Position numbers and translations under genes: made by a program. Shown here one piece after another: positions 1 through 64,000 of a stretch of 64,000 nucleotides of DNA (positions within the stretch are counted from its first letter, which is position 1; every line of letters starts with the position of its first letter). This DNA is from a virus, in the IMG/VR virus record IMGVR_UViG_3300032173_000002, positions 36,373 through 100,372 of that record; one strand, given 5' to 3'. The notes under the pieces are model-generated. The model was given only the letters and a program-made list of their open reading frames with translations, had not been told where the DNA came from and did no database searches.

Positions 1-214
1 GTTGACTCTTCCTTACATGCGGGAGAACGGTTACCATATCCCAGATGTGGAGAGTGGGGAGCATAAGTGGAGTCCCAGCAAGCCAATGATCGAGTGGCTG
101 ATTAGAGACGCAGGGGGACAGGTCGTAAATTCGGAGGAGATTTCCAATGGCAGATTTTTAGGCCTGGAGGTTGTGGGAGCGGATGAAAAAGACCACTCTA
201 ATTCGATTGCCTAA
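1..214 (+). CDS. C-terminal part of an unknown protein, cut by the left edge
   Basis: The frame is open from the first bases to a TGA at 212-214 and gives about 70 residues. No domain is recognisable. The end overlaps the start of the downstream radical SAM gene by about 30 nt in another frame, which fits an operon. The true start is probably to the left of the window, although a TTG at position 2 cannot be excluded. The reading frame looks real; the function is unknown. Confidence 0.6.
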   Translation, partial: LTLPYMRENGYHIPDVESGEHKWSPSKPMIEWLIRDAGGQVVNSEEISNGRFLGLEVVGADEKDHSNSIA

Positions 215-1493
215 CTTTCACCTCCATAACGAGAGGCAGCAGCCTCCATTAGGTCTTCTTTATCTTGCTGCCTATCTTCGGGAGAGAGATCTTCCTGTTG
301 ATGTGGTGGATTTAGCGGGGATTCCTCCAGAGGACTGGGACTCGATGGTCCCCGATAATAGTCTTGTCTATGGTATCACAGCAACTTCTCCAGACTATGG
401 AATGGCTAGAAAGATGTTAGGTTTTCTTCGTGGTAGAAATGGTCATCAGGCCAAGGTGATCATCGGCGGGGTTCATTCTACAGTAATGCCTATTCAGTGC
501 GTGGAAGATGGATTTGATGCAGCGGTGGTGGGAGAGGGAGAGCAAACCCTCCTGGAAATTGTAACTGGCACTCCTTTGTCAGAAGTGGAAGGACTGGCTT
601 ATCGGGAGAATGGAAAGATAGTGGTGAATCCTCGCCGTCCTATGCTACCCACAATTGACCATTTTCCATTTCCTTCCAGAGACTTCTTGCCCAGGGAAAA
701 TGTAGTCTCAACGGACTTGGTTACGGACTCCTTACCAGCTACAGTAATCACTACTTCAAGGGGATGTCCTTTCCGGTGCTCCTTCTGTGTCCAGCAAATT
801 TGGATGAATCGTTGGAGGCACCGAACCGCACAGAGTATAAGGGCAGAACTGGAATTGATTAAAAGAGATTACCCGGAGGTAAGGGAGATACGATTTGTAG
901 ATGATATGGTGGGACTGAATGGAAAGCATAGTAGAGAGATTTGCGAAGCATTTAAGGGAATGGGTTTGTCCTGGCGTTGCCATCTACGGGTAGGGGTGGC
1001 GACAGAGAGCCTTCTGGAGAGCTTCAAGGAGGTAGGGTGTGTAGAGATTAGTATCGGAGTGGAGTCGGGCGATGAAAGGATTTTGAAGCATAATCACAAG
1101 GGATGGTCGAATATCCCTCAAGCTGCTGCCTTGTTCAGGACTGCCAAAAAGCTCGGATTGAGAACAAGAGCTTATTTCATTATTGGCCTCCCTGGCGAGG
1201 CCCCAGAAAGTGTGGAAAGGACTTGCCAGACTATTAAGGAGATAGAAGCGGATGCGGTAAATATATTCTCCTTTGTCCCTTACCCAGGATGTGATGTTTG
1301 GGAGCATCCGGAGAAGTATGATTATCAGCTTCTGGATACGAATTTAGATAGTTTTTGGATGGTTGGGAAGGGACATCGGTTTGTTGGAAGGACCAGCGCA
1401 ATGGATGTAGATCAGCTAGAGGAGGCTTATCAGAAGGCTTGGAATGTAGCAAGGGAATCTGGTAAGGCAAACTGGATGAAAGGATGGGAGTGA
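183..1493 (+). CDS. Radical SAM protein with N-terminal cobalamin-binding-type domain
   Basis: The protein is about 436 aa. Residues 1 to about 150 look like the Rossmann-type B12-binding domain of the B12-rSAM family: the N-terminal PPLGLLYLAAYL segment, then IIGGVHST and VVGEGE motifs. The radical SAM core begins with a CxxxCxxC iron-sulfur motif (RGCPFRCSFC), followed by the usual VDD and E-x-G-D segments. Family members perform methylations, ring rearrangements or other radical chemistry on varied substrates. The substrate here is not evident. ATG 183 is preferred over an in-frame TTG at 171 because GGGAGCGG lies just before it. The neighbours are a glycosyltransferase and an ATP-grasp enzyme, which suggests a small modification pathway (inference). 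Confidence 0.85.
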   Translation: MKKTTLIRLPNFHLHNERQQPPLGLLYLAAYLRERDLPVDVVDLAGIPPEDWDSMVPDNSLVYGITATSPDYGMARKMLGFLRGRNGHQAKVIIGGVHSTVMPIQCVEDGFDAAVVGEGEQTLLEIVTGTPLSEVEGLAYRENGKIVVNPRRPMLPTIDHFPFPSRDFLPRENVVSTDLVTDSLPATVITTSRGCPFRCSFCVQQIWMNRWRHRTAQSIRAELELIKRDYPEVREIRFVDDMVGLNGKHSREICEAFKGMGLSWRCHLRVGVATESLLESFKEVGCVEISIGVESGDERILKHNHKGWSNIPQAAALFRTAKKLGLRTRAYFIIGLPGEAPESVERTCQTIKEIEADAVNIFSFVPYPGCDVWEHPEKYDYQLLDTNLDSFWMVGKGHRFVGRTSAMDVDQLEEAYQKAWNVARESGKANWMKGWE

Positions 1494-1494
1494 G

Positions 1495-1890
1495 TTGGCA
1501 CTTGCTGAGGAGTTGGATCAGGCACTGATTCGTTATCTGAAGGCAGTTAGGCTGGAGGGACTTGCTGAGGGAGAAGCATGGAGAACATATGTTTCTCCTG
1601 TTTCTGAGCGATGTAAGGAAGTCCTTGGCTCTGTAAAACCGTCTGAGCTCAGTCATATTGTGGACCTTCTACTGGCCATCCACAAAGCGATTTGGGATAG
1701 GGATACTCATGTTCGCAATTTCTCCGGCCCGTTTCTTGGAGACGATGGGAAAATGACCCTAATTGGATTGTTAGCGATTGATGCCCGTGATTTCAACCAT
1801 CTGAGAGTAAGAACTGTGAATCTTTTGAAGGCAATTCTTGGGGAAGATGATGGCGAGCCTAACTTGAAGGATGGTAGGCTAACTCGATGA
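1495..1890 (+). CDS. Hypothetical protein, about 131 aa
   Basis: The start is probably the TTG at 1495, directly after the TGA of the radical SAM gene, so translation is likely coupled. The product looks all-helical and mildly acidic, with no Cys motif or membrane segment. I do not recognise a family. It lies between the radical SAM and glycosyltransferase genes and is probably in the same transcript. Confidence 0.6.
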   Translation: MALAEELDQALIRYLKAVRLEGLAEGEAWRTYVSPVSERCKEVLGSVKPSELSHIVDLLLAIHKAIWDRDTHVRNFSGPFLGDDGKMTLIGLLAIDARDFNHLRVRTVNLLKAILGEDDGEPNLKDGRLTR

Positions 1891-1930
1891 GCTAATAGGA
1901 TGAACAGATAAGAGAAAGGAATTCAAGATA

Positions 1931-2854
1931 GTGGAACCCATTACTATTGGGGTCAATACTAGGAATCGTCCTGAAGCCCTTGCTGTTCAAATCCACTCCA
2001 TCATTCACCAGACTTACCCTTTCTGGTCTTTGATAATCATGGATTGTAGCGACATCCCTGTGATTCAGTTGGAGCCGATTCAGAAGCTTCTGGAGCTTGC
2101 CAAGAAGCTAGGGCATTCTGTTCAGGTTATCAGGCATAAATCTACTTTTGGTATTCCCCAGACCTACCAGAAGCTAATGGAAATATCGAACACCGAGCTG
2201 AATGTAAGGGAGGAAGATGATGCTCCATGGCATCCAGAGCTTCTCATTAGGCTTTACGAGGAGATGGTTAAGAATCCTAACTTGGGAGCGGCAGGACCTA
2301 CCTGTCCTAACTGGAATGATGCTGGGGCAGTGCATAATACTTGGCCGGGAACTAATTACTTCTACATAACTGATAATCATGCTTGGCGACAGCAGTTGGG
2401 TCCGGTTTTGATAGCGGATGATGTTCAGCGCAGACCATGGCCGTCCGTGGAGCCTATTCCTGTGTGCGTGATGCATGGTGGGTTTATGTATCGTAAGAGT
2501 TTGATGGTAAAAGCTGGTGGATTCTGCACGAATCTTTCTACCCAGGGACACAGGGAAGAGACCTGGGCTTCCTTGCGGTTGTTTCTTTCGGGTGCGGATA
2601 TTCTATTTGTTCCCAGAGCCATTCGATGGCATCTGGAACTTCAATCTGGAGGTAGCAGGGACAGATCAGTTGACAATGATCGGATGGCCCTAAAAATGAG
2701 AGATGAAAGACTTTTCCAAGACTGGATGAGGGGTGTGTTAGGGTCGGGCAATTCCCGCATATCGGAGATACCTATCTTCGCTGACGAAAGTTTACGGGAG
2801 AGGATTAGTGCCCAGCAGGCATTAGAACTATTAACCGAATGTAAAGTGGGGTAG
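1931..2854 (+). CDS. Glycosyltransferase, GT-A fold (GT2-like)
   Basis: The protein is about 307 aa from a GTG start. The N-terminus (ITIGVNTRNRPEALAVQIHS, then a TYPFW segment) is the usual opening of GT2-like nucleotide-sugar transferases. An acidic EEDDAPW motif near residue 96 matches the DxD-type metal site. Donor and acceptor are unknown. In phages such genes can decorate DNA bases, capsid proteins or host surface sugars. Its position beside radical SAM and ATP-grasp genes favours a shared small-molecule or base-modification route, but the sequence does not decide this. Confidence 0.75.
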   Translation: MEPITIGVNTRNRPEALAVQIHSIIHQTYPFWSLIIMDCSDIPVIQLEPIQKLLELAKKLGHSVQVIRHKSTFGIPQTYQKLMEISNTELNVREEDDAPWHPELLIRLYEEMVKNPNLGAAGPTCPNWNDAGAVHNTWPGTNYFYITDNHAWRQQLGPVLIADDVQRRPWPSVEPIPVCVMHGGFMYRKSLMVKAGGFCTNLSTQGHREETWASLRLFLSGADILFVPRAIRWHLELQSGGSRDRSVDNDRMALKMRDERLFQDWMRGVLGSGNSRISEIPIFADESLRERISAQQALELLTECKVG

Positions 2855-2862
2855 GGAGCAAA

Positions 2863-3306
2863 ATGAGCAGAGCAGGAAGAATCATTGAACTGCTAGAGGA
2901 AGTAGATATGGGTGCTCAATGTACTTGTGATGATCCACTTCCGATGAAGTATGGACAATGGGACCCACCTGTTTATGTCTGTGCCAAATGCGGTAAGAAT
3001 TTCATGAAACGAGTAGAGTCTGGTGAAGTGGTAGTAGGGGAATCAAAGGCGAAAAGTCTTGGGCTTGTAGAACAGGGAGAAGGGAAGACTTATATAGCGG
3101 TTGGCCCCCTGTGCTGGGGCAAAGCATCCAGCAGGGAAGACGCTATTAAAAGCTGTAAGGGATTCTGGCCTTCGTATATTAAGTTTTCTCCTGAGAAGGT
3201 AAGTATTTATGTAACAGATGATCCAAATGCGTGGGTTGATGAGTACGGCATGATCCATTATAGAGGAAGTCTTGAGCAGATTCAGAAAGCAGGACCTGTG
3301 AGATGA
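2863..3306 (+). CDS. Tagged protein with CxC/CxxC cysteines
   Basis: The protein is 147 aa. It starts with the recurrent N-terminal tag (MSRAGRIIELLEEVD), followed by a possible zinc site (CTCDD near residue 20 and CAKCGK near residue 41) and a mixed alpha/beta C-terminal part. Function is unknown. It is the first tagged gene in the window. Its TGA overlaps the ATG of the next, broken tag gene. Confidence 0.75.
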   Translation: MSRAGRIIELLEEVDMGAQCTCDDPLPMKYGQWDPPVYVCAKCGKNFMKRVESGEVVVGESKAKSLGLVEQGEGKTYIAVGPLCWGKASSREDAIKSCKGFWPSYIKFSPEKVSIYVTDDPNAWVDEYGMIHYRGSLEQIQKAGPVR

Positions 3307-3386
3307 ATAGCAATGCAAGAAAGGTCATCGAGTTGTGAGGGCGGTTCGAGATTGATATTGATCGGAATTTGAGGGATATAAGTTGA
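3303..3386 (+). pseudogene. Relic tag gene with internal stop
   Basis: From ATG 3303 the frame reads MNSNARKVIEL, then TGA at 3336-3338, then 15 more sense codons to a TGA at 3384-3386. The first part is the same N-terminal tag as in the neighbours (compare SASEVIRLW at 9652, where the codon aligning with this stop is TGG). The distal TGA overlaps the TTG start of the ATP-grasp gene. The simplest reading is a short tagged gene broken by a TGG to TGA change, or a tag-only remnant. An 11-aa peptide could still be made. Confidence 0.45.
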
Positions 3387-4699
3387 TTCATGCAAGGGAT
3401 TTTCTTGAGGATCGAATAGTAAGGGAGCAGAGCTATACCACAGGAGTGGATTTATCCAAGAAGACTGTTTTGGTTTATGATTTTGGTCTTTTCTCTGGAA
3501 TAGCGGAGCGCCTCGGTAGAAGCTTCGGAAAGGTCTATTACCATGTTCCGTGGGAGGACGCCTATCCCAGGGCTGGAAAGGCCCTCGTTGGGCGAGGTCT
3601 TCCTGGAGTGGAGAAGGCTTTGGAGTTTTGGCCTTTGGTGGACAAAGTGGACCTGATTTTCTTCCCGGATACTCATTGCTCAGCACTGGCAAGACACCTG
3701 AAGGATCTAGGTTATCCTGTTGCTGCTGCCTTGGAGGCGGAGAGTTTGGAACTGGACAGGGCTTTCGGTAGGCAAGTTCAGAAAGAGATGGGTTTGGACT
3801 ACCAAAAGACAGATCGAGTAATTGGTGTCTCCAACTTGCTAAAGTATCTTGCAGACTATCCAGATGGTGGAAAGTATGTGAAGATTGATATATTCCGGGG
3901 AGAAGTGGAAACATTTCAGCACATTGACTTACCTACCAGCAAAGGGATTTTGGATGTGTTTACCGCAGATATGGGACCCGCAGCAGAGACCATTCCCTTT
4001 TTAGTGGAGGAGAAGGTATCTGGTGTGGAAGGGGGTCTAGATACCATCGTTTGGGATGGGGAGACTCTTTCTCCTACTTGGTTTAGCTACCTTGATGAAA
4101 ATGCCTATATTGCTAAGACGATGGATTTCAAAGAAGTTCCTGACCCGTTTCGGAAAGTTCACGAAGGGTTAGCTCCGGTATTCCGTAAATGGGGCACTAA
4201 GTTTTTCTTCTCCACTGAGATTATTTATGGAAAGAGTCATAGTAAGGCATATCTGATAGATTATACTCTGCGGAACGCAAATCCCTGTATCTCTACTTTA
4301 CAAGCGGAGGTGATCAAGAACTTCCCGGAGCTGATTTGGGCTATGGGTACTGGGGAGAGAGTGGATCCCTGGATCGAGGCTCCATATTGTGGTAGTGTGA
4401 TACTCAACTCTCGGTGGTTCATAAATAACTGGGGACATGTGAAGGTGGATCCCTCTGTGAAGCCTTTTGTTACTTTTCGCTTTCACTATCGGGATAAGGA
4501 CGGAGAGCCGTATCGGTTGCCTGGCTACTCCTCGATGGTGGCTTTTGCTTTGGCTTGGGGGGACTCGGTAGAAGAGGTGATTGCCCTTCTGGAGGAAAGG
4601 CAAGCAAAGGTGAGCTTCCCTTGTCAGGAGAAGTCTTTTCCCAGGGACGAGATAATGAAGGGTTTAGCTGCTTTTGAGAAGGAAGGTATCGAATTCTAA
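3383..4699 (+). CDS. ATP-grasp ligase, PurD/GarS-like, with N-terminal tag
   Basis: The protein is about 438 aa from a TTG start, with GAGGG seven bases upstream. Residues 1 to about 12 (MIHARDFLEDRI) match the recurrent tag. The rest resembles phage phosphoribosylamine-glycine-ligase-like ATP-grasp proteins: a Rossmann-like N-terminal half, then an ATP-grasp half with ESLELDRAFGRQVQKEMGL, EEKVSGVEGG (grasp loop) and a metal-binding DYTLRNANP segment. Such enzymes join an amine to a carboxylate with ATP. The substrate is unknown. A tag on a complete enzyme argues that the tag is an addressing element rather than part of one fold. Confidence 0.75.
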   Translation: MIHARDFLEDRIVREQSYTTGVDLSKKTVLVYDFGLFSGIAERLGRSFGKVYYHVPWEDAYPRAGKALVGRGLPGVEKALEFWPLVDKVDLIFFPDTHCSALARHLKDLGYPVAAALEAESLELDRAFGRQVQKEMGLDYQKTDRVIGVSNLLKYLADYPDGGKYVKIDIFRGEVETFQHIDLPTSKGILDVFTADMGPAAETIPFLVEEKVSGVEGGLDTIVWDGETLSPTWFSYLDENAYIAKTMDFKEVPDPFRKVHEGLAPVFRKWGTKFFFSTEIIYGKSHSKAYLIDYTLRNANPCISTLQAEVIKNFPELIWAMGTGERVDPWIEAPYCGSVILNSRWFINNWGHVKVDPSVKPFVTFRFHYRDKDGEPYRLPGYSSMVAFALAWGDSVEEVIALLEERQAKVSFPCQEKSFPRDEIMKGLAAFEKEGIEF

Positions 4700-4720
4700 G
4701 GAGACAGAAAGGAGACAGAA

Positions 4721-4945
4721 ATGAGCAAAGCGCAGGAGTTACTAACTCAACTTCTTGAGCGGGATGTAGGTTCTGTTTACTCTAAAGCAGTTTCCTTGGG
4801 ATATACCTACATTCGTGGGGGGAAACCTGATAAGACAGGCAAAGTCTGGCTGACCAGGTTTACCAAGTCGGGTGACCCGGATAGCCCTGCTATTTTTGTT
4901 GGGTATGATGAGGAGACGGGAGAGTTTGTAGTAGAGGAAGAGTAG
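4721..4945 (+). CDS. Small tagged protein, 74 aa
   Basis: The tag MSKAQELLTQLLERD is followed by about 55 residues rich in beta-type residues, with an acidic end (EETGEFVVEEE). The first 21 bases of the gene are identical to those of the gene at 5029, while the bodies differ. This points to recent duplication or recombination at the tag. Function is unknown. Confidence 0.7.
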   Translation: MSKAQELLTQLLERDVGSVYSKAVSLGYTYIRGGKPDKTGKVWLTRFTKSGDPDSPAIFVGYDEETGEFVVEEE

Positions 4946-4946
4946 A

Positions 4947-5003
4947 GTGTCGAATTCTAAGCCTAAGACCAGGGCTATGCAATTCCTTGAAGATGGTGAT
5001 TAG
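4947..5003 (+). pseudogene. Tag-only mini-ORF, 18 aa
   Basis: The frame runs from GTG 4947 and gives MSNSKPKTRAMQFLEDGD followed by TAG. The TRAMQFLEDGD part matches the tag of adjacent proteins, but there is no downstream domain. It could be a decayed tagged gene or a genuine micropeptide. Translation is not demonstrated; the GTG follows the upstream stop by one base. Confidence 0.4.
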
Positions 5004-5028
5004 CAGGAACGGAAAAGGGAGGCTAAAA

Positions 5029-5361
5029 ATGAGCAAAGCGCAGGAGTTAATTGGTGTTCTTAATGAAACAGGGGAGATGTCATACAGGGATATTGAACCT
5101 GGCGGAGAGGATTATGAATGGGCTAAGGCAATTGAGGGTGCCGTAAGGAGGATAGAGAGCAAAACGGGAGGCAAGCTGAAATTCATCGAGATGAGACCTT
5201 TTGACAAGTACCAAGGACCATATGCCAGTGTTACAATAAATGGAAGGAGAGATCGTATTTGGGATGCCGGTGATCCTGAAAAACCGCTTGCCCTTTACAT
5301 AGAGGAACTCGGTTTTACTGGAACTGAGGATGAAGTAGCAGACTATATCAATAGTCTTTAG
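5029..5361 (+). CDS. Small tagged protein, 110 aa
   Basis: The start is ATG 5029, preceded by GGGAGG with seven bases between, rather than the upstream in-frame ATG at 4987. The tag is MSKAQELIGVLNETG. The body is a small alpha/beta domain of unknown function. The first 21 nt are identical to the gene at 4721. Confidence 0.7.
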   Translation: MSKAQELIGVLNETGEMSYRDIEPGGEDYEWAKAIEGAVRRIESKTGGKLKFIEMRPFDKYQGPYASVTINGRRDRIWDAGDPEKPLALYIEELGFTGTEDEVADYINSL

Positions 5362-5410
5362 TAGTCCTGTATGGGCATGCAAGAAGCTATTAGCAGAGGA
5401 TTCGGGTGAA

Positions 5411-5812
5411 ATGAATAGGGCCCGACAGTTTCTCGAATATAACAGTCAAGGCTGGATTGGCGTGGACTTGGATGGTACTCTTGCTCATTACGATTCTGGA
5501 TATTCTAGTCACTTCATGGTGGGCCCACCTATTCCAGCTATGCTGGCGAGAGTGAAGGATTGGCTGGCTCAAGGGAAGGATGTGAGAATCTTTACTGCTC
5601 GTGTAGCACCACCTCACTCCGAGGAGGTGATTGCAAGGCAGAGAGGAATAATTGAAGATTGGTGTTTGGAGCACCTCGGTACTGTCTTGCCTATTACAGC
5701 TACCAAGGATTACGAGATGCTGGAGTTATGGGATGATCGCTGTGTGACTGTGGAAAAGAACACAGGAAGGTGTTTGACTTTATTGCGAGGAGAAATAGAA
5801 GGACTACAATGA
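5411..5812 (+). CDS. HAD-like phosphatase with N-terminal tag
   Basis: The protein is 133 aa. The tag MNRARQFLEYNSQ leads directly into a compact HAD domain. Motif I is DLDGTL, with its first Asp at residue 18. IFTARV follows at the motif II position, and ELWDDRCVTVE gives the acidic motif. Phage HAD proteins of this size act on small phosphates or nucleotide ends; the substrate is unknown. A relic of this gene's 3' end is present at 6161-6223. Confidence 0.8.
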   Translation: MNRARQFLEYNSQGWIGVDLDGTLAHYDSGYSSHFMVGPPIPAMLARVKDWLAQGKDVRIFTARVAPPHSEEVIARQRGIIEDWCLEHLGTVLPITATKDYEMLELWDDRCVTVEKNTGRCLTLLRGEIEGLQ

Positions 5813-5843
5813 GAGAGGGTTTTGAAATTAAGGGAGGTCAAAG

Positions 5844-6137
5844 ATGAATAGGTCGCAGAAAGTTATGAAACTTCTTGAAGAAGAACAGGGCGATGCTCCG
5901 TTTTTCATTGACAAAACAAGTAAATATGGCTATAGGCTTGTCTTGAATAATAATCCATCCGGAAGGGCTTATCTCTATCTATACAATCCGGATGGAAAAC
6001 TTGGGTTGCAAGAACCCTTAGAGACTTATTTTCAATGGACACCAAACGGATGGTCTTCTGTATTTTTGGGGCTCGGCAAGTTCAAACCCTTGGAGGAGAA
6101 GGATGTCCTGAAAGTGTTCAAGAATTATGGCTTTTAA
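5844..6137 (+). CDS. Small tagged protein, 97 aa
   Basis: The tag MNRSQKVMKLLEEEQ is followed by a roughly 80-residue domain rich in aromatic and beta residues (YRLVL, RAYLYLYNPDGKLG, YFQWTPNGW). A good GGGAGG lies upstream. No family is recognised. Confidence 0.7.
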   Translation: MNRSQKVMKLLEEEQGDAPFFIDKTSKYGYRLVLNNNPSGRAYLYLYNPDGKLGLQEPLETYFQWTPNGWSSVFLGLGKFKPLEEKDVLKVFKNYGF

Positions 6138-6160
6138 TTCCATGGTAGCCATATTTGTTC

Positions 6161-6223
6161 ATGTCGGATGAAACAGGAAGGTGCTTGACTTTGCCAACTA
6201 AATCCCAGGGAGGACTAGAATGA
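6161..6223 (+). pseudogene. Relic of the HAD gene 3' end
   Basis: A 20-codon frame (MSDETGRCLTLPTKSQGGLE) closely matches the last residues of the HAD phosphatase at 5411-5812 (NTGRCLTLLRGEIEGLQ). At DNA level, AGGAAGGTGCTTGACTTT corresponds to AGGAAGGTGTTTGACTTT. The TGA overlaps the next gene's ATG (ATGA). This is evidence of past duplication and loss in the accessory block. Confidence 0.5.
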
Positions 6224-6450
6224 GCATAGCAAATAGATTTTTGGAGCAATTTATGGAGGGCTATAAGATTAGAGGTTGGATTTATGATGGAGATATTCAC
6301 TGCGAGGGTTGTGCGTATGATCGGTTTGGAGTTAGAATTTACGACGAGGAGAATCCTCCAGAGGACAGCGAAGGGAATCCTATAACTCCTTTGTTTGCAT
6401 CAGATGCAATAGGAGATGAGGTTTGTGGCGATTGTGGCTCACCGTTATAG
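6220..6450 (+). CDS. Small tagged zinc-ribbon-like protein, 76 aa
   Basis: The tag MSIANRFLEQFMEG is followed by a CEGC pair near residues 28-31 and a CGDC pair near residues 70-73, giving CxxC...CxxC spacing consistent with a zinc ribbon. The C-terminus overlaps the next gene by 35 nt. Function is unknown. Confidence 0.7.
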   Translation: MSIANRFLEQFMEGYKIRGWIYDGDIHCEGCAYDRFGVRIYDEENPPEDSEGNPITPLFASDAIGDEVCGDCGSPL

Positions 6451-6844
6451 TAGCAGATCGGAAGCGAAGTCTAAAGCAGCTATCTTGATACGGGGGATTG
6501 AGGAGCTTTATCCTCTTTCAGAAGAGATGATTTCGGTAAAAAAGCTAGATGGAAGAACAGAGTATAAGCTGGGTCCTGTAACAGTGATTGTCTGTTACGA
6601 CGATATTGTTCTTGATTCGGAGGGGACTCGGCTCTCGCAAGAGACGGGATGGTGGGATTATAGAGGGATAATCTACATCTGGGGGCCTGAGTTAAGTCGT
6701 ATGCAGAAGCTGGGAATAGGAATTCATGAGTTTGTGGAGATGGTCTTAGAAAGTAAGTTGAGGATGCCCCATAGCTGGTCTCATTTTGTAAGTAACGTCT
6801 TAGAGTTTGTTTTTACTCTGGGGAGATCAAAACCTGATTGGTAA
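6416..6844 (+). CDS. Hypothetical protein with HEFVE motif and internal tag-like stretch
   Basis: The protein is up to 142 aa. Residues 19-28 (SKAAILIRGI) look like the recurrent tag (compare TKAANLIREL at 10483), but no start codon lies just before it, so the tag is internal or the original ATG was lost. A GIHEFVE segment near residue 103 resembles a short metal-site helix. No protease family is assigned with confidence. ATG 6416 lies inside the preceding gene. Confidence 0.6.
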   Translation: MRFVAIVAHRYSSRSEAKSKAAILIRGIEELYPLSEEMISVKKLDGRTEYKLGPVTVIVCYDDIVLDSEGTRLSQETGWWDYRGIIYIWGPELSRMQKLGIGIHEFVEMVLESKLRMPHSWSHFVSNVLEFVFTLGRSKPDW

Positions 6845-6855
6845 GGAGATAAGAG

Positions 6856-7050
6856 ATGAAAAAGATTATCCCAGATACTGCTGAAGAGTTTACTTCCTGG
6901 CCAGAAAGCAAAGGAGGGGATGTCCTGGAGGAAACTCATCAGACTACCCCTTCCGGAAAACCTACAGAGTCAGGCTCTCCAAAGGGCTCCACTCCTGATT
7001 GGTTATACAAGAGGGAGATTTCAAGAGCTCACGGCGATTTAGTGATTTAG
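6856..7050 (+). CDS. Hypothetical Ser/Thr/Pro-rich protein, 64 aa
   Basis: A GGAGATAAGAG ribosome binding site precedes ATG 6856. The middle is low-complexity (THQTTPSGKPTESGSPKG), as in a linker. The C-terminal ISRAHGDLVI is weakly reminiscent of the tag. No function can be given. Confidence 0.55.
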   Translation: MKKIIPDTAEEFTSWPESKGGDVLEETHQTTPSGKPTESGSPKGSTPDWLYKREISRAHGDLVI

Positions 7051-7065
7051 GAGGGGACATCTACC

Positions 7066-7989
7066 ATGAGAGATGTACTCTATGAAGCGGAGCAGGAGGA
7101 GATTGGTCGCATAAGGGATCAGATCGCCGATCTCCAACAGCGAAAGTCAGATGCTGAGGACGAGGAGGAGAAGGCGAGGATCAATCTGGAGATAGCCCGA
7201 CTAAAGAAAGACCTGAGTGATTTGAAAGATGAGATCAAACCGGAGGAGTTCTCAGGAGGAGGTCGTTATATGAGCAGAGCAAGGTTTGTATTGCGAGAGT
7301 TTCATGCTCTGGAACAGCAAGCCATGGATGTTGAGGTACAGAAGAAGCTGGACGAGTTTATTTCTCTCTATCGTGAGATGAAGTCTCTGGAAGCAAGAAT
7401 AGAGGTCCTATCTGCTCGCAGTGATATTCTCCAGAAGGAGCTTGTTCCCATTATAAAGGAGTCTGCCGAGCAGATGGCTCTAGTGGAGAATGCGACAGTC
7501 AAATATAAGACTAGAGCAGTTACATCTCTTTCTTACAAGACTCTCTTTGAACAGGCCTTGGGTAAGGTGAATAAACAGACTCGTGCCATATTGGAGGACC
7601 TGAAAGAAAAGCTCACTTCCTCCTATGTGAAGGAGTTTCTGGATGTGAAGGCAGAGTCCTGGTTTACGGATTTGGTGGACAAATTTCGTAACTGGATTCG
7701 CTCGGTGGTGGAAAAGCTTGGTGTATTGAAGAGCGCTGTAGCTGAGTTACTTTCTGTGGCACAGCGGGAGCCTTCTGAATCGGAAGCATTTAGATATGGG
7801 GATAAGATTAGGTCTGCGGTAGACAAGGCTGTAACCCTCTTTCATAACAAGGGTAGCATTACGAAGGATGATGTGGTTTCTGTTTTGATAAAAGTCCTTG
7901 GCAGGATGGGGTGGGTGGCAGAAGATGTAGAGGAGGTAGTAGATCAGTTGAGGTCTGCTCATGGTATTAGAGTGAAGGAGAGCAGGTGA
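7066..7989 (+). CDS. Coiled-coil protein with nested tagged start at 7270
   Basis: The 307-aa frame begins with about 60 residues of charged coiled coil. At codon 69 it contains a second start, ATG 7270 (MSRARFVLREFHALE), preceded by AGGAGGAGG at good spacing. The nested product of 239 aa carries the recurrent tag. The rest is mostly helical (residues 90-230), with no recognised fold. Either two in-frame proteins are made or an upstream ORF fused to a tagged gene. Function is unknown; the position just before the head genes suggests a virion component. Confidence 0.65.
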   Translation: MRDVLYEAEQEEIGRIRDQIADLQQRKSDAEDEEEKARINLEIARLKKDLSDLKDEIKPEEFSGGGRYMSRARFVLREFHALEQQAMDVEVQKKLDEFISLYREMKSLEARIEVLSARSDILQKELVPIIKESAEQMALVENATVKYKTRAVTSLSYKTLFEQALGKVNKQTRAILEDLKEKLTSSYVKEFLDVKAESWFTDLVDKFRNWIRSVVEKLGVLKSAVAELLSVAQREPSESEAFRYGDKIRSAVDKAVTLFHNKGSITKDDVVSVLIKVLGRMGWVAEDVEEVVDQLRSAHGIRVKESR

Positions 7990-8714
7990 GATTCCATTCT
8001 GATTGTGATAAACGACTCTTCCTCTTAGAAGTGGGGAGAGTCGATTTACTGGATAAAGTGAAGGGCGATTCCTGGGAACCCTCCTCTGACTTGGTGGAGC
8101 TTTTTATCAAGGGTCGGCAATCCTTGATTCCTAAACTGAAGGACTTCCGCAGGTCACAAGCCACAAAGTCAGCATGGAGGCACCACCGACCTGCCTTCTT
8201 AAAGGGGATTCGTACCTTTCATAGGTCAACAGCGGGAAAGCGGTTCCACCGAACATTAGGCAGGTGGTTAGCCACTCGTCTTCAAGATAGGGATAAGTTT
8301 GGTTCTATCTACTCTTTGCGAAATGAGTCCCTGGAGCAGAGAGTGGATTTGCTTAGGGCTATTACTTCCATTATGAACTATGCTTTTCAAGAGTTGGAGT
8401 TCTATCACGATCTTTATGAGGAGCTGGATTACTGGGAATTTTTGGAAGAGCTTTTCCCCATTGCTGAATCCATAGAGAGGAAGCTGTTTTCTGGGGAGGA
8501 TGAGTTGACTGAGGAAGAGATAGATGTGCTTGCAAGAATGGTAGAGGATGATGAGATAGTAGCTTCTGTCGCAGAGGCCATAGGGAGAAGCAGGGAGGAT
8601 GTCTGGAATAGGCTAAGAGAAGTTAGGTCAAAGAGCGAATCGGATGAGGAGATCGGGTGGGGACTGAGATTATTTCAGGAAATGTTATCTCTGACGGAGG
8701 TCAAGAATGACTAG
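7986..8714 (+). CDS. Hypothetical protein with Arg/His-rich central segment, 242 aa
   Basis: The ATG overlaps the upstream stop (GTGAG/ATG context at 7986). Residues 55-100 are strongly basic (RRSQATKSAWRHHRP, TFHRSTAGKRFHRTLGRW) and probably bind nucleic acid. The C-terminal half is acidic and helical. A structural or internal virion protein is possible. I do not recognise the family with certainty. Confidence 0.65.
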   Translation: MRFHSDCDKRLFLLEVGRVDLLDKVKGDSWEPSSDLVELFIKGRQSLIPKLKDFRRSQATKSAWRHHRPAFLKGIRTFHRSTAGKRFHRTLGRWLATRLQDRDKFGSIYSLRNESLEQRVDLLRAITSIMNYAFQELEFYHDLYEELDYWEFLEELFPIAESIERKLFSGEDELTEEEIDVLARMVEDDEIVASVAEAIGRSREDVWNRLREVRSKSESDEEIGWGLRLFQEMLSLTEVKND

Positions 8715-8733
8715 GAAAGGAGGGAGTTGAGGG

Positions 8734-9324
8734 ATGAGTAAGCTAAGGTCGGGAAGAATTACGGAGGAACTGGGGACTCTCTGGGTAGCCCCAGGGATGG
8801 GAGCTACTGTAGATGAACTACTGGCCAGTTTGCAAGGTGCGCAACATTTGGCTGGCTGGGAGGCTGCTGCGGCAAACTTACTCAGACTGAAAAATGAGAG
8901 GGGTGAGGATTGGAGGACGAACTTGGCACTGATGACGGGGTGGCCTCTTCAAGAGTATGATATGGCTCGCATGGCTTCTGCTGCTGTTGAGTCCAAGAGG
9001 AAGCCAGTTTCTGCCAGCAGCTTTATAGCTGAGTTTCGGTGTTTAGAAGGAGAAGAGGATGAGGAGCAAGTAAGAGAATATGAAAAAAGGAAGAAGCTTG
9101 AAACTCGTACAGCAGAGGACGGTAGTCTTCTGGTCAAGATTGGGGAAGACAGGTGGCAGAAGCTCCCCAGAGGCTGGACTGAGGATAGCCTACGAAAGTT
9201 TTGGAAGAGCTTGACTGGGGATCGTAAGCACAAGATCACTGCTTGTATGAAGAAGATGGCGGGGATCATTGATGATCCAGGGGCATTCTGTGGTGGTCTC
9301 GCTTCTCGACTGGGGGAAAGATAA
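8734..9324 (+). CDS. Hypothetical protein, 196 aa
   Basis: GGAGGGAGTTGAGGG precedes ATG 8734. The protein is mixed alpha/beta with a charged stretch EGEEDEEQVREYEKRKK near residues 106-122. The stop overlaps the next ATG (TAATG). No domain is recognised. Confidence 0.65.
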   Translation: MSKLRSGRITEELGTLWVAPGMGATVDELLASLQGAQHLAGWEAAAANLLRLKNERGEDWRTNLALMTGWPLQEYDMARMASAAVESKRKPVSASSFIAEFRCLEGEEDEEQVREYEKRKKLETRTAEDGSLLVKIGEDRWQKLPRGWTEDSLRKFWKSLTGDRKHKITACMKKMAGIIDDPGAFCGGLASRLGER

Positions 9325-9584
9325 TGTGGACAGGGACAGCAGCACAGTATATTCTTCCATTTCATGAATCCGTTCGTGAATCCGTTCTTGATGGGGTGGA
9401 CAGGCTGATAGCTGATCACGGACTGGGGGATGTGTTATCGGCATTGGTCCAGACTTGTGAGAACCGTTACAGCAAGGCATCTCTAAATGGGTGGTCTGAT
9501 AGAGCCCAATTCTGGAAACGATTGAGGGACAGGCTAATTCCATTGGCTACGGAGGTATTACAGGATGAGGGGACTGCCCCATGA
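9324..9584 (+). CDS. Hypothetical helical protein, 86 aa
   Basis: The start overlaps the upstream stop (TAATG) and the end overlaps the next ATG (ATGA at 9581), so it sits in a coupled operon. Predicted all-helical. Function is unknown. Confidence 0.6.
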   Translation: MWTGTAAQYILPFHESVRESVLDGVDRLIADHGLGDVLSALVQTCENRYSKASLNGWSDRAQFWKRLRDRLIPLATEVLQDEGTAP

Positions 9585-9655
9585 TCTCTGCTAAGAGTTT
9601 TCTCAAGGGACAGAAGTACGATGTTAAAACTGGAAAGAAGTTGGAGGGGCAATGA
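9581..9655 (+). CDS. Tag-like mini-protein, 24 aa
   Basis: The frame ATG 9581 to TGA 9653-9655 overlaps both neighbours (ATGA at each end), which favours real translation. The N-terminus MISAKSFLKGQ resembles the tag, followed by a basic tail (KTGKKLEGQ). Confidence 0.45.
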   Translation: MISAKSFLKGQKYDVKTGKKLEGQ

Positions 9656-10473
9656 GGAGTGCAAGTGAAGTAATTAGACTATGGGAAGATGCTGATGAGG
9701 ATTCTTCCCAGCAAAGTGTTTCTAATCTGGGTGCTATTCCTAATCCTGCGGCAGGAGTAGTGACTATCCAGCATCCAAATCGAATTCGCAGGAGATTCAA
9801 GAAAACAAAGTGGCCTTGGGGCTACGAAGACAGGGAGGACAGAAAAATGTCGAGGGCTAAGGATTTCCTGGGCATATTTGAGCAGGATGAGCCGGCTGTA
9901 ATGGATGTTACGCCTGGGGAAGTAGAGACTTCAGTAGAGGAGAAACCGATTGACAAAGAGGAGCTTCTCACTAAGATCTCATCTATGAAGGATCTTATTG
10001 ATGGGTCTATGGACACTTGTATAGCTACCATCAAGAGAGCAGAGACGGATGACGAGATTAAGATGGCGTCTTCTGTACTCCGGGCAACCCTGAGTGGGGT
10101 TGTGAGTGGTTTTCAGGAGGGGCGTAACAAGCCAAAGGTGAGGAAGCGGGAAGTTCGAGAGCAGGCCTGGCTAGACACGGGAGAAGTAGACTTATGTGCT
10201 AACTATGATCCGGATGAGGCTTCTTGCAAGTCCGGCTGCTCAAGTGAAGTGGTAGTGGCAGGCGATGTGTGTCCTTACATACAGGACCAATCTGTGTGTG
10301 ACTGCTATTTGGCGGAGTCGGGTGAGTCGCAAAAGAAAGTCCGGGAGCAATTTGATTGTGGTAACTTAATTGAGGGTGAAATATGCGAAACAGGATGTCC
10401 AACAGAAGGGGTAGATAAGGGTAGCAAGTGTCCATTTTTAGGTAGTCAAATGGGCTGTGGCTGTTATCAATAG
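9652..10473 (+). CDS. Doubly tagged protein with two Cys-rich repeats
   Basis: The frame is 273 aa with two tags: MRSASEVIRLWEDADED at residue 1 and MSRAKDFLGIFEQDE at codon 66 (ATG 9847, with GGGAGG eight bases upstream), so a nested 208-aa product is possible. The C-terminal 90 residues hold two copies of a cysteine unit, roughly C-x(6-8)-C-x3-C-x(11)-C-P-x(8)-C-x-C-Y. A third copy is in the next gene. The cysteines may bind zinc or an Fe-S cluster. Function is unknown. Confidence 0.7.
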   Translation: MRSASEVIRLWEDADEDSSQQSVSNLGAIPNPAAGVVTIQHPNRIRRRFKKTKWPWGYEDREDRKMSRAKDFLGIFEQDEPAVMDVTPGEVETSVEEKPIDKEELLTKISSMKDLIDGSMDTCIATIKRAETDDEIKMASSVLRATLSGVVSGFQEGRNKPKVRKREVREQAWLDTGEVDLCANYDPDEASCKSGCSSEVVVAGDVCPYIQDQSVCDCYLAESGESQKKVREQFDCGNLIEGEICETGCPTEGVDKGSKCPFLGSQMGCGCYQ

Positions 10474-10482
10474 GAGCTTGAA

Positions 10483-10713
10483 ATGACTAAAGCAGCTAAT
10501 CTGATCCGCGAGCTTTCTGAAGAGGAAGCTCCTCGCTGCGTCAATTTGGGGAGTGATCAGCAATGTGTCACAGGCTGTATGGTCCGTGAGGAGGGGATAG
10601 TTCCCCAGGGTGCACCTTGTCCCCACTTGGATTCATTCACTGTATGTCCGTGCTATCAGGCTTCCAGACCTTACAGGAAGCCCTGGGAAGGGAAGACGAA
10701 GAAAGGCCCATGA
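10483..10713 (+). CDS. Small tagged Cys-rich protein, 76 aa
   Basis: The tag MTKAANLIRELSEEE is followed by one copy of the cysteine unit of the upstream gene (C-x8-C-x3-C-x13-CP-x8-C-x-C-Y) and a basic tail. The arrangement of tag plus one unit looks like a minimal version of the 9652 gene. The stop overlaps the next ATG (ATGA at 10710). Confidence 0.7.
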   Translation: MTKAANLIRELSEEEAPRCVNLGSDQQCVTGCMVREEGIVPQGAPCPHLDSFTVCPCYQASRPYRKPWEGKTKKGP

Positions 10714-10958
10714 ACATAGTTTCGAGGGCTCGGCGAGTCCAAGATGCGCTTGGAGAACCCCTTAGCGAAGGAGACTCTACAGTTCTCTACTTTACAAGAG
10801 TTTTTGTAGGTGGCCCTTTTGCTGGAGTGGCTATGAATGACTATAAGCTTTTCTCCTCCGCCAAGGAAGCAATCGAGTGGGCTAAGAAAGGCAAGGAGGG
10901 AATTGAAAATTGGAAAGTGATCAAGGCTTCTTTCCAGAAGTATTGGAGGGACAGGTAA
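10710..10958 (+). CDS. Small tagged protein, 82 aa
   Basis: ATG 10710 overlaps the upstream stop and is preferred to the in-frame ATG 10617. The N-terminus MNIVSRARRVQDALGE carries the tag slightly offset (SRARRVQDAL). The body is a small alpha/beta domain. Function is unknown. Confidence 0.65.
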   Translation: MNIVSRARRVQDALGEPLSEGDSTVLYFTRVFVGGPFAGVAMNDYKLFSSAKEAIEWAKKGKEGIENWKVIKASFQKYWRDR

Positions 10959-10959
10959 G

Positions 10960-11331
10960 ATGGGTTTGGCCAGAGATGTTTTGAAACTGGTGGAAGAGAT
11001 AGAGAAGGGGGGATCGCTGAGGTTTAAGAGGACCCTTAAATCTGGCTCTTGGTTAAGGCCAGGAAGCTTTGCGCCTCACAGGTCGAAGTGGGGTATTTAT
11101 TCGAAGGACGGAAAGATTTTGGGTATTCTTCAGCATGGGGGTGGAAACAATGGCTGGTGCGTATTGGATGCTGTGACTAGGAAACCCGTGACTAATAGTG
11201 ATCAGCTATTGAATTTTAGACAGGCCTGGGATGCGGCCAAGGGAATTTTTTCAGGAGCGCCAATCTCCCAGGAGACTGGTGGGGCTGTATTGCCCTCCTC
11301 TGAATCTTTGATTCTTAGGAGAATGAGGTGA
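10960..11331 (+). CDS. Small tagged protein, 123 aa
   Basis: The tag MGLARDVLKLVEEIEKG is followed by a basic region and a WGIYSKDGKILGILQ segment that looks like a small beta domain. Nineteen bases of the tag region (10984-11002) are repeated exactly at 11782-11800 in the tag-like end of the 11605 gene. Function is unknown. Confidence 0.65.
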   Translation: MGLARDVLKLVEEIEKGGSLRFKRTLKSGSWLRPGSFAPHRSKWGIYSKDGKILGILQHGGGNNGWCVLDAVTRKPVTNSDQLLNFRQAWDAAKGIFSGAPISQETGGAVLPSSESLILRRMR

Positions 11332-11335
11332 GCAG

Positions 11336-11608
11336 TTGAAAGGGAATAATGTTGCTCTGGACTACTTGTATTCTTTAGCTACTCACAGACCTGCTTCTTG
11401 GGATTTCATAGACTCCACTGACTTTAGTTTACTCCCTTCCTGGGTCAGGTCTTATCTGGAGGGATTGGAGGTCCGCGAAGTAAGTGGTAATCCGGAGTCT
11501 ACAGGAGAGGATTGTCTGTTACGGAGGGAGGGACAATTGTTCTGGGTAAGTATAGGTGCTCGTTATTTGAGAATTGAGAATTTTGTAGCAAAGGGAGGTG
11601 ACTTATGA
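11336..11608 (+). CDS. Hypothetical protein, 90 aa
   Basis: The likely start is TTG 11336, just after the upstream TGA. Its TGA overlaps the ATG of the next gene (ATGA at 11605). No motif is recognised and it lacks a clear tag. Confidence 0.55.
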   Translation: MKGNNVALDYLYSLATHRPASWDFIDSTDFSLLPSWVRSYLEGLEVREVSGNPESTGEDCLLRREGQLFWVSIGARYLRIENFVAKGGDL

Positions 11609-11814
11609 AATATGGAGTGTGGTGGATAGATGCTGATCAGAAAGAGCAGAAGGAGTATTTCGACACTGAGGATGCAAGGATGGCGAAGGTCAAGGAGTTG
11701 ATGGCCACTAACTTGCCCTGGAAGCTGATACCGGAGCATAGGGTTGCGGGATCAAGCATGACAACAGCTAAGGATGTCCTTAAACTGGTGGAAGAGATAG
11801 GCTCAAGAGGCTAA
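11605..11814 (+). CDS. Hypothetical protein ending in a tag sequence
   Basis: The frame is 69 aa. Its last 18 residues, from an in-frame ATG at 11758 (MTTAKDVLKLVEEIGSRG), are a tag nearly identical to the N-terminus of the 10960 gene. This could be a C-terminal tag fusion or a nested tag-only peptide left from a decayed gene. The N-terminal part is a small alpha/beta fold of unknown role. Confidence 0.55.
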   Translation: MKYGVWWIDADQKEQKEYFDTEDARMAKVKELMATNLPWKLIPEHRVAGSSMTTAKDVLKLVEEIGSRG

Positions 11815-11843
11815 ACAACTATAACAGAAGGAGGTAACAAACA

Positions 11844-12377
11844 ATGGCATATCGAATCATACCTACCGATCCAACAAAGACGCTGTTTATCAAGACTAAC
11901 GATGGGGAAATCTACCATACTTTCGCTAGTGGATCTACGCCGTATTGGATTGTCGTGTCCAATTCGGTGTACGATGAGATTGACGACAGTGTAGAGCGAT
12001 TGAAAGAATCTGGAGCGCTGAGTGTTAGTGTAGTCCAGGATTTCTCCCCCATAAAAGACCCAGTTAGGGTGGTTGCGACTAGCAACATTACTCTGGCTAA
12101 TCAGCAGACAATTGATGGTGTTGCTGTTGTTGCAGGGGACAGAGTGCTGGCTGCGGGACAGACTGATGCTAAGACCAAAGGTATTTATGATGTAGCTTCT
12201 GGGGCAAACTGGACTCGCTCCGGTGATTTTGATGCTTCCTACAAGATTCAGGGTGGGGTTCTGATCCCGGTAGCTGAGGGAACAGCTAATCATGATACCA
12301 TCTGGATCTTGACGACAGACGACCCGATTATTTTGGGAACTACCAGTCTTACCTTTGAAGCTTACGCCTCCCTGTAA
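11844..12377 (+). CDS. Phage decoration or fibre-type protein
   Basis: The protein is 177 aa. Residues 70 to about 175 contain the widespread phage virion repeat type with DPVRVVATSNITLANQQTID, then GVAVVAGDRVLAAGQT and GIYDVASGANWTRSGDFD. This type is known from tail fibres and head decoration proteins. Placed just before the protease and capsid genes, it may decorate the head. The AGGAGG start region resembles that of the capsid gene, which fits high expression. Confidence 0.65.
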   Translation: MAYRIIPTDPTKTLFIKTNDGEIYHTFASGSTPYWIVVSNSVYDEIDDSVERLKESGALSVSVVQDFSPIKDPVRVVATSNITLANQQTIDGVAVVAGDRVLAAGQTDAKTKGIYDVASGANWTRSGDFDASYKIQGGVLIPVAEGTANHDTIWILTTDDPIILGTTSLTFEAYASL

Positions 12378-12417
12378 GGTGACTATATTGTGATGCCCTG
12401 CGAAGGGAGGTGATAGA

Positions 12418-13824
12418 GTGGGTAGATTGATCAGAGGAGTGTTTGATCCAGGGGTCAAGTTCGAGTTTGTGGAAGGTGCGCCAGGGGAAGTGGACGGGGA
12501 GCATATCCTGGGTAAGGTGCGAGGGAGGTTCTTCGTCCCTGGTGGAGTTTCTCGGAATTCCCGTTACTATCCTCCAGAAGTATGGGAACGACAGCTTGGT
12601 CTTGAAGAAGTAAAGTCCAGGCTGGAGAACAAGCAGATGTTCGGAACGATTGGCCACGAGGATGAGATTAGTGATAAGAATCTTCGTGATGGAAAGATGT
12701 CGCATATTGTTACTCGTCTCACTCCTGACGGACAGAACTGCGAGGCCTTGATTCTGAACACACCTGCCGGGAAGGTGCTAAATACAGTTCTTCGTGCCGG
12801 GGCAAAGTTGTATGTTTCCAGCAGAGCAGATGGAGAGTATAAGGGAACGCACAATGGGGTTCCTATGGTTGACCCAGAGAAGTTCAAACTGGAGGGTTTT
12901 GATTTTGTTTTAGATCCTGGATTCCTGGAGGCAAACCCAGGTCTAGTGGAAAGTTACAAAGCTGATTTTGATTCTGTTCTTGGAGGTGATGCAATTCCGA
13001 AGAGAAATTTTACTGAAAAGGAGGTAGTGAAATCTATGGAACAAGAATTTGCAGAGGCCTTGATGAAGAAGAATAGTCGTCTGGAGGAGGAACTTAATCG
13101 GGTGTTAGGTGAACTTCAGATGCAGACTTCTAGAGCCAATAGTTTGGAGGCTGAGAGGTCAGTTTGGTCTCAGAAAGAAAGGGATCTCACCGAAACTAAG
13201 AAAGCCTTGGAAAGTGCGCAGGCTTCTCTGAAAGAGTATGAGTCTTTGGGGACTCCTTCGGAGATTTCCAGAGCATTTGACTTAGCTATGAAAATGAAGG
13301 AGTCTTTCAAGGAGCTTGGCACCCCGAAAGAGATTTCCAGGGCATTTGATTTGGCAGCTAAGAGGTTGAGGGAGTACAAGTCCCTTGGATCAGTTTCTGA
13401 GATTAGGAAAGCTCTTGATCTTGCTCGCAAACTTCTGGAAGCTTACAAGCCTCTTGGAAGGCCGGGAGAGATCAAGGCTGCTTTCGATAAGGCAGAGGGA
13501 TTTATCAGGAGAGTCCGGGAGACTCAAAAGAAGAAAAAGGTTGAGGCCTTATCGAAGGAACTGGGTGTCCCTGAGAAGGATATTACCAAAGTCCTGGGCA
13601 AGCCAGTGAAGGAGGAGGATATAAAGGACTTGGTGAAATCGCTCAGAGAGAGCACCAAGGCTAAGGACAGGTTCGGTGCTCGGCCCAAGGACAAGGATTC
13701 GGGCGGTTCCGATAACGAGTCTAGGGGCGTTGACTTCAGCGAGTCCTTAGCAGACAGGCTGTCCAGGCAGTTCAATCGGACAGTCCCAACTTCGAAGAAG
13801 AAAGTAAGTCCAATTAACAGTTAG
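12418..13824 (+). CDS. Prohead protease (T4 gp21-type) fused to scaffold
   Basis: The protein is 468 aa from a GTG start with GGGAGGTGATAGA upstream. Residues 30 to about 180 match gp21-family (S77) prohead proteases: GRFFVPGGVSRNSRYYPPEV, the His-containing GTIGHEDE (His 80) and the Ser-containing LYVSSRADGEY (Ser 134/135). Residues 205-430 form a charged helical scaffold with four tandem 23-residue repeats (13237-13512). The fusion would both shape and mature the prohead. In T4, gp21 cleaves the core and N-terminal targeting peptides; here the tagged proteins are candidate substrates (inference). Confidence 0.85.
   Translation: MGRLIRGVFDPGVKFEFVEGAPGEVDGEHILGKVRGRFFVPGGVSRNSRYYPPEVWERQLGLEEVKSRLENKQMFGTIGHEDEISDKNLRDGKMSHIVTRLTPDGQNCEALILNTPAGKVLNTVLRAGAKLYVSSRADGEYKGTHNGVPMVDPEKFKLEGFDFVLDPGFLEANPGLVESYKADFDSVLGGDAIPKRNFTEKEVVKSMEQEFAEALMKKNSRLEEELNRVLGELQMQTSRANSLEAERSVWSQKERDLTETKKALESAQASLKEYESLGTPSEISRAFDLAMKMKESFKELGTPKEISRAFDLAAKRLREYKSLGSVSEIRKALDLARKLLEAYKPLGRPGEIKAAFDKAEGFIRRVRETQKKKKVEALSKELGVPEKDITKVLGKPVKEEDIKDLVKSLRESTKAKDRFGARPKDKDSGGSDNESRGVDFSESLADRLSRQFNRTVPTSKKKVSPINS
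13237..13512 (+). repeat. Four tandem 23-residue helical repeats in the scaffold domain
   Basis: Four consecutive 69-nt units encode the pattern [YF]-x2-LG-x(3)-EI-x2-A-[FL]-D-x-A, with units 1 and 2 the most alike (LGTP.EISRAFDLA). The register is exact with no indels. It probably forms an extended helical rod in the internal scaffold. Confidence 0.75.
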
Positions 13825-13841
13825 AAGGAGGTAACAAAAAT

Positions 13842-15257
13842 ATGCCGGAAATGCAAGAAGCTTTAGCAGAGGCGCGAGTTAATAAGATGCGGCGGGAGGC
13901 CGAGCGCCTGTATGAGAGATATCCCAAACAAATGAACACCCTGGAGAGCAAGTCCTTGCTATCCAGAGTTAGACAGATTGAGTATTGGGATATTTATGGT
14001 CTTGGGAAAATTCTGGAGCAATTTTCCGAAGACCTAAAGATGTTTGAGGAGCAAGGGAATGTGGGGCTACTGGGCGTTATCCCCAACATTGCCTTCGATG
14101 TCTTGACAGTAGCATATGGTGCAAGCATCGTGCCTTTAATCTGCTCGGTACAGCCTATCGAGGAAGAACAGGGCACAGTGTACTTCAAGACAGTTCGGTC
14201 TGCCACCCAGAAGGGGAACTTGACTGCTGGCCAGACCATCTTGGATCCTCGCTCGATTCAGGTAACTCCCTATGCCTTCGCTAGCAACTATGTATCTGGG
14301 GAGGTAGCGGGAACTACTTCCAATGGTGTAACTGAGTATGCCCTGACAACCAATACTACCCCAGTGAGACCGAGAACCTTTTCCGTTGCTATCTCTGAAC
14401 TCTCTGTTTCGGGAGTGGATGATGGTAGCGGGAATATTGCCGGAGTGGGTTGCTCAGGGACAATCGATTACACCACAGGAGTAGTGAACCTGACCCTTGT
14501 GGAAGATCCGGGCGATACTTACAACATCACCTTTAGCTACCAGATCAACTATGAGTTAGCTGAGACTCTTCCGAATATAGATAGTTACTATGCAAGCCAG
14601 ACCATTCTTGCTAAGGTGTTTGCCCTTAGAGGAACTGTCGGCTTGCTGATGAGCTATGGATTAAGGAAGAGATTCGGGCTCATCGCAGAGGATGAGCTTG
14701 CTAAGGATCTGGTGAACGAGATCAATGCGGAAATTGGGGGAACTCTGATCCGTATGATGTATAGCAAAGCAGTGGGAAATACAGATTGGGATCAGACAGT
14801 CCCTGACGGAGTCAGTTGGTTCGAGCACCAGATGAGTTACAAGAAAGCGGTAGCCTATGCAGAGTCCACCATTGTAGGGAATGCCGGTCGCGGGACGATC
14901 AGTGGTTTGATCGTTGGACAATCCCATTCTGCGATCTATGAGACTTTGCCTGGGTTCGAGAAGCTAACCGATGGGAACACCATCGGGCCGCATCTCTTCG
15001 GCACCTTCGATGGAAAGTCGGTTATTCGGGTTCCTGAAACTTCCATGCTGGGGACTTGGAATGGACTTGCTTTCTGGAAGGGTACAAGCCCGTTTGAAGC
15101 TCCTGCGGTGTATTCCCCGTTCATGCCGTTAGTGGTTACAGATTTGCTTCCTATCGGCCTGAACCCGTTGGGAACACAGCGGGCGGCTGCGGTATGGGCT
15201 GGACTGGATGTGTTGGTCGAACGGTTCATTACCAAGCTGACTGTAACTCAGACCTAA
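13842..15257 (+). CDS. Major capsid protein, T4 gp23-like
   Basis: The protein is 471 aa with a strong AAGGAGG site. The N-terminal charged helical segment (residues 1 to about 65) is likely a pro-region removed by the prohead protease. The HK97-type core follows, with NIAFDVLTVAYGASIVPLI, LAKDLVNEINAEI and GRGTISGLIVG. An inserted beta-rich stretch at about residues 145-230 (GTIDYTTGVVNLTL) probably forms a surface domain. The position after the protease-scaffold gene and before a strong hairpin terminator matches a T4-like head module. Confidence 0.88.
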   Translation: MPEMQEALAEARVNKMRREAERLYERYPKQMNTLESKSLLSRVRQIEYWDIYGLGKILEQFSEDLKMFEEQGNVGLLGVIPNIAFDVLTVAYGASIVPLICSVQPIEEEQGTVYFKTVRSATQKGNLTAGQTILDPRSIQVTPYAFASNYVSGEVAGTTSNGVTEYALTTNTTPVRPRTFSVAISELSVSGVDDGSGNIAGVGCSGTIDYTTGVVNLTLVEDPGDTYNITFSYQINYELAETLPNIDSYYASQTILAKVFALRGTVGLLMSYGLRKRFGLIAEDELAKDLVNEINAEIGGTLIRMMYSKAVGNTDWDQTVPDGVSWFEHQMSYKKAVAYAESTIVGNAGRGTISGLIVGQSHSAIYETLPGFEKLTDGNTIGPHLFGTFDGKSVIRVPETSMLGTWNGLAFWKGTSPFEAPAVYSPFMPLVVTDLLPIGLNPLGTQRAAAVWAGLDVLVERFITKLTVTQT

Positions 15258-15269
15258 GTGAAGTGAAAG

Positions 15270-15302
15270 CCAGAGGGAGAGGTCTTATCCCTCTCCCTCT
15301 GG
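15270..15302 (+). terminator. Strong hairpin after the capsid gene
   Basis: A 13-bp perfect stem (15270-15282 with 15290-15302, arm CCAGAGGGAGAGG, 7-nt loop) lies 12 nt after the capsid stop. It is followed by a moderately T-rich run (TGTTTGCATTCTTG). It is probably a partial terminator or mRNA 3' stabiliser that keeps capsid mRNA abundant. Confidence 0.7.
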
Positions 15303-15354
15303 TGTTTGCATTCTTGCCTTGGGGCTACAAGGCATGGGGATTTCCCCTAAAAGT

Positions 15355-15372
15355 CCCCGACTAAAGTCGGGG
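15355..15372 (+). terminator. Second small hairpin before the neck genes
   Basis: CCCCGAC (15355-15361) pairs with GTCGGGG (15366-15372) across a 4-nt TAAA loop. No T-run follows, so it may be a processing or stability element rather than a terminator. Confidence 0.4.
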
Positions 15373-15399
15373 GAGTAGTCACTAAGTCGAGGGAACAGG

Positions 15400-16050
15400 A
15401 TGACTATTAAAGAGATTTTTGAAAAGGTGCTCATTCTATCCGGACAATACCATCTCTCAGTAGATCAAATAGACTTGGACTACCAAGCCTTTGTAAAGCT
15501 GGTGAAGCATACCCTGACTACATTTAATCGTTGGTTCCCAAGGACCATTAGGTATAACAAGAATATCCCGGAGACCTTTTATACCTTCAGCGATGCGGAA
15601 GGAATACCGGATTGGGTTTCTGAGTGTAATCCTATTCAGGTATTGGGAATGCCTTGGCAGCTATTCGATTGGAGAAAACAGAAGCTTCAAGAGAAGCAGT
15701 CCTTTGTATGGGAATATCATAGCGAGACCCATACTCTTTATGTTCAAGCTGGGGGTTTGTTTGAGATCATAGGAGTAATCGGCCATAAGATTACTGTCCC
15801 GGTGGGGAAGGAGGACTCTCCCCAGGATTGGGAGATCACTACAATTAACGAAGTAGAACATGACAAGTTTTTCGAACTGCTCGCAGGAAGGTTTATGTAC
15901 ACAGTAGGCCTTGCCCGTGGCAGCTTTGGTGGCCTTGATCTTGGCTTTACCATAAATTCTCAGTTAATGCTGGATGAGGGGAAGAGGATGATTTCCGAAG
16001 CTACAAGCTGGTTAGAGAAGAACGGGAAACAATATCTGGCATGGGGGTAG
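15400..16050 (+). CDS. Probable neck or head-completion protein
   Basis: The protein is 216 aa with no assignable catalytic motif. The N-terminal helix pair (YQAFVKLVKHTLTTFNRWFP) and the location right after the capsid and before two further neck-size genes and the sheath suggest a head-tail connector or neck role, by position only. The stop abuts the next ATG. Confidence 0.55.
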   Translation: MTIKEIFEKVLILSGQYHLSVDQIDLDYQAFVKLVKHTLTTFNRWFPRTIRYNKNIPETFYTFSDAEGIPDWVSECNPIQVLGMPWQLFDWRKQKLQEKQSFVWEYHSETHTLYVQAGGLFEIIGVIGHKITVPVGKEDSPQDWEITTINEVEHDKFFELLAGRFMYTVGLARGSFGGLDLGFTINSQLMLDEGKRMISEATSWLEKNGKQYLAWG

Positions 16051-17013
16051 ATGGGGATGGCTCTTACATTGAGGGATATTGCGAATCGGATGCTGTCAGC
16101 CTACCGCAAAGCGGATTACTCTTTAGTGGGGGTACATAATGTGGAAGTGGATGCCTGGGTTGGGACAAAGGCAATCCTCTTTACTGCAGACGTGGATAGT
16201 AGTGAGGGTGGAACTTACGATGTAGGAGTTGAGTTTTTTCAAGTTGTATTCTCCAATGGACCGAAGCCAGGCTGGATTCCTGTAGAGTCTGAAGATGGGG
16301 TGATTTACGCAGAACCACCTTCTATGACCTATAGCAACTGTGCCTTGAAGTGTGCATGTTTTACTGGCGATACTCTGATCCCTCTTGCCGATGGGTATTC
16401 CGTTCCTATCAAAGACCTTGTGGGAAGAGAGGAGTTTTTTGTTTATTCCTATGATTTGGATAAGAAACAGATTACGATTGGAAGAGGACACTCTTGTTGT
16501 CTGACTCGTGAGAATGCTCAAGTTCTTACTGTTCCTTTGGATAACAAGACAGTTATTACCTGCACACCAGATCACCTTTTCCTTATGAAGGACGGTAGGT
16601 ATAAGAAAGCGGAAGACCTTGTTCCAGGGGACTCCTTGCTTCCTCTGTATAGAGATCTGGCTGAAAGTGGTAAAGCTTGTGGAAAGGTTGCTGGTTTCCC
16701 TCTGCCGAAAGATGAGCCTGCTGATGTATATTGTTTTACGGTGGACAAATACGAGAACTTTGCTGTTGATGTTGATCGAGGGGCTTCGCTATCCAGCGGG
16801 GTTTTCGTTCATAACTGCCCTGATTTTCGTTACCGATTTGAGAAACCGTTGTATGATGTCGGCTCGCTCATTGGGAACTGGAGGAGGTATCGCCGGAGGG
16901 TAGGTGCCACAAGAACTATGCCCCCAGTAAATCCACGCCAGATACCTGGCTACTGCAAACATGTTTATTCCTTAGTTCAGGCTTTGGTCAATTCCAGGAT
17001 GGTAAAGGGATAA
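16051..17013 (+). CDS. Virion neck-region protein interrupted by a mini-intein
   Basis: The precursor is 320 aa. N-extein: residues 1-102. Intein: 103-255. C-extein: 256-320. The spliced protein (167 aa) would carry CACPDFRYRFEKPLY and a C-terminal PGYCKH, giving a CxC...CxH zinc-type (SWIM-like) motif shared by phage structural proteins with CxCPDF. The intein sits exactly between Ala and the second Cys of the CxC pair. The extein function is inferred only from position between capsid and sheath genes. ATG 16057 is an alternative start. Confidence 0.75.
   Translation: MGMALTLRDIANRMLSAYRKADYSLVGVHNVEVDAWVGTKAILFTADVDSSEGGTYDVGVEFFQVVFSNGPKPGWIPVESEDGVIYAEPPSMTYSNCALKCACFTGDTLIPLADGYSVPIKDLVGREEFFVYSYDLDKKQITIGRGHSCCLTRENAQVLTVPLDNKTVITCTPDHLFLMKDGRYKKAEDLVPGDSLLPLYRDLAESGKACGKVAGFPLPKDEPADVYCFTVDKYENFAVDVDRGASLSSGVFVHNCPDFRYRFEKPLYDVGSLIGNWRRYRRRVGATRTMPPVNPRQIPGYCKHVYSLVQALVNSRMVKG
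16357..16815 (+). mobile_element. Mini-intein (HINT domain, no homing endonuclease), 153 aa
   Basis: The intein begins with Cys (CFTGDTLIPLADGYSVPIKD, block A) and has block B with T-x2-H (ITCTPDHLFLMKDGRY). It ends with block F (VYCFTVDKYENFAVD) and block G (GVFVHN) before Cys +1. All splicing residues (Cys 1, block B His, terminal His-Asn, Cys +1) are present. There is no room for a LAGLIDADG or HNH endonuclease, so it is probably an immobile, splicing-competent remnant. Confidence 0.88.
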
Positions 17014-17020
17014 ATCGGCT

Positions 17021-17482
17021 GTGGGTCTTATCAATTGTGTTCCAGATGTATTTCGAGATAATGTCCCAAAATGGCTAACCCACCTTCAGTCTTACTATGG
17101 ATTGAAGTGTGAGTATTTTTATCCTATTCAGTCCGGTAGTTTTTACTGGACTGAGGATGCTGGCTGTCAGTATGATGCTGAGCCAGCGGAGGTGGAAACC
17201 GATGTAGTGGTTGGAAAAGGAATCTTAGGACAGAGGTTTAAGTCGGATGCTAGCCTCGATATGTTTACAGAGAATTCAACAGTGATTCTTCTTCCTCCAG
17301 AGCGAACGCTACCAAAGGATACCAAGGTCAAGGTGCATCTGGGGAAGGAGATAGCTTCTGGCTCTTTGTTTCAGGAGTTCCGAGTGGAACGAATTGAAGC
17401 AGTATATGCTGCTTCAGGTTCTATCATTAACAAAGCTGTACTGTGGCCTTTCAATGCGCCAGTAGATTATGAAGGAGGGTAA
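17021..17482 (+). CDS. Probable head-closure or neck protein
   Basis: The protein is 153 aa from a GTG start. It is mostly beta, with KGILGQRFKSDASLDMF and TKVKVHLGKEI segments. Size and location between connector-like genes and the sheath fit a head-closure or adaptor protein. No specific family is claimed. Confidence 0.5.
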   Translation: MGLINCVPDVFRDNVPKWLTHLQSYYGLKCEYFYPIQSGSFYWTEDAGCQYDAEPAEVETDVVVGKGILGQRFKSDASLDMFTENSTVILLPPERTLPKDTKVKVHLGKEIASGSLFQEFRVERIEAVYAASGSIINKAVLWPFNAPVDYEGG

Positions 17483-17484
17483 AA

Positions 17485-17691
17485 ATGAGCAAAGCCAGAG
17501 AGTTTTTGGAGATGGAGTTACTAAGTCAAGATCTGCGGAGGGAAGCTGCTGCTGTCGAGGATCATTTGAATAAGTTTTATGATCGTTGGCATCTCGTATT
17601 TAATGATGAGGAGTTAGATGCGATTACCTCAGCTTTGAAGATCCTTCGCAATCTTCAAAAAGTGGACTTGCTGGTCAAGCCTCAGCGTTGA
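17485..17691 (+). CDS. Small tagged helical protein inside the neck module
   Basis: The protein is 68 aa and begins with the clear tag MSKAREFLEMELLSQ, then a helical body. This is the only tagged gene found beyond the capsid gene, so tagged proteins are not confined to the left block. A 25-nt hairpin repeat overlaps its 3' end. Confidence 0.65.
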   Translation: MSKAREFLEMELLSQDLRREAAAVEDHLNKFYDRWHLVFNDEELDAITSALKILRNLQKVDLLVKPQR

Positions 17692-17712
17692 AGATCCTTC
17701 ACGATCTTCAAA
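17635..17712. repeat. Duplicated 25-nt stem-loop
   Basis: Copies at 17635-17659 and 17688-17712 share arms TTGAAGAT and ATCTTCAA (8 bp, 9-nt loop) and differ in three loop bases. The first is inside the 17485 gene and the second spans its stop codon. The pair may act as an mRNA processing or stability element. Confidence 0.55.
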
Positions 17713-17731
17713 TGAATGAGTAGGAGATAAA

Positions 17732-18370
17732 GTGATTACTGTCCTTGTCTTGAACTCCTTCTCTAACTACCTGCGGGATGATGTTCTCAATATAGAACCC
17801 ATCCACGGCTATATACTGGGAGACACGATCTATACCTGGAGTGTTGAGAACTTCCAGCTTGTCAGAAAGCATGTGGTAGAGCAGGATGAAGAGAGGAAAG
17901 CCTCTGGAATTCCCTATTGGTTAGTCTTTCTCTGCTCACGGAGTAAGATAGATGTGAGCAAATTACAGGCTCGTCATTTCCCTAAGAAGGTCTGGGCCAA
18001 TTCTACACAGGAGCCAGATGTAATGAGTTATGAATACCGCATGGCGAGCCTGGATTTCAAGCTGAACATCTATTCCAATTCTATTAAAGTAGCAGAAGAT
18101 GTAGAGGAAATCATTCTGGCCAGGCATGTGGATCATCCAATAGAGGTAACTGTTCCTGGTCTGTTTGATGATCTAAATAAGCCACTAATGGCCGATGTAA
18201 TGGATTTCAAGGTGGATGCTCTTCAGAAAGGGGACTCTTCTAAAGCAGGTACTATGGTCTACCTGCAGTGCTCTGGCGCTTTGCACTATCCTTTGTTATT
18301 GTCCAATGAGGTTTTGCCTCTGATTACAAATATCGTTACGACTATCAATTTCAAAATAGATATGGAATAG
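17732..18370 (+). CDS. Probable tail terminator or neck protein
   Basis: The protein is 212 aa from GTG 17732. It has an alpha/beta character with a central SYEYRMASLDFKLNIYSNS strand pair. Position directly upstream of the sheath gene suggests a tail terminator or sheath-completion role, by synteny only. Confidence 0.45.
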   Translation: MITVLVLNSFSNYLRDDVLNIEPIHGYILGDTIYTWSVENFQLVRKHVVEQDEERKASGIPYWLVFLCSRSKIDVSKLQARHFPKKVWANSTQEPDVMSYEYRMASLDFKLNIYSNSIKVAEDVEEIILARHVDHPIEVTVPGLFDDLNKPLMADVMDFKVDALQKGDSSKAGTMVYLQCSGALHYPLLLSNEVLPLITNIVTTINFKIDME

Positions 18371-18383
18371 GGGAGGTGATTCC

Positions 18384-18602
18384 ATGAATAAACCGAGGAG
18401 GCCTTATGTTTCTCTGGATTCTCCTGGGGAGGTAAGTGGGGGGTCTCAGTTTGTGATTCTGAAGTCCAAACGGAATCACAATATCTACATTATGTATGAT
18501 GGGAGTACCCTGGTGCTTCCCCCTGGGGGGAAAACTTCAAAGCTGGAGGCTTCGAAGTTGGGGACGATTCCAAGTGGTGTTATCAAAATCGAAGTGAAGT
18601 AA
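18384..18602 (+). CDS. Hypothetical small protein upstream of the sheath
   Basis: The protein is 72 aa with GGGGAGGTGATTCC before ATG 18384. It is beta-rich (FVILKSKRNHNIYIMYDG) and could be a small virion accessory. No family is recognised. Confidence 0.6.
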   Translation: MNKPRRPYVSLDSPGEVSGGSQFVILKSKRNHNIYIMYDGSTLVLPPGGKTSKLEASKLGTIPSGVIKIEVK

Positions 18603-18632
18603 CTTTACAAGTGAACCGGAGGTGAGAACAAT

Positions 18633-20228
18633 ATGCTAGGCAATGTAACGATATCAGAAATCTCTCTCGATACAAGGGTGCCGTCTTTTCCTGGTGCCTA
18701 TGGCTATATCGCTGGACCTTTCAAAAAGGGTCCGGTGAATCAAGTTACCTTGGTGACCAGCGATGCGCAATTCCTTCGTCGGTACTCCCCAAACGAGAGG
18801 GTAGAAGTGGGATATGATCTCTCCTACTTCTCTGCATTAGCCTTTTTGCAGAAGTCAGATAAATTACAAGTGATCCGGGTAGCTTCGGGCTCCCTGTATG
18901 GAGGAGTGGAAATCTTTGAGAAATCCGGATCTTCTAATCAAGGTGTGGCAGGGATGATTGATCCCACCGGAGAGCTTGAGGGGAGCGAGCCATATACATT
19001 CTCCTCTGGTGCGACTTTGCTACTGTATGGGGCTAATCAGGGCGACTGGAATAACGAGATTGGTGTGAGGATTTACAACTACGCAGAGAGTCCGGATGAA
19101 GTGAAGGAGCCCAATGCTTTCTTGATCGAAGTTTACAAAGGAAGTTCTAAGAAGGAAAGCTGGGTAGTATCAAGGCAGGAGGACCATGTAGACGGGTATG
19201 GAAGGAATATATTTGTTGAGACCCTCTTGGAGGGGAGTGAGTACATTCGGGCAATCAATAATGATGCTCTTGATTCGGATACTTATCCCTATCCAAAGGA
19301 GCAAACAACAACTCTTGCTTTGACTGGTGGTGATGATGGAGGTACAGTAACTGATTCTGAGTTAATTTCCGCATTAGATGTCCTGACGGAGAGCGTACCA
19401 GTTACCCTCTTGATGGATGGTGGTCATGCAACTGCAACTTACCATGATGCCTTGCTGGATAAGGCGGAGGCAAGAGGGGATTGCTTCGCTATTCTGTCTG
19501 TACCTTATACAGCAGTGGCTAGCGCAGATTACATGACGGAGATTCAAACCTATCGTCAGACGACTCTGAACGCAAATACATCATGGGGTGGGTTATGGAC
19601 ACCGGATCTGTATCTCTATGACAAATTTAACAACCGCTCTATCTATGTGTCGCCAGATGGCCACATAGCTGGGCTGATCTCCCAGAATGCGGCCAGGACG
19701 GAGCTGTGGTATGCAGCAGGGTTCGCTGGAAACAAGGCACAGATCTCCGTCCAAGGTCTCAGGAGGTACTTGACCAAAGCTGAGGGAGACACATTGTCTA
19801 ACTATGGGGTCAACTGTATTATGTTTGCTCCAGGTCGTGGAATTAGACCCATGAGCCAGTTGACCTTGCTGTCCAGACCCTCTGCTTTGGATCGTGTCAA
19901 TGTGAGACTGATGCTGATTGTGATTGAGCCAGCAGTGAAAGTTGCTCTGGAAGACTTCTTGTTTGAGTATAATGATGAGGATACCAGAGCAAGAGTTGTA
20001 GCGACCTTGGGAACTTACATGCTTGCCATCAGGGCTCGTAAGGGAGTCGCTGATTTCCAGATTAAGTGTGACTCTGACAACAACTTACCTTATGATATTG
20101 AGAATCATATTCTCAATGTGGACTTGCTGGTCAAGCCGCTGCTCACGGTAGAGTTTATCAAGTGTAATGTGGTGATTACGCCTCAAGGGATGACCTTCAG
20201 CGTCGCTGAAGAAATGATCCGAGGTTAG
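18633..20228 (+). CDS. Contractile tail sheath protein
   Basis: The protein is 531 aa. The N-terminus (VPSFPGAYGYIAGPFKKGPV) is the usual sheath opening with a propagated early beta-handshake strand. The C-terminal third (VEPAVKVALEDFLFEYNDEDT, then FQIKCDSDNN and LLVKPLLTVEFIKCNVVIT) is the conserved sheath core that packs on the tube. It defines the phage as a myovirus type. The tube gene follows 16 nt later. Confidence 0.9.
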   Translation: MLGNVTISEISLDTRVPSFPGAYGYIAGPFKKGPVNQVTLVTSDAQFLRRYSPNERVEVGYDLSYFSALAFLQKSDKLQVIRVASGSLYGGVEIFEKSGSSNQGVAGMIDPTGELEGSEPYTFSSGATLLLYGANQGDWNNEIGVRIYNYAESPDEVKEPNAFLIEVYKGSSKKESWVVSRQEDHVDGYGRNIFVETLLEGSEYIRAINNDALDSDTYPYPKEQTTTLALTGGDDGGTVTDSELISALDVLTESVPVTLLMDGGHATATYHDALLDKAEARGDCFAILSVPYTAVASADYMTEIQTYRQTTLNANTSWGGLWTPDLYLYDKFNNRSIYVSPDGHIAGLISQNAARTELWYAAGFAGNKAQISVQGLRRYLTKAEGDTLSNYGVNCIMFAPGRGIRPMSQLTLLSRPSALDRVNVRLMLIVIEPAVKVALEDFLFEYNDEDTRARVVATLGTYMLAIRARKGVADFQIKCDSDNNLPYDIENHILNVDLLVKPLLTVEFIKCNVVITPQGMTFSVAEEMIRG

Positions 20229-20244
20229 AGAAAGGAGGGTAGAT

Positions 20245-20817
20245 ATGCCGAGAGTTCAGATTGATCAGATTAGAGGAAGTGGGCAGGTAGTTACAAACTA
20301 TAACTGGATGATAAAGATCCTCCGAAAACCTGCGATCCCGTTTCATGTTCCTGGGGATCTGATGCTAGACTTTCGCTGCGTCACAGCAACTGAGCCTGTT
20401 TACTCTGATGCAACTCCAATGGAGCCGACAATTAGGGGACATACAATTGCCGTCCCAGGGATGGTTAAGTGTAGCAGGGATTTTAAGATCACTGTACTTG
20501 AAACTGCAAATCTGGATATGCGAAAATTGTTTGTCCCCTGGTTACAGGCAACTTACGACCCCATTACAGGTATTGCTGGACCGGATTTAGCGGTTACAGC
20601 GGATATCATGCTTGTTCGGATGAACAGGCATGATATCCCATTGTGGGAGTTCGTAATTTTCTATGCCTTCCCCACGAGATTTAGTGACGGAGCAAATGCG
20701 TTCGCTAATGGGGCTACTCCTGGGAGCATTACTTGCGAGATAGACTTTGCTTATACCTACTTCAAGCAAGGCCTGTCTACGCTGTCTGTAGCAAGTCCTG
20801 TTCCTGTGGTGCTGTAG
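20245..20817 (+). CDS. Tail tube protein
   Basis: The protein is 190 aa directly downstream of the sheath, as expected for a tube protein. It has a beta-sandwich character with GHTIAVPGMVKCSRDFKITV and a late ITCEIDFAYTYF strand. No signal peptide or Cys motif. Confidence 0.75.
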   Translation: MPRVQIDQIRGSGQVVTNYNWMIKILRKPAIPFHVPGDLMLDFRCVTATEPVYSDATPMEPTIRGHTIAVPGMVKCSRDFKITVLETANLDMRKLFVPWLQATYDPITGIAGPDLAVTADIMLVRMNRHDIPLWEFVIFYAFPTRFSDGANAFANGATPGSITCEIDFAYTYFKQGLSTLSVASPVPVVL

Positions 20818-20919
20818 CCGATTTTCTTAGAGAAGCAAAGGCAGCACCCACTTTACTTTACCCTCTTTTGCCCACTCGCATCGCTACTGTCTAAACTCCT
20901 TTCTCAAGGAGAATACCCT

Positions 20920-21444
20920 ATGGCTGTTCCCACAGTTGAGCAGATCAGAGCCGTCGGTCGGTATCGGGTGAACTATCTGTGGAATGTTCAGTTCCCGACA
21001 AGCCCGTTCTCAGACTGGTTTCCAGCGACTTCTGTAGATGAGGATGTAGTGGAAGTGGAATCCTATTCCTTTAATGGATTTCTCCACAAACACTCAATCC
21101 CGTCTTCTGGCTTTTCAGAGCCAAGAAAAGTTAGCATAACTTTCCTGGATGCAGAGGATATGAGATTATTCAACTGGCTAACGAACTGGATGAAGAATAC
21201 TATCTTGAATGGAGGCAGAGGAGTAAGTCCTCTGGCGGATTGTGTCAAACCTGTGTTAATCTCCCGATTGGCAAATCAGAATGAAGTCGGGAAGTCTTCG
21301 TGGAAAGAACTCTCCACTGCTACATACTATGTCTATCCAGTTGGTAAAATCTCATTTGAGGGGAAGTCCACTGAGGGGAAGTCCACAGAGCTCAGCTTAG
21401 TGTCTTACAAGCTGGATTTTGTTGTAGTTCATGTACTGGAGTAG
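20920..21444 (+). CDS. Second tail tube-like protein
   Basis: The protein is 174 aa. The FPTSPFSDWFPATSVDEDVV and KVSITFLDAEDMRLFNWL segments are of the kind seen in tube or tube-initiator proteins. Being a second tube-like gene, it could be the tube tip or initiator. It is preceded by a roughly 100-nt spacer with a pyrimidine-rich stretch and its own AAGGAG site. Confidence 0.6.
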   Translation: MAVPTVEQIRAVGRYRVNYLWNVQFPTSPFSDWFPATSVDEDVVEVESYSFNGFLHKHSIPSSGFSEPRKVSITFLDAEDMRLFNWLTNWMKNTILNGGRGVSPLADCVKPVLISRLANQNEVGKSSWKELSTATYYVYPVGKISFEGKSTEGKSTELSLVSYKLDFVVVHVLE

Positions 21445-21459
21445 AAAGGAGCTTGTGTA

Positions 21460-22350
21460 ATGCCCAAGGTGGTGCTGAAGGAGAAGAAGGCTATACTTAC
21501 GAAGGAACCCACCACTGAGAAGCTTTCCTGGATAAAAGTCAAGGGAGCTATCCCTTCAAAATGGTTGCCATACCCGAAGGGCCTGGAGATTTACTATCGT
21601 CCTTACACTCATGGCGATCTGCTCCTGTTTAATCAGACGAATCCAGATGGTAGCCCAGTAATGGATGCTGTTCAGAGGATAGAGTTTGTAATGAAGGGAA
21701 TTGATGTAGGAGGTGCTCCATTCGATAAATGGAGCATCTCTTATAGGGACTTTTTGTTCGTTTCGCTTTTGCGCAGATTATCTACCTTTGACACCAATCA
21801 GTTTGTTATGGCTTACAAGTGCTCAGTATGCGGTGGAGAGAATCAAGCAATATTCTCCCTGGAGCAAGTAGATATTATGGATGTGGAAGTGCCTGCTCTC
21901 CCTGTAGTATATACGACCACAGAGGGAGAAGTGCTCCATTTTTCCTTGCTCACGGTGGGAGGTTATATGCGCCTACTGAAGGAAGGAAACTTGAAGGATG
22001 AGTTGGCTATTCTTTCAGAGATGCTAGTCAACTTTCAGGATAGGGAGAAAGCCTACAAGATCCTGTACGATGCAAGGGGGAAGGGTGGACAGGACATAGA
22101 GGCTTTGATAGAGATCAATACCATGCTTCTGACTGGGATTAAGCCTCTGGAGCACAAGTGTCAATTTTGTCTGAAGTTTAATGAGGAGGAGGAGCAGAAG
22201 GAGAAGAGCACACCGGGATACTCTGCTTATTTTCGTGATCCGACAAATTATCTTAGTTTCTACGACCCAGAGGTGGTCGTATTTCCCTTTCGTCAACCTG
22301 ACGACACTTTTAGAAATCGAATTCGCTTTGGCTTACAAGGGAATCGTTGA
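21460..22350 (+). CDS. Tail or baseplate assembly protein with CxxC pairs, candidate frameshifting chaperone
   Basis: The zero-frame product is 296 aa. Two CxxC pairs (CSVCGG near residue 124, CQFC near residue 231) suggest a zinc knuckle. The gene sits immediately before the tape measure gene, where tail assembly chaperones lie in many phages. The +1 frame continues to 22447 with a protein-like helical sequence (LLEIEFALAYKGIVDAWN). A +1 shift at TTT-CCC-T (CCC at 22285-22287) would give a 328-aa product. Which form is functional is unknown. Confidence 0.65.
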   Translation: MPKVVLKEKKAILTKEPTTEKLSWIKVKGAIPSKWLPYPKGLEIYYRPYTHGDLLLFNQTNPDGSPVMDAVQRIEFVMKGIDVGGAPFDKWSISYRDFLFVSLLRRLSTFDTNQFVMAYKCSVCGGENQAIFSLEQVDIMDVEVPALPVVYTTTEGEVLHFSLLTVGGYMRLLKEGNLKDELAILSEMLVNFQDREKAYKILYDARGKGGQDIEALIEINTMLLTGIKPLEHKCQFCLKFNEEEEQKEKSTPGYSAYFRDPTNYLSFYDPEVVVFPFRQPDDTFRNRIRFGLQGNR

Positions 22351-22436
22351 TGCTTGGAATATCAAGGAAATGGATTTTCAGGAAGTTACTGCTCTGTATG
22401 ATCGCTTGAAGAAGCAAATAAAGGAAGAGAACCCGA

Positions 22437-24860
22437 ATGCCGGATGAGATAACAAGAGAGAGCATCAAAAGAGAAGCTAAGGAAATGGCCTCGCAGCTAG
22501 CAGAGGATGTAGCTGCTGGAGTTGGTGATGCCCTGACTGGGGCCTTGGGAGTTAGAGCTTTGGAGAGTTCTTTCGCAGAGTTGGGAAAGAAACTGGGAGA
22601 GACTCTCACTAAGTCTTTGGCTGAGGAAGCAAGAAAGTCTCCTATCAGTAGGGAGATTCCCGGAGTGGTTTCCCCTACGGGACTTGGAACAGAGTTGGAG
22701 CATTTTCGGGAGCAGTTAGAGAGGCTTGTAGTCCAGCTAAGAAGTACGATTGATCTTCTAAGCAAGTCTGGGACTACCCTGGTTGGCGAAAGAGAGATGG
22801 GGCAGATACGCCAAGTGGCTGAAGCCATTCTGGAGAGGCAGGGGATTACTCCTGAGACTGCAAGGAGTTTTGTAGATACGGTCAAGCAGGTTCAAGATAC
22901 CTTGGGCCAGATGGGAGAAGAACAGAAGCAGTTTCAGGTAAGCATAAAAGATATTTTCGATGTCTATCATAAAATTCTTGAGGATCACCGAATTTCCTTG
23001 GATGTCCAGAGAGATTTGATAGAGGATGTCCAGCGATATATGTCAGGGGAGGAAACTCCGCTGGCCCGTGAGATTAGGGCTTTCGATGTTTCCCAATTAG
23101 ACAAGGAGAAAGTTAAGGAATTCCTGGCTCTGATTGACCGAGCGAGGGAAGAGGAGTCAGGGGAGTTGAAGGGCACTTTGGAGGAGCTAAATCAAACTTT
23201 CCAGGAAGCTTTCCTCACTCCAGGAGAGACCAGAGCTACTTGGTTTGAGAGAGTTCGATCTGCTGGGAAGCCTTTTGTCGAGGCTTTCGTGGAGGCTCCG
23301 GGGAAGTTTACTATCGGAAAAGATATTCGTGCTGGGTTGATGGATATGTTATTTGGTGGCATGGGGTTAGGGCCTTTGGCAAGAGAACTCAGGCTTCCAG
23401 AGAGGATGGAATCTTTGTGGGGGGTGGGAGTAGGAAAGATCCGGGAGCTTGCGGGAGGAATGTTCGGGAGAGGGGGACTATCACCAAGTGAGGAGATTCG
23501 TGAGACGAGAGAGGAAGTTAAAAGAGGTTCAGAACAGATACTGAAGACCATAGAATTGAAGGAGAAGAAAAGGGAGCTTACAGATGGAGAGCATCGGAAG
23601 AATATCCAGGCAATACTGAAACGGGTCCATGCTCGACCTTCAGAGATGGTTCCTGAGATTGAGGAGTCTGCTGATATTGCCGCTTCCCCAAAAATGATAG
23701 AACGCTTGGGTCCTCGTTTTACTGGCTGGTTGACCAAAATGTTCCCTGGCTTATCTCAAATGCTCATGGGAGGTGGACTGGCTGGTGCAGCTTTGACAGC
23801 TGCGGGGGTTGCCGCCACGATTGGAATGTATGTTACAGCAGCAAAAACAGGCCTCGAGGCAAAGAAAACACTGGAAGACATAGGCAAGGCTAAGGAAGCT
23901 AAAGCAGTAGAATATGCGACAAGGGACATCGGTGGACTTACTGCTATGATGGAGTCTCGAAGGGATTCTGGTGCGATTAGTGTAGATGTAAACCGAGCCA
24001 AGTCTTATGGAACTTATCAAATGAATGTGAAGGGAGAGTTACCTGGGTTTGTAGCGAGATATGGAGAGAAATTTGGATTGACTGCTCCGCTTGGTGAGAA
24101 AGAGTTCGATGTCCAGTGGAGAAAGGCTTATGCAGAAAGACCACAGGAGTTTGCAGCCAGTCAGCACATGTATATGGTTGATGTTCCCTATACTCGCCTG
24201 ACCAAGCATATGAGGGGCAAGGGGATTGAAACTGCGGGGAAAAGTCGTCTCGCTTCTGCTATCTTTTCTGTTTCTACAACTCATGGATTTGAGGGACAAA
24301 AAATAATTGTAGAAGATGCGATTAAGTTTGCAAAAGAGCAAGGATTGAACTTCTCCGACTTACCAGAGGATAGACAGATTGATATTCTTTATTCTGCTCG
24401 TAGTGCTTATGTATCCAGAGCTCGTGGAATACCTGAAAAAGCGAAGCCTGAGCTGTTAGATCGTTTTAAGAGGGAGAAAAGAATCTTAAAGGGAGAAGAG
24501 ATGGCACCTGTAAAAGCTCCCGTTCCATCTACAGTGGCTCCTACTCCATCTGTAGGAGCTCCTACTCCCTCCGCAGTGGCTCCAGGAGGAGAGTATATCT
24601 TACCAATTCCTGCTGGTGAAGAGTTGAGGCCGACTGCATTGTCTCCGACCAGAAAGCCTGCCACAACGATTACTGCCACCCCAACTCTAGCGAGAGAGCC
24701 CGTGGAGACTGTACCAGCGTTGGTTCCTCCTGCTGCTCCGCCTTCCGAGGCACCTGCTCCTCCTCCAGTTACTATGCCTTCTATCGTTCATATTACTGAG
24801 AGACGAAAATCTATTGACGATTATGGGATTGCAATTGCTAATCTTGGCATGTGTTCGTAG
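22437..24860 (+). CDS. Tape measure protein with muralytic-like domain
   Basis: The protein is 807 aa. Residues 1 to about 430 are long charged helices typical of tape measures. A small-residue hydrophobic stretch (residues 442-470, GGGLAGAALTAAGVAATIGM) could cross a membrane. Residues about 500-680 contain GLTAMMESRRDSGAISVDVN and SYGTYQM, like tail-associated peptidoglycan-degrading domains with an SYGxYQ motif. A Pro/Ala-rich linker follows. It sets tail length and probably helps pass the cell wall. The enzyme activity is inference. Confidence 0.75.
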   Translation: MPDEITRESIKREAKEMASQLAEDVAAGVGDALTGALGVRALESSFAELGKKLGETLTKSLAEEARKSPISREIPGVVSPTGLGTELEHFREQLERLVVQLRSTIDLLSKSGTTLVGEREMGQIRQVAEAILERQGITPETARSFVDTVKQVQDTLGQMGEEQKQFQVSIKDIFDVYHKILEDHRISLDVQRDLIEDVQRYMSGEETPLAREIRAFDVSQLDKEKVKEFLALIDRAREEESGELKGTLEELNQTFQEAFLTPGETRATWFERVRSAGKPFVEAFVEAPGKFTIGKDIRAGLMDMLFGGMGLGPLARELRLPERMESLWGVGVGKIRELAGGMFGRGGLSPSEEIRETREEVKRGSEQILKTIELKEKKRELTDGEHRKNIQAILKRVHARPSEMVPEIEESADIAASPKMIERLGPRFTGWLTKMFPGLSQMLMGGGLAGAALTAAGVAATIGMYVTAAKTGLEAKKTLEDIGKAKEAKAVEYATRDIGGLTAMMESRRDSGAISVDVNRAKSYGTYQMNVKGELPGFVARYGEKFGLTAPLGEKEFDVQWRKAYAERPQEFAASQHMYMVDVPYTRLTKHMRGKGIETAGKSRLASAIFSVSTTHGFEGQKIIVEDAIKFAKEQGLNFSDLPEDRQIDILYSARSAYVSRARGIPEKAKPELLDRFKREKRILKGEEMAPVKAPVPSTVAPTPSVGAPTPSAVAPGGEYILPIPAGEELRPTALSPTRKPATTITATPTLAREPVETVPALVPPAAPPSEAPAPPPVTMPSIVHITERRKSIDDYGIAIANLGMCS

Positions 24861-24869
24861 GAGAACAAA

Positions 24870-25661
24870 TTGGCTATCCTGAGAACAGAGTTTATCGAAG
24901 ATACAATCAAGAATCCAAATGCTAGGGTTCAGATCATAGCAGATGGAGCAGGAGTGAATGTAATTAGCTGGCTTACTCGACCACTTCAGTTTACACAGCT
25001 GGGCTCCACTTGGAAAGCACCATTTGAGTTTACCCAAGCCCAAGGGATTCTCACAAATTTATACAATGTGTTCGCTCGGATGGGTGGCCTCCCGCAAGGA
25101 AAAATGGAATTACCAGCGCAGACCATTGCCTTCTGGGGAGGTAGTTCCAGACCGATCATAATCGCTGAACTCATGTTCGTTTCCTATATGAAGGGGGAAG
25201 ATCCACGACAGCAAATACTTCAACTCATAAAGTGTATAGCACCCACTACATTAGAGCTTACTATTCCCATCTTAGGCAAGGTCCAAGCAACTTACCAGGC
25301 CCCTCTTGGCTACGCTGGTGGTGCAGGTAGAACAGCTACCAGTGGGGCGACAGGGACAGTCCAGTTGAGTATTGGACAATGGTTCTGTGCTCGGAATTTG
25401 CTGGTGAGTTCTGTTAGCCCTGGTTTCTCTATCCAGACTACAAATGAGAACTGGCCTTTGTATGCTACTGCTACCGTAAACTTTGAGCCCTATATGATGC
25501 CCACTTTTAATGACTTCTGTGGCTGGTTCAAACAGCCAGTACAAGCGGAATCTACGCCCGGAGAAATAGTGGGTAAAGGCTCAAGAGAAGTTGGTAAGGA
25601 TATAGTAAAAACTCCCTGGGGTGGAGTAATCCCGGAGAAATGGGGGGAGGTAGGTCCGTAA
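24870..25661 (+). CDS. Baseplate or tube-associated protein
   Basis: The protein is 263 aa from TTG 24870, nine nt after the tape measure. It is beta-rich with a WPLYATATVNFEPYMMPTFN segment. Its position between the tape measure and the gp53-like gene matches baseplate/tube-interface proteins (T4 gp48/gp54 region). The assignment is mainly by synteny. Confidence 0.55.
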   Translation: MAILRTEFIEDTIKNPNARVQIIADGAGVNVISWLTRPLQFTQLGSTWKAPFEFTQAQGILTNLYNVFARMGGLPQGKMELPAQTIAFWGGSSRPIIIAELMFVSYMKGEDPRQQILQLIKCIAPTTLELTIPILGKVQATYQAPLGYAGGAGRTATSGATGTVQLSIGQWFCARNLLVSSVSPGFSIQTTNENWPLYATATVNFEPYMMPTFNDFCGWFKQPVQAESTPGEIVGKGSREVGKDIVKTPWGGVIPEKWGEVGP

Positions 25662-25663
25662 CT

Positions 25664-26002
25664 ATGTATTATATCAATTCGGATTTGGAAGGAAATAGAT
25701 TCGACTTGGCTCGCTTCTGTGCTTTTACCGAAAGCATCTACGACGACTTGGACTCATACTTTATGAGTGCTCTTCTGAAAATTCCTCCTGCAGGTGTTTA
25801 TGTAATTCAGAAGGAGAGTAATCGTCCGGATGCTCTATCTTTCACTCTTTACAGAGACACGCAGTATTGGTGGATTCTACTCGTCTATAATGGAATGATT
25901 AGTCATGAAGAGCTTACTCCAGGGAGAACTATTAGTTATCCCTCTTTGGATCAGCTTGAAACTCTCTACTTCCAACTAAATGCAATGGGTTCCTCTGTAT
26001 GA
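25664..26002 (+). CDS. Baseplate wedge protein, gp53-like
   Basis: ATG 25664 follows the upstream stop closely. The protein is 112 aa, with a PDALSFTLYRDTQYWWILLV segment that resembles the aromatic YWW motif of gp53-type or LysM-containing wedge proteins. The TGA overlaps the next gene's ATG region. It is expected to link wedge and hub. Confidence 0.6.
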   Translation: MYYINSDLEGNRFDLARFCAFTESIYDDLDSYFMSALLKIPPAGVYVIQKESNRPDALSFTLYRDTQYWWILLVYNGMISHEELTPGRTISYPSLDQLETLYFQLNAMGSSV

Positions 26003-27135
26003 TCGGCGTAGAAGGTCAGTATGTATTGAAATTCAAAATAGGTAAGTTTGACGACTTCCTTGCAGAGAGTGATTTGGAAGAGTTTACGATCATTGAAGAA
26101 GCTGGGAATGTCCTTCCCACCTTTGATTTGCTGTGCCGGGTTCGCTTTCCTGAAGTGATTGCTTATCTGAACGAGGGAAATATATTAGAAGCTGCTTTTG
26201 GTCAGAGACAATCGGAGATGATTAACTCCCGACTGCTGATAATGAACAAAGAGCTAATCGGGACAGGTTTGAGTCTTTATACAGTGAGGCTGAAAGGAAT
26301 TTCCTGCTATCCTGGGTACCTATCCGACAGCAAGACAAGAGTGTTGGGACCAATGTCGGCTATTGAAGCTGTAAGTCAAGTTGTTAGATCCTGGTTCAAG
26401 ACGAACTTTAATGTTTCGTCCTCCCAGGATAACCAACGATGGTACCAGGTGGGTATTTGCGACAAGCTATTCATAAATCACCTTTGGATTCATGCTTGGC
26501 TACCTAATTCCTTTCCCGCTGTGGGTATCACTTGCGACGGGACATTTGTCCTGAGAGATGTTAGAGTACTGGCTGGACAAAAATACAAATGGAAACTCGT
26601 TCCTTATACTCCAGTGAAGAATGAGGAGATTGGATTTAGCGGGGACTACTCTGTAAAATCGGAGTCTGGATTCTATAATCAATGGATGGGTTACGGTCGG
26701 GAGCGCCATGTATTGAATCTGGACACCGGAGATGCGAAGGTTGAATCACCTAATCCTATCGGGCCTATCCTTCCAGTTGCTTCCAAATTGGATCGTTACG
26801 GACAAGTTCAGAGCAAAAAGGATGAGTCCGGTTTCCTTAGTGAGAATGTAGATCCCAACTACCACAAGGCATATCTTCAGAATCTCTCCAGCTTAGCTGT
26901 TTTTTCCTCCACCGGGATTGAAGTGAGTTACGCAGGGAGATTCAAGAATACCAGGGTGCTGGATCTAGTAATGGTTACTGACAAGGACATAAGGACACCG
27001 AGTCAAGCAGCCGAGGCGCAGTCTGGTCTATATCTTGTTGGAAGGGTGACCAGGACTTTTACTAACAAGACCTTGGATACTTCGTTGAGACTTACAAGAG
27101 AGTCACTAAGCCAGATGAAGGGGGAGTTTAAGTAA
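25999..27135 (+). CDS. Baseplate hub protein, gp27/gpD-like
   Basis: The protein is 378 aa. The order tube, tape measure, gp53-like, this gene, then spike matches the hub position. Beta-barrel-like segments (YVLKFKIGKFDDFLAES, LYTVRLKGISCYPGYL) and a late GLYLVGRVTRTFTNKTLDTS strand agree with gp27/gpD hub folds. It should be the trimeric platform carrying the spike. Confidence 0.65.
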   Translation: MIGVEGQYVLKFKIGKFDDFLAESDLEEFTIIEEAGNVLPTFDLLCRVRFPEVIAYLNEGNILEAAFGQRQSEMINSRLLIMNKELIGTGLSLYTVRLKGISCYPGYLSDSKTRVLGPMSAIEAVSQVVRSWFKTNFNVSSSQDNQRWYQVGICDKLFINHLWIHAWLPNSFPAVGITCDGTFVLRDVRVLAGQKYKWKLVPYTPVKNEEIGFSGDYSVKSESGFYNQWMGYGRERHVLNLDTGDAKVESPNPIGPILPVASKLDRYGQVQSKKDESGFLSENVDPNYHKAYLQNLSSLAVFSSTGIEVSYAGRFKNTRVLDLVMVTDKDIRTPSQAAEAQSGLYLVGRVTRTFTNKTLDTSLRLTRESLSQMKGEFK

Positions 27136-27252
27136 AACCTCCTTAAAAACACCCTGAATTTCAGTAGAAATGCCCCTTAAAACCTATTTTCTTTTCTTAC
27201 CCCTAATTTTTCCTTGGGTAGTGCTGTTAATTAGTGGAAATGGGAAATATCT

Positions 27253-27915
27253 ATGCTGATCCAGTTACCTGAATGGCTAAAGAAAAATTTCGATTTGAGG
27301 CGTCTCCACGAGGGTACTGTTCTGGACAATAATGATCCACTCATGCTGGGGAGAGTCAAGGTGACAGTACCCGGAATCTTGGAAGGAAGTTCCTCTGACT
27401 TGCCCTGGGTCTACCCAATGACTCCCACCTTCTTGGGAGGCGGTCAGGGGAGCATAGCATTCTTCGTTCCAGAATTAGACTCCAAGATTGCCGTATGGTT
27501 TCCAATGGAGGAAGTCTATTTTGGTTTCTACATTGGTCACTTTCATACCCAGTCTGCTCACGAGAGCCTCTTTGAGGAAGACTATCCTAACAGCTATGGA
27601 TTCAAGGACTCCGGCGGCACTTACCTTTTAGTCAACAAGACCCAGGGTTACTTAAAGGTCTTTCATCAGTCTGGCTCTTCCATCGTCATTTACAAGGAAG
27701 GAAAGATAGAACTGCAAGGGAAGGCTAACATCCTGGTCTCGGCGGATGGGAATGTGGAAGTCAAAGCGACTGGGGATGTATCCTTGAGCACTCAGATGGG
27801 TAGGATTCTGCTGGGAGGAGATTTCGCAGTAGCGGGAGTAGTAACTGAAAATAGCTATTGTCCACTTCGAGGGACTCACTCAGGTGCAGGGTCTACTACC
27901 GTGAAAGCAATGTAA
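27253..27915 (+). CDS. Baseplate spike protein, gp5/gpV-like
   Basis: The protein is 220 aa. The N-terminal OB-fold segment (DNNDPLMLGRVKVTVPGI, then ELDSKIAVWFP) is characteristic of gp5/gpV spikes. The C-terminal repeats (ASILVSADGNVEVKATGDVS-like) fit the triple-stranded beta-helix. The 117-nt spacer before it holds an AT-rich, pyrimidine-rich stretch with no clear gene. Confidence 0.8.
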   Translation: MLIQLPEWLKKNFDLRRLHEGTVLDNNDPLMLGRVKVTVPGILEGSSSDLPWVYPMTPTFLGGGQGSIAFFVPELDSKIAVWFPMEEVYFGFYIGHFHTQSAHESLFEEDYPNSYGFKDSGGTYLLVNKTQGYLKVFHQSGSSIVIYKEGKIELQGKANILVSADGNVEVKATGDVSLSTQMGRILLGGDFAVAGVVTENSYCPLRGTHSGAGSTTVKAM

Positions 27916-27924
27916 GGAGTATCT

Positions 27925-28299
27925 ATGAGCATTTACTCTGATATTAGACAGGATACTGGATTAACAGCCACAGTAGAAGATGAAGAGGCAATGGGCCAGG
28001 CGCTTGCTATGCTTTTGCTTACAGAGCCTGGGGAACGCCTGTTCATGTCGGACTACGGAGCAGGCCTGGAGAGCTTGCTATTCGAGGTAATGGATGAGAC
28101 CACCGCAAATCAGATTTATGCGAGAGTTATGGGATCAATTGAGCGGTGGGAGCCCAGGGTAATTTTGATGGAGAATCGTTGCTCGGTGACTCCCGACTAC
28201 GATAATCACTCTTACACAGTAAATCTGGTATTCATGATCGCTGGTCTTAGTGGGCAAAGGTTTGAAAAGCAATTTTCCTTGTCTATGCAAGGAGGTTAG
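27925..28299 (+). CDS. Baseplate wedge protein, gp25-like
   Basis: The protein is 124 aa, the usual length for gp25/gpW wedge proteins. LLLTEPGERLFMSDYGAGLE contains the family EPGER...YG signature. It is needed for sheath assembly initiation. Confidence 0.88.
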   Translation: MSIYSDIRQDTGLTATVEDEEAMGQALAMLLLTEPGERLFMSDYGAGLESLLFEVMDETTANQIYARVMGSIERWEPRVILMENRCSVTPDYDNHSYTVNLVFMIAGLSGQRFEKQFSLSMQGG

Positions 28300-28304
28300 C
28301 TAAT

Positions 28305-29630
28305 ATGATTGAGCAGGAGTCTGTGTCGTTTGAAGCAATAGAACAAGATTTTCTGGACTACCTATCGGAGTTGCCCGACACATATAAGTGGAAGGATCAA
28401 TACGAGGATAGTGTAGGGCAGACTCTCATTGAGTTACTGGCTGGATTTGGATCTTTCCTTGGGACTCGGATTCTGCTGACTCGCAGAGAAGCCTTTCTAT
28501 CAACTGCTTTGCTGCGGTCATCTGTCCAGGGGATCGCTGGTAGCAACTTAGGATACTCAGTCTACCGAGGAAGGAACCCTCATGTCCAGCTTACAGTTAC
28601 TGCGAGCAGTCCAGTCACTCTGAATAAGTTTCAATCGGTGGGTTCCTATGGTCAGTATGATGTAGTGATGGCTACTCAACAAAGCCTGGTTGTAGGGAGT
28701 AATGTAGTAGAGGTGATAATAGGGGACACCAAGACTTCCTCTCAATTGATCCAGACCAATGACCCAACTACATTTCGATTCTATGATTCGGGGGTTTCGG
28801 AGGACTACTTTGTTGACTTGAATGGAAATGAAGTTCCTGTATCGTCTGAGTACAAGGATCTCCTCGAAGACTATTATCTGGCAATAACAAACTATCTGAA
28901 TTCTGTTGATGTTTCTTATTTGAACGATGGGAGTTATAACTATTCAGTGGGGGATACCCTGACTCTTCACTATGTGGAGAAGGCAAGCATTGGTGCTGTG
29001 GATTTGTCATCTGTTATGTTTGACTATGGAGTGGTTACTGATAGTGAACTTCTCTACCCGGACATTTCTGCTGATAGCTTGGATTTGATTCGGATTAAGG
29101 CTCCTATGTACCATGAGACTCAGTCTATGGTAAGGAGCAAGGAGGATTTCAAGAAGCTTACCACTACTCTGATCGAGGGCGGCAAAGATGTGAACGGAAG
29201 GGATGTATCTCCTGCGGTAATCGAGTTGGTTTATGTTAAAGAGGATGGCTCTCTAATGACCGAGCAGGAGAAGGATGATCTGATAGAGGCCCTGGACTCT
29301 TACCGGCTGTTTGGAACTTGTCCTCCAACTATTATTGATCCTACAAAGGTGGATATTCCCTTAGATGTTTCCGTTACTCTCCTCCCTGGATCTTCCCAAA
29401 CAGTTTCTAACATAGAAGATACAATAGATGACTCGCTTGATGATTATACCAAAGTGTTGGGTGCCTCATTTGATATGACTGGCCTGGAGTATGATATAGA
29501 GCGGCTGGATGGAGTAAAGTATGCAAGAGTATATCTTGCTTCTGGGAGTCCTGTGGTGGCTTCTGGTTCCATTATCAATCTCGACTGGGATGAGTATGCT
29601 GAGTTTTACTATAATTTGTCTGTGTTTTAG
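28305..29630 (+). CDS. Baseplate wedge protein, gp6/gpJ-like
   Basis: The protein is 441 aa directly after gp25. It has the gpJ opening (QTLIELLAGFGSFLGTRILL) and the ITTTLIEGGKDVNGRDV-type middle. The C-terminal YARVYLASGSPVVASGSIIN ends as in gpJ family members. It forms the wedge dimer of the inner baseplate. The stop overlaps the next GTG. Confidence 0.85.
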   Translation: MIEQESVSFEAIEQDFLDYLSELPDTYKWKDQYEDSVGQTLIELLAGFGSFLGTRILLTRREAFLSTALLRSSVQGIAGSNLGYSVYRGRNPHVQLTVTASSPVTLNKFQSVGSYGQYDVVMATQQSLVVGSNVVEVIIGDTKTSSQLIQTNDPTTFRFYDSGVSEDYFVDLNGNEVPVSSEYKDLLEDYYLAITNYLNSVDVSYLNDGSYNYSVGDTLTLHYVEKASIGAVDLSSVMFDYGVVTDSELLYPDISADSLDLIRIKAPMYHETQSMVRSKEDFKKLTTTLIEGGKDVNGRDVSPAVIELVYVKEDGSLMTEQEKDDLIEALDSYRLFGTCPPTIIDPTKVDIPLDVSVTLLPGSSQTVSNIEDTIDDSLDDYTKVLGASFDMTGLEYDIERLDGVKYARVYLASGSPVVASGSIINLDWDEYAEFYYNLSVF

Positions 29631-30460
29631 TGAGGCAAGAGATGCTGGTATATAAGGGAAATGTGTTAGACAAGGATTTAGTGTCACCTCCTCCGGCTCC
29701 AGCCCAGGGAGATGTCTATATTGTTGGCAGTGAGGCTACCGGGGAGTGGGAGGGACACGATCAGGAAATTGCTACCTTCAGTGGGTCCTCTTGGTTATTC
29801 TATCGGCCAAGAACAGACTGGAAGGTTTGGGTGGAAGACGAGTCCCTATTCTACCTTTACACACCTGACAACCTTTGGGTAGCAAAAAATTCAGTGGCTG
29901 ATTATATCCCATTGGCCCAGAGGGAGAAAGACTTCTGGGTGCTCACGACAACTCTAATCGAGCGTAAGATAGCAGATCTCGATCCAGAAATCAGAAAGAT
30001 CGCTACCAAGTGGGATGCGATAGACGAATATGATGAGGAGTCCTTGAGAGGGATTATCTCGGAGATGGGCTATGGATACATTTCTGATATGTTCGAGCTT
30101 ACAAATCAGCAGCTTCGCTCCCTGGTAAATTTCCTCAACTTGATACACTATCTGAAGGGGACTAGGGCTGGCCTGGAGCTTGTCTTTAAGTTGACCGGAG
30201 TGATCTCTTATGAGATCAAAGAGTGGTGGGAACTTACCTACTGGGATGTATGTGAGATATTTGGTGTCCTGGGAAGCTGGGATCATCTTTTGAGCACCCC
30301 ATCTTCTGCCGGGTTGTGGACACCAAATGTTGAGCCCCACACTTTTGTTATCCTGAACGCAAATGTTCCTAATAAACAGCCGGACACAGAGAAGAAGATC
30401 AGGAACTTCTGTCGTAATTATGTTTATCCAATGCTGGTAATGCTTACATTTTCATCGTAG
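29630..30460 (+). CDS. Baseplate/tail protein: DUF2793-like N-terminus fused to gpI-like domain
   Basis: The protein is 276 aa from GTG 29630 (an ATG at 29642 is possible). Residues 15-90 (PPAPAQGDVYIVGSEATGEW, then WKVWVEDESLFYLY) match the DUF2793 type found in phage virion proteins. Residues 120-230 (YLKGTRAGLELVFKLTGVIS) match the P2 gpI/gp53-type connector. It probably joins baseplate to fibres. Confidence 0.75.
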   Translation: MRQEMLVYKGNVLDKDLVSPPPAPAQGDVYIVGSEATGEWEGHDQEIATFSGSSWLFYRPRTDWKVWVEDESLFYLYTPDNLWVAKNSVADYIPLAQREKDFWVLTTTLIERKIADLDPEIRKIATKWDAIDEYDEESLRGIISEMGYGYISDMFELTNQQLRSLVNFLNLIHYLKGTRAGLELVFKLTGVISYEIKEWWELTYWDVCEIFGVLGSWDHLLSTPSSAGLWTPNVEPHTFVILNANVPNKQPDTEKKIRNFCRNYVYPMLVMLTFSS

Positions 30461-30472
30461 TGGGAGGGAGCT

Positions 30473-32050
30473 ATGACTCTGCCTTTTGGAAGGGATGGAA
30501 AGCCATTTCAGTTGGAGACTCAAGATCGCTCTTTTATTGGGGCTCCTCCTCACAAAGGAGTTCCAATACCAGATCAAGACCTGGGTGCCATGCAAAGAAT
30601 CTTGGGAGACCGCCTTGCGGAATTTACAAAGAGAATGTTCACTGCGGGCTGGTTGTCCAAGGGAGCTTTGACTGGAGGGACAAACTGTGTCAAGATGGCG
30701 CCAAGTCAGGCTCTGGTAGATGGAAGGGAAGTTCACTGGGAGAGTAGTTTTACTCAAGATGGGCAAATCACTCTACCCAGTGCTGGGGAATCAGATCGTT
30801 ATGACCTAGTCTTTGTGGAGTTTTGGGTCGAGACCGTAACCTATACTTCCACAATTTTCCGTTATGGAAATGTAGACTACTATGGGGAGAACTTCACAAA
30901 TGACTTAGTAGATCCTGATTGCCATCACCCGAATGGAGACGAGGTAACTGCCAGGCTCCAGCTTCGATACCGAACAAGGTATCTGGAGGACGCTAGTTCA
31001 CTGAGCGATAGCGATTGTCATGTCCAGGGGAAGAAAGCTGTTCCGGACTCTTCTAAGCACTGGTCTTTTGATCCGGTGAACAATATATGGTATTGCAATG
31101 CAGGGACAGATTTCGATGACTTGACAGGCTATGTATATGCCCTCCCGATTTGCATCGCCTTTCGTCCTGCTGGGAACAGTTCTGTCTCCACTATTTATGA
31201 TATGAGAGACTATGTACACATCAAGCCATTCGCTCTCAATACTTCCTTCTCCCAGTCTTCAGAGGAGGTGAACGATCTTATCATTGAAGACAGGGATATC
31301 ATTATTCCTAGCACTTCTCTGGATGGTTTCGTCCTACAAAATAATGAAGATGATCCAGACTATGCTATTGACATAGGTGGCGGGATTGCTATGGATAGCA
31401 CCCACACCTATCTGATGGTGCTGGAGTCTAAGGTGAAGAAGTGGCTGAATCTCCCCTGGGAACAGGGGGATGATAAGGGAATGCTAGACTCAGGTTCGAT
31501 GGCTGCTGATGAGTGGTATTATATCTGGGTGATTCGTCAGGATATTGGTGGAGCAGTAGATATACTGGCTTCTACATCGTATTCAGATCCAGATCTGCCC
31601 TCTGGTTGGTCTATCAAGCGAAGAATTGGAGAGATATATTCTGATTCTAATGGACACATAAAGCAATTCCTATCTTGGGGGAACGATGTCTACTGGAAAA
31701 CAGCTGTGCTAGATGTAAATGTTGCGGGATTTCAGGGTCCTGCTCTATTTCAGCTTACTGTTCCAATAGGCTTCCGGGTGAAGGCTTATTGTTCAGCCTC
31801 AATTGTAGGGGAACATTCTCCCTGGCTATATGTATATAGTCCAGAAGTAAGCTCATACGGACAGTATGTGTGTAGAGCAGTTACAGATAATCACGAAGCA
31901 AGTAGGACTACCGTATTGACTGATGCCACCGCTAGGGTTACTGTTTACACTTCTCAGTCCGATTGTGAAGTTCAGGTCTATACGCTCGGTTATGAGTCCC
32001 CAAGAGGAAGGACAATGAGAGTGGCATCGGGGACAGAGCTGTCATTTTGA
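30473..32050 (+). CDS. Tail fibre-like structural protein
   Basis: The protein is 525 aa. It begins with QDRSFIGAPPHKGVPIPDQD and a long beta-rich body (LVDGREVHWESSF, RYDLVFVEFWVE), as in proximal fibre or DUF4815-type virion proteins. It lies next to the gpI-like gene, the usual place for fibre attachment proteins. The receptor target is unknown. Confidence 0.65.
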   Translation: MTLPFGRDGKPFQLETQDRSFIGAPPHKGVPIPDQDLGAMQRILGDRLAEFTKRMFTAGWLSKGALTGGTNCVKMAPSQALVDGREVHWESSFTQDGQITLPSAGESDRYDLVFVEFWVETVTYTSTIFRYGNVDYYGENFTNDLVDPDCHHPNGDEVTARLQLRYRTRYLEDASSLSDSDCHVQGKKAVPDSSKHWSFDPVNNIWYCNAGTDFDDLTGYVYALPICIAFRPAGNSSVSTIYDMRDYVHIKPFALNTSFSQSSEEVNDLIIEDRDIIIPSTSLDGFVLQNNEDDPDYAIDIGGGIAMDSTHTYLMVLESKVKKWLNLPWEQGDDKGMLDSGSMAADEWYYIWVIRQDIGGAVDILASTSYSDPDLPSGWSIKRRIGEIYSDSNGHIKQFLSWGNDVYWKTAVLDVNVAGFQGPALFQLTVPIGFRVKAYCSASIVGEHSPWLYVYSPEVSSYGQYVCRAVTDNHEASRTTVLTDATARVTVYTSQSDCEVQVYTLGYESPRGRTMRVASGTELSF

Positions 32051-32071
32051 ATTCTAAAGTAAGGAGTCTCT

Positions 32072-33889
32072 ATGTACCAGAATCATTTAAGGTTTTATTT
32101 TAGAGAAGTAAAGTCTTTTGCTGACTATGATCCAGTTTTTGGTTGCTTTATTGACTATGGCGAGGTATTGACTGCATATGCCCAGTGGGAAAACACAAAA
32201 GGCACATTCTATATTTTTGTAAATTTTGACAGGCTTCAATTGAATGGGAAAAAGATCCAAGTTCGATGGAAGGTTGGTGCTGCTTCTCCCCCACCACTTC
32301 CTGTATTTGTAGAAGTGTATGATGGAAGTTACGATCGTACCAATGATAATGATTTCCCTGAGAATCAAAGCACTCCCCTTCTTAAAGGGAATGGACTGTT
32401 ACAGACTATATTCCAGCAAGAATCTACCGACGGAGAGTGGGTTGAGACTAATATAGCAGAAATAGATACATCAGGAGGCAAAGAGAGTCAGTGCTGTTTG
32501 ATGTTTCGATTTGTTGATGCTTGGGCTACAATGTATTCCATAGATAGCGAATGGCTGTATATTGACTGGATAAAATTTTATACTAACACGGGGGAGCTGT
32601 GGATCGTTGAGGATTTTGATCCTCCGGCAGATATTCTTTATGAGCAGGACAATACCATAAAGGATTATGGCTATATTTCATTTAACGATCCACCAGAACC
32701 ACCAGTTACTTTGCCAGAAGACGAGTACAGTTACACCAAGGGAGGGAAAGATATGTTTGTAACGAAGAGTGTTTATGTTCCCAAGTTCACGGTTAGTGAA
32801 CTACCTGGGATAGTATTCGGCGGATTTATTGTAGATAAGTATGTTTGTAGTCAGCCAGGGGCAGGCCCTTCCAATGGTTCTCCGGTGATTGCGCATGGGG
32901 AGAGCCCAAGGGGTACCGCAGCCAGGTCGGCTCCGGGTGTTCCTGCTTGGGATTATATCAAGATGGCACAGGCGATGATCGCTTGCTGTAATCGAGGGAA
33001 GGGCTGGCATTTGATAACTCCCTTTGAGTGGGCAGCCATAGCCTGGATGTCCAAGAAGCTTAACTCCCAGCCCAGAGGACCAAATGCAAATACTAATCCT
33101 CCTTCAGATGCGGATTGTCCCTTTGAAACTGCTATACTGGACAGAGATTTACTCCAGTACGAGTCAGGGGCATACAGAGCACTGACGGGTACTGGGCCTG
33201 CGTCCTGGGCTCATAATGGTCAACCAGTCGGGGGAATCTATGATCTAAATGGGGTTGTATGGCAATGGGTAATGGCTTTCATGACCACAGATGGGTATTT
33301 GAGATATCCGGCCAACTTCAACTTAACTTACCTAGGTAGTCCATTTGGCAGGGGGACTATCACTGGATCAGGTGGGGCTACCCCCACTTTAACTTGTAAT
33401 GGGTCTGGAGGAAACTGGCTGAAAGAGTGGCAGGAAGATGAATTCAACGGTTCACAGTATTCTGTATTTATAGCAGAAGCGAATGATACAGAGGGAGCCC
33501 TTTATCAAAACATTCAAGATACTACACCAACTACCATCGTCCTTCCCAATGGGGCAGATCCTGGGGATGGGATCGCAACTTTCGTGATCCTCAAAACAGG
33601 GAGCACGGACATCACCCAGGGGATGCTCTCTGAGAATTTGATTACCAGCCTGATCACAGATATTTCCAGTGATCTTTCTAGGATGACAATACCTGCAACT
33701 TCCGACGAGACTGGCTCAGAGGAGTTTGGTTATGATGTCTACTCATTTGACCAGTTCAGCGAGCGGGGGATGGTGAGAGGAGGGGCTTATAATACAGGTA
33801 AAGGGGCTGGGGTTTTCTCCTTGAGCTTTAGCAATGACCCTGACTCCTATCTCCCCAACATTGGGTTCAGGGCTTCAAAGGCTCTGTGA
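32072..33889 (+). CDS. Receptor-binding-type protein with C-type-lectin/FGE-like C-terminus
   Basis: The protein is 605 aa. Residues 1 to about 210 are a beta-sandwich-like module. From about residue 230 it has formylglycine-generating-enzyme/C-type-lectin features: FIVDKYVCSQ, HLITPFEWAAIAWMSKK, GGIYDLNGVVWQWV, and a final MVRGGAYNTGKGAGVFSLSF ending IGFRASKAL. This is the fold used for ligand binding at phage fibre tips and by diversity-generating retroelement targets. No reverse transcriptase or template repeat is seen in the window. Confidence 0.75.
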   Translation: MYQNHLRFYFREVKSFADYDPVFGCFIDYGEVLTAYAQWENTKGTFYIFVNFDRLQLNGKKIQVRWKVGAASPPPLPVFVEVYDGSYDRTNDNDFPENQSTPLLKGNGLLQTIFQQESTDGEWVETNIAEIDTSGGKESQCCLMFRFVDAWATMYSIDSEWLYIDWIKFYTNTGELWIVEDFDPPADILYEQDNTIKDYGYISFNDPPEPPVTLPEDEYSYTKGGKDMFVTKSVYVPKFTVSELPGIVFGGFIVDKYVCSQPGAGPSNGSPVIAHGESPRGTAARSAPGVPAWDYIKMAQAMIACCNRGKGWHLITPFEWAAIAWMSKKLNSQPRGPNANTNPPSDADCPFETAILDRDLLQYESGAYRALTGTGPASWAHNGQPVGGIYDLNGVVWQWVMAFMTTDGYLRYPANFNLTYLGSPFGRGTITGSGGATPTLTCNGSGGNWLKEWQEDEFNGSQYSVFIAEANDTEGALYQNIQDTTPTTIVLPNGADPGDGIATFVILKTGSTDITQGMLSENLITSLITDISSDLSRMTIPATSDETGSEEFGYDVYSFDQFSERGMVRGGAYNTGKGAGVFSLSFSNDPDSYLPNIGFRASKAL

Positions 33890-33893
33890 GAAC

Positions 33894-33926
33894 AAAAAAG
33901 GGGGAGCTTTCGGCTACCCCCTTTTT
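33894..33926. terminator. Bidirectional rho-independent terminator
   Basis: AAAAAGGGGGAGC (33895-33907) pairs with GCTACCCCCTTTTT (33913-33926) across TTTCG, with one bulged A. An A-run precedes and a T-run follows, so it works on both strands. It separates the late + strand block from the converging - strand genes. Confidence 0.85.
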
Positions 33927-33952
33927 GCTGAGATCAATTTGTTGAGATCATT

Positions 33953-34117
33953 TCACCTCCTTTCTTGGGTTTCCTCCTTGGGGGCCTTCTGCCCCCTCCG
34001 CTTTGGTCTTGAGGTTAAGTATCTCCCGTAACAACGGCGGCAGTATTGCTTGCCATCCGCAATCCAGACAGTTCCATTTTCAATGCTTCTCTTGCATGTA
34101 TAACAGATGTATTCCAT
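33953..34117 (-). CDS. Small zinc-ribbon-like protein, 54 aa
   Basis: AGGAGGAGCAAA precedes the ATG (34117 to 34115). The product starts MEYICYTCKRS and has a second CxxC pair in QYCRRCYGR, then a basic tail (RPKRRGQK). CxxC-x17-CxxC fits a treble-clef or zinc ribbon. Last gene of the leftward block. Confidence 0.65.
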   Translation of the reverse strand: MEYICYTCKRSIENGTVWIADGKQYCRRCYGRYLTSRPKRRGQKAPKEETQERR

Positions 34118-34198
34118 TTTGCTCCTCCTCATTTCTGTAACTCTCTCAGATTTTTCAGGACGAAGTACCTTATCTGTCCTGAAACCGACCTATTGGCT

Positions 34199-34288
34199 TC
34201 ATTTGCAGCCTTCTTTAGGGCTTGGTAAACTGAAAGTGGTAGTAATACTGCCACCAGTTTCTTGTCTGATCTCTTCTTCACTAATCAT
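34199..34288 (-). CDS. Mini-protein, 29 aa
   Basis: The ATG at 34288 has AAAGGAGGTGAA just upstream and begins MISEEEIRQETGGS. The frame ends at 34199. The good ribosome binding site supports translation; no function is apparent. Confidence 0.5.
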   Translation of the reverse strand: MISEEEIRQETGGSITTTFSLPSPKEGCK

Positions 34289-34289
34289 T

Positions 34290-34478
34290 TCACCTCCTTT
34301 CCCTTTCTTCTTCATAAATCATGTCATTCCTGATTTGTCTGGCTGTCTCCTTAGCCAGATCATCCTGAGCGTCCTCGAAGGCTTGGCGACGAAGTTCTGC
34401 TAACTCGCAGTCTGTATCAGCATGAGCTCTCGCTATGATGCTGTCAATCTCTGCTGTTGGACAACCAAGCTCAAGCAT
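34290..34478 (-). CDS. Hypothetical acidic helical protein
   Basis: The first canonical start is ATG 34478 (62 aa, MLELGCPTAEIDS). It lacks a ribosome binding site, and the same frame is open upstream to about 34572 with protein-like sequence (GEPNRFKECISAVIVHR), so a non-ATG start further upstream is possible. The end abuts the 29-aa gene. Function is unknown. Confidence 0.5.
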   Translation of the reverse strand: MLELGCPTAEIDSIIARAHADTDCELAELRRQAFEDAQDDLAKETARQIRNDMIYEEERERR

Positions 34479-34584
34479 TCGGTGAACGATAACCGCGGAA
34501 ATGCATTCCTTAAATCGGTTAGGTTCACCGGTAAGGCGTAGGAATTCCGCCTTGGGGGCTTGTGGCCCCCGGTTTAGTTAAAGG

Positions 34585-35016
34585 TTAGAAAACACAGAAA
34601 CGATTGGGATTCATTCGCTTCTGCTCCGACGCCACTCGCTCATATCCTGCGGCGGGGATCATTGCAACAACCTGCCCGGGATATGCTTGAGCGGCGATGA
34701 TACTACCAACGATGACATCAGCCCCGAGGGCTAATGCCTTGTTGATGATTTCCTGACCCTCGTCATCGGGAACGAAGCGGGTTCGAACGAGAGTAAATAC
34801 GAAATCTTCAGCATATTTGTAATCAAAATCGTCTGGTGGAGGGTAAATTGGGAGAACACAGTTGGGGTATCTGTATTCTACCACCTCCTCGACCACTTCA
34901 GCGTTGATGACTTTATCCGTCTCAATGCTGATTGGCTCTGTCCACCCCGGCGCCCAGAATGTTATAGGATGTGGAGTGGCATTAAAAACACGGACTTGAT
35001 TTGGTAGGGTTTTCAT
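34585..35016 (-). CDS. Hypothetical protein, 143 aa
   Basis: The gene is read leftward from ATG 35016. In the coding direction a hairpin (GGGGACC-GAAA-GGCCCC) lies immediately before the AAGGAGGG site. The N-terminus MKTLPNQVRVFNATPHPITF resembles small phage proteins with a V-N-x-T-P-H segment. The C-terminal part contains GADVIVGSIIAAQAYPG. Function is unknown. Confidence 0.7.
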   Translation of the reverse strand: MKTLPNQVRVFNATPHPITFWAPGWTEPISIETDKVINAEVVEEVVEYRYPNCVLPIYPPPDDFDYKYAEDFVFTLVRTRFVPDDEGQEIINKALALGADVIVGSIIAAQAYPGQVVAMIPAAGYERVASEQKRMNPNRFCVF

Positions 35017-35082
35017 TTTTTCCCTCCTTGGGGGCCTTTCGGTCCCCGATTAATGGAAAGGGGGCAAAATCCCCCCCAAGAG

Positions 35083-35451
35083 CTATTCCACAAAATTGTC
35101 ACTACTAACCTTGAACCAATACCCCTGCGCGCGGGCGGGGGTATCAGCCGATCCGCGCCTAAAGTTAGTAGTGACAATTTTTATGTCACTACCGTCTATC
35201 TCGCCTTCCTGGCCGAGACAGAAGTTTACCAACCAACCATATCGCACTGTCTCATAACGAGACAGTGCGTGAGGGACGTGGGACATTTCGAGACGGCACT
35301 GCCGGTGATGCCCCTCATAGTTGAAGCTCTGCAGGCGCCTCCGACCGTCCCCGGACAGATTCTCGCGGAGCAACTTGGCCACCTCGGCTTTCACAAACTC
35401 CTCGACTTTTTCGTCGAGGTTAAAAATTTTTATTAATTCTTGCCATTTCAT
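35083..35451 (-). CDS. Hypothetical protein rich in coding-sequence hairpins, 122 aa
   Basis: ATG 35451 is preceded by CCAAGGAGGTAGGAAG and is chosen over longer in-frame starts. Product MKWQELIKIFNLDEKVEEFV. The coding DNA contains three perfect inverted repeats (35092-35109/35164-35181, 35243-35253/35259-35269, 35400-35406/35413-35419) and is more GC-rich than flanking genes. Function is unknown; acquisition from elsewhere is possible. Confidence 0.65.
   Translation of the reverse strand: MKWQELIKIFNLDEKVEEFVKAEVAKLLRENLSGDGRRRLQSFNYEGHHRQCRLEMSHVPHALSRYETVRYGWLVNFCLGQEGEIDGSDIKIVTTNFRRGSADTPARAQGYWFKVSSDNFVE
35092..35181. repeat. 18-bp perfect inverted repeat
   Basis: The left arm AAAATTGTCACTACTAAC (35092-35109) is the exact reverse complement of 35164-35181. 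Between the arms is a GC-rich segment with its own short CCCC/GGGG pairing. It lies within the 3' end of the leftward gene 35083-35451. Such a structure could terminate, stall or process the transcript, or be a mobile-element scar. Confidence 0.75.
35243..35269. repeat. 11-bp perfect hairpin
   Basis: CGCACTGTCTC (35243-35253) and GAGACAGTGCG (35259-35269) are separated by ATAAC, inside the coding region of the 35083-35451 gene. Confidence 0.7.
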
Positions 35452-35467
35452 CTTCCTACCTCCTTGG

Positions 35468-36049
35468 TTAACTTCTATTCCTCTGGGAGTATCTTTTGAT
35501 CTCCCATACCGCCTCCCAATTCGGGTATTCCGCAAAGAGCCGCGAGGAGATAAACTCCTCTTGCTCCTTAGTGAGCCACACCTTTTCTTCCGGCTCACCC
35601 AACGCGGTCAAGGTGACGGAAGCGAAGATGCGCTCTTTATTTCCCTGCGCGGCCCACACGGGCCGCATAAAAAACTCCTTCAGGCCGTCCACTCCGTGTT
35701 TTGCGTAAGCGAGGTCGAGATACCCACCCTCGCCACACAGGTTCCTTGCATAGTTTTCATCGATCTCGGTGGGGACTTCCCAACCAAGACATTCTGCGAC
35801 TTCTTGCCAAATTTTTAGCATTTTCCCTCCTTCTTGCTGCTCTTCATTTTCAAGAGCAGCAAAAAGCTGATTACAAATTTCGCAACAGGGATCTTCTTCG
35901 CATACCCCTCCCACGAGTTCCCAGCCCTCCCCCACAAGATCAACAACTTCTTGGGGCGAAGAAGTTGTTTTCCACTCCCGGTCAGTTCCTGTTTCAGCTC
36001 CTCCAAGGTGAAGAAGCTTTGACACCTCAAATTCATGCTCTTTCATCAT
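35468..36049 (-). CDS. Hypothetical protein with possible nested start
   Basis: The leftward frame is 193 aa from ATG 36049 (AAAGGAGG upstream). It contains CxxxxCCEIC cysteines near residues 50-58. In frame near 35822 there is AAGGAGGGAAA followed by ATG (MLKIWQEVAECLGWEV), the same start context as neighbouring genes, so a shorter C-terminal protein of about 118 aa may also be made. No family is recognised. Confidence 0.6.
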   Translation of the reverse strand: MMKEHEFEVSKLLHLGGAETGTDREWKTTSSPQEVVDLVGEGWELVGGVCEEDPCCEICNQLFAALENEEQQEGGKMLKIWQEVAECLGWEVPTEIDENYARNLCGEGGYLDLAYAKHGVDGLKEFFMRPVWAAQGNKERIFASVTLTALGEPEEKVWLTKEQEEFISSRLFAEYPNWEAVWEIKRYSQRNRS

Positions 36050-36058
36050 AATCCTCCT

Positions 36059-36259
36059 TTATTTTTCCTCATAGTCACACGGGCACTCCTCGATCTTCAT
36101 TGCCAACCGCCGTTGCGTGCTCTTCGACGGCTCACGAACAACAGCGCCGGCTCGGAACAAATCGCGGTCGTGCAGGTTCACGCGTTCAGAGACGTGAAAC
36201 GCGTGATAGTTACCGTCATAAACAAACGCCAATTCTTTACCGCAACGTGGGCAATTCAT
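36059..36259 (-). CDS. Small zinc-ribbon-like protein, 66 aa
   Basis: The product opens with MNCPRCGKELAFVYDGNYHA and ends with ECPCDYEEK, so CxxC plus CxC may bind zinc. CCAAGGAGGG lies before the ATG. The ATG overlaps the stop of the upstream (36256) gene. Confidence 0.65.
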   Translation of the reverse strand: MNCPRCGKELAFVYDGNYHAFHVSERVNLHDRDLFRAGAVVREPSKSTQRRLAMKIEECPCDYEEK

Positions 36260-36744
36260 TTTTCCCTCCTTGGGGCCTTCCGACTCCGGCGTTGCTCAAG
36301 TTGGCAAGGCAAGGAAGTTTCGTCGACTTCTTGCCATCTATTTTTGCAAACTGGGCAGGCGAACAAATCATCCCGCCCACCCAGAATTTCATCGGACTGC
36401 GGAATACAAATACTTCCGCAGCTCTGGCAAATTACTTTATATTCCTTTTCAGCTCCCTTGAAGATAATGCTATTCATTATCTCCAGAGATTCCTTTTTGA
36501 CAAGCGCACTTTCAGAACGCTCGTCAGGGGTTTGGTTCGGTCGGTAGCAGGCATCGGCATACCGATTATATGCCAATGCAAGCCGCTTAGCCTGCTCCTT
36601 GCTCGAGCAGGCAATAATATCGTCAACTGCTTCCGCATCCCTCTTGGCTTTTGCCAAGGTGGGGTAAACAATGGCCGGCGTGGTCTGGAGTTTGTGAAAC
36701 TCAGACCACGGAATTATTACATAGAAGTTGCTATCTTTCTTCAT
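36256..36744 (-). CDS. Hypothetical protein with C-terminal zinc ribbon, 162 aa
   Basis: Leftward from ATG 36744 with AAAGGAGAGA upstream. The first 100 residues are helical; residues 115-140 contain CQSCGS and CPVCKN, a rubredoxin-like ribbon. It overlaps both neighbours by 4 nt, so the three genes are one operon. Confidence 0.65.
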   Translation of the reverse strand: MKKDSNFYVIIPWSEFHKLQTTPAIVYPTLAKAKRDAEAVDDIIACSSKEQAKRLALAYNRYADACYRPNQTPDERSESALVKKESLEIMNSIIFKGAEKEYKVICQSCGSICIPQSDEILGGRDDLFACPVCKNRWQEVDETSLPCQLEQRRSRKAPRREK

Positions 36745-37202
36745 GATTCTCTCCTTTCTTTGGTCTTCAGATACTCAAAATGTGCCGCCAGATGCTTAAG
36801 GAACTCGCGACACAGCCGCAGATGGACTTGCCGCTCCAGGTCAGGATCCGGCGGGTAGTTCTTGGAGAGTTCTGCAACGATCGCTTTGGCATCGTTGCGC
36901 AGTCCTTGAAGCTCTGCCACCAGCTCGCGCCCGATGCCATCTCTGGCCCAGTTAGTCTGCGCCGAGTCGCGCCCAACGCGGAACTTGAGAAAATCGATAA
37001 TATCAGCGACAGAAAAGGTTTGGTGAGCAAGAATTTGAAGCGACCGCATTTGATTCTCGAATAGTTCGAAAGCTTGGCGGTCGTCTTTCATTTTTAGGTC
37101 TGCCCACACTCTATGCAGCGCATCGGCATATCTCGATGCGCTATCAAGATTGTTAAACCGGGCAATCGCCTGATTTAACTCAATTCTTTCTATGCAATTC
37201 AT
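36741..37202 (-). CDS. Hypothetical helical protein, 153 aa
   Basis: ATG 37202 (MNCIERIELNQAIARF) with AAGGAGGAGATC is preferred over an in-frame start at 37250. In the coding direction a GGGGCC...ACCCC hairpin overlaps the Shine-Dalgarno. All-helical, no motif recognised. Confidence 0.65.
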   Translation of the reverse strand: MNCIERIELNQAIARFNNLDSASRYADALHRVWADLKMKDDRQAFELFENQMRSLQILAHQTFSVADIIDFLKFRVGRDSAQTNWARDGIGRELVAELQGLRNDAKAIVAELSKNYPPDPDLERQVHLRLCREFLKHLAAHFEYLKTKERRES

Positions 37203-37306
37203 GATCTCCTCCTTGGGGTCGCAAGGCCCCGGTTTGAAGTTAAGTGACACTTACGGGTCGGGGATGTAAATCTGGTTTGGGATGCTGTTCCTACAGCGTA
37301 TACATA

Positions 37307-37651
37307 TCAGCTTCTTAGGCATGATCTTATTTCTTTAACGATGTCGGCTGCTTCTTTGGTGGTGCAACCGGTAACGATTCTGGCCAGTCTCTTTGGCGAG
37401 AACCGTTTACCACCAAATAGCCAGTAAATCTCCATTACCTCGCCAGGGGAGGCCAATATTAGCTCTACGAGTTGCTTCGCCTCCTCGGAGAGACTGTTCA
37501 ATGTCTCCTTCCTCAGCAGTATCGTCTCTGGGGTCTCCTGGACGACTAACTGAGGATACTTGTGTGGCTGTTCGGACTCCAATGGTGCTGGGCTAAAGAC
37601 ACTCCACCATACTTCAGCTGCACTAACAATGCCGGAGCCTTCTCTCATCAT
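37307..37651 (-). CDS. Hypothetical protein with possible helix-turn-helix, first gene of leftward block
   Basis: ATG 37651 (an MM pair) follows AAAGGAGGTGAGAAA and is preferred over the upstream start at 37729. The product is about 114 aa, with a C-terminal helical part (RFSPKRLARIVTGCTTKEAA) that could be a helix-turn-helix. As the first gene leftward of the divergent control region it could be a regulator (inference). Confidence 0.6.
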   Translation of the reverse strand: MMREGSGIVSAAEVWWSVFSPAPLESEQPHKYPQLVVQETPETILLRKETLNSLSEEAKQLVELILASPGEVMEIYWLFGGKRFSPKRLARIVTGCTTKEAADIVKEIRSCLRS

Positions 37652-37765
37652 TTTCTCACCTCCTTTCTCTGAGGAATATATAAAATTATATAAAAAATAT
37701 AAATCCCTGAAAAGGACGAGATCTCCCAACTTTTGGGAATTTAGGGAGAGCTTGACTTATTTCCT

Positions 37766-37815
37766 AACTATTTTCATTTATTTTCAACTATTTTCAACTA
37801 TTTTCTTGTGTTTTC
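37766..37815. repeat. Five tandem 10-bp AT-rich repeats
   Basis: Units on the + strand are AACTATTTTC, ATTTATTTTC, AACTATTTTC, AACTATTTTC and TTGTGTTTTC, in exact 10-bp register between the divergent transcription units. The helical-phase spacing fits binding of a repressor or initiator, or an unwinding element. Confidence 0.7.
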
Positions 37816-37881
37816 GCTTATACTCATATTTCATGCTCCAATCCTTGTCCGATTAGCCCAGAAAAGGGTTAAGATAAAAAA

Positions 37882-37902
37882 GGGGTTATAATAGAAGCAG
37901 GG
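37882..37902 (+). promoter_or_regulatory. Promoter-like element, GGGG-TTATAAT-AGA class
   Basis: GGGGTTATAATAGAAGCAGG contains a TATAAT -10 core just before the first rightward gene. Similar sites occur at 39720, 45902, 47083 and 55725. No consensus -35 is seen, so it may use an extended -10 or a phage factor. Confidence 0.6.
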
Positions 37903-37913
37903 AGGTGAACAGA

Positions 37914-38360
37914 ATGGAGACAAGAAAGAGAAGAAAGTTCGACCTAAATAACAGCCCCCAGCCACAGCAAGAGCAAGATGCACCACCTTCTGCACCGGCT
38001 CCTCCCTATGATCGAGTTCTGATCCGGGGAGGGAAGTTAGCCTTCGCCGACGGCCACAAAGAGGATGTGCCAGGGTATCTTGCTCGTAAGACAAACTTGA
38101 AAATCTCCGGCGGACTATGGTGCTGGCATTGTGACCGATCCATAGGTGGCCACAAAGAGACAGGTTTCCCATGCGAGACTTGTGTCTTTGTCCGGTTTGT
38201 TCCGGGACAATATCCTCCAGGATTGGCTGATCAGATAAGGGTGACCCTCATCGTTGATGGGTGGACGAATTACTTCGCTATCTCTTCCTCTCAGGGTGAG
38301 TGGACAGTGTATCAAGTTTATGGTATCTCTAAACCCGTCAAAAAGGACCACGAGATATAG
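37914..38360 (+). CDS. Hypothetical protein with Cys motifs; candidate frameshift donor for the helicase
   Basis: ATG 37914 (METRKRRKFDLNN) has GGGAGG eight bases upstream; a GTG at 37905 is less likely. About 148 aa with a Pro/Gln-rich N-terminus, then a CWHCD pair and a CETC pair about 17 residues later, suggesting a zinc site. The 3' end (GTC AAA AAG GAC) overlaps the open frame of the downstream helicase, which lacks a good start codon. Confidence 0.65.
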   Translation: METRKRRKFDLNNSPQPQQEQDAPPSAPAPPYDRVLIRGGKLAFADGHKEDVPGYLARKTNLKISGGLWCWHCDRSIGGHKETGFPCETCVFVRFVPGQYPPGLADQIRVTLIVDGWTNYFAISSSQGEWTVYQVYGISKPVKKDHEI

Positions 38361-38506
38361 AGACTAAAGTTTCTATAAAAATCATAGATCCTGTTCTCAC
38401 GCAAGTCGAACAAGGCGCTGCTCTAATCTCTCCTTGTCTGTCTTATCCAGCTTACTATTGGCGTCAGGGACCATACAGGCGGGAGAAAGTCAGATATACA
38501 AAGCAC

Positions 38507-39706
38507 TTGATTCACAATAAGCACTTCTGGACGGGTCTGGTTCCTCGCGTAAAACGATTCTGCGACCAGCAGGGGCTACCTATCCAGGTGAAAGAGAGTA
38601 GCCCCCAGGACAAACTCCCTGCTACTTTCCCTCCCAAGATGATAGGAATCGCCCTGAGACCTGATCAGTTGGCCCTAATTGAGCGAGTAATCACCAACCT
38701 TCGTGGGGTGATCCATGCCCCGACAGGATCCGGGAAGACAGCGTTAGCAACGGGAGTAATCAAATGCTTCCCCGGTGCTAAAACTCTGTTTCTCTGTCAT
38801 ACAAAGACTCTGATAGATCAGACGGCTTCGATGTTTCGCGAGCAGGGCCTTGATGTCTCCCTGGTGGTAGAGGGAAAAATGAATCTCTCCGGGGAGGTGG
38901 TTGTAGCTACTCATCAATCTTTCTGTAAGATCAAAGATAAAACCCTTCCATTTCAGATTGTGATAGTAGATGAATGTCATCACTTGTCCAACCCTTCTGT
39001 TACCTATGCCGAAATACTCTCCAAGCTTCTTTCCCCTATCCGCATTGGACTTACTGCTACAGTTCCTTCCTCTCTTGAGTCTATACTGACTATGGAAGGG
39101 TTTCTTGGACCTGTGGTTGGTGAGCTAACTGTAGAGGAGGGGATTGACTTGGGGATTTTGGCAGCTCCTCGAATTCAGCTAATGAGGGTTCCGAAAGACC
39201 ATGAGGCATCCGATCTGAGGCGCTACTCGGATATTTATGATTGCTGTGTAGTTGAGAATGGAGCCAGGAATCGGCTGATAACAAGGATAGCCAGGGGGTT
39301 GGTCAAGAGTGGGAGATCAGTGCTTATTCTTGTAACCAAGATCGAGCATGGAAAGAGGCTGCTGGAAACCGGAGCAATGCTGGGATTAGAGATGGAGTTC
39401 ATTCAGGGAGCTACTGAGCGGGATGCGAGGATTCGTCTTCAATCCGCTTTACAGAACAAACGAATAAAGTGCGTGGTATCAACCGCAGTATGGAGGGAGG
39501 GAGTCAATATACCTTCTCTGGATTGTGTTATCAATGCCTGCGGAGGGAAGTCCGAGATTATGACTCTTCAGGCAATTGGAAGAGGGCTTCGCACCACAGA
39601 AGGTAAAAGAGATGTTCTTATTGTGGACTTCTTAGATCCCCACAGATATTTAGCGGAACATGCGATACAGCGCATCAGTCTCTATGTGGAGAATGGTTGG
39701 CTGTGA
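38507..39706 (+). CDS. SF2 DNA helicase (UvsW/DEAD-type)
   Basis: From the first canonical start (TTG 38507) the product is 399 aa, with Walker A APTGSGKTAL, motif II DECHH, motif III LTAT and motif VI QAIGRGLR. The frame is open back to 38333 with protein-like sequence (SYPAYYWRQGPYRREKV), and the TTG has no ribosome binding site, so the real N-terminus is upstream: either a non-canonical start (ATA/ATC near 38375-38384) or -1 frameshifting from the preceding gene at AAAAAG (38340-38345). UvsW-type helicases act in fork restart and recombination. Confidence 0.8.
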   Translation: MIHNKHFWTGLVPRVKRFCDQQGLPIQVKESSPQDKLPATFPPKMIGIALRPDQLALIERVITNLRGVIHAPTGSGKTALATGVIKCFPGAKTLFLCHTKTLIDQTASMFREQGLDVSLVVEGKMNLSGEVVVATHQSFCKIKDKTLPFQIVIVDECHHLSNPSVTYAEILSKLLSPIRIGLTATVPSSLESILTMEGFLGPVVGELTVEEGIDLGILAAPRIQLMRVPKDHEASDLRRYSDIYDCCVVENGARNRLITRIARGLVKSGRSVLILVTKIEHGKRLLETGAMLGLEMEFIQGATERDARIRLQSALQNKRIKCVVSTAVWREGVNIPSLDCVINACGGKSEIMTLQAIGRGLRTTEGKRDVLIVDFLDPHRYLAEHAIQRISLYVENGWL

Positions 39707-39719
39707 TTAGGGTGGGAAT

Positions 39720-39740
39720 GGGGTTAAAATTAGAGTAGGG
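39720..39740 (+). promoter_or_regulatory. Promoter-like element, GGGG-TTAAAAT class
   Basis: GGGGTTAAAATTAGAGTAGG lies 30 nt before the DUF932 gene start, between the helicase stop and the AGAAAGGAGA site. It matches the site at 37882 in the GGGGTT-A-AAT core and the downstream AGGG. Confidence 0.55.
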
Positions 39741-39768
39741 ACAATAGACCGGAGAAAGGAGAAAAAAG

Positions 39769-40836
39769 ATGTTACAGGGAAAAACAATCCAGGAGTTAGC
39801 AGCTGAAGTACAAAGGAGGGAGGCGGAGAAGCGGGATTTTGTTACAGATACTCGTTTGATGGATGCTGTGGGAACCGCAGAGGAAACATCGGTACTTCTC
39901 CGGGTCTCTGATATTGACTACTGGGAGGAGTTTAGACCGACTCCTGTATTTCACCAGCAGGTATCCGATACTCTTGGAATACCAAAGAAGTATTATGATA
40001 GGATGATTCAAGAGGCCCCTGAACTTTGGGCTAAGAATGTGAATCACTGGCTGCATGAAGACCCAAAGAGGCGCATGGTGAGGACTCTGGGCGGGGATGC
40101 CAGAGCCTTCTTGTCTCCTCGGTATCGGAGACTGGACAACTTTGCTTTGATGGAGGCCGTCCTCCCCGTCTTGGCAAAGACAGATATGATAGTAAGATCT
40201 GCCGAGATTACCGAGTCCCGACTTTGGTTGAAGGTTAGCTTCCCCTCCAAACAGATGGAAGTCAAGAAAGGAGATATCATTGAAGTGGGCTTTGCTCTTT
40301 CCAATTCAGAGGTAGGACTGGGAGCGGTTAGAGTGGAGCCGTTGCTACTGAGATTGGTTTGTATGAACGGAGCTATTGTGAATGATGCTGCGATCAGGCA
40401 ACTCCATATTGGCCGAAGCACAGGCGGGGATTCCGATATTGTGGAGGAGCTTATCTCCGACCGAACAATGGCCTTGGAGGATGCTGCTTTCTGGAACAAG
40501 GTTAGAGATGTTGTAGTTGCGTTTCTTAAGGACGGAAGCAAGGACGCCTTGATGAGCCGCATTGAGCAAGCGATGGGTAGGGAAGTCAAGAAACCAGAAG
40601 CCTCTATTAAGGTTTTGGCAAAGACTCACGGCCTGGCGGACAAGGAGGCTGATTCAATCCTTGGTTATTTGGTTTCTGGCGGCGAGCTTTCCGCTTGGGG
40701 CCTGAGTCAAGCAGTATCCAGGTTTTCCCAGGATATTCCCAACTATGACAGGGCCACAGATCTGGAGTACTTGGCAGGGAATATCATTACCCTCCCTGCA
40801 AGGGACTGGAAAGTGTTGGAGGAGGCTATTGTATGA
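39769..40836 (+). CDS. DUF932 family protein
   Basis: The protein is 355 aa. DUF932 features include VFHQQVSDTLGIPKKYYDRM, then LGGDARAFLSPRYRRLDNF. The family is common in phages and plasmids near replication genes; its biochemical role is not established. Transcribed from the promoter-like site just upstream. Confidence 0.8.
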   Translation: MLQGKTIQELAAEVQRREAEKRDFVTDTRLMDAVGTAEETSVLLRVSDIDYWEEFRPTPVFHQQVSDTLGIPKKYYDRMIQEAPELWAKNVNHWLHEDPKRRMVRTLGGDARAFLSPRYRRLDNFALMEAVLPVLAKTDMIVRSAEITESRLWLKVSFPSKQMEVKKGDIIEVGFALSNSEVGLGAVRVEPLLLRLVCMNGAIVNDAAIRQLHIGRSTGGDSDIVEELISDRTMALEDAAFWNKVRDVVVAFLKDGSKDALMSRIEQAMGREVKKPEASIKVLAKTHGLADKEADSILGYLVSGGELSAWGLSQAVSRFSQDIPNYDRATDLEYLAGNIITLPARDWKVLEEAIV

Positions 40837-41060
40837 GAACCAGAATTCCAAAGACTCATAGAAGAGTAATGGAGCTATGGCCCACAGTAAATATCATTGA
40901 GGGAGAGGGGGAATTTGCTCTGTTGGATTGCGACCGGGTTAAGATCACCCTGTGGGAAACTTTGGAGGAGGCGGAGGAGGAGAAGGAGATCTTGGATAGG
41001 ATTAGCTGCGGGGCTTTCTGCTCCAGAAGACACGCAGTGAAAAGGATACCTATGGATTGA
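40833..41060 (+). CDS. Hypothetical protein, 75 aa
   Basis: The ATG overlaps the DUF932 stop (ATGA). A small charged protein with WETLEEAEEEKEILD helix. No family is recognised. Confidence 0.55.
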   Translation: MRTRIPKTHRRVMELWPTVNIIEGEGEFALLDCDRVKITLWETLEEAEEEKEILDRISCGAFCSRRHAVKRIPMD

Positions 41061-41076
41061 AAGAGGAGGTAGCTAA

Positions 41077-41553
41077 ATGGATCTCCAGGACTTAGAACAG
41101 CTTGCCAATTACATCATGGAGTATACAAAGAATACTCTTCTATCTACTGGATTTTTCAATCCCATCGGATTTGTAGTCAGAGATGATGGTAGGGTTACTG
41201 CTGTCCAGATTGCACCATTCGAGAGGTGGCAAACTTCCGCAATGCAAGACAGCTTCAAATTGATGGCTATATCTTTGCTGCCAGATGCGGTTTTGTTTGC
41301 TGCCGCTTCCCATCTTGTGATGTGCGAAGAAGAAGATGTACCTCTCACTCCATTAGAAGAAGACCCAAGGCATCTCAACGCACTCAGGGTGAGCGGAGTG
41401 TGTAGAGCTGGTGAATTTACCCTTCTCCAATCTTATACAGAGACCGACGGACATATAGTATTCTTGGAAGAGATGGAGATCAGGGATTCTGGAAATATCA
41501 GGAAGAGAAATGACTGGCTAGACGGCATTTTTCCGAGGCTATCCTCTAACTGA
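41077..41553 (+). CDS. Hypothetical protein, 158 aa
   Basis: AGAGGAGGTAGC precedes ATG 41077. Alpha/beta, with FVVRDDGRVTAVQI and a DAVLFAAASHLVM stretch. Function is unknown; it lies just before the primase. Confidence 0.6.
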   Translation: MDLQDLEQLANYIMEYTKNTLLSTGFFNPIGFVVRDDGRVTAVQIAPFERWQTSAMQDSFKLMAISLLPDAVLFAAASHLVMCEEEDVPLTPLEEDPRHLNALRVSGVCRAGEFTLLQSYTETDGHIVFLEEMEIRDSGNIRKRNDWLDGIFPRLSSN

Positions 41554-41587
41554 GGAGATAAGCGACGGAAGACCATAAGGGGTTTTA

Positions 41588-42514
41588 TTGGGCGTGAGAT
41601 TAGACCGGTTTGATGTCGAAGCTTACCTACAAGACAGAGATGTTCCTTATCTCACCCAGGGGAAGAATGTAAGCAAGGGCTGGATAGAAATAAACTGTCC
41701 TTTTTGTGGGGATGATCCCTCCTTCCACCTGGGCATCAATCTCTCCTCAAAAAGACTCCATTGTTGGCGATGCGGGCACAGGGGCTCAGCGCTGGAGTTA
41801 ATCCGTGGTTGGGAGCGGTGCTCCTGGAATGAGGCGGAAGAGATATTGAAGCAATATCGGGCTGTTGTATTTGAAGATCAAGAGAAGGAGTCCGAAAATC
41901 AGACAGAGGAGAGAAAGAGGAATTTGTGTCTGCCGTCGGGGATAGTCGAAGAACTCCCGGATAGGCATAGAGCTTTTCTGGAACAAAAGGGCTTCGCTCA
42001 GCCAGACAGGATAGTTAGCGACTATCACCTACTGGCTTGCAATGAACTGGGAGAATACAAGTTCCGCATTATCATTCCCATCTATCAGAACGACTTGCTG
42101 GTAAACTATACCGGAAGGGCTGTGATAGAATGGATGACCCCTAAATACAAGACTTGCCCAAACTCCGAAGCGATTACTCCTCTGAAGCAATGTGTTTACA
42201 ATCTTCACTCTACCCAGGACTCTGCTCTCATTGTAGAAGGGCCGTTGGATGTTTGGAAGATAGGTTCTGGATCAGTTGCCCTGATGGGGATGGAGTGGTC
42301 TCTTCATCAAGTAGCAAAGATAGTAAATAGGGGTCTGAGGAGGATAGCTGTAATGTTCGATGGGGAGCAAGCTGCCAATAGGAAAGCCCATAAGCTTGCC
42401 CACTTCTTGGCAAGCTTTGTGTCTGAGGTTGAAGTGCTAGAGATAGAGAAGGGGAGCCCACATGATTTATCATCTGGGGAGGTGGAAGAGGTGAGAAGGG
42501 AGCTAAGCTTATAG
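41588..42514 (+). CDS. DnaG-type primase (zinc ribbon plus Toprim)
   Basis: The protein is 308 aa from TTG 41588. The N-terminal zinc ribbon has CPFCGDDPSFHLG and CWRCGHRG. The Toprim part has ALIVEGPLDVWKIG (motif with Glu) and AVMFDGEQAANRKA. It is shorter than bacterial DnaG and lacks a helicase domain; the DnaB-like helicase is encoded separately at 44306. It primes phage replication. Confidence 0.85.
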   Translation: MGVRLDRFDVEAYLQDRDVPYLTQGKNVSKGWIEINCPFCGDDPSFHLGINLSSKRLHCWRCGHRGSALELIRGWERCSWNEAEEILKQYRAVVFEDQEKESENQTEERKRNLCLPSGIVEELPDRHRAFLEQKGFAQPDRIVSDYHLLACNELGEYKFRIIIPIYQNDLLVNYTGRAVIEWMTPKYKTCPNSEAITPLKQCVYNLHSTQDSALIVEGPLDVWKIGSGSVALMGMEWSLHQVAKIVNRGLRRIAVMFDGEQAANRKAHKLAHFLASFVSEVEVLEIEKGSPHDLSSGEVEEVRRELSL

Positions 42515-42841
42515 ATGGGTGATCGAGATAAGGTGTTAGGTGGAAAAACGGTAGAGATTCAAACTGGATGTGGTGCTCTTTATGTTACTATAAACTTTAA
42601 GGATGGTAAGCCTTTTGAGATATTTGCCCGGTTGGGAAAAGCCGGTGGATGTGCTATGGCCCAGATGGAAGCGATTGCCCGGATTTCTTCTGGATGGTTA
42701 CAAGGGGGTCTTAGCAGGGAGAAACTGATTAAGGCTCTCAGCGGGATATGTTGTAATAATCCTATTGGATTTGGGGAGGACCGAGTGCTCTCCTGCGCAG
42801 ATGCTATTGGGAAAGTCCTTTTGAAAGCTTGTGGTGAATGA
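42515..42841 (+). CDS. Stand-alone TSCPD-domain protein
   Basis: The protein is 108 aa. IQTGCGALYVTINFKDGKPF and FARLGKAGGCAMAQMEAI match the TSCPD domain, which is usually the C-terminus of B12-dependent or other ribonucleotide reductases. Here it stands alone with no reductase core in the window. It could bind nucleotide or metal, or supply a domain to the host or to a phage reductase encoded elsewhere (inference). Confidence 0.8.
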   Translation: MGDRDKVLGGKTVEIQTGCGALYVTINFKDGKPFEIFARLGKAGGCAMAQMEAIARISSGWLQGGLSREKLIKALSGICCNNPIGFGEDRVLSCADAIGKVLLKACGE

Positions 42842-42844
42842 GAT

Positions 42845-44233
42845 ATGGAAAAAGAAGAGATCAAGAAAATTCGTTCCCTTATGAAGGAGTACCACAATCG
42901 CCCAGTATTTGATGGGATAGTATCTTTGGTGGGTCTTGATTCGGCCTATCTGTTAAGTTATTTGATGTCCCTTTCAGCTGCCTTTGAATGTAGGGATAGG
43001 ATGGACGGTAGTGGATTTTTCTACAGAGCTATGGATGTAATAGAAGAGGAGACGACCTTCTCTCATTTCCAACAGCGACGGTGTTTCGATAAGCTGGTGA
43101 AAGCCGGACTAATTTCGATTAAGAGATCAAAGGTAAGTACAGGCCCTCTTGGAGATAAGGACCCCAGAAGAATTACTCACTTTCGGGTAGAAATAGACAG
43201 GGTCCTTTCGGTCTTGGATGACTACTCTACAGCATTGAGTCTCTCAAGGATGCAAGATAAAGAAACTTTAGGTTGTAACTTTAGAAAACTTAATGGTAAT
43301 AATAATAACGAATATAATAATACGAATAAATATGACGAAGGACTATTTTTCCTAAGAAGGAAAAATAGTAAGCACTTTCAGACAGAAAGTGCTGTTTCAT
43401 CACTCACTTCTTCTTTACCAGAAGGTAGTCCTCCTACTAAGAGTATCCGCGAGGCTATTCGTACTGATGGCTTGCCCACTTCTCCACGCAAAGGTTTTTC
43501 TATTAAAGTGTCCCCTATCATTCAGCAGCTAATAGACCATTGGAATGAACTGGGTCTCCGCAGACACCGGCCTAACTCTAAGGTGTTTGTTCAATCAGTA
43601 AAGACTCTACACAGTTTCCTCAGTGGGAAGTTCTTTACAAATTCATCTGAACCGGATCTCCAGGGAAGAGCCTTTACTCCGGATGAGATTTCCAGATCTA
43701 TTTTTGAGTTTTCTAAGGCTGCGCTTGATCCTGACTACTGGCCCAATGGAGTGTTCAAGGAGAAGTTCCGTGGACTCTCCTTGGGGGAGTTCCTATACAA
43801 TCCGCGATGGGATAAGGAGATGCGCAGTCCTTTCCTTATGTTTCTCAATCAGCCTGCTAAGCTTACTAAGGAAGCGATTAGGGAGAAAATTCCCTTGGTG
43901 GAGGATAAACATCCTAAAGTGTCTTCTGTATTGGTAGATTTTTGTAGAGAGCAGATTGGGAAAAAGTTGAACAATAGGGAGATCAACTGCTGTAGGCTCG
44001 GAGCGGAGCGGCTAGTCAAGTTCTTTGATAGGTTTATGTTCTATCTGAGTCAGAGATCACCGGAGGAGTTAGTGCATGACATGGTTGATGCAATTACTAG
44101 GGATATGGAGTCTACTGGTCACCACTTCTCCGCTGGGTGGCTCTGTTCTGACTATACCTTTGAGGTCCGCTTGCCTAAGCTCCTGGGTATAAATGTCCAC
44201 AGGAGGGAGAGAGCTATTGTGGAGGATGGATAA
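42845..44233 (+). CDS. Winged-helix replication or initiator-like protein
   Basis: The protein is 462 aa. The N-terminal 130 residues resemble DnaD/replication-initiator winged helices (SHFQQRRCFDKLVKAGLISI). An Asn-rich linker (GNNNNEYNNTNKYDEG) divides it from a C-terminal helical region. Placed between primase and helicase, it may be an initiator or helicase loader. Confidence 0.65.
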   Translation: MEKEEIKKIRSLMKEYHNRPVFDGIVSLVGLDSAYLLSYLMSLSAAFECRDRMDGSGFFYRAMDVIEEETTFSHFQQRRCFDKLVKAGLISIKRSKVSTGPLGDKDPRRITHFRVEIDRVLSVLDDYSTALSLSRMQDKETLGCNFRKLNGNNNNEYNNTNKYDEGLFFLRRKNSKHFQTESAVSSLTSSLPEGSPPTKSIREAIRTDGLPTSPRKGFSIKVSPIIQQLIDHWNELGLRRHRPNSKVFVQSVKTLHSFLSGKFFTNSSEPDLQGRAFTPDEISRSIFEFSKAALDPDYWPNGVFKEKFRGLSLGEFLYNPRWDKEMRSPFLMFLNQPAKLTKEAIREKIPLVEDKHPKVSSVLVDFCREQIGKKLNNREINCCRLGAERLVKFFDRFMFYLSQRSPEELVHDMVDAITRDMESTGHHFSAGWLCSDYTFEVRLPKLLGINVHRRERAIVEDG

Positions 44234-44322
44234 TGCCTGATCTGGTGGTGGATAAGTATCTAAGAGTTGTTTCTTTTCTTGAGCGTGTATCTGTGGAGGG
44301 AATAGGTGCCAATTCTTCGTAA
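44233..44322 (+). CDS. Mini-protein, 29 aa
   Basis: The ATG overlaps the upstream stop (TAATG) and the frame (MPDLVVDKYLRVVSFLERVS) runs into the helicase start in another frame. It may be a translational-coupling ORF for the helicase or a small functional peptide. Confidence 0.4.
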   Translation: MPDLVVDKYLRVVSFLERVSVEGIGANSS

Positions 44323-45883
44323 GGTAATAGATAACTCGATAGAAGAGAAGATACTCACTGGTCTCATTATATCTACCACTTATTGTAAGCAGGCCGTTCC
44401 GCTCCTCAAGCTGGAGTATTTTCAAGCCGAGCATTGTAAGCAGGTTGCCCGTTGGTGTCTGAGATATTTTCGACAGTATAGGGCGGCCCCAGGGAGACAC
44501 ATACAGGACCTGTTCGAGCAGAATAGAAACAAGATGACACCGGAGGCTGCTGGCCTACTGGAGGATTTCTTAGGCCGTCTATCTTCCGAGTATGAGCGTT
44601 CAGAAACTTACAATATTGAGTATCTGCTTGACCTTACTGTTCGGTATTCAAAAGAGCGGGCACTCAGCATTCTCAAGGAGGAGATTGAGGCTCTATTGGC
44701 GGAGGGCAAGACCGATGAGGCAGAAAGAGCGGCTCTGGAGTATAAACAGATTGAGCGTAGGTCTCTACCTATCGTGGATGTGTTTGATTCGGATACCGCT
44801 CGGCATCTCCTCTCTGAGGACGAGTCTCTTGGTGAGGAGATTATTGTCCTTCCTGGGTCCCTGGGGGAGATGATTGGCCCTTTTCGGCGGAATTCCTTGG
44901 TTGGGGTGATGGGGGTGATCAAGAGGGGCAAGAGCTTTCTGGTCCAAGAAGTGGCCACCATGGCTGCTTTGAAGGGATATAATGTTTTCTATGTGTCCCT
45001 GGAAATGGGTGATCGTTCAATTTCCAATCGGCTCTATCGGAGGTTGTCAGGTCGGGTTAAGTCTTCTTACAAGCTTCCTGTAGTCCTGTTTCCTGTTTTC
45101 GACTGTCAGCATAATCAGACCGGGGAGTGTTCCTCTGATAAGAGGGAGAATCAGGTGGGGTTAGCTGGGGTTCCATCTGATCCCAGCAGTTATTACCAGA
45201 ATCCGAAATACAAGTCTTGCACAGCTTGTCGGGGGGACCAGCCCGCAGGGAGCTTTGATCCTGCTCTGTGGTGGTATGAGGAGAAGGCTCGTTTTTTGGA
45301 TAATGCTGCGGTTCAGAAGTTCTTACGGGGGGCTGAGGTTCAGTATGGTGGACTGAAGGGAAGGTTTCGCTTGCTTTGTCAAGCTCGGCTGACCTTGGAA
45401 CAGATCGAGGGGTATTTGGATTGCTTGGAGGATACAGAGGGATTTGTGGCTGATGTGATTGTGGTAGATTACCCAGCTATTCTGTCCTGTGATAATAAGT
45501 CAGACAGTCGGTGGGAGCGACTGGATGAGATTTGGCAGAAGATGAAAGTGCTGGCTGGAGTAAAGCATTGCTTGGTATTAGCTCCAGTTCAGTCTAACCG
45601 TCGCGGGGCATCTCGCAGGAGTTTGTCTCCGATTGATGTTGCTGGTGACTGGGGTGTGATGGCCCATGTGGATACTGCCCTCTCTTTGAATCAGCTTCCT
45701 GCTGAGAAGAGGCTAGGGGCAGCAAGGGTGGGGATTGTTGCGGAAAGGAGCGGGGAGTTTGATATAGAGAAGGAGTGCTTGGTTTTACAGCAGTTGGACA
45801 CGGGACAAATGATCCTGGATTCGGAGGTGTTGGATTTTGGTGCCTCCTGGAGGAAGCGTTTGCGTGGGATGGAGGATTTTTAG
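44306..45883 (+). CDS. DnaB-like replicative helicase with Cys insertion
   Basis: The protein is 525 aa from GTG 44306 (GGAGGG six bases upstream). Residues 1-110 resemble the DnaB N-terminal helical domain; the RecA-like core has Walker A GVIKRGKS (203-210) and Walker B IVVDYP near 385. Between them, residues about 255-335 are an insertion with four cysteines (267, 275, 305, 308) that may bind zinc. It unwinds phage DNA ahead of the polymerase with the primase. Confidence 0.82.
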   Translation: MPILRKVIDNSIEEKILTGLIISTTYCKQAVPLLKLEYFQAEHCKQVARWCLRYFRQYRAAPGRHIQDLFEQNRNKMTPEAAGLLEDFLGRLSSEYERSETYNIEYLLDLTVRYSKERALSILKEEIEALLAEGKTDEAERAALEYKQIERRSLPIVDVFDSDTARHLLSEDESLGEEIIVLPGSLGEMIGPFRRNSLVGVMGVIKRGKSFLVQEVATMAALKGYNVFYVSLEMGDRSISNRLYRRLSGRVKSSYKLPVVLFPVFDCQHNQTGECSSDKRENQVGLAGVPSDPSSYYQNPKYKSCTACRGDQPAGSFDPALWWYEEKARFLDNAAVQKFLRGAEVQYGGLKGRFRLLCQARLTLEQIEGYLDCLEDTEGFVADVIVVDYPAILSCDNKSDSRWERLDEIWQKMKVLAGVKHCLVLAPVQSNRRGASRRSLSPIDVAGDWGVMAHVDTALSLNQLPAEKRLGAARVGIVAERSGEFDIEKECLVLQQLDTGQMILDSEVLDFGASWRKRLRGMEDF

Positions 45884-45901
45884 GATTTGTAAGGAGTGAC
45901 C

Positions 45902-45920
45902 GGGATATAATAGGAGAGGG
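45902..45920 (+). promoter_or_regulatory. Promoter-like element, GGGATATAAT class
   Basis: GGGATATAATAGGAGAGGG lies between helicase and queD and contains TATAAT. It matches the sites at 37882, 39720, 47083 and 55725 and would start the queD-queE transcript. Confidence 0.6.
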
Positions 45921-45933
45921 AGGGAAGTTGGAT

Positions 45934-46308
45934 ATGATATCAGTGACGAAGATTTTTAGGTTTGAGTATGCTCATCGGTTGCCTTTTTACAATGGGGAGT
46001 GTAATCGGTTGCATGGACACTCCGGTAAGTTAGAGGTGGAAGTCACGGCTGATGGTCTTGTTGGTGGTGGGCATGACCGTGGGATGGTCGTGGATTTCCG
46101 AAAGTTGAGTGAACTGGTTGAGAAGGAAGTGATCCAGCTGCTGGATCATTCCTGCTTGAACGACTATAGTTCTAATCCTACCTGTGAGATTATGTTGAGT
46201 TGGATAGTAGACCGTTTGCGAGCTCCCTTGCGAGATGCTGGACTGGCTCTGGTATCTCTTAGGATGTGGGAGACGGAAACAACATTTGCTACTTGGAGGC
46301 CCGACTAG
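45934..46308 (+). CDS. queD: 6-carboxytetrahydropterin synthase, QueD
   Basis: The protein is 124 aa. It has FEYAHRLP and the CxxxHGH motif (CNRLHGHSG), plus the late active-site ETETTFATW. QueD converts dihydroneopterin triphosphate to 6-carboxytetrahydropterin in preQ0 synthesis. ATG 45934 is preferred; a TTG at 45928 is also possible. The stop overlaps queE. Confidence 0.9.
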   Translation: MISVTKIFRFEYAHRLPFYNGECNRLHGHSGKLEVEVTADGLVGGGHDRGMVVDFRKLSELVEKEVIQLLDHSCLNDYSSNPTCEIMLSWIVDRLRAPLRDAGLALVSLRMWETETTFATWRPD

Positions 46309-47012
46309 TGAATAGAGTTAAGTTGGTAAGTATCTTTAACTCGGTTGAGGGGGAAGTGAACTATCGAGGACAGGGTACCCTTACTACATTTATTCGGTTT
46401 GCTGGGTGTATCCCTCCTTATTGTACCTATTGCGACACTCCCTGGTCGCAGGAGATGGGCTCATCCTATGCTATCGAGATGACGGTAGAGGAGGTATTGG
46501 CTAGCGTCAAGAAAATAGGTTGTCGGAGAGTCACTATTACCGGGGGGGAGCCTTTGCTTCAGATGGATGGGTTTTTGGAGCTATGTACTGAGTTATATCG
46601 TTGGAATGCGGAGATTTCTGTGGAAACAAGTGGCTTGGTGGATTTGCCTTCGAGAAGGTTAGGTGGGGTATATTGGGTCGTAGATTATAAGCTCTCTTCT
46701 TCTGGCCGCCCTGCAGAGCAGTTGAATAGGCTCGGTTTATTTGCTCGTCTTCGGTGTTGTGACTGGGTCAAGTTCGTTGTTTGTAGTGAGGGGGATTGCA
46801 ATCTGGCTTATGAGGTTGTCTGTGGGAGAGGTGGTTTGATGGAACTGGGGTGTGGGGCAAGGATGGCCTTGAGCCCAGTGTTTGGGAAATCCGGTTGGGG
46901 GCCAGCGGATGTGGTAAGCTGGATTCAGAGGAACAGGTTATGGGGGTTTTCCTTGAATCTCCAGGTACATAAGTTCATTTGGCCGGCAACGAAGCCTGGT
47001 GAGGAGCGTTAA
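46308..47012 (+). CDS. queE: 7-carboxy-7-deazaguanine synthase, QueE
   Basis: The protein is 234 aa from GTG 46308, overlapping queD. NSVEGEVNYRGQG and the radical SAM cysteines in GCIPPYCTYCDTPW, then the GGEP motif (ITGGEPLLQ). The cysteine spacing reads CX4CX2C, one residue longer than the usual CX3CX2C. It makes CDG, the second step to preQ0. Confidence 0.88.
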   Translation: MNRVKLVSIFNSVEGEVNYRGQGTLTTFIRFAGCIPPYCTYCDTPWSQEMGSSYAIEMTVEEVLASVKKIGCRRVTITGGEPLLQMDGFLELCTELYRWNAEISVETSGLVDLPSRRLGGVYWVVDYKLSSSGRPAEQLNRLGLFARLRCCDWVKFVVCSEGDCNLAYEVVCGRGGLMELGCGARMALSPVFGKSGWGPADVVSWIQRNRLWGFSLNLQVHKFIWPATKPGEER

Positions 47013-47082
47013 ATACTTGATTCTAAAAGGACAAAATTTTTGTCGGTTTTTTCCGTAAAAAGTAGTACTTAATGGCTGAAAA

Positions 47083-47105
47083 GGGATATAATAATAGTAG
47101 GAGGG
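47083..47105 (+). promoter_or_regulatory. Promoter-like element, GGGATATAAT class
   Basis: GGGATATAATAATAGTAGG is followed by a short 5' leader with a small hairpin (GAGGG...CCCTC). The leader runs to the AGGAGGAGG site of the 47152 gene. Confidence 0.65.
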
Positions 47106-47151
47106 TCTTAAAAGTCCCTCGAAACTTAACCTAATTAACAGGAGGAGGCGA

Positions 47152-47685
47152 ATGGAACGGAAAAGAGTGCTTGAAGCGGTAAAGATCCTGAATGAGAAGT
47201 TGGAGAAGAAGATCTCCTACTTTGTCAAGCAGGGGGAGCTTGAGAGGTTGTTTCTGGAGGCGATAGATGAAATGCCTGACAATGCCGCAAAGGCTCTCCC
47301 TGACGAGGTCAAGAAGGTGTATAATGACCTCATGGACGAAGCTGAAGGGGAGGTGGTTCCGATGACATCCGCGAAGTCGAATGCTAAGAAGAATGCCAAG
47401 GTCCCAAAGAAGCCCAAGACGGGGACCGAGACCAAGCGTGCCCCTGCTGCGGGTAGGGATAAGTTTGGTTTTAGGATTGGTAGTAAAGGCAACTTGTTTG
47501 TGGAGGCAGTTCTGGCGAAGCCCGGCATCACGATGGCTGAAGTCCAGCAGTTACCCTGGAATAAACGACATGCTACCTACTGGGGTTATGCCCATAAGTT
47601 GGCAGAGATGCGTTACCTCGTGAACGATGGGGGTAAGCTATCAATTTCGACCAGTCCGACCAGGGGGAAAAATGGCAAGTCGTAA
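47152..47685 (+). CDS. Basic, probably DNA-binding protein, 177 aa
   Basis: ACAGGAGGAGGCG before ATG 47152. The N-terminal 65 residues are helical; the middle is Lys-rich (AKKNAKVPKKPKTGTETKRA), and the C-terminal 75 residues (GITMAEVQQLPWNKRHATYW) look like a winged helix. It has its own promoter and terminator, so it is probably abundant; a nucleoid-type or regulatory protein is possible. Confidence 0.65.
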   Translation: MERKRVLEAVKILNEKLEKKISYFVKQGELERLFLEAIDEMPDNAAKALPDEVKKVYNDLMDEAEGEVVPMTSAKSNAKKNAKVPKKPKTGTETKRAPAAGRDKFGFRIGSKGNLFVEAVLAKPGITMAEVQQLPWNKRHATYWGYAHKLAEMRYLVNDGGKLSISTSPTRGKNGKS

Positions 47686-47712
47686 GGTCGTGAGATGACG
47701 GTAGTGTGAACG

Positions 47713-47747
47713 AATAGTTACCCCAACTCAAAGTCGGGGTAACTATT
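47713..47747 (+). terminator. Hairpin between the 47152 gene and queC
   Basis: A 12-bp perfect stem (AATAGTTACCCC at 47713-47724 with GGGGTAACTATT at 47736-47747) has an 11-nt loop and is followed by TGTTTATG. It could be a terminator or an attenuator for queC-folE-dpdA. Confidence 0.7.
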
Positions 47748-47793
47748 TGTTTATGTGCAGAGATTTTTGAGATGTTCGGATTGGGGGAAAGAA

Positions 47794-48495
47794 ATGCAAG
47801 TTGTTAGTCTTCTGAGTGGTGGACAGGATTCGACCACTTGCTTGTTTTGGTCGATTCAAAAGTTTGGGGCGACTGAGGTAGTTGCTCTTACTATTGACTA
47901 TGGACAAAGACATAACTCCGAAATTGGGGCCGCTGCTCGGATTGCGGAAATTGCTGGAGTAGAGTGGAAGTTACTTTCTTTCCCTGCACTTCAACAGATT
48001 GGGGATTCACCGTTGGTTTCTTCTAGTGGCAGTATTGTTGGTACTCATCGTGGTCGTTCGGATTTGCCTGCCTCTTTTGTTCCTGGTCGAAACTATTTAT
48101 TTTTGGGTCTTGCCGCTGCTTTGGCTTACAAAGTTGGTGCGGATAGTGTAGTTGGTGGCATGTGTCAGACGGATTATTCCGGGTATCCGGATTGTCGGGA
48201 AGTAGCGATTCGTCATATCGAGCAAGCTATTTCGACCTCTATGGATTTTCCTTTGAAGATTTATACTCCTTTGATGTATCTAACTAAGGCAGATTCCGTT
48301 CGTATGGCGCAGGGGTTGGCTGATTGTATGGATGCGTTGGCTTATTCTCAAACTTGTTACGAGGGGAAATACCCACCATGTGAAGTTTGTCCAGCTTGTA
48401 GACTTCGTGCGAAAGGATTTATGGAAGCGGGCATTCCGGACCCGTTGATTGTCCGTTCAAGGATGGATTTGAGAAAGGGGGGATGGCATGTCTGA
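47794..48495 (+). CDS. queC: 7-cyano-7-deazaguanine synthase, QueC
   Basis: The protein is about 233 aa from ATG 47794 (MQVVSLLSGGQDSTTCL). The PP-loop SGGQDST binds ATP. The C-terminal Cys motif (CEVCPACRLR) plus an upstream Cys bind zinc. It converts CDG to preQ0. The stop overlaps folE by 8 nt. Confidence 0.92.
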   Translation: MQVVSLLSGGQDSTTCLFWSIQKFGATEVVALTIDYGQRHNSEIGAAARIAEIAGVEWKLLSFPALQQIGDSPLVSSSGSIVGTHRGRSDLPASFVPGRNYLFLGLAAALAYKVGADSVVGGMCQTDYSGYPDCREVAIRHIEQAISTSMDFPLKIYTPLMYLTKADSVRMAQGLADCMDALAYSQTCYEGKYPPCEVCPACRLRAKGFMEAGIPDPLIVRSRMDLRKGGWHV

Positions 48496-49099
48496 TAGAA
48501 TACCTGATAGAATAGATAGAATAGAGGAGAACCTTCGTGAGATTATTAGGTTTATAGGGGACGATCCAGATAGGGCCGGTTTGCTAGATACACCTAAGAG
48601 GATGATCCGGTCTTGGGAACATCTTTTCTCTGGATATAATGAAGACCCTGTGGCTTGTATTAAGTCCTTCGATTTCGATAGATATGATGAGATGGTGTTG
48701 CTCCGTGATTGCGAGTTGTATTCGGTTTGCGAGCATCATTTTCTACCCTTCTGGGGGAAGGCCCATGTGGCTTATATTCCGTCGAAAGGTGGAGGTGTTG
48801 TGGGTGTGTCGAAGCTAGCTCGACTTGTAGAGGTGTTTTCCCGTCGGTTGCAGTTACAAGAACGCATTTGTGAGCAAGTAGCATCTTGCTTAATGGACAA
48901 TCTGAAATGTGTTGGGGCAGCTTGTATTATCGAGGCTACTCACCTTTGTATGAGGATGAGGGGTGTGGAGAAACAGAACTCGATAGTCGTTACTTCCTCT
49001 TTGAAGGGAGCATTTCTGGTTAAGAATTCACAAGGTATTGCCGCGAGGCAGGAGTTGTTGACACTAGTTTTTGGGGGTCGTTCGAGGGGAGGTTATTAG
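48488..49099 (+). CDS. folE: GTP cyclohydrolase I, FolE
   Basis: The protein is 203 aa. Zinc and active-site motifs: CEHHFLPFWGKAHVAYIP and VGVSKLARLVEVFSRRLQLQ, then ATHLCMRMRGVEKQ. It produces dihydroneopterin triphosphate, the entry point to preQ0. Overlaps queC at its 5' end. Confidence 0.93.
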   Translation: MSDRIPDRIDRIEENLREIIRFIGDDPDRAGLLDTPKRMIRSWEHLFSGYNEDPVACIKSFDFDRYDEMVLLRDCELYSVCEHHFLPFWGKAHVAYIPSKGGGVVGVSKLARLVEVFSRRLQLQERICEQVASCLMDNLKCVGAACIIEATHLCMRMRGVEKQNSIVVTSSLKGAFLVKNSQGIAARQELLTLVFGGRSRGGY

Positions 49100-49103
49100 T
49101 GAG

Positions 49104-49982
49104 ATGAATAGGTTACTTATTGACTTGTCCAATTTACCATCGGGTAGTACTTATGAGGATCGGTACGGTGGGTATATGAGTATTTTCAGGTCTGTTTTCG
49201 AGTCAGTTGTTCGTGGTCAGGATGTTGTAGTGGTGAACCCACCGTTTTGTTGGATTCCGTTGATTTGGTGGTTAGGTGGTGAAACGGAGGGTGGTCAGAT
49301 TTTTTTCGAGCATGACTTCGTGGTTCGTCAGCTTGTTAATAGTAAGACTATTGATAGACAGAGGATTTTGTCAGATCGAACTTTGTTGGAGGCGATTACT
49401 TGTTTACGGCCTGAGCTTGTTGATACCTTGTGGAAGTCAGATATGGAGTGGGTCGTCGATCCAACTATACTTGATGCCCTTCGTTATCAATCTATCCGCT
49501 CAGAGTTCGTTATTACAAATAATGGCTCTTATCATAGGTCTGAAGTGTTAGCTTACTTGAAGAAGTTGTGGGCGTTTAAGTCTACCTTCCAGAAGTGCAT
49601 ATTAGTTCCGTGCGCAGCTGATAAGCCATATCCGTCTCGTTTACATAGGGCTATTCTAGATTTTCTGCCCGACGACTATCATCTTATTGTTGCCACTGGC
49701 GTTCTTGGCCTCGTTCCTCAAGAGCTGTGGGCTGTTATGCCCCATTACGATAGTGGGTTGCCGAACGAGTGGCGGCTTATGTCTATCGTATCGGATTATT
49801 TTCGTAGGCACACTTATAGTAAAGTTGTTGTTTACTGCGATTACTACAATGAAGCTATTGAGAGAGGTCTGATGGGCATTAGTGGGCTTGAGCGTGTGTT
49901 CGTCAACCCTGTTAAGTTTTACTATAATTACATTGATCTTTTGGACAGTCGTCGTTTAGGTCGACTTAAGGAGGTTTTGTAG
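49104..49982 (+). CDS. ArcS-like 7-deazaguanine-converting protein
   Basis: The protein is about 292 aa from ATG 49104. Residues 169-182 read PCAADKPYPSRLHR, close to the ArcS signature PC-x3-KPY-x(1-2)-S-x2-H; GVLGLVPQELWAVMPHYDSG follows, as in ArcS/TgtA2 core domains. Archaeal ArcS converts preQ0 to archaeosine on tRNA. Here, between folE and dpdA, it probably converts preQ0 (or the DNA-borne base) to another derivative. The product is not predictable from sequence. First ~150 residues are unassigned. Confidence 0.72.
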   Translation: MNRLLIDLSNLPSGSTYEDRYGGYMSIFRSVFESVVRGQDVVVVNPPFCWIPLIWWLGGETEGGQIFFEHDFVVRQLVNSKTIDRQRILSDRTLLEAITCLRPELVDTLWKSDMEWVVDPTILDALRYQSIRSEFVITNNGSYHRSEVLAYLKKLWAFKSTFQKCILVPCAADKPYPSRLHRAILDFLPDDYHLIVATGVLGLVPQELWAVMPHYDSGLPNEWRLMSIVSDYFRRHTYSKVVVYCDYYNEAIERGLMGISGLERVFVNPVKFYYNYIDLLDSRRLGRLKEVL

Positions 49983-49986
49983 GTAG

Positions 49987-50976
49987 ATGAAGCAGCCAAT
50001 GAGGCGGCCGGAGAGGCGGGCATCTCTTTTCTTAGATTCAGGGGCTTATTCTTCTTGGACGAGGGGAGTTACCATAGATTTGCAGGGTTACATTGACTAT
50101 GTAAAGAGGCATGTCGATTTCCTCGATGTTTATGCTTGCTTGGATGTAGTTGGGAATCCTGAGGCAACTTATCAAAATCAGCTTGAGATGGAACGACAGG
50201 GTTTGCGGCCTTTGATTGTTTTTCATAAGGGGGAGGACTATAAGTGGCTTGAGTTGTATGTCAGTCGTTATGACTACATTGGCATTGGTGGTGTTGCCGC
50301 CCCAAGGTTGACTGGTACTAAGTCTTTTGAGGAAGTGCAGTCTCATTTGGATCGTTGTTTTGAGATTATTTGTGATCGGCCTGGTCATATACCTCGCTGT
50401 AAAGTGCACGGTTTTGGGGTGGGTACCCCGGTGTTAATTCTTCGTTATCCGTGGTACTCGATTGATACTACTTCTTGGCTTATGACTAGCAGGTATGGGT
50501 CTGTATATGTTCCCGTGTTTCGGAATGGCAAGTTTAGATATGACCTCGTGCCCTGGAAGATCATTGTTTCTAGTCGGTCCCCTCATCTTAAGGAAGAAGG
50601 TAAACACTTTGATACTTTAACAAAAATGGAGCAGGAAGTAGTTCTTAGGTATTTCCACTTGAAGGGGTTTAAGTTAGGCAGGTCTTCGTTCAGAAAGGAA
50701 ACTCCTGATTACAAGTTGAAACCTGGGGAGAGATGGTTCGGACAGGAGGAAGCTGATAGTCAAAGATCTATCCATGGTTTGCGGGATGGGTATGTTGATA
50801 GAGGTTGGAAGAAAGAATCTATAGTTGAGATAGTTGAGGAGCCTGGCCTTTGTAACGACTATCGAATGAGAGATGAGTTGAATATCATTTACTATCTCGA
50901 TTTGGAGAGAAGTATTCCGGAATGGCCCTGGCCGTTTAAGCCCCTAAGAGGTAGTCAAGGATTTGGTTTGTTGTAG
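49987..50976 (+). CDS. dpdA: DpdA-type DNA 7-deazaguanine transglycosylase
   Basis: The protein is 329 aa. The TGT-like core begins LFLDSGAYSSWTRGVTIDLQ and includes CLDVVGNPE, KVHGFGVGTP and DTTSWLMTSRYG. DpdA proteins exchange guanine in DNA for preQ0 or a relative and are known to protect phage DNA from restriction. It lies in the same operon as queC, folE and the ArcS-like gene. Confidence 0.85.
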   Translation: MKQPMRRPERRASLFLDSGAYSSWTRGVTIDLQGYIDYVKRHVDFLDVYACLDVVGNPEATYQNQLEMERQGLRPLIVFHKGEDYKWLELYVSRYDYIGIGGVAAPRLTGTKSFEEVQSHLDRCFEIICDRPGHIPRCKVHGFGVGTPVLILRYPWYSIDTTSWLMTSRYGSVYVPVFRNGKFRYDLVPWKIIVSSRSPHLKEEGKHFDTLTKMEQEVVLRYFHLKGFKLGRSSFRKETPDYKLKPGERWFGQEEADSQRSIHGLRDGYVDRGWKKESIVEIVEEPGLCNDYRMRDELNIIYYLDLERSIPEWPWPFKPLRGSQGFGLL

Positions 50977-50991
50977 ATAGGAGGGATGACA

Positions 50992-52041
50992 ATGAGGGTA
51001 AAAACAGAAGATCTCCGAAGGGCGCTGTTGGCCGTAAAGCCAGGGTTAGCCAAGAGGGAAATCGTTGAGCAAACGACCTACTTTATCTTTACAGGAGAGA
51101 GAGTTGTTACTTACAATGATAGGGTCTGCATTAGCTACCCCTTCAGTACAGACTTTCGATGTTCCGTTGTTGCGAAGGAGCTTTTTGATGTTTTGTCTGA
51201 TATTGAAGAAGAGTTTCTTGTAATGGAGTTTCGGGATAAGATGTTAAGGTTTTCTGCAAGAAAAGCCCGGTTTGGACTGCAAGCTTTGGAAGAGAACGCT
51301 CTTGAGCCTGCTATCGAACAGTTGGCAGTTTGGGATAAATCTAGGATCTGGAGGCGGTTGCCCAAGGATTTTACTCAAGGGTTGTTTCTTTGCCTTTTTT
51401 CTACCTCTACGGATATGACCCACAAGTATTTGACTTGTCTTTATATCTGCTCTGATCGTGTTTTTTCTTCTGATAATATTCGGATTAGTAGATATGAGTT
51501 CGTGGGTCGAGTTCGGTCGTCTTTCCTTCTGCCCCTGTCATCTGCTCGGGATTTAGTTAAGTACGATGTACGATTTATATCTCTGGACGATGCTTGGGTT
51601 CACTTCAAGACTGCTGACGAAGCTGTATTTAGCTCCCGTCTTTATCTTTCGGATGTTCCATTCCCTGAGGAGGTGATGACTTCGCACTTGGTAGTCCAGG
51701 GCTTGACTTTTATTCTCCCCGAAAAGTTGGGTCGGGTAGTCCAAGAGATGTTGGTTGCTGTGGAAGGTAAGGAAGAGATAGAGAAGGAGATTCAGGTAGC
51801 CGTAAGTAAGGGTGTTATTACCTGTCGGGGAGAATTTGTTCAGGGGAAGGGGTGGTTGGAAAAAGATGTTGACTTTCCAGAGTATAAGGGGGGAGATATC
51901 TCGTTTTCTATTCAGCCTGTCTTTTTTTCTCAAATATTGACAAAAACAACTACTATGACTTTGGCTGACGACCGGGCTCTATTCGAGTCAGGGCCGTTTA
52001 AGCATGTAATGCTTCTACATTCAAAGGTGCAGGGGATTTAG
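50992..52041 (+). CDS. DNA polymerase sliding clamp (DnaN-like)
   Basis: The protein is about 349 aa. ATG 50992 has AGGAGGG at proper distance; ATG 50986 is too close. MRVKTEDLRRALLAVKPGLA and three repeated alpha/beta modules, with FILPEKLGRVVQEM and a C-terminal FESGPFKHVMLLH, agree with the beta-clamp fold. Followed 4 nt later by the polymerase gene. Confidence 0.75.
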   Translation: MRVKTEDLRRALLAVKPGLAKREIVEQTTYFIFTGERVVTYNDRVCISYPFSTDFRCSVVAKELFDVLSDIEEEFLVMEFRDKMLRFSARKARFGLQALEENALEPAIEQLAVWDKSRIWRRLPKDFTQGLFLCLFSTSTDMTHKYLTCLYICSDRVFSSDNIRISRYEFVGRVRSSFLLPLSSARDLVKYDVRFISLDDAWVHFKTADEAVFSSRLYLSDVPFPEEVMTSHLVVQGLTFILPEKLGRVVQEMLVAVEGKEEIEKEIQVAVSKGVITCRGEFVQGKGWLEKDVDFPEYKGGDISFSIQPVFFSQILTKTTTMTLADDRALFESGPFKHVMLLHSKVQGI

Positions 52042-52045
52042 TTAG

Positions 52046-54601
52046 ATGTTGAAGGGTTTTTTCTTTAAGAGCGAACAAGTAAGGGATTCAATAGTAAAAG
52101 GGGACCCTTGCGAGGTCTGTGGGTTGTATCGAGGATGCAAGTCCCCTCGGATGCCTTATTCAGGGCAGGGGAGGTTGGGGGTTCTAATTGTTGCTGAGGC
52201 TCCTGGGAAGGAGGAGGACGATCAGAATACCCAGCTTGTGGGGGAGGTGGGGCAAGCTTTTCGGGGTTGGTTGAAGGAGTTCGGTTTGGATTTGGACAGG
52301 GACTTCTACAAGACGAATGCGGTCGCTTGTCGTCCGCCCGGCAATCGCACACCGACTCGTAGAGAGGTTAAGTGTTGCCGGTTCCAAGTGGAAAGGGTAA
52401 TTAGGGAGCTTAGGCCCAGATTTATTTGGGTAATGGGGGGCGTTGCTACAGAATCGTTTTTCATGGATCATTGGACTGATAATTTGTCCATATCTCGTTG
52501 GCGGGGTAGGTGTATTCCAGATAGACGATACAAGGCTTGGCTGATTCCTATGTTCCATCCCTCGTTTGTGGTTCGGAAGGGAGATGAGAGAGCAAGGGCT
52601 TTCTTTTTGAGAGACTTGCAGTGGGCTTTGGGTTGTTTAGAGAGAGAACCCCCCGTGTTTTTCGACCCGGAAGAGTATGTTCAAATTTTGTATAGAACTG
52701 AGGAAGTGGCCGGGTGGATAGATAAGGCGCTGGTGAGGAAAGAGCCTATTGTTATAGACTATGAGACTTCCTGTATTTCCCCTTACAAGAAGGATGGTGA
52801 AATACTTACTGTCGCATTATCTCAAGGCGGGGAGACTATTGCGTTCCCCCTTGATTGGCCAGGTGTGTGGGGAAGGAGTGATTTAGAGGTTGTTGAAGCC
52901 AAGTTAAGGGAATTGTTTGTTTCTCCCTTGGGGAAGGTTGCTCATAACATTAAGTTTGAGGAGGGGTGGACTCGAAGGCGATTTGGTTCGGGGGTCGAGA
53001 ACTGGCTTTGGGATACGATGCTGGCTGAGCATGTTCTTGATTGTCGTCAAGAGGTCACGGGGCTAAAGTTTCAGGCCTATGTTCGATGGGGAGTATCGAG
53101 TTATGATAGCGATGTAAAGCCTTACTTGTCCAGGGAGGATGAGTTCGAGTACAATAGGCTCCGGGAAGCGGATTGGCGGAAGGTCTGTTTGTATTGTGGA
53201 TGTGATGCATTCTTAGAGCATAAGTTGTGGTTGGAGCAGGTTTCTCAGATGCGGGGAAGGCTGAGTAGAGCTTACCGTCTTCTCCATGATGGAGTTCTGG
53301 CCTTCGTTGATGCTGAGCAGGAAGGTATTTGTGTAGATGAGAAGTATTTTGTGAGAGAGCACGAGAGGCTTTCCAAAATGATAGAGGAGACCGAAGCAAA
53401 TTTGCTGGGGGGCGATGAAGCTGCAGCGTTTCGGGAAGCTACCGGGAAGCAGATTAACCTTCAATCTCCATCAGATCTTCGGTGTCTATTCTTTGAAATC
53501 CTTGGTATCAAGCCTTTGAAGGTTACAGCGAAGGGAAATAACTCAGTGGATCGAGATATTTTGGAGCGTCTGGATGTTCCATTCGCTAAGAAGTTAGTCT
53601 CCCTTCGCAAGTTGTTGAAGATCAGAGACACTTATATTGCGCAGATAGTTAGGGAAGTTGTTAATGGGAAAATACACCCCAGTTTTAACCTTCATATTGC
53701 AAGATCTTATCGTTCTTCCTGTGATCGTCCTAACTTTCAGAATATACCTGTGCGGGATGAGGAGTCTAAGAGGTCAATTCGTACCGGGATCGTTCCCTCC
53801 TCTGGCTGGCGGCTAATGGATGTTGATTATTCCTCACTGGAGGTGAGGATCGCTGCTTGTTTGAGCAGAGATCCAGAGCTTGAAAAATACATTTACGACC
53901 CGGCAACTGATCTCCACAGGGATCAGGCAATGGAGTTATTTTTGCTTAGGAAGAGACAGGTAAATGAGACCCTTCGTTTCTACGCAAAGAATATGTATGT
54001 TTTTGCAGAGATTTACGGGAGTTACTGGGGATCAATTGTCCAAAGTTTGTGGCCCCTAACTCTGGAGTTGAATGTTGGCGAGTTGACTCTCCGAGATCAT
54101 TTGCGGAGGAAAGGGATTAGGAGCTCCTCTGATTTCGAGGAGCATGTGAGATCAGTTGAGAGTAGATTCTGGGAGCGTTTTGCCGTTCTCCGGGAATGGC
54201 AGATGAGTATGATGGACAAGTACATGAAGAAGGGTTATGTTGAGATGCCTACTGGTTTTCGGAGAGGCGAGTTTTTAGATCGGAATCAAGTTTTTAATTC
54301 TCCCATTCAGGGAGCCGCTTTTCATTGCTTGCTCTGGTCGTTTATCGAATTGAATAGGATTAGACGGAAAGAGGGATGGAGGACAAAACTGATAGGTCAG
54401 ATACATGATAGCATTATTTTTGATCTATGTCCTGAAGAGCAGGATTATGTGTTGAGCATTACAAATTGGGTAATGACAGAGAGAATTCGTGAAGCCTTCG
54501 GTTGGGTCTCAGTTCCTCTGAAGATCGAAGCAAAGGTGTCGGAAATTGATGGAAACTGGTGTGATATGAGATCTGTAGATGTAGGGGGAGTTAATGACTG
54601 A
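52046..54601 (+). CDS. Family A DNA polymerase fused to a uracil-DNA-glycosylase-like domain
   Basis: The protein is 851 aa. Residues 1 to about 200: UDG-like, with AEAPGKEEDDQNTQLVGEVG, NAVACRPPGNRTPTR and MFHPSFVV, as in SPO1-type phage polymerases. Residues 225-420: 3'-5' exonuclease with IDYET, AHNIKFEE and YCGCDA. Polymerase: motif A DVDYSSLEVRIAA, motif B RFYAKNMYVFAEIYG, motif C GQIHDSIIFD. Cys residues near 22-30 may hold zinc or Fe-S. It is the replicative polymerase. Confidence 0.92.
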   Translation: MLKGFFFKSEQVRDSIVKGDPCEVCGLYRGCKSPRMPYSGQGRLGVLIVAEAPGKEEDDQNTQLVGEVGQAFRGWLKEFGLDLDRDFYKTNAVACRPPGNRTPTRREVKCCRFQVERVIRELRPRFIWVMGGVATESFFMDHWTDNLSISRWRGRCIPDRRYKAWLIPMFHPSFVVRKGDERARAFFLRDLQWALGCLEREPPVFFDPEEYVQILYRTEEVAGWIDKALVRKEPIVIDYETSCISPYKKDGEILTVALSQGGETIAFPLDWPGVWGRSDLEVVEAKLRELFVSPLGKVAHNIKFEEGWTRRRFGSGVENWLWDTMLAEHVLDCRQEVTGLKFQAYVRWGVSSYDSDVKPYLSREDEFEYNRLREADWRKVCLYCGCDAFLEHKLWLEQVSQMRGRLSRAYRLLHDGVLAFVDAEQEGICVDEKYFVREHERLSKMIEETEANLLGGDEAAAFREATGKQINLQSPSDLRCLFFEILGIKPLKVTAKGNNSVDRDILERLDVPFAKKLVSLRKLLKIRDTYIAQIVREVVNGKIHPSFNLHIARSYRSSCDRPNFQNIPVRDEESKRSIRTGIVPSSGWRLMDVDYSSLEVRIAACLSRDPELEKYIYDPATDLHRDQAMELFLLRKRQVNETLRFYAKNMYVFAEIYGSYWGSIVQSLWPLTLELNVGELTLRDHLRRKGIRSSSDFEEHVRSVESRFWERFAVLREWQMSMMDKYMKKGYVEMPTGFRRGEFLDRNQVFNSPIQGAAFHCLLWSFIELNRIRRKEGWRTKLIGQIHDSIIFDLCPEEQDYVLSITNWVMTERIREAFGWVSVPLKIEAKVSEIDGNWCDMRSVDVGGVND

Positions 54602-55526
54602 GCAGCGGGGGGCATTACATATCAAACACCGTCCCAAATGCTGGGATGAGATTGTGGGCAATGAGTCAGTCGTGTCTGCCCTGCGGCTGGTGCTGAGTCG
54701 CCCACTGGAAGATATGCCCAGGTCGTTTCTGTTCACTGGCCCCTCTGGCTGTGGAAAAACAACCCTGGCTCGGATTATGAAGGTCCACCTCGGTTGCTCG
54801 GATCAGGATTTTTATGAGTATAATTCCGCCAATGTTCGTGGCATTGATACGATTCGGGATATTGGATCTAGTTGTCAGTATTCAGCCTTTTCGGGTGGAG
54901 TTAAGATGTATCTGCTAGACGAGTGTCACAAGATAACACTCGATGGTCAACATGCTCTCCTGAAACTATTGGAGGATACTCCTCCGCATGTTTTCTTTGT
55001 TCTTTGTACGACAGAACCTGATAAACTAATTCCAACAATCAGAACCCGGTGTTCTCGGTTCGATGTGGCGTCTCTTACTCGGCATAATCTGTTGAAGTTG
55101 TTGAAGAATGTATGCGAGAAGGAAGGTGTTCAAGTTGATCCGGCTGTTTTGACTAAGATTGTTACTTCTTGTAATGGGTCCCCCCGTCAGGCTCTTGTAA
55201 TGTTGGATCAGGTCATAGATATTTCTGATCCAGATCTAGCGATCCAGGTGATTAGGGATTGCACCGTTGATGATGTAAAGGTTCTTGATTTGTGTAGGGC
55301 ATTAGTAGGGGGGAGGGTTAGTTGGTCAGAGGTGGCAGGAATACTAAAGGGTTTAGATTCAGACCCGGAGTCTGTTCGATATGCTGTTTTGGGATACCTG
55401 AATGCAGTGATGCTGAGCAATCCGAGTGAGCGGATAGCCAAGGCTATTTCTGCTTTCTCTGAGAGCTATATTTATACTGGGAAAGCGGGTCTTACTTTGT
55501 CTTGTTATATGGTATGTAATTTATGA
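54594..55526 (+). CDS. Clamp loader ATPase (DnaX/RFC-like)
   Basis: The protein is 310 aa. Walker A GPSGCGKTT (49-57), Walker B LLDECHK, sensor 1 CTTEPDKL and an SRC-like TRCSRFD arginine motif. It loads the sliding clamp. Overlaps the polymerase gene by 8 nt. Confidence 0.88.
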   Translation: MTEQRGALHIKHRPKCWDEIVGNESVVSALRLVLSRPLEDMPRSFLFTGPSGCGKTTLARIMKVHLGCSDQDFYEYNSANVRGIDTIRDIGSSCQYSAFSGGVKMYLLDECHKITLDGQHALLKLLEDTPPHVFFVLCTTEPDKLIPTIRTRCSRFDVASLTRHNLLKLLKNVCEKEGVQVDPAVLTKIVTSCNGSPRQALVMLDQVIDISDPDLAIQVIRDCTVDDVKVLDLCRALVGGRVSWSEVAGILKGLDSDPESVRYAVLGYLNAVMLSNPSERIAKAISAFSESYIYTGKAGLTLSCYMVCNL

Positions 55527-55732
55527 AGATGTATTTTGCAGGGTGTACCGGGGAAGAGCATGCGGAGCAGATTCTTGTTAATTATAGGGTGAACCGTCTT
55601 TTTTCTTTTTTCTATTGTTGTGAGCAGCGTAAGGTGGAGGACTGTTTGAAGATGTGGGTTAGATCAGGGATAATAGGTGATTGTGACTATCGTGGTAAGG
55701 TTTCTAAGGAGGTAACGGGGAAAAGGGGTTAG
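55523..55732 (+). CDS. Hypothetical small protein, possible clamp-loader partner
   Basis: The protein is 69 aa and its ATG overlaps the clamp loader stop (ATGA), as a small-subunit gene would. Sequence LVNYRVNRLFSFFYCCEQRK is not assignable. The subunit role is inference from position only. Confidence 0.5.
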   Translation: MKMYFAGCTGEEHAEQILVNYRVNRLFSFFYCCEQRKVEDCLKMWVRSGIIGDCDYRGKVSKEVTGKRG

Positions 55733-55747
55733 AATAGAAATAGGGGG
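55725..55747 (+). promoter_or_regulatory. Promoter-like element, GGGG-TTAGAAT class
   Basis: GGGGTTAGAATAGAAATAGG overlaps the end of the 55523 gene and precedes the 55753 gene. It matches the 37882 site except for the weaker -10 (TAGAAT). Confidence 0.55.
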
Positions 55748-55752
55748 TAAAA

Positions 55753-56253
55753 ATGGAGAAGGGACTTGTTGAAGGACTGAAGATTGACAAACTAGCTCTG
55801 GATGAAGAGTGGGAGCTTCAACCGATCAAGTTCATAGAGGCTGCTGAGAAGAGTGTTAAAGCACAAGAGTATAGGGACGCCTGTAAGAGGGCACTGGAAG
55901 TGGAAATGGCGGAGTGTGAAGATAAGATCCGCCGGGACCCTTCCGCCTATCTTGCCAGTGAGAAGCCCACAGAAGCAGCTATCAAGTCCGCAGTCGTCTT
56001 GGACCAGAGAGTTCAGGAGGCGCAGGATAAGCTTCAAGATGCGGTTACCGGCGCTAAGATTCTGGATGCTGTGGTACAGGCTTTGGATCAGAGGAAGAAA
56101 GCCTTGGAGAATTTGACTCAGCTTTTCCTCGCAGGTTATTACTCCCGTCCCTACATTCCTGAAGAGGCAAAGGAGCAGGCGAGGGAGCGGAGACACAAGA
56201 AGCAAGTTGAGGGTTTGGAAAACAGTTTGAAGAGAAGGAAGAGGTCTTTGTGA
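55753..56253 (+). CDS. Helical protein, candidate recombination mediator
   Basis: The protein is 166 aa, strongly helical and charged (ACKRALEVEMAECEDKIRRD, then KPTEAAIKSAVVLDQRVQEA). Its length, helicity and location beside SSB and RecA genes are reminiscent of UvsY-type mediators. The sequence has no diagnostic motif, so this is a guess. Confidence 0.5.
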   Translation: MEKGLVEGLKIDKLALDEEWELQPIKFIEAAEKSVKAQEYRDACKRALEVEMAECEDKIRRDPSAYLASEKPTEAAIKSAVVLDQRVQEAQDKLQDAVTGAKILDAVVQALDQRKKALENLTQLFLAGYYSRPYIPEEAKEQARERRHKKQVEGLENSLKRRKRSL

Positions 56254-56438
56254 TGGTGGATGTTTTTGCTTGGATAGGGATTACGATTCTCCAAGCGTTT
56301 TATGTACTCGCTTTAGTTTTTGTAGCCTTGGTGCTATGCTATGTCTTTGTTAGAGTGGTTTCTTTTGCCGCTGTCCGTAGCTGGTTCCAGGTAAGTGGAT
56401 ATTACCGTCGAAAGAGGAGGGAGAAAATGAGAAGTTAG
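56250..56438 (+). CDS. Small single-pass membrane protein, 62 aa
   Basis: Residues 4-38 are a continuous hydrophobic segment (ITILQAFYVLALVFVALVLC) followed by a basic tail (RRKRREK). The start overlaps the upstream stop. Membrane topology would be Nout-Cin. Function is unknown. Confidence 0.65.
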   Translation: MMVDVFAWIGITILQAFYVLALVFVALVLCYVFVRVVSFAAVRSWFQVSGYYRRKRREKMRS

Positions 56439-56439
56439 G

Positions 56440-57648
56440 ATGGATTACATTTCCTCTGAACTAACTACAGAAAGGAGAAGGGAAGTGAAAGGAAGATTTT
56501 CAAGAGAGCAGATGAGAGCAGAACTTTTGAATAGGACAAGAGAGTCCTATGAGGCGAAGGATAGGGGGATCAGAACTCAGTCAGTGCTAAAGCCAGAGTT
56601 GGGGATTCCCACTTGGTGGGCCAGCGAAGGCCTACACCTGATTGATATTATCCCCTTCTACACTTCGGAGGATGGACTTCACCCTGATCCGAAAGTCAAG
56701 CCTGGAGCCCTTGACTATCGCTGGGAGGGCTGGCTTCACCGATTCATCGGACCTTCGGATCAGGATTTTGTTTGCCCATTGTTTACATTCTATCAGGGGC
56801 ATAAACTGCGTGGGCCTTGTCCCATCTGTGAGAGGCGCAGGGCTCTCCTGGAGGAGGGAGCGGACCAGAAGCTGGTGAACTCCCTTAGACCGACCCGGTA
56901 TTGCCTCTACAATGTATTAGTATATTCTGGACAGGGTCTGGCAGATAGAAAGGAGGTGGAAGATAGGGGTATTCATGTGTGGGCTGTCTCCCATTTCCAA
57001 TTTGAGCGGGAGATTATCTCTATTGCGCAGAAGGCCAAGGGTGGGGGGCAAATTCTCTTTGTCTCCCCCGATAAGGAGTTAGGGAAGTCAATCCGTTTCG
57101 AGCGGAGAGGAACAGGGAGGGACAATACTCAGTACATTGGTTATGCCTTCGAGGATAGGGATTATGATATCCCTGACGAGGTACTGGACTCCGCTTATTG
57201 CCTGGATGAGGTGATCTATGTAGCATCCTACGATGAGATAGCGGAAGCCTTCTTTGCCTCGACTAAGGTGGAGCCTGCTGTCGGGACTGCTGTGGATGTG
57301 GATTCAGAGCCGGAGACCCCTCCTGCTGCTTCTACAAGGTTTTCAAGGGTCCTTTCCAAGATGAGACCAGAGGAGACCGAGGAGTCTGTTCCCACTCCCG
57401 AACCGGCTCCTTCAAGGGCTTCAAAACCTTCGGTTTCTCCTGGTAAATGTCCTGCCGGTGCAGAGTTTGGATCTGATATAGATCAACTGGATGCCTGTGA
57501 AGATTGCGCTCAGTACGATCGATGTGCTGAGCGTGCTGATGAGATAGAAGAGGAGAGACGAAAGCGTCAGCTTCATAGGGTTTCTCCTCGTTCAAATGTT
57601 AGGGAGAAGACGGAAGAGGCGCCAGGAGCTGGTAGGAGGCGGTTGTAG
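56440..57648 (+). CDS. Single-stranded DNA-binding protein (gp32-like)
   Basis: The protein is 402 aa. The core (residues 55-260) has Cys 112, His 121, Cys 127 and Cys 130 (CPLFTFYQGHK, PCPICERR), comparable to the zinc site in T4 gp32's OB fold. A Pro/Glu-rich acidic linker follows, and a C-terminal Cys cluster (CEDCAQYDRC). Located between a mediator-like gene and recA. It would coat ssDNA at the fork. Confidence 0.72.
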   Translation: MDYISSELTTERRREVKGRFSREQMRAELLNRTRESYEAKDRGIRTQSVLKPELGIPTWWASEGLHLIDIIPFYTSEDGLHPDPKVKPGALDYRWEGWLHRFIGPSDQDFVCPLFTFYQGHKLRGPCPICERRRALLEEGADQKLVNSLRPTRYCLYNVLVYSGQGLADRKEVEDRGIHVWAVSHFQFEREIISIAQKAKGGGQILFVSPDKELGKSIRFERRGTGRDNTQYIGYAFEDRDYDIPDEVLDSAYCLDEVIYVASYDEIAEAFFASTKVEPAVGTAVDVDSEPETPPAASTRFSRVLSKMRPEETEESVPTPEPAPSRASKPSVSPGKCPAGAEFGSDIDQLDACEDCAQYDRCAERADEIEEERRKRQLHRVSPRSNVREKTEEAPGAGRRRL

Positions 57649-57649
57649 A

Positions 57650-57778
57650 TTGATTGTGTCGGTGGCCACGATCTCTCCCCTTGGTCGGCGAGCATGAACC
57701 GGAGGGGAAAACGAGATTATATATGTATGACCCACTACCGATGTGGCGTAGGTTGTGGGGGAATCATAGGAGGGAGGA
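57650..57778 (+). ncRNA. Structured intergenic segment, possible RNA
   Basis: This 129-nt gap has no gene. It can form a nested stem: ATCTC/GAGAT, CCCCT/AGGGG and GGT/ACC (57670-57717), then a second hairpin with CCCAC/GTGGG (57730-57757). A palindrome GTGGCCAC lies upstream. It may be a small RNA or the leader of the following gene. Confidence 0.35.
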
Positions 57779-57781
57779 GTG

Positions 57782-58033
57782 ATGAGGGAAAGTTATGTGG
57801 AAATAACCAAAAACTTGGAGGGGGATATTGAGTTCCATGGTGTTCTCACTCAGCACGATTTCTTGGCCTTGCGACTCGATCCCTTTGACTTAATGTTGGT
57901 TAAGGAATGCACCAAGGATAACAGCAAGTCAAGCGATTGGCTCCTTGCTTTGGAGTACCTCTTTCGGCGGATGGATGAACAAATGAAAGTGAGGATTGAG
58001 GGGGAGGTGGAGGGTATCTTATATGGAGGATAA
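57782..58033 (+). CDS. Hypothetical protein, 83 aa
   Basis: AGGAGGGAGGAG lies before ATG 57782 (a GTG at 57779 is in frame). A small alpha/beta protein. It overlaps the next gene. Function is unknown. Confidence 0.6.
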   Translation: MRESYVEITKNLEGDIEFHGVLTQHDFLALRLDPFDLMLVKECTKDNSKSSDWLLALEYLFRRMDEQMKVRIEGEVEGILYGG

Positions 58034-58334
58034 CTGGGCTTGGGAATATGTAAAAAAGCATGATAGCGCTGTTTCGTCTATGCTGGATGCTGGAATGAGT
58101 TTGGAGGAGATTATCGTTGCTCTTTCCAGGGAAAGGGAGCAAACTCATCGTCAGCTACTGAAGCTTATTAGCCTTGTTCCCAAGAAGGTGATTTCGCCAG
58201 ACGGGAAGGTTTATGTCTGGCATTGTCCAGATGAGTTGATTCCTGTTATTGGTGACCTGCTAAAGATGGGGCCAGTTATAGTGGAGTCCGTTATAGGGGA
58301 GGAGGTAAAGTTAGATGAGGCGAAGGAGGTTTGA
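58023..58334 (+). CDS. Hypothetical protein, 103 aa
   Basis: ATG 58023 lies inside the upstream 3' end. The N-terminal half is helical; the C-terminal half has KVYVWHCPDELIPVIGD. It overlaps the recA start. No family is recognised. Confidence 0.55.
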   Translation: MEDNWAWEYVKKHDSAVSSMLDAGMSLEEIIVALSREREQTHRQLLKLISLVPKKVISPDGKVYVWHCPDELIPVIGDLLKMGPVIVESVIGEEVKLDEAKEV

Positions 58335-59358
58335 AGATGTTTTGGGAGAAGAGGTATCTCGTGTAAGGGATTCATTTCGGGATACAGGCTCAGTTTCTGA
58401 GAAGAGAGAGGAGTTTCGTAGTGGTGTCTTATCTACTGGCTCAACTCTCCTCGATCTGGCTATATCGGGGAAGAGGATACGAGGAGGTGGAGTTCCGGGT
58501 GGGATTATAATGGAAATTTATGGTCCCTATGCTTCCGGGAAGACAGCCATTTTGGCTGAGATATGTGCTTCCGCCCAGAGAAACGGGGGCAAAGTTAGAT
58601 TTCTCGACCCAGAGGCTCGTTTGGATCAAGAGTATGCCAGGATCTATGGAGTCAGCCTTTCCGAGGAAGACTACTATCGGCCTAATACAGTTTCTGAAGC
58701 ATTTGCTCTGATTCAAGATTGGGAGCCTGGTAATTCAAATACAATCAATGTGATAGCTACCGATTCCCTTGCCGCTTTGTCCACTGAGATGGAACTGGAT
58801 AAAGGGGATAAGATGGGAATGAGGCGGGCAAAGGAGTTCTCGGAGGGTTTTAGAAAGACTGCTCGCCTGATTGCTAAGAATAACTGGATTGTTGCTTGCA
58901 CTAATCAAGTTCGTGAGGGGGAGTATGGAGAGACGACTCCAGGTGGTTTTGCAATTCCTTTTTATTCCTCTCTGCGAATACGAGTGGGGCAAACGGGGAA
59001 GATAGAGAGGAAGACCAGAATATCTTCTGGGAAGGAGGTCTCTAAGGTAATTGGGATTGAGAGTCTATGTTATATTCGCAAATCTACTGTAGATGATCCT
59101 TTCCGTGAGGCTCCAATTTGGATTGTGTTTGGTTATGGTATTGATGATGTCCGTGGCAATCTTCAGTGGCTTAAGGATATGGAGAAGAGTTCAGTCTATG
59201 TTGCTCCTGATGGTAAGGGATTTCAGGGGATGGAGCAGGCGATCTCTCATGTTGAGGGGAATTCTCTTCAGGAGAAGCTAAGGGAGCAGGTGATCAGCCT
59301 GTGGGAGGAAGTTGAGGCCAAGTTTGTTGCGGATCGAAAACCGAAGATTAGGTTTTAA
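58315..59358 (+). CDS. RecA/UvsX-type recombinase
   Basis: The protein is 347 aa. Walker A GPYASGKT (70-77), Walker B NVIATDSLAAL, CTNQVREGEYGETTPGGFAI as in RecA L2 and the base of the ATP site, and an acidic C-terminal region. It catalyses strand exchange, with the gp32-like SSB and 5' nuclease nearby. Confidence 0.9.
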   Translation: MRRRRFEDVLGEEVSRVRDSFRDTGSVSEKREEFRSGVLSTGSTLLDLAISGKRIRGGGVPGGIIMEIYGPYASGKTAILAEICASAQRNGGKVRFLDPEARLDQEYARIYGVSLSEEDYYRPNTVSEAFALIQDWEPGNSNTINVIATDSLAALSTEMELDKGDKMGMRRAKEFSEGFRKTARLIAKNNWIVACTNQVREGEYGETTPGGFAIPFYSSLRIRVGQTGKIERKTRISSGKEVSKVIGIESLCYIRKSTVDDPFREAPIWIVFGYGIDDVRGNLQWLKDMEKSSVYVAPDGKGFQGMEQAISHVEGNSLQEKLREQVISLWEEVEAKFVADRKPKIRF

Positions 59359-59361
59359 TGG

Positions 59362-59490
59362 GGATGGCGGAGTGACGAAGAGTCAGGGGAGATCATGGTA
59401 ATTGGCGATTTTGGCCCCCTCCCGTTGCAGCCATGAGCATAATCGGGCGTTGGTGAACTGTTGCCGGGCAGTGAATCCGACCCGCCATCC
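59362..59490 (+). ncRNA. Candidate structured RNA between recA and the 5' nuclease gene
   Basis: The ends GGATGGCGG (59362-59370) and CCGCCATCC (59482-59490) form a perfect 9-bp closing stem. Inside are TGAC/GTCA (59373-59376/59382-59385), GGGAG/CTCCC (59387-59391/59419-59423), TCATGG/CCATGA (59393-59398/59431-59436; this crosses the previous helix and would make a pseudoknot) and ACTG/CAGT. No reading frame covers it. Not a canonical tRNA. Confidence 0.5.
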
Positions 59491-59507
59491 TTGTATCAAG
59501 GAAAGGG

Positions 59508-60389
59508 ATGCTTTTGAAATCTAAAGTCGTTCTGATAGTTGATTGTAATTGTATTTGCCATATGTCTTACTATGTTTTTCGGGACTTATCTTATGGGGGA
59601 TTAGGAACTGGAGTTATTTTTGGCTTCCTCCGGCAAGTGTTTCAGTTGGCCTCAAGATTTGAGTCCAATTTTTTCATCTTTTGCTGGGATCACCCCCATC
59701 TGATTCGCAGGGATATGTATCCTGATTACAAGAAGTCTCGTCGTGAGAGGAGAACTCCTGAGCAGAAGATAATGGACAGAGAGGCTTTTAGACAGTTTTC
59801 GGAAGTCAGGGAGACAGTTTTGCCTTCGTTGGGGTTTAGAAACATATTTTGGGAGGACGGATACGAGGCAGATGATTTGATCCATGCTGCGGTAGAGACT
59901 GTTTTAGAGAAGGGCCTCCCTGCTATGGTGGTGAGTACTGATGAGGACCTATTCCAACTGCTGGATAGAGCGAGTATGTTTAATCCTCGGCATAAATACA
60001 TCTATACGAAAGATTGTTTAATGAAGAAGTGGAGGGTGACTCCTGAGCAATGGGTGGATGTTAAAGCCATGTCAGGTTGTCCCTCTGATGGGGTAGAGGG
60101 ATTGGAAGGGGTTGGGCTGAAGAGTGCTATAAAGTACCTGCTGGGTGAGACGAGTCGCATGGGCTATCAGACGATAGCTCGGATTCGGTCAGATGAAGGG
60201 AGAAAGATTATCCGTAGAAATCTGGAATTGGTTAGCCTAATGGGAGAGGATTTAGCTCCTCTCCCTTTGGTGTGGGAGGAGAATTTTTCTCGCAAAGTGT
60301 TTTTAGATATTTTTGACGGGATGAATTTTCGCTCCTTCTTGTCTCCAGAGATGTTCCCCAAGTGGGAGAGGCTATTTAACTTGAACTGA
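59508..60389 (+). CDS. 5'-3' exonuclease / flap endonuclease
   Basis: The protein is 293 aa. LIVDCNCICHMSYY, FCWDHPHLIRRDMYPDYKKS, GYEADDLI, VVSTDEDLFQL and the helix-hairpin-helix GVEGLEGVGLKSAIKYL are standard for PolA-type 5' nucleases. It removes primers and flaps; the polymerase here lacks this domain. Confidence 0.88.
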   Translation: MLLKSKVVLIVDCNCICHMSYYVFRDLSYGGLGTGVIFGFLRQVFQLASRFESNFFIFCWDHPHLIRRDMYPDYKKSRRERRTPEQKIMDREAFRQFSEVRETVLPSLGFRNIFWEDGYEADDLIHAAVETVLEKGLPAMVVSTDEDLFQLLDRASMFNPRHKYIYTKDCLMKKWRVTPEQWVDVKAMSGCPSDGVEGLEGVGLKSAIKYLLGETSRMGYQTIARIRSDEGRKIIRRNLELVSLMGEDLAPLPLVWEENFSRKVFLDIFDGMNFRSFLSPEMFPKWERLFNLN

Positions 60390-60400
60390 GGAGGCTTCGG

Positions 60401-60610
60401 ATGCAAGATTACAGGGTAAATCAGTTCTCTCGTGATTATCTTGTGGGCTTTAAGGACGGGGCTCAAGCTGTGGTGAATATGATTTACCGGGAGTGTTTTG
60501 GGGGTAAGGGTAATCTGTCTAACCCGAATCTTCTCCCATCCGACTTATCAGGGAGAATCAAACTCTTAATCAGAAGAATCAGTAACTCTAAGGAGGATGG
60601 AAATGAATGA
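60401..60610 (+). CDS. Hypothetical protein, 69 aa
   Basis: Starts 11 nt after the 5' nuclease stop, with GAGGAGG upstream. A basic-to-neutral helical protein. It overlaps the next gene by 8 nt. Confidence 0.6.
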   Translation: MQDYRVNQFSRDYLVGFKDGAQAVVNMIYRECFGGKGNLSNPNLLPSDLSGRIKLLIRRISNSKEDGNE

Positions 60611-60872
60611 TAACACTGTTGCGGCCCAGCTTTTATCTTTCCAGCTTTTATCTTTGAAAGAGATCGGTTTCGATCAGGAGTTCTGTATGAGTACGGTGGA
60701 AAAGCTTGCCAGCTTTGAAAGGGATAGTAATACGATAGGAGACCTTCTGAAGAAGGTCAGTGTCTCCTTATCTTCTCTGGATGCTAAGGAAGCATTCCTC
60801 ATGGGATTTTTCACATGTGGTTTCCTATGCTTTGTACAGGGGTTAGGCGAAGAAGGCAAAAAACAGCAATGA
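60603..60872 (+). CDS. Hypothetical protein, 89 aa
   Basis: ATG 60603 has AAGGAGG six bases upstream; ATG 60597 is too close. Helical with a late Cys/Phe-rich stretch (FLMGFFTCGFLCFVQGLG). The stop overlaps the nuclease start (ATGA). Confidence 0.6.
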   Translation: MNDNTVAAQLLSFQLLSLKEIGFDQEFCMSTVEKLASFERDSNTIGDLLKKVSVSLSSLDAKEAFLMGFFTCGFLCFVQGLGEEGKKQQ

Positions 60873-61444
60873 AGCCAGGAGGGGGGAAGAACAAGGGATC
60901 GAGTTTTGAAAGACAGGTCTGTCGAATCCTGACCGAGTGGATTACAGGAAAACCGAGGCCGGAGATATTTTGGCGGACTGCCACCAGTGGTGGTAAGTTT
61001 ACAGTGGATGCTAAATCTGGTATTCGAGGGAAAATGCCTGGGGATGTCATGGCAATAGCCGGCGGGGGTGGGTCTTGGTTTGCACCACCAGATGGGGCAT
61101 TTGTTATTGAATGTAAGAGTGTCGGTAGGCTGGACTTGATGGGAATAGTTTTCCGTAAGGGTGATCTTTATTCCTGGTGGACAAAGCTAGTCCAATTGGC
61201 TAAGGGCTATTCTATTCGTCCGCTCTTGATAGCCCATCAGAAAGGGAGACCTACTTTGGTGATGTTCGATGGGGAGTTCTGGAGGCTTTTTACGGATTAT
61301 GGTGGGGGATACCCACATGGTACGATCAGGGCACGAGTTTCTCCCTCTGATGAAGCGGTTATTTGTGTTTTGGATGACTGGCTGAAGTTTTTTGATCCAG
61401 CGACAATAAAGCTTTTCCTTAGGGTTACTCTTGGGAGGAGGTGA
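60869..61444 (+). CDS. PD-(D/E)XK nuclease, Holliday-junction-resolvase-like
   Basis: The protein is 191 aa from ATG 60869. GSSFERQVCRILTEWI, GDVMAI, FVIECKS carry the catalytic Glu, Asp and E-x-K of the PD-(D/E)XK fold. A resolvase or processing nuclease near recA and an SbcC-like gene is plausible. Confidence 0.75.
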   Translation: MKPGGGKNKGSSFERQVCRILTEWITGKPRPEIFWRTATSGGKFTVDAKSGIRGKMPGDVMAIAGGGGSWFAPPDGAFVIECKSVGRLDLMGIVFRKGDLYSWWTKLVQLAKGYSIRPLLIAHQKGRPTLVMFDGEFWRLFTDYGGGYPHGTIRARVSPSDEAVICVLDDWLKFFDPATIKLFLRVTLGRR

Positions 61445-61502
61445 TGCAAGTAGGTGTTTGTAGTTTTTGAGTTATGTTGTTCCAATAGAAAGGGAGGTCA
61501 GT

Positions 61503-61712
61503 ATGGACGCAAAGCAGATTTACTTGGACGGAATTAGGAGGGTAAGACAGGATTCTCACCAGTTGCTTTCTTCTGGAGGAGTGATACGACCTGAGCAGGT
61601 GCTTCAGAGATTGGTAATGCTGTGTGATGCAATTACGGCTATTCCTAGCGAGGAAGAGGAATCGCAGGAATCTACAGCAAAGGGTTCTAGGCGTCGTAGG
61701 ATGGATGAATGA
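61503..61712 (+). CDS. Hypothetical protein, 69 aa
   Basis: GGGAGGTCAGT precedes ATG 61503. Helical N-terminus and a charged C-terminus (SRRRRMDE). Lies just before the SbcC-like gene. Function is unknown. Confidence 0.6.
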   Translation: MDAKQIYLDGIRRVRQDSHQLLSSGGVIRPEQVLQRLVMLCDAITAIPSEEEESQESTAKGSRRRRMDE

Positions 61713-61720
61713 GCTAGGCC

Positions 61721-62776
61721 GTGCTAACTAAGGTTAAAATTACTAACTTCCAGTCTCACCATAGCACAGAGCTTGACTTCCATCCAGGAGTAAATGTCGT
61801 AGTTGGTAAGAGCAATGATGGGAAGTCTGCTCTAATTAGAGCTTTGCTATGGCTATTTGAAAACCGACCGCTTGGGTTCCGATTCCATACCAAGGGGAGG
61901 AAGGGACCTACCGTTGTAGAATTGACGACACCGGAGGGGGTGGTTACTCTATCTAAAACGGATCGGTCCGCTGAGTATTCTCTGGACGGAGAGAAGTGGA
62001 GTAGCCCTGGTGGTGGTGTTCCAGAACAGATCTCGTCGCTATTGAATCTTTCTGAGGTGAATGTCCAGCGACAGTTTGATCCTCATTTTCTTATCTGCTC
62101 CCCACCTGGAGAGGTGGGGAGGGTAATCAATCAAATTACTAGGATCGAGAAAGTAGATGGCTGGATCTCGGATACTACATCTAGCATCAATGATACAAAT
62201 CGGGAGATTCATATTTTACAATTCCAATTGCAGGATGTGAGGGGGAAACTTGCTTTCCTTTCTGCATTGAGGTTGGATGAGCTAAAGGAAGATCTGGAGG
62301 AGGTGAAGAAGATAGAGGAGAGGATTGCTAGTCTTGACTTGGAGGCTGAGCAAATCTCCTCTTCAGTTGATAGGATTTCCGAATTAAGGAAGGAGATGAG
62401 GGATAGCAAGGAGGAGATAGAACGCCTTTCTCCTGGGCTGGAACAAATTCGGGAACTAGCAGAGGAGATAGGGGAACTAAATTCTGTGACTACCTTGCTG
62501 GAGAGGTTTGTTTGCATAACAAAGATGGCGGATCGTCTTGAAATGGATTTGCATCCTCTTGTCGAAGGAGTCAAGAAACTGGATGGTCTAGTAAGGGAGG
62601 AAAGTTTACTTGTTGAGGTCTGTGATTTGCGGTATAGAATGAGAAGGGAAGGAGAGGAGCTGACTCTTGTTGCAAGGGAGCTTGGGGACCAGCTTAGAGC
62701 AGTCAGGAAATGCCCTTTATGCTTGTCTGATCTGGATGAAAAGCAGATAGAAAGGATTGAGAGAGGTTATGCATAG
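61721..62776 (+). CDS. SbcC/Rad50-like half ATPase ending at the zinc hook
   Basis: The protein is 351 aa from GTG 61721. It has the N-terminal ATPase lobe (VKITNFQSHHSTELDFHPGV, Walker A VGKSNDGKSALI), a coiled coil from residue 145, and a terminal CPLCLSDLDEKQ, a zinc-hook CxxC. The second coiled coil and the C-terminal lobe (signature motif, Walker B) are absent. The frame ends soon after the hook, and no continuing frame is seen downstream. Confidence 0.75.
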   Translation: MLTKVKITNFQSHHSTELDFHPGVNVVVGKSNDGKSALIRALLWLFENRPLGFRFHTKGRKGPTVVELTTPEGVVTLSKTDRSAEYSLDGEKWSSPGGGVPEQISSLLNLSEVNVQRQFDPHFLICSPPGEVGRVINQITRIEKVDGWISDTTSSINDTNREIHILQFQLQDVRGKLAFLSALRLDELKEDLEEVKKIEERIASLDLEAEQISSSVDRISELRKEMRDSKEEIERLSPGLEQIRELAEEIGELNSVTTLLERFVCITKMADRLEMDLHPLVEGVKKLDGLVREESLLVEVCDLRYRMRREGEELTLVARELGDQLRAVRKCPLCLSDLDEKQIERIERGYA

Positions 62777-62862
62777 ACCTAAGAAGGTATTATTTGGCCC
62801 GAATGGACAGAGAATGGAGGCACCGTGCAATCTGTTACAAATCATAAACCAAGAAAGGAAGT

Positions 62863-62967
62863 ATGAAGATGAAAGACATGGAGAAAGTGGGTTACTTTGT
62901 TATCATTTTGGCCACGCTTAATGCCATAGTGATAACAATACTATTCGTGATTCGTTGTTTTCGATAA
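62863..62967 (+). CDS. Tiny membrane peptide, 34 aa
   Basis: AAAGGAAGT precedes ATG 62863. MKMKDMEKVG is followed by a hydrophobic segment (YFVIILATLNAIVITILFVI) and RCFR. A paralogue follows at 62984. Function is unknown. Confidence 0.6.
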   Translation: MKMKDMEKVGYFVIILATLNAIVITILFVIRCFR

Positions 62968-62983
62968 ACAATGAAAGAAGGCT

Positions 62984-63088
62984 ATGGAGATGAAAGACCT
63001 TGACAAAATGGATTGGCTTATTTTAGGCGCGGTTACGCTTAATATAATGCTGATAATAATAGTATTCTTGACCTATCTTTTTCGATAA
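62984..63088 (+). CDS. Tiny membrane peptide, 34 aa, paralogue of the previous
   Basis: Same length and plan as 62863-62967: MEMKDLDKMDWLI, a hydrophobic helix containing VTLNIMLIIIVFLT, and an ending LFR. Both end with TTTCGATAAAC, which indicates tandem duplication. Confidence 0.6.
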   Translation: MEMKDLDKMDWLILGAVTLNIMLIIIVFLTYLFR

Positions 63089-63136
63089 ACAATTCGGGAA
63101 AGATCAAGAATTGAAGAAGAGGGAGGTGCACAAGCG

Positions 63137-63355
63137 ATGAAAGACTTTATACTTAAAACTATTGTTGCGACAATAATGGGTTTGATGGTCGGAGGAATTG
63201 TCGCCCTATCTATTATTTATTTTTTCCATCCTGCGCCACCATGGGCTTTTCTAAATGGTTTTTACTGTATGGAGTGGTATATGTATTGCAAGATTTGCAA
63301 AAATCTCGCCTTGGAGGCGGCTGCGGAGAAGCAAATAATACTGGTAAGAGAATAA
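63137..63355 (+). CDS. Small membrane protein, 72 aa
   Basis: GAGGGAGGTGCACAAGCG precedes ATG 63137. MKDFILKTIVATIMGLMVGG and a following hydrophobic run form one helix, then YCMEWYMYCKICKN with several Cys residues. Related in plan to the two peptides upstream. Confidence 0.6.
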   Translation: MKDFILKTIVATIMGLMVGGIVALSIIYFFHPAPPWAFLNGFYCMEWYMYCKICKNLALEAAAEKQIILVRE

Positions 63356-63380
63356 AATGAGGGGGTGGGGTACATAAGCG

Positions 63381-63404
63381 ATGAAAAACTTTGGGCTTTT
63401 CTAA
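63381..63404 (+). pseudogene. Relic leader of the small membrane gene
   Basis: ATG 63381 gives MKNFGLF and TAA. Its upstream CATAAGCG matches CACAAGCG of 63137, and GGGCTTTTCTAA matches bases at 63243-63254 within that gene. It is a truncated copy. Confidence 0.4.
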
Positions 63405-63445
63405 AATGACTTCCGTTCCAATACTTCAACAAAAAGGAGACCAGA

Positions 63446-63640
63446 ATGACTCGCGATAGCTTCTGCTTAGCAAAACAGATATTTACTACAATGGATACGA
63501 TTGATTCTTGGATAGGACATCTCTACATGCTAAGAAACAATACTGTGAACAGCTCCTCCTTATGGCAACACTATCAAGAAATGATAGATTGGTTTACCCA
63601 GAAGAAGAAGGATCTGGAGAATGAAATCACTTTGCTTTAA
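63446..63640 (+). CDS. Hypothetical helical protein, 64 aa
   Basis: AAAAAGGAGACCAG precedes ATG 63446. All-helical with two amphipathic helices. Function is unknown. Confidence 0.6.
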   Translation: MTRDSFCLAKQIFTTMDTIDSWIGHLYMLRNNTVNSSSLWQHYQEMIDWFTQKKKDLENEITLL

Positions 63641-63649
63641 GGGTAACCC

Positions 63650-63853
63650 ATGACCCAACACAGAGTAGTTGCCTTGCCAAAGGAACTCCCCCTTGCCCCG
63701 TTCCTCCTTCGACCGGCTTGCATCACCCCACCCGGCCATCTCCATGCGCATCAGGGCCCTGTCGGGGGGCAAGGAATTCTCTCATGGCGGCAGGGCCTCG
63801 GCGGTGGAGAATTTACTCTGTGGGGAAGATTATGGAAAGAAAGGAAAACATAA
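63650..63853 (+). CDS. Uncertain reading frame in a GC-rich patch
   Basis: Two overlapping + strand frames are open here, so coding is ambiguous. The frame from 63650 (67 aa) starts MTQHRVVALPKELPLAPFLL. The alternative from 63669 contains SMRIRALSGGKEFSHGGRAS, which looks more protein-like. The patch is richer in G+C than its surroundings. I cannot say which frame, if either, is used. Confidence 0.3.
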   Translation: MTQHRVVALPKELPLAPFLLRPACITPPGHLHAHQGPVGGQGILSWRQGLGGGEFTLWGRLWKERKT

Positions 63854-64000
63854 TGTTTGACTATTATATCCTCGATGGACATCAACCAATAAAAACCGAT
63901 CTTGCAACTTGGGCTAAATGGATTGAGACAACAAAAAAATATGTCGTTGATGAATTAGTAGGAGGCGTTCAGATTAGCACAGTCTTCGTTGGATTAGATC
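63852..64000 (+). CDS. Hypothetical phage protein, cut by the right edge
   Basis: The frame runs from ATG 63852 (MFDYYILDGHQPIKTDLATW) to the window end without a stop (49 codons). Small proteins beginning this way are common in phages, with no known function. Confidence 0.55.

What the first reader, a model, noticed from the sequence alone, without database searches (positions are those of the whole stretch)
3303..11800. Tags behave as a DNA-level shuffling unit, with tag-only relics
The genes at 4721 and 5029 are identical over their first 21 bases and then diverge. Nineteen bases inside the tag of 10960 (10984-11002) recur exactly at 11782-11800 in the tag-like end of another gene. Tag-only or broken tag frames occur at 3303 (internal TGA), 4947 (18 codons), 9581 (24 codons) and 11758 (18 codons). 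This suggests new cargo genes are captured or lost by recombination at the tag sequence.
Basis: seen in the sequence. Interest (0 to 1): 0.65.

Follow-up and report, generated by a model that had tools for sequence, protein, structure and literature searches.

The report
Capsid-import tags on phage cargo genes
A bacterial virus carries about twenty unrelated small proteins that all begin with the same 13-residue tag, most likely a ticket that loads them into the virus head for injection into the host; tag-plus-cargo units are gained, lost and fused as modules, though tags are not constantly reshuffled at the DNA level.

Summary
The exact repeats and tag-like frames are real. The tag, M-[SN]-[KR]-A-x-x-[LI]-[LI]-x-x-[LVIF]-x-E, is found here on about 17 genes upstream of a T4-type prohead protease (gp21-like) and capsid protein (gp23-like). 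A model trained only on other phages finds 13 copies in this 100-kb genome against 0.2 expected. It also marks 147 ORFs in ten related phages, including reference phage RHph_Y65. It ends in the hydrophobic-x-E motif cut by T4 gp21, and conservation stops there. The best reading is a capsid-targeting sequence, as on T4 internal proteins. A divergent version sits on YerA41 proteins recorded as virion components.

The shuffling claim is partly supported. Compared with one syntenic relative, tagged genes are mostly gained or lost between conserved genes. Three in-frame junctions (a fourth likely) fall at tag edges, one showing that 11758 lost its cargo or its relative gained one. Modules also fuse with tags at the joints. 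But conserved tagged genes keep their own tags, and DNA-level copying shows in only some pairs and genomes. T4 ipII/ipIII show the same pattern. New variant of a known kind; virion location and cleavage are inferred, not shown.

The parts
2863..3306 (+). tagged gene, MSRAGRIIELLEE + CxC-rich cargo; window-only relative to L022
3303..3338 (+). broken tag frame MNSNARKVIEL* (relic)
4721..4945 (+). tagged gene MSKAQELLTQLLE; first 21 nt identical to 5029
4947..5003 (+). weak tag-like mini frame (KTRAMQFLEDGD), score 5.8
5029..5361 (+). tagged gene MSKAQELIGVLNE; cargo homologous to tagged gene G001 65897 at another map position (after the capsid gene)
5411..5812 (+). tagged gene MNRARQFLEY; HAD/phosphatase-like cargo
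5844..6137 (+). tagged gene MNRSQKVMKLLEE
6220..6450 (+). tagged gene MSIANRFLEQFME
7066..7989 (+). coiled-coil segment shared with L022 6402-6575, then internal tag MSRARFVLREF at 7270 and window-only cargo: junction at the tag
7986..8714 (+). untagged conserved head-cluster gene between portal and protease in relatives (position of T4 gene 68)
8734..9324 (+). ORF with internal tag-like stretch (9004-9048, PVSASSFIAEFRCLE) before a domain that is a separate tagged gene in G001 (28218) and G002 (95223); likely cargo swap in L022
9581..9655 (+). weak tag-like mini frame MISAKSFLKG, overlapping neighbouring stop and start codons
9652..10473 (+). two-tag protein: MRSASEVIRLWED - basic peptide - second tag (9847) - Cys-rich modules; ortholog L022 8340
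9847..9885 (+). internal tag MSRAKDFLGIFEQ
10483..10713 (+). tagged gene MTKAANLIRELSE with Cys-rich module; window-only
10710..10958 (+). gene with tag-like N-terminus MNIVSRARRVQDALGE (offset register)
10960..11331 (+). tagged gene MGLARDVLKLVEE; ortholog L022 9120, which carries an extra in-frame tag+cargo at its C-terminus
11605..11814 (+). ORF ending in the tag MTTAKDVLKLVEEIGSRG* (tag 11758-11811); ortholog L022 10300 continues into cargo, so the window copy is a cargo-loss relic or L022 a gain
12418..13824 (+). T4 gp21-like prohead protease (PF03420 above cutoff), conserved H80/S134/D162; scaffold-like C-terminal half
13842..15257 (+). gp23-like major capsid protein (PF07068 above cutoff)
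17485..17691 (+). tagged gene MSKAREFLEMELL; diverged ortholog L022 16246

Best explanation
The tag is a capsid-targeting sequence. It is a short N-terminal amphipathic helix that binds the scaffold core of a T4-type prohead, carries the attached protein inside, and is then removed by the gp21-like protease after a hydrophobic-x-E motif at residues 12-13. The cargo remains in the head with the DNA and is injected, probably to take over the host or block its defences. The unit of evolution is tag+cargo. Genes that acquire a tag become head cargo and are gained, lost or fused quickly, while some stay put for long times with their own tag. Occasional recombination or copying within the 39-base tag gives tags shared between unrelated cargo, in-frame joins at tags and tag-only relics. 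Shown: the motif, its genomic setting, the turnover and the junctions. Inferred: packaging, cleavage, injection and the function of the cargo.
For: Tag is real: a model trained without this genome or its close relative finds 13 copies, all on the + strand at 15.9-53.9 kb, against 0.18 in shuffles; 147 tagged ORFs over ten phages; 54 hits against 2.2 in shuffles over 373 kb around related capsid genes. Cleavage motif: [LIVMF]-x-E in residues 10-18 of 107/144 tagged proteins (74%) against 7-17% in the windows from residue 19 on; composition shuffles of residues 8-16 give 40% against 76% observed; conservation ends at residue 13. Protease and capsid: PF03420 and PF07068 above curated cutoffs, alignment to T4 gp21 over its catalytic region. 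T4 gp21 cuts after L/I-x-E and the first 10 residues of IPIII suffice for targeting (PMC9026906). Head link: tagged RHph_Y65 gp330 matches a head scaffolding family; YerA41 205c, 208c and 209c, with MS[RK]ISxxNxKFE, and variant 206c are recorded as structural proteins, and the paper reports LC-MS/MS of particles. Cargo of injectable type: ADP-ribosyltransferase, AAA ATPase, complete sigma-70 factor, GNAT. Turnover and junctions. DNA copying confined to the tag; the same in T4 ipII/ipIII.
Against: No virion proteomics exists for this phage. The tag is not demonstrably homologous to T4's MKTYQEFIAE: by the tag model the T4 sequences rank only in the top 3-5% of random starts. About a quarter of tags lack a clear hydrophobic-x-E, and only 49% have the strict L/I-x-E. 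Conserved tagged genes keep their own tags. Only one close syntenic relative was available, from a metagenome contig. YerA41 is distant (27% capsid identity), its supplementary table could not be read, and four of five tagged proteins being structural is not significantly more than other small proteins there (P 0.14).
Confidence: 0.82

Rival explanations
1. The tag acts chiefly as a DNA recombination site: its sequence is a hotspot where cargo is continually swapped, and the peptide is a by-product.
For: Exact 17-23 base identities limited to the tag between unrelated cargo in G000, G001, G002 and G004, and 32/39 to 35/39 identity in G008 and G009 pairs; total codon identity above codon-usage expectation in G001, G002, G004 and weakly G000; in-frame junctions at tags; four-sequence comparison of the 10960/11758 tags with their orthologs favours within-genome similarity at 5 sites, orthologs at 1, crossed pairing at 2.
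Against: Most tag pairs show no synonymous excess; no signal in G003, G005, G009 or RHph_Y65; ortholog tags match each other best; upstream bases are not shared; lineages use different tag wordings, so no fixed DNA word exists.
Confidence: 0.12
2. Tandem duplication of whole genes followed by fast divergence of the bodies, leaving only the tag recognisable.
For: Many tagged genes are adjacent and similar in size; one clear recent duplication with a truncated copy (G001 16351/16819).
Against: Pairs with near-identical tag DNA have random-level identity immediately outside it, which divergence of a duplicated gene would not give; cargo belongs to unrelated families.
Confidence: 0.06
3. The tag is a localisation or assembly signal other than capsid import (tail, membrane, replication compartment or host target).
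For: No packaging data for this phage; one tagged gene lies close to the tail genes (17485).
Against: Ends in the prohead-protease motif; sits in gp21/gp23 head clusters; on a head scaffold protein and on recorded virion proteins.
Confidence: 0.07
4. Chance resemblance of amphipathic N-termini.
For: Short motif, a few weak cases (4947, 9581).
Against: 13 against 0.18 hits with an independent model; 54 against 2.2; all on the coding strand in this genome.
Confidence: 0.01

Closest known systems
T4 internal proteins IPI/IPII/IPIII and Alt with their capsid-targeting sequence (Mullaney & Black; Repoila et al. 1994; reviewed in PMC9026906, PMC3012670; functions in PMC12373910)
   Same: Short N-terminal tag on otherwise unrelated small proteins, ending in an L/I-x-E-type motif, in a phage with gp21 protease and gp23 capsid; accessory, variable repertoire; DNA of ipII and ipIII identical over the tag (32 nt) and then unrelated; Alt is an ADP-ribosyltransferase (own knowledge), as is cargo G002 93344.
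   Different: About 10-26 tagged genes in the larger contigs instead of 3 IPs; different tag wording; tags also inside proteins at module joints; cassettes in one co-directional block around head genes without an excess of promoter-like sites; tag-only relics.
phiKZ/SPN3US inner-body and ejection proteins with prohead-protease propeptides (PMC5694885, PMC9026906)
   Same: Head proteins with N-terminal propeptides cut after x-x-E by a gp21-related protease and injected.
   Different: Propeptides there are mostly over 100 residues (one of 20) and the phiKZ motif is S/A-x-E; here a uniform 13-residue tag.
Phage P1 Dar anti-restriction proteins associated with the head (PMC12810830, abstract only)
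   Same: Head-associated defence-against-restriction proteins.
   Different: Whether they share a short tag family was not examined here.

Membership tests
T4-type capsid-targeting sequence / internal protein system | Short conserved N-terminal tag on proteins with unrelated bodies | tested here: met
   Logo of 147 tags, conservation stops at residue 13; independent-model hits 13 vs 0.18; unrelated cargo families
T4-type capsid-targeting sequence / internal protein system | Tag ends in the prohead-protease motif L/I-x-E | tested here: met
   [LIVMF]xE 74% vs 7-17% in later windows; strict [LI]xE 49% vs 3-9%; P3 is looser than in T4
T4-type capsid-targeting sequence / internal protein system | gp21-family protease and gp23-family capsid encoded beside it | tested here: met
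   PF03420 and PF07068 above cutoff; hhalign to T4 gp21 E 2e-6
T4-type capsid-targeting sequence / internal protein system | Sequence similarity to T4 CTS MKTYQEFIAE | tested here: inconclusive
   Tag-model scores of ipII/ipIII in the top 3-5% of background starts
T4-type capsid-targeting sequence / internal protein system | Tagged proteins present in the mature head and cleaved at the motif | not testable with these tools
   Indirect only: YerA41 tagged proteins recorded as structural
T4-type capsid-targeting sequence / internal protein system | Repertoire variable between relatives | tested here: met
   tagged genes mostly without ortholog in the syntenic relative
T4-type capsid-targeting sequence / internal protein system | Cassettes flanked by their own early promoter/terminator (PeaT; own knowledge; a trait of T4 loci, not of the tag itself) | tested here: not met
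   12 promoter-like sites vs 13.5 expected over the block; sigma-70 consensus only
T4-type capsid-targeting sequence / internal protein system | Anti-restriction function | not tested
   No cargo target known; PADLOC scan gave nothing decisive
DNA-level shuffling element | Tag DNA more alike between paralogs than codon usage allows, with sharp borders | tested here: inconclusive
   Positive in G000 (weak), G001, G002, G004; negative in G003, G005, G009, RHph_Y65
DNA-level shuffling element | Tag and body have different histories | tested here: not met
   Five of five window/L022 ortholog pairs have tags at or near the best match; deeper comparisons saturated

The most novel reading that the evidence does not exclude
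Gp21/gp23-lineage phages outside the T4 group run a general, portable head-import code: each lineage has its own 13-residue dialect placed on tens of unrelated proteins, and internal copies turn fused genes into polyproteins that the prohead protease separates, so that a captured gene becomes an injected effector as soon as it acquires the tag.
Probability: 0.5. Interest if true: 0.75.

Novelty: new variant of a known kind. Interest (0 to 1): 0.6.

Why it matters
If right, the injected-protein repertoire of a large, mostly uncultured phage group can be read from sequence: any gene with the tag is a candidate head-packaged effector. T4 internal proteins turned out to be specific inhibitors of modification-dependent restriction enzymes (PMC12373910). 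This phage also encodes 7-deazaguanine synthesis genes, so its tagged cargo is a natural place to look for new counter-defence proteins. Fused tag-cargo modules and tag-only relics also make it possible to study how phages capture and discard effectors.

Tried and rejected
1. Exact repeats as proof of DNA shuffling: Monte Carlo with fixed amino acids explains most of them; a linkage permutation leaves a weak signal in some genomes.
2. Close Rhizobium isolates as a test of swaps: two tagged regions are 97-100% identical where aligned and show only deletions or replacements elsewhere in the regions, so uninformative.
3. Scans with the two-tag protein and the gp68-position protein found only the same relative again; the genome-contig scan found none.
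4. T4 CTS homology by profile: inconclusive.
5. Structure of cargo 10960: poor model (pLDDT 58). Cargo 5029: good model (84.6) but no convincing fold match. Both predict a helix over residues 3-14/15, as expected for the tag.
6. Per-cassette promoters: none beyond chance.
7. PADLOC hits of cargo: weak or generic.
8. Enrichment of tagged proteins among recorded structural proteins of YerA41: not significant (P 0.14).
Full report
What is there. The window is bases 36373-100372 of a 100,372-base viral contig. Between about 15.9 and 53.9 kb of the genome, about 17 genes on one strand start with the same short tag and then differ completely. The tag reads M-[SN]-[KR]-A-x-x-[LI]-[LI]-x-x-[LVIF]-x-E. 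A model trained only on tags of other phages finds 13 copies scoring 12 or more in this genome, all on the + strand in this interval, against 0.18 in shuffled genomes. The block lies upstream of a T4 gp21-like prohead protease (12418-13824, PF03420 above its cutoff) and a gp23-like capsid protein (13842-15257, PF07068 above its cutoff). The protease aligns with T4 gp21 over the catalytic region, with H80, S134 and D162 conserved.

The two exact repeats and the four mini frames exist. The frame at 11758 is not free-standing: it is the in-frame end of ORF 11605-11814. The frames at 4947 and 9581 are poor tags. Two better tag-only frames lie just outside the window, at genome 34034 and 34992. The exact repeats are mostly explained by the shared amino acids: with codons redrawn from genome usage, the 4721/5029 run has P 0.0025 as a pair, 0.075 family-wise over two genomes and 0.003 within this genome. 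The 10960/11758 run is not significant family-wise.

How widespread. Capsid relatives in IMG/VR carry the tag: 54 hits against 2.2 expected over 373 kb around the capsid gene. Ten phages give 147 tagged ORFs, among them the reference Rhizobium phage RHph_Y65, where most tagged genes are hypothetical and one, gp330, is annotated as a prohead core protein and matches a head-scaffold family. Tags are more alike within a genome than between genomes (permutation P below 0.001). More distant relatives have their own wording: M-x-[LI]-[IV]-x-E-[LIV]-x-x-L-L-E in L037, L039 and L050 (15 hits, 0.1 expected) and MS[RK]ISxxNxKFE in Yersinia phage YerA41.

What the tag is. Conservation ends at residue 13, with Glu at 12 or 13 and a hydrophobic residue two before it. 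The motif [LIVMF]-x-E occurs in residues 10-18 of 74% of tagged proteins, against 7-17% in the windows from residue 19 on; shuffling residues 8-16 gives 40% against 76% observed. T4 gp21 cleaves after L/I-x-E, and the first ten residues of IPIII suffice to bring a protein into the head (PMC9026906). T4 internal proteins share little beyond this leader (PMC3012670; PMC12373910). In YerA41 three tagged proteins and a variant (206c) are recorded as structural, and the paper reports LC-MS/MS of purified particles including enzymes and a sigma factor thought to be injected (PMC7354516). I could not read its table, and the enrichment over other small proteins is not significant. Recognisable tagged cargo includes an ADP-ribosyltransferase (G002 93344), AAA ATPases, a sigma-70 factor with regions 2, 3 and 4 (G001 28570), a GNAT enzyme with a weaker tag and a phosphatase-like protein (w5411). 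T4 Alt is likewise a head-packaged ADP-ribosyltransferase (established knowledge). So a capsid-targeting sequence is the best reading; packaging, cleavage and injection remain inferred.

Do tags shuffle. The relative L022 (capsid 79% identical) is collinear through window 1-18600. Untagged genes mostly have orthologs (15 of 21 in the window, 15 of 16 in L022); tagged genes mostly do not (3 of 12 and 4 of 12 do; Fisher P 0.014 and 0.001; a stricter window count gives 0.05). Three in-frame breaks lie at a tag edge: 7257/7270, where a shared coiled coil is followed by a window-only tag and cargo; 11328 against L022 9498, where L022 has an extra tag and cargo fused on; and 11758, where L022 continues into about 75 aa of cargo after the tag. 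A fourth, 8734 against L022 about 7573, is likely: similarity through the tag P below 0.001, but the part before the tag alone is P 0.08. Tags with margins cover about 6% of coding sequence, so four of seven such breaks is unexpected (P 0.0004; three of six P 0.004). The list of seven was made by hand.

Modules. In G003 and G008 an AAA protein and a second domain are one protein with a tag-like sequence at the joint. In G004 and G005 the second domain is a separate gene with its own N-terminal tag. The window's 8734 ORF has a tag-like stretch before a domain that is a separate tagged gene in G001 (66% identical over 67 aa) and G002. This supports tag+cargo as the unit.

Limits on shuffling. 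All five window/L022 ortholog pairs have tags that rank at or near the top for each other, so conserved tagged genes keep their tags. DNA-level sharing exceeds codon-usage expectation in G001, G002 and G004 and weakly in G000, but not in G003, G005, G009 or RHph_Y65. A permutation that tests codon linkage gives P 0.005-0.05 in G000, 0.018 in G001 by longest run, below 0.003 in G002 and 0.005 in G004 by variance. Pairs with strong sharing, for example 23 bases between G001 6642 and 22839, 16 kb apart, are alike only within the tag. T4 itself shows this pattern: ipII and ipIII are identical for 32 bases from the start codon, then 10/30; a short stretch before the start codon is also alike there. 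For the tags of 10960 and 11758 and their orthologs, five sites favour within-genome similarity, one the orthologs and two the crossed pairing, suggestive of conversion.

Setting. The genome encodes GTP cyclohydrolase I, a QueD-type protein, a radical-SAM protein in the position of QueE, QueC and a queuine tRNA-ribosyltransferase-like protein, pointing to 7-deazaguanine DNA modification. T4 IPs act against nucleases that attack modified DNA (PMC12373910). A counter-restriction role for some tagged cargo is therefore plausible but untested.

Verdict. New variant of a known kind: a T4-like capsid-targeting system in another lineage, with a much larger tagged repertoire, internal tags at module joints and tag-only relics.

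Noticed in passing
window 16051-17013 (insert about 16360-16812): Intein (PF14890 above cutoff) in a gene just after the capsid cluster; the relative L022 15283-15768 lacks it.
   Followed up: partly
window 45775-50976: GTP cyclohydrolase I, QueD, QueE-like radical SAM, QueC and queuine tRNA-ribosyltransferase-like genes: probable 7-deazaguanine DNA modification.
   Followed up: partly
window 9652-9846: Two-tag protein with a strongly conserved basic peptide (NLGAIPNPxxGVVTIQHPNRIRRxFKKxKxPWGY) between the tags, in window and L022.
   Followed up: no
window 10202-10473, 10483-10713; L022 about 7573-8330; L057 3139-3378: Cys-rich module (C-x-x-G-C ... CPY/CPF ... C-x-CY) recurring on different tagged proteins and phages.
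   Followed up: partly
L080 4184-7027 (G003 43584): Tagged AAA protein interrupted by an intein with a homing endonuclease domain.
   Followed up: no
L056 16351-16530 and 16819-16899: Recent duplication of a tag plus the start of its cargo, second copy truncated to 27 codons: a relic in the making.
   Followed up: partly
NC_070967.1 130992-131249: Tagged ORF of RHph_Y65 (MSKASEVIKKLNET) between tRNA genes that the record does not annotate.
   Followed up: no
genome 14179 to window 12418: Likely portal gene lies about 35 kb before the protease here; in RHph_Y65 and other relatives portal, a 240-aa gene, protease and capsid are adjacent.
   Followed up: no
L047, L052 capsid genes: Capsid matches start only at residue 107 or 87 of the query, hinting at an interrupting element or divergent N-terminus.
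   Followed up: no
L004 1015-2873: Glycosyltransferase-like gene of window 1931 is tandemly duplicated in the relative.
   Followed up: no

Follow-up and report, generated by a model that had tools for sequence, protein, structure and literature searches.

We found that the window, a 64,000-base stretch of DNA from an uncultured tailed phage (a myovirus), contains a cassette that, on its gene content, is a 7-deazaguanine-type phage DNA-modification module, in which the known gene set is joined by an extra relative of the archaeal enzyme ArcS. ArcS of archaea adds lysine onto preQ0, even as the nucleoside, and RaSEA, a radical SAM enzyme required for G+, cleaves this lysine adduct to release G+ (PMC11298593). 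Our leading, though tentative, reading is that the phage DNA carries a preQ0 amine adduct, probably with lysine, which remains uncleaved. The gene content alone does not give the final base, as the first-pass annotation had already stated.

Six genes (queD, queE, queC, folE, the ArcS-like gene and dpdA) run in one direction on the + strand, with the ArcS-like gene between folE and dpdA. They lie where the first-pass annotation had placed them, except that its start of the locus, 45902, was not borne out, as queD begins at 45928 or 45934. The E-values for the six genes are well outside the range of chance, and clamp and polymerase genes come after dpdA in the same orientation. The source record is a linear IMG/VR contig of 100,372 bases that may be incomplete, and the absences of genes reported here hold for that record. 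The features are as follows (window positions, with E-values in brackets).

45928..46308, + strand: queD, 6-carboxytetrahydropterin synthase (PF01242 (PTPS), 2.7e-28; TIGR03367 QueD, 3.8e-23)
46317..47012, + strand: queE, 7-carboxy-7-deazaguanine synthase, radical SAM (TIGR03963, 4.4e-38; phrog_2076, 7.3e-27)
47152..47685, + strand: 177-aa open reading frame (homologue at 7695-8294 of the nearest relative, L012; phmmer 4e-12)
47755..48495, + strand: queC, preQ0 synthase (PF06508, 2.6e-62; alternative start ATG at 47794)
48488..49099, + strand: folE, GTP cyclohydrolase I (PF01227, 1.2e-64; TIGR00063 above cut-off)
49104..49982, + strand: ArcS-like gene, ArcS core and DUF5591 (PF17884, 3.4e-10; NCBIfam ArcS NF040592, 1.2e-14)
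49987..50976, + strand: dpdA, DNA guanine transglycosylase inserting 7-deazaguanine (phrog_887, 3.5e-43)
50986..52041, + strand: sliding-clamp-like gene, next in the run (homologues in L012 and L014)
52046..54601, + strand: uracil-DNA glycosylase fused to a family A DNA polymerase (PF03167, 3.4e-22; PF00476, 2e-55)

The QueD translation shows the Cys, HGH, Asp-His and Glu residues, and the cluster motif of QueE is C-x4-C-x2-C, with the GTG at 46317, after the queD stop, as the likely start. The ArcS-like gene and dpdA each start 4 bases past the preceding stop, and each has a purine-rich site of the ribosome-binding type. Profile searches assigned the 177-aa open reading frame to no convincing family; its position is kept in L012. 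The sliding-clamp-like gene occupies the position that in phage GottfriedDienst is taken by a gene annotated as DNA polymerase beta subunit.

All four genes of the preQ0 pathway (FolE, QueD, QueE and QueC), which the first-pass annotation had called complete, were found by profile searches. QueC contains the SGGxDS, YxQxHxxE, VPxRN and YPDC motifs together with the zinc Cys motifs. Since this is the full canonical signature (taken from PMC13329287), preQ0 is the expected product. DpdA, likewise recognized in that annotation, showed ~41% identity to annotated phage DpdA, with 192 phage records matched, and its LDSG, H-G and YSxD-type motifs are conserved. The complete preQ0 pathway together with DpdA makes preQ0-DNA the expected platform. 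In agreement with the first-pass annotation, neither a QueF (PF14489) match in the 100,372-base record nor a glutamine-amidotransferase (GAT) fusion on QueC was found, the latter having 246 aa and PF06508 as the only domain above cut-off. QueF matches in other viral records were all below cut-off, lay inside folE where checked, and were rejected.

The gene order matches that of Seuratvirus-type DpdA/preQ0 cassettes (CAjan and GottfriedDienst, of the dPreQ0 type), whose DpdA is ~41% identical. Compared with the cassette of the E. coli phage GottfriedDienst, the window adds the ArcS-like gene; its cassette contains no preQ0 transporter gene, and its virus is a myovirus. Phage 9g shares with the window the preQ0 base pathway and the DpdA type, but produces G+ (as dG+) through a glutamine-amidotransferase domain on its QueC (Gat-QueC; PMC6884629), which is absent from the window QueC.

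The ArcS-like protein contains DUF5591 (PF17884, 40.4 bits against a cut-off of 26), and scored 53.9 bits against the NCBIfam ArcS equivalog, for which the cut-off of 440 was not reached. An hhalign comparison with archaeal ArcS (99.3%, E 2.4e-20) covered 269 columns, corresponding to ArcS columns 135-470, and on this alignment the homology spans the ArcS core, beyond the DUF5591 domain alone. The AlphaFold model (pLDDT 84) had as its best Foldseek match in the PDB 2q07, an archaeal DUF5591 structure (E 3e-5). The protein shares with archaeal ArcS this homologous core of ~270 columns, the PC-x3-KPY..H motif and a VPxxL..P..YD block, whereas it lacks the N-terminal third, the CxCxxC zinc loop and the tail with PUA, for which a profile search gave no match. 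Its motif, PC-AAD-KPY-P-S-RL-H, is one residue shorter than the archaeal PC-x3-KPY-x2-S-x2-H found in all 43 of the 43 DUF5591 sequences inspected, as the first-pass annotation had noticed, and the shortening falls between KPY and His. Counted from the ATG at 49104, the PC cysteine is Cys170 and the motif His is His181.

We found that the ArcS-like protein belongs to a compact sub-family, which forms a viral clade of its own. The comparison with archaeal and phage members, which the first-pass annotation had suggested, placed it in a monophyletic viral clade of 13 distinct proteins, with the ArcS of Vibrio phage nt-1 outside; archaeal ArcS entered this comparison through a fragment of AF0587. 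In the search of viral contigs, a single-protein query gave no matches, a three-sequence alignment gave 11 loci, and a broader alignment gave the same 11. A first scan of genome contigs revealed no cellular relative of the clade. All or almost all of the 13 proteins retain the PC, KPY, motif His, VP, YD and other archaeal-invariant residues, while the motif Ser varies, and the zinc CxCxxC loop and C-terminal PUA are missing from every one. The shared PC-x3-KPY motif and His, along with many further columns, in proteins this divergent (some are ~40% identical) speak for selection on a catalytic activity. In almost every viral locus, a QueC-family gene adjoins the ArcS-like gene or is near it. 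A DpdA of the phrog_887 family was found in 7 of the 15 viral records that contain an ArcS-like gene. The family phrog_7068, considered as a marker of an inserter, reveals none in the records without phrog_887.

The family TIGR01210, which we take to be that of RaSEA, an assumption supported by its co-occurrence with ArcS, scored above cut-off in 35 of the 37 archaeal genomes that encode a full-length ArcS and, among 14 control genomes, only in the three ArcS-bearing archaea. It was found in none of the 15 viral records that carry an ArcS-like gene, which include that of the window and three complete genomes. As neither the window's record nor any of the related viral records encodes RaSEA, a preQ0-lysine-type adduct becomes a concrete prediction. 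Counting against it, ArcS of T. kodakarensis alone, without RaSEA, is inactive (PMC11298593); given this need, a RaSEA-free viral enzyme must have become independent.

These data, namely gene content, ancestry, motif conservation, operon context and a record without RaSEA, are read directly from the sequence. We infer from them that DNA is the substrate, together with the cysteine chemistry, the lysine donor and the protective role. FolE, QueD, QueE and QueC would convert GTP to preQ0, and DpdA would exchange guanines of the phage DNA for it. The ArcS-like protein would then attack the preQ0 nitrile, probably via the cysteine of PC, and add an amine to give an amidine. Lysine is the probable donor, judged from archaeal ArcS. 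As RaSEA is not encoded, the lysine adduct would stay as the final DNA base, which may shield the phage DNA from host nucleases.

Related phages offer a further link to lysine. Vibrio phages vB_VcorM_GR7B and GR11A encode, next to queC, ArcS-like proteins ~44-48% identical over their full length to that of the window, and their clusters add a second QueC-like protein, an ATP-grasp-looking protein, a lysine 2,3-aminomutase and a GNAT protein; unlike the window, they have no phrog_887 DpdA. The aminomutase and the ArcS-like gene share one gene run in GR7B, GR11A and L021. Both Asp residues that hold the lysine side chain are preserved in these aminomutases, as compared with 2a5h. The lack of a lysine 2,3-aminomutase in the window phage counts against the lysine-adduct reading. 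Slightly less firmly than for the window phage itself, we suggest that the trimmed, RaSEA-free clade may leave an amidine-linked lysine on 7-deazaguanine DNA and, where the aminomutase is present, possibly beta-lysine or an elaborated chain. Two other candidates were rejected: the open reading frame at 3383-4699, ATP-grasp-looking itself, showed no relation to the GR7B protein on comparison, and the KamA cluster of Pseudomonas PpuM contained no ArcS-like gene in the region searched.

The main rival, which we regard as rather unlikely, is that the ArcS-like protein acts directly as an amidotransferase, adding ammonia from ammonium, Gln or Asn onto preQ0-DNA to give dG+, as in phage 9g but with a different enzyme. 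It would account for the clade-wide loss of RaSEA without a hanging intermediate, and has a precedent in M. jannaschii ArcS, for which direct formation of G+ with ammonia, Gln or Asn as donor has been reported (PMC11298593); some dG+ is also present in nt-1 DNA (PMC6884629). However, lysine is the only donor used by three other archaeal ArcS enzymes (PMC11298593), RaSEA is retained in nearly all of the ArcS-bearing archaeal genomes, and in two separate lineages the aminomutase lies in the gene run of the viral ArcS-like gene, an indication of lysine.

Considerably less probable is an accessory or weak role for the ArcS-like protein, with the DNA containing essentially dPreQ0, as with the Seuratvirus-type cassettes, to which the cassette without the ArcS-like gene is equal. 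The lost N-terminus, zinc loop and PUA and the low ArcS equivalog score are consistent with this, as is nt-1, which carries preQ0 genes, DpdA2 and ArcS: dPreQ0 predominates in its DNA, next to trace amounts of dG+ and dADG (Hutinet et al. 2019, PMC6884629), a result that also counts against the lysine-adduct reading. Against it stands the motif core conserved across the 13 divergent proteins. As in the window, the preQ0 genes of nt-1 and its DUF5591 protein lie in one cluster, but this protein (226 aa) lacks a matching N-terminal part and carries the degenerate motif LC-TTT-RPY, without the Pro, Lys and His, and its inserter is DpdA2, a phrog_887 search of nt-1 being negative. Among the phages found in our literature search, nt-1 is the only ArcS-bearing one with analysed DNA.

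We consider it very improbable that a lysine adduct is cleaved to G+ by a host enzyme or another radical SAM protein, such as the B12-binding one at 171-1493, the record's only radical SAM gene besides queE. This protein matched TIGR01210 weakly (E 0.0014, 13 bits) and gave much stronger matches to B12/radical SAM families (HpnJ, 3.5e-52), and as a RaSEA substitute it was judged unlikely. Its gene is ~45 kb from the cassette, near a glycosyltransferase gene, none was seen in L012 (a 50 kb fragment), and TIGR01210 was confined to the ArcS-bearing archaea among the control genomes. Least probable of all is that the cassette raises host tRNA queuosine precursors with no DNA modification. The queuosine pathway also uses preQ0, and phages with preQ0 genes have been proposed to act in this way (PMC6884629), but dpdA belongs to the same gene run, the ArcS-like protein lacks PUA, QueF is not encoded, and the module runs on into the clamp and polymerase genes.

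Hutinet et al. 2019 (PMC6884629) did not settle what phage ArcS homologues do, and their test case, nt-1, has the motif-degenerate protein; the window and its relatives form a motif-complete viral ArcS clade. Our literature search found no report of such a 7-deazaguanine with an amidine-linked lysine, or a chain derived from it, in DNA. If the lysine-adduct reading is true, an amino-acid-bearing purine analogue would join the known phage DNA bases, and a two-step tRNA pathway cut short would have given rise to a new DNA base. The clade gives a precise mass to seek, with calculated [M+H]+ values of 438.210 for dPreQ0-Lys, 292.104 for dPreQ0, 309.131 for dG+ and 310.115 for dADG, and two cultured Vibrio phages, GR7B and GR11A, in which the idea could be tested. 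The ArcS-like genes of GR7B and GR11A are annotated as 'hypothetical protein'.

The stretch of DNA under study corresponds to bases 36373-100372 of a linear IMG/VR virus record of 100,372 bases. This record encodes a Gp23-type capsid protein, a prohead protease, a tail sheath and a gp25 wedge, which identify the virus as a tailed phage whose tail is contractile. It replicates with genes of the bacterial type (RecA, a delta-prime/DnaX-like clamp loader and a family A polymerase), and no nucleotide relative was found among GenBank phages for the one stretch compared. An HpnJ-like B12-binding radical SAM protein lies near a glycosyltransferase-like gene (window 171-1493 and 1931-2854) upstream of the structural genes, and this pair possibly modifies a virion part or a glycan. 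Among the head and tail genes, one (window 16051-17013) encodes a 320-aa protein with an intein/HINT domain.

The genes for 7-deazaguanine synthesis and insertion form a single run in the window:

45928-50976, plus strand: in order, queD, queE, a gene for a 177-aa unknown protein, queC, folE, the ArcS-like gene and dpdA

The last three genes are closely spaced, the ATG of the ArcS-like gene lying 4 bases past the folE stop and the dpdA start 4 bases past the ArcS-like stop. A sliding-clamp-like gene and then the polymerase gene follow dpdA in the same run; GottfriedDienst, which we take to be of the same genus as phage CAjan, has the same succession of folE, dpdA, clamp and polymerase. The family A DNA polymerase (window 52046-54601) bears a uracil-DNA glycosylase domain fused at its N-terminus. 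In the nearest relative (L012), two HNH homing-endonuclease-like ORFs (L012:5667-6266 and 7051-7635) interrupt the preQ0 cassette.

Judged from its predicted proteins, the preQ0 pathway of the window is complete. FolE, QueD and QueE showed strong matches to their own families, and QueC shows the refined canonical signature in full (SGGxDS, YxQxHxxE, VPxRN, YPDC and the zinc cysteines), so that the nitrile base preQ0 is its expected product. The radical SAM cluster motif of QueE (window 46317-47012) reads C-x4-C-x2-C, as compared with C-x3-C-x2-C, one residue fewer, in the L012 relative. DpdA matches phrog_887 (3.5e-43), and its identity to the DpdA proteins of E. coli and Pseudomonas phages is about 41%. 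These established enzyme families would convert GTP to preQ0 (FolE, QueD, QueE and QueC) and put preQ0 into DNA (DpdA).

The ArcS-like protein matched DUF5591 (3.4e-10) and the NCBIfam archaeosine synthase alpha model (1.2e-14), the latter with a score of 53.9 bits against the 440 bits required for a true ArcS. Two cultured Vibrio phages (44-48% identity) and eleven IMG/VR loci encode close relatives of it. The motif PCA-x-DKPYP-x3-H, the V-x-G-x2-P...P-x-YD-x-G block and an N-terminal YEDxY motif are kept in all 13 distinct viral proteins aligned. The first-pass annotation had described the ArcS motif as one residue shorter than usual, and the alignments bear this out, four residues separating KPY from the histidine in the viral clade versus five in all 43 of the archaeal sequences compared. 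When profiles were compared, 269 columns aligned with 19 archaeal ArcS proteins (99.3% probability, E 2.4e-20) across ArcS columns 135-470, skipping the CxCxxC zinc loop and stopping short of the C-terminal tail that bears the PUA. Loss of the PUA would be in keeping with DNA, not tRNA, as the substrate. Archaeal stand-alone DUF5591 proteins (~230 aa) aligned more weakly to the viral proteins than archaeal ArcS did. Such proteins, mostly with FVPCAxxKPYxxSPSH, occur in archaeal genomes L064 and L066-L078, alongside full-length ArcS in many of 41 genomes. In a DUF5591 domain tree, the viral proteins formed one clade (support 0.96) separate from archaeal ArcS, the placement of the Vibrio phage nt-1 protein being ambiguous. 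The AlphaFold model (mean pLDDT 84, pTM 0.62) had archaeal AF0587 (2q07, E 3e-5) as its sole PDB match below 0.001; the close homologue of AF0587 encoded by a related Archaeoglobus is an ArcS reading frame of 529 aa. The best viral structure matches were the GR11A-type and nt-1 DUF5591 proteins.

We take TIGR01210 to represent RaSEA, the radical SAM partner of archaeal ArcS. Of 14 control genomes, the three that scored over its cut-off were the ArcS-bearing archaea. Of 43 archaeal genomes, 36 did so, including 35 of the 37 with full-length ArcS; the two genes are often close neighbours. TIGR01210 was not found in any of the 15 viral records that carry an ArcS-like gene; GR7B, GR11A and nt-1 are complete phage genomes, and most of the others are fragments, where absence holds for the sequence present. 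Besides queE, the window record has one radical SAM gene, which is of the B12-binding type and lies 45 kb away. Phage ArcS genes adjoining preQ0 genes are already known from nt-1. The GR7B and GR11A members are annotated 'hypothetical protein', and the papers accessible to us do not describe a compact viral ArcS clade that keeps the full motif, lacks RaSEA and occurs together with this DpdA type.

Archaeal ArcS couples lysine to preQ0, and the adduct is then cleaved to G+ by RaSEA (PMC11298593). By homology and the kept core motif, the viral protein would add an amine to the preQ0 nitrile. We tentatively prefer the reading that lysine is the donor and the adduct the final DNA base, although T. 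kodakarensis ArcS is inactive without RaSEA, a weak point of this reading. Direct formation of dG+ as the final base is the main rival and somewhat less likely; dG+ is present in nt-1 DNA, in small amount only (PMC6884629). The nt-1 ArcS (L023:8416-9096) has LC-TTT-RPY in place of PC-x3-KPY, with the Pro, the Lys and the motif His lost, so that nt-1 is a poor guide and its small dG+ yield may be unrepresentative of phage ArcS in general. Plain dPreQ0 DNA, as present in CAjan (PMC6884629), is a further rival and the least likely of the three.

Gene neighbourhoods in other phages also point to lysine:

L004:8001-16556 (GR7B) and L005:7956-16473 (GR11A): in order, genes for the ArcS-like protein, QueC, a second, divergent QueC-like protein, two unknown proteins, an ATP-grasp-looking protein and lysine 2,3-aminomutase
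L021:9848-16353 (uncultured phage): a similar gene set

The GR7B and GR11A clusters also encode a GNAT protein. The ATP-grasp-looking label was read from sequence, with a marginal PDB match to a PurD-type enzyme only. It is likely that these gene sets constitute a further 7-deazaguanine hypermodification pathway in the three phages. Their aminomutase retains both aspartates that bind the lysine side chain in 2a5h. Nine phages of Pseudomonas putida, each about 200 kb long, encode a related aminomutase; in the one inspected, vB_PpuM-Aura (L025:3734-10098, L026:7408-9787), it is grouped with ATP-grasp-like and QueC-like genes, and the region read showed no ArcS-like gene. These neighbour patterns of aminomutase and QueC-like genes suggest that lysine chemistry on 7-deazaguanines may recur among phages.
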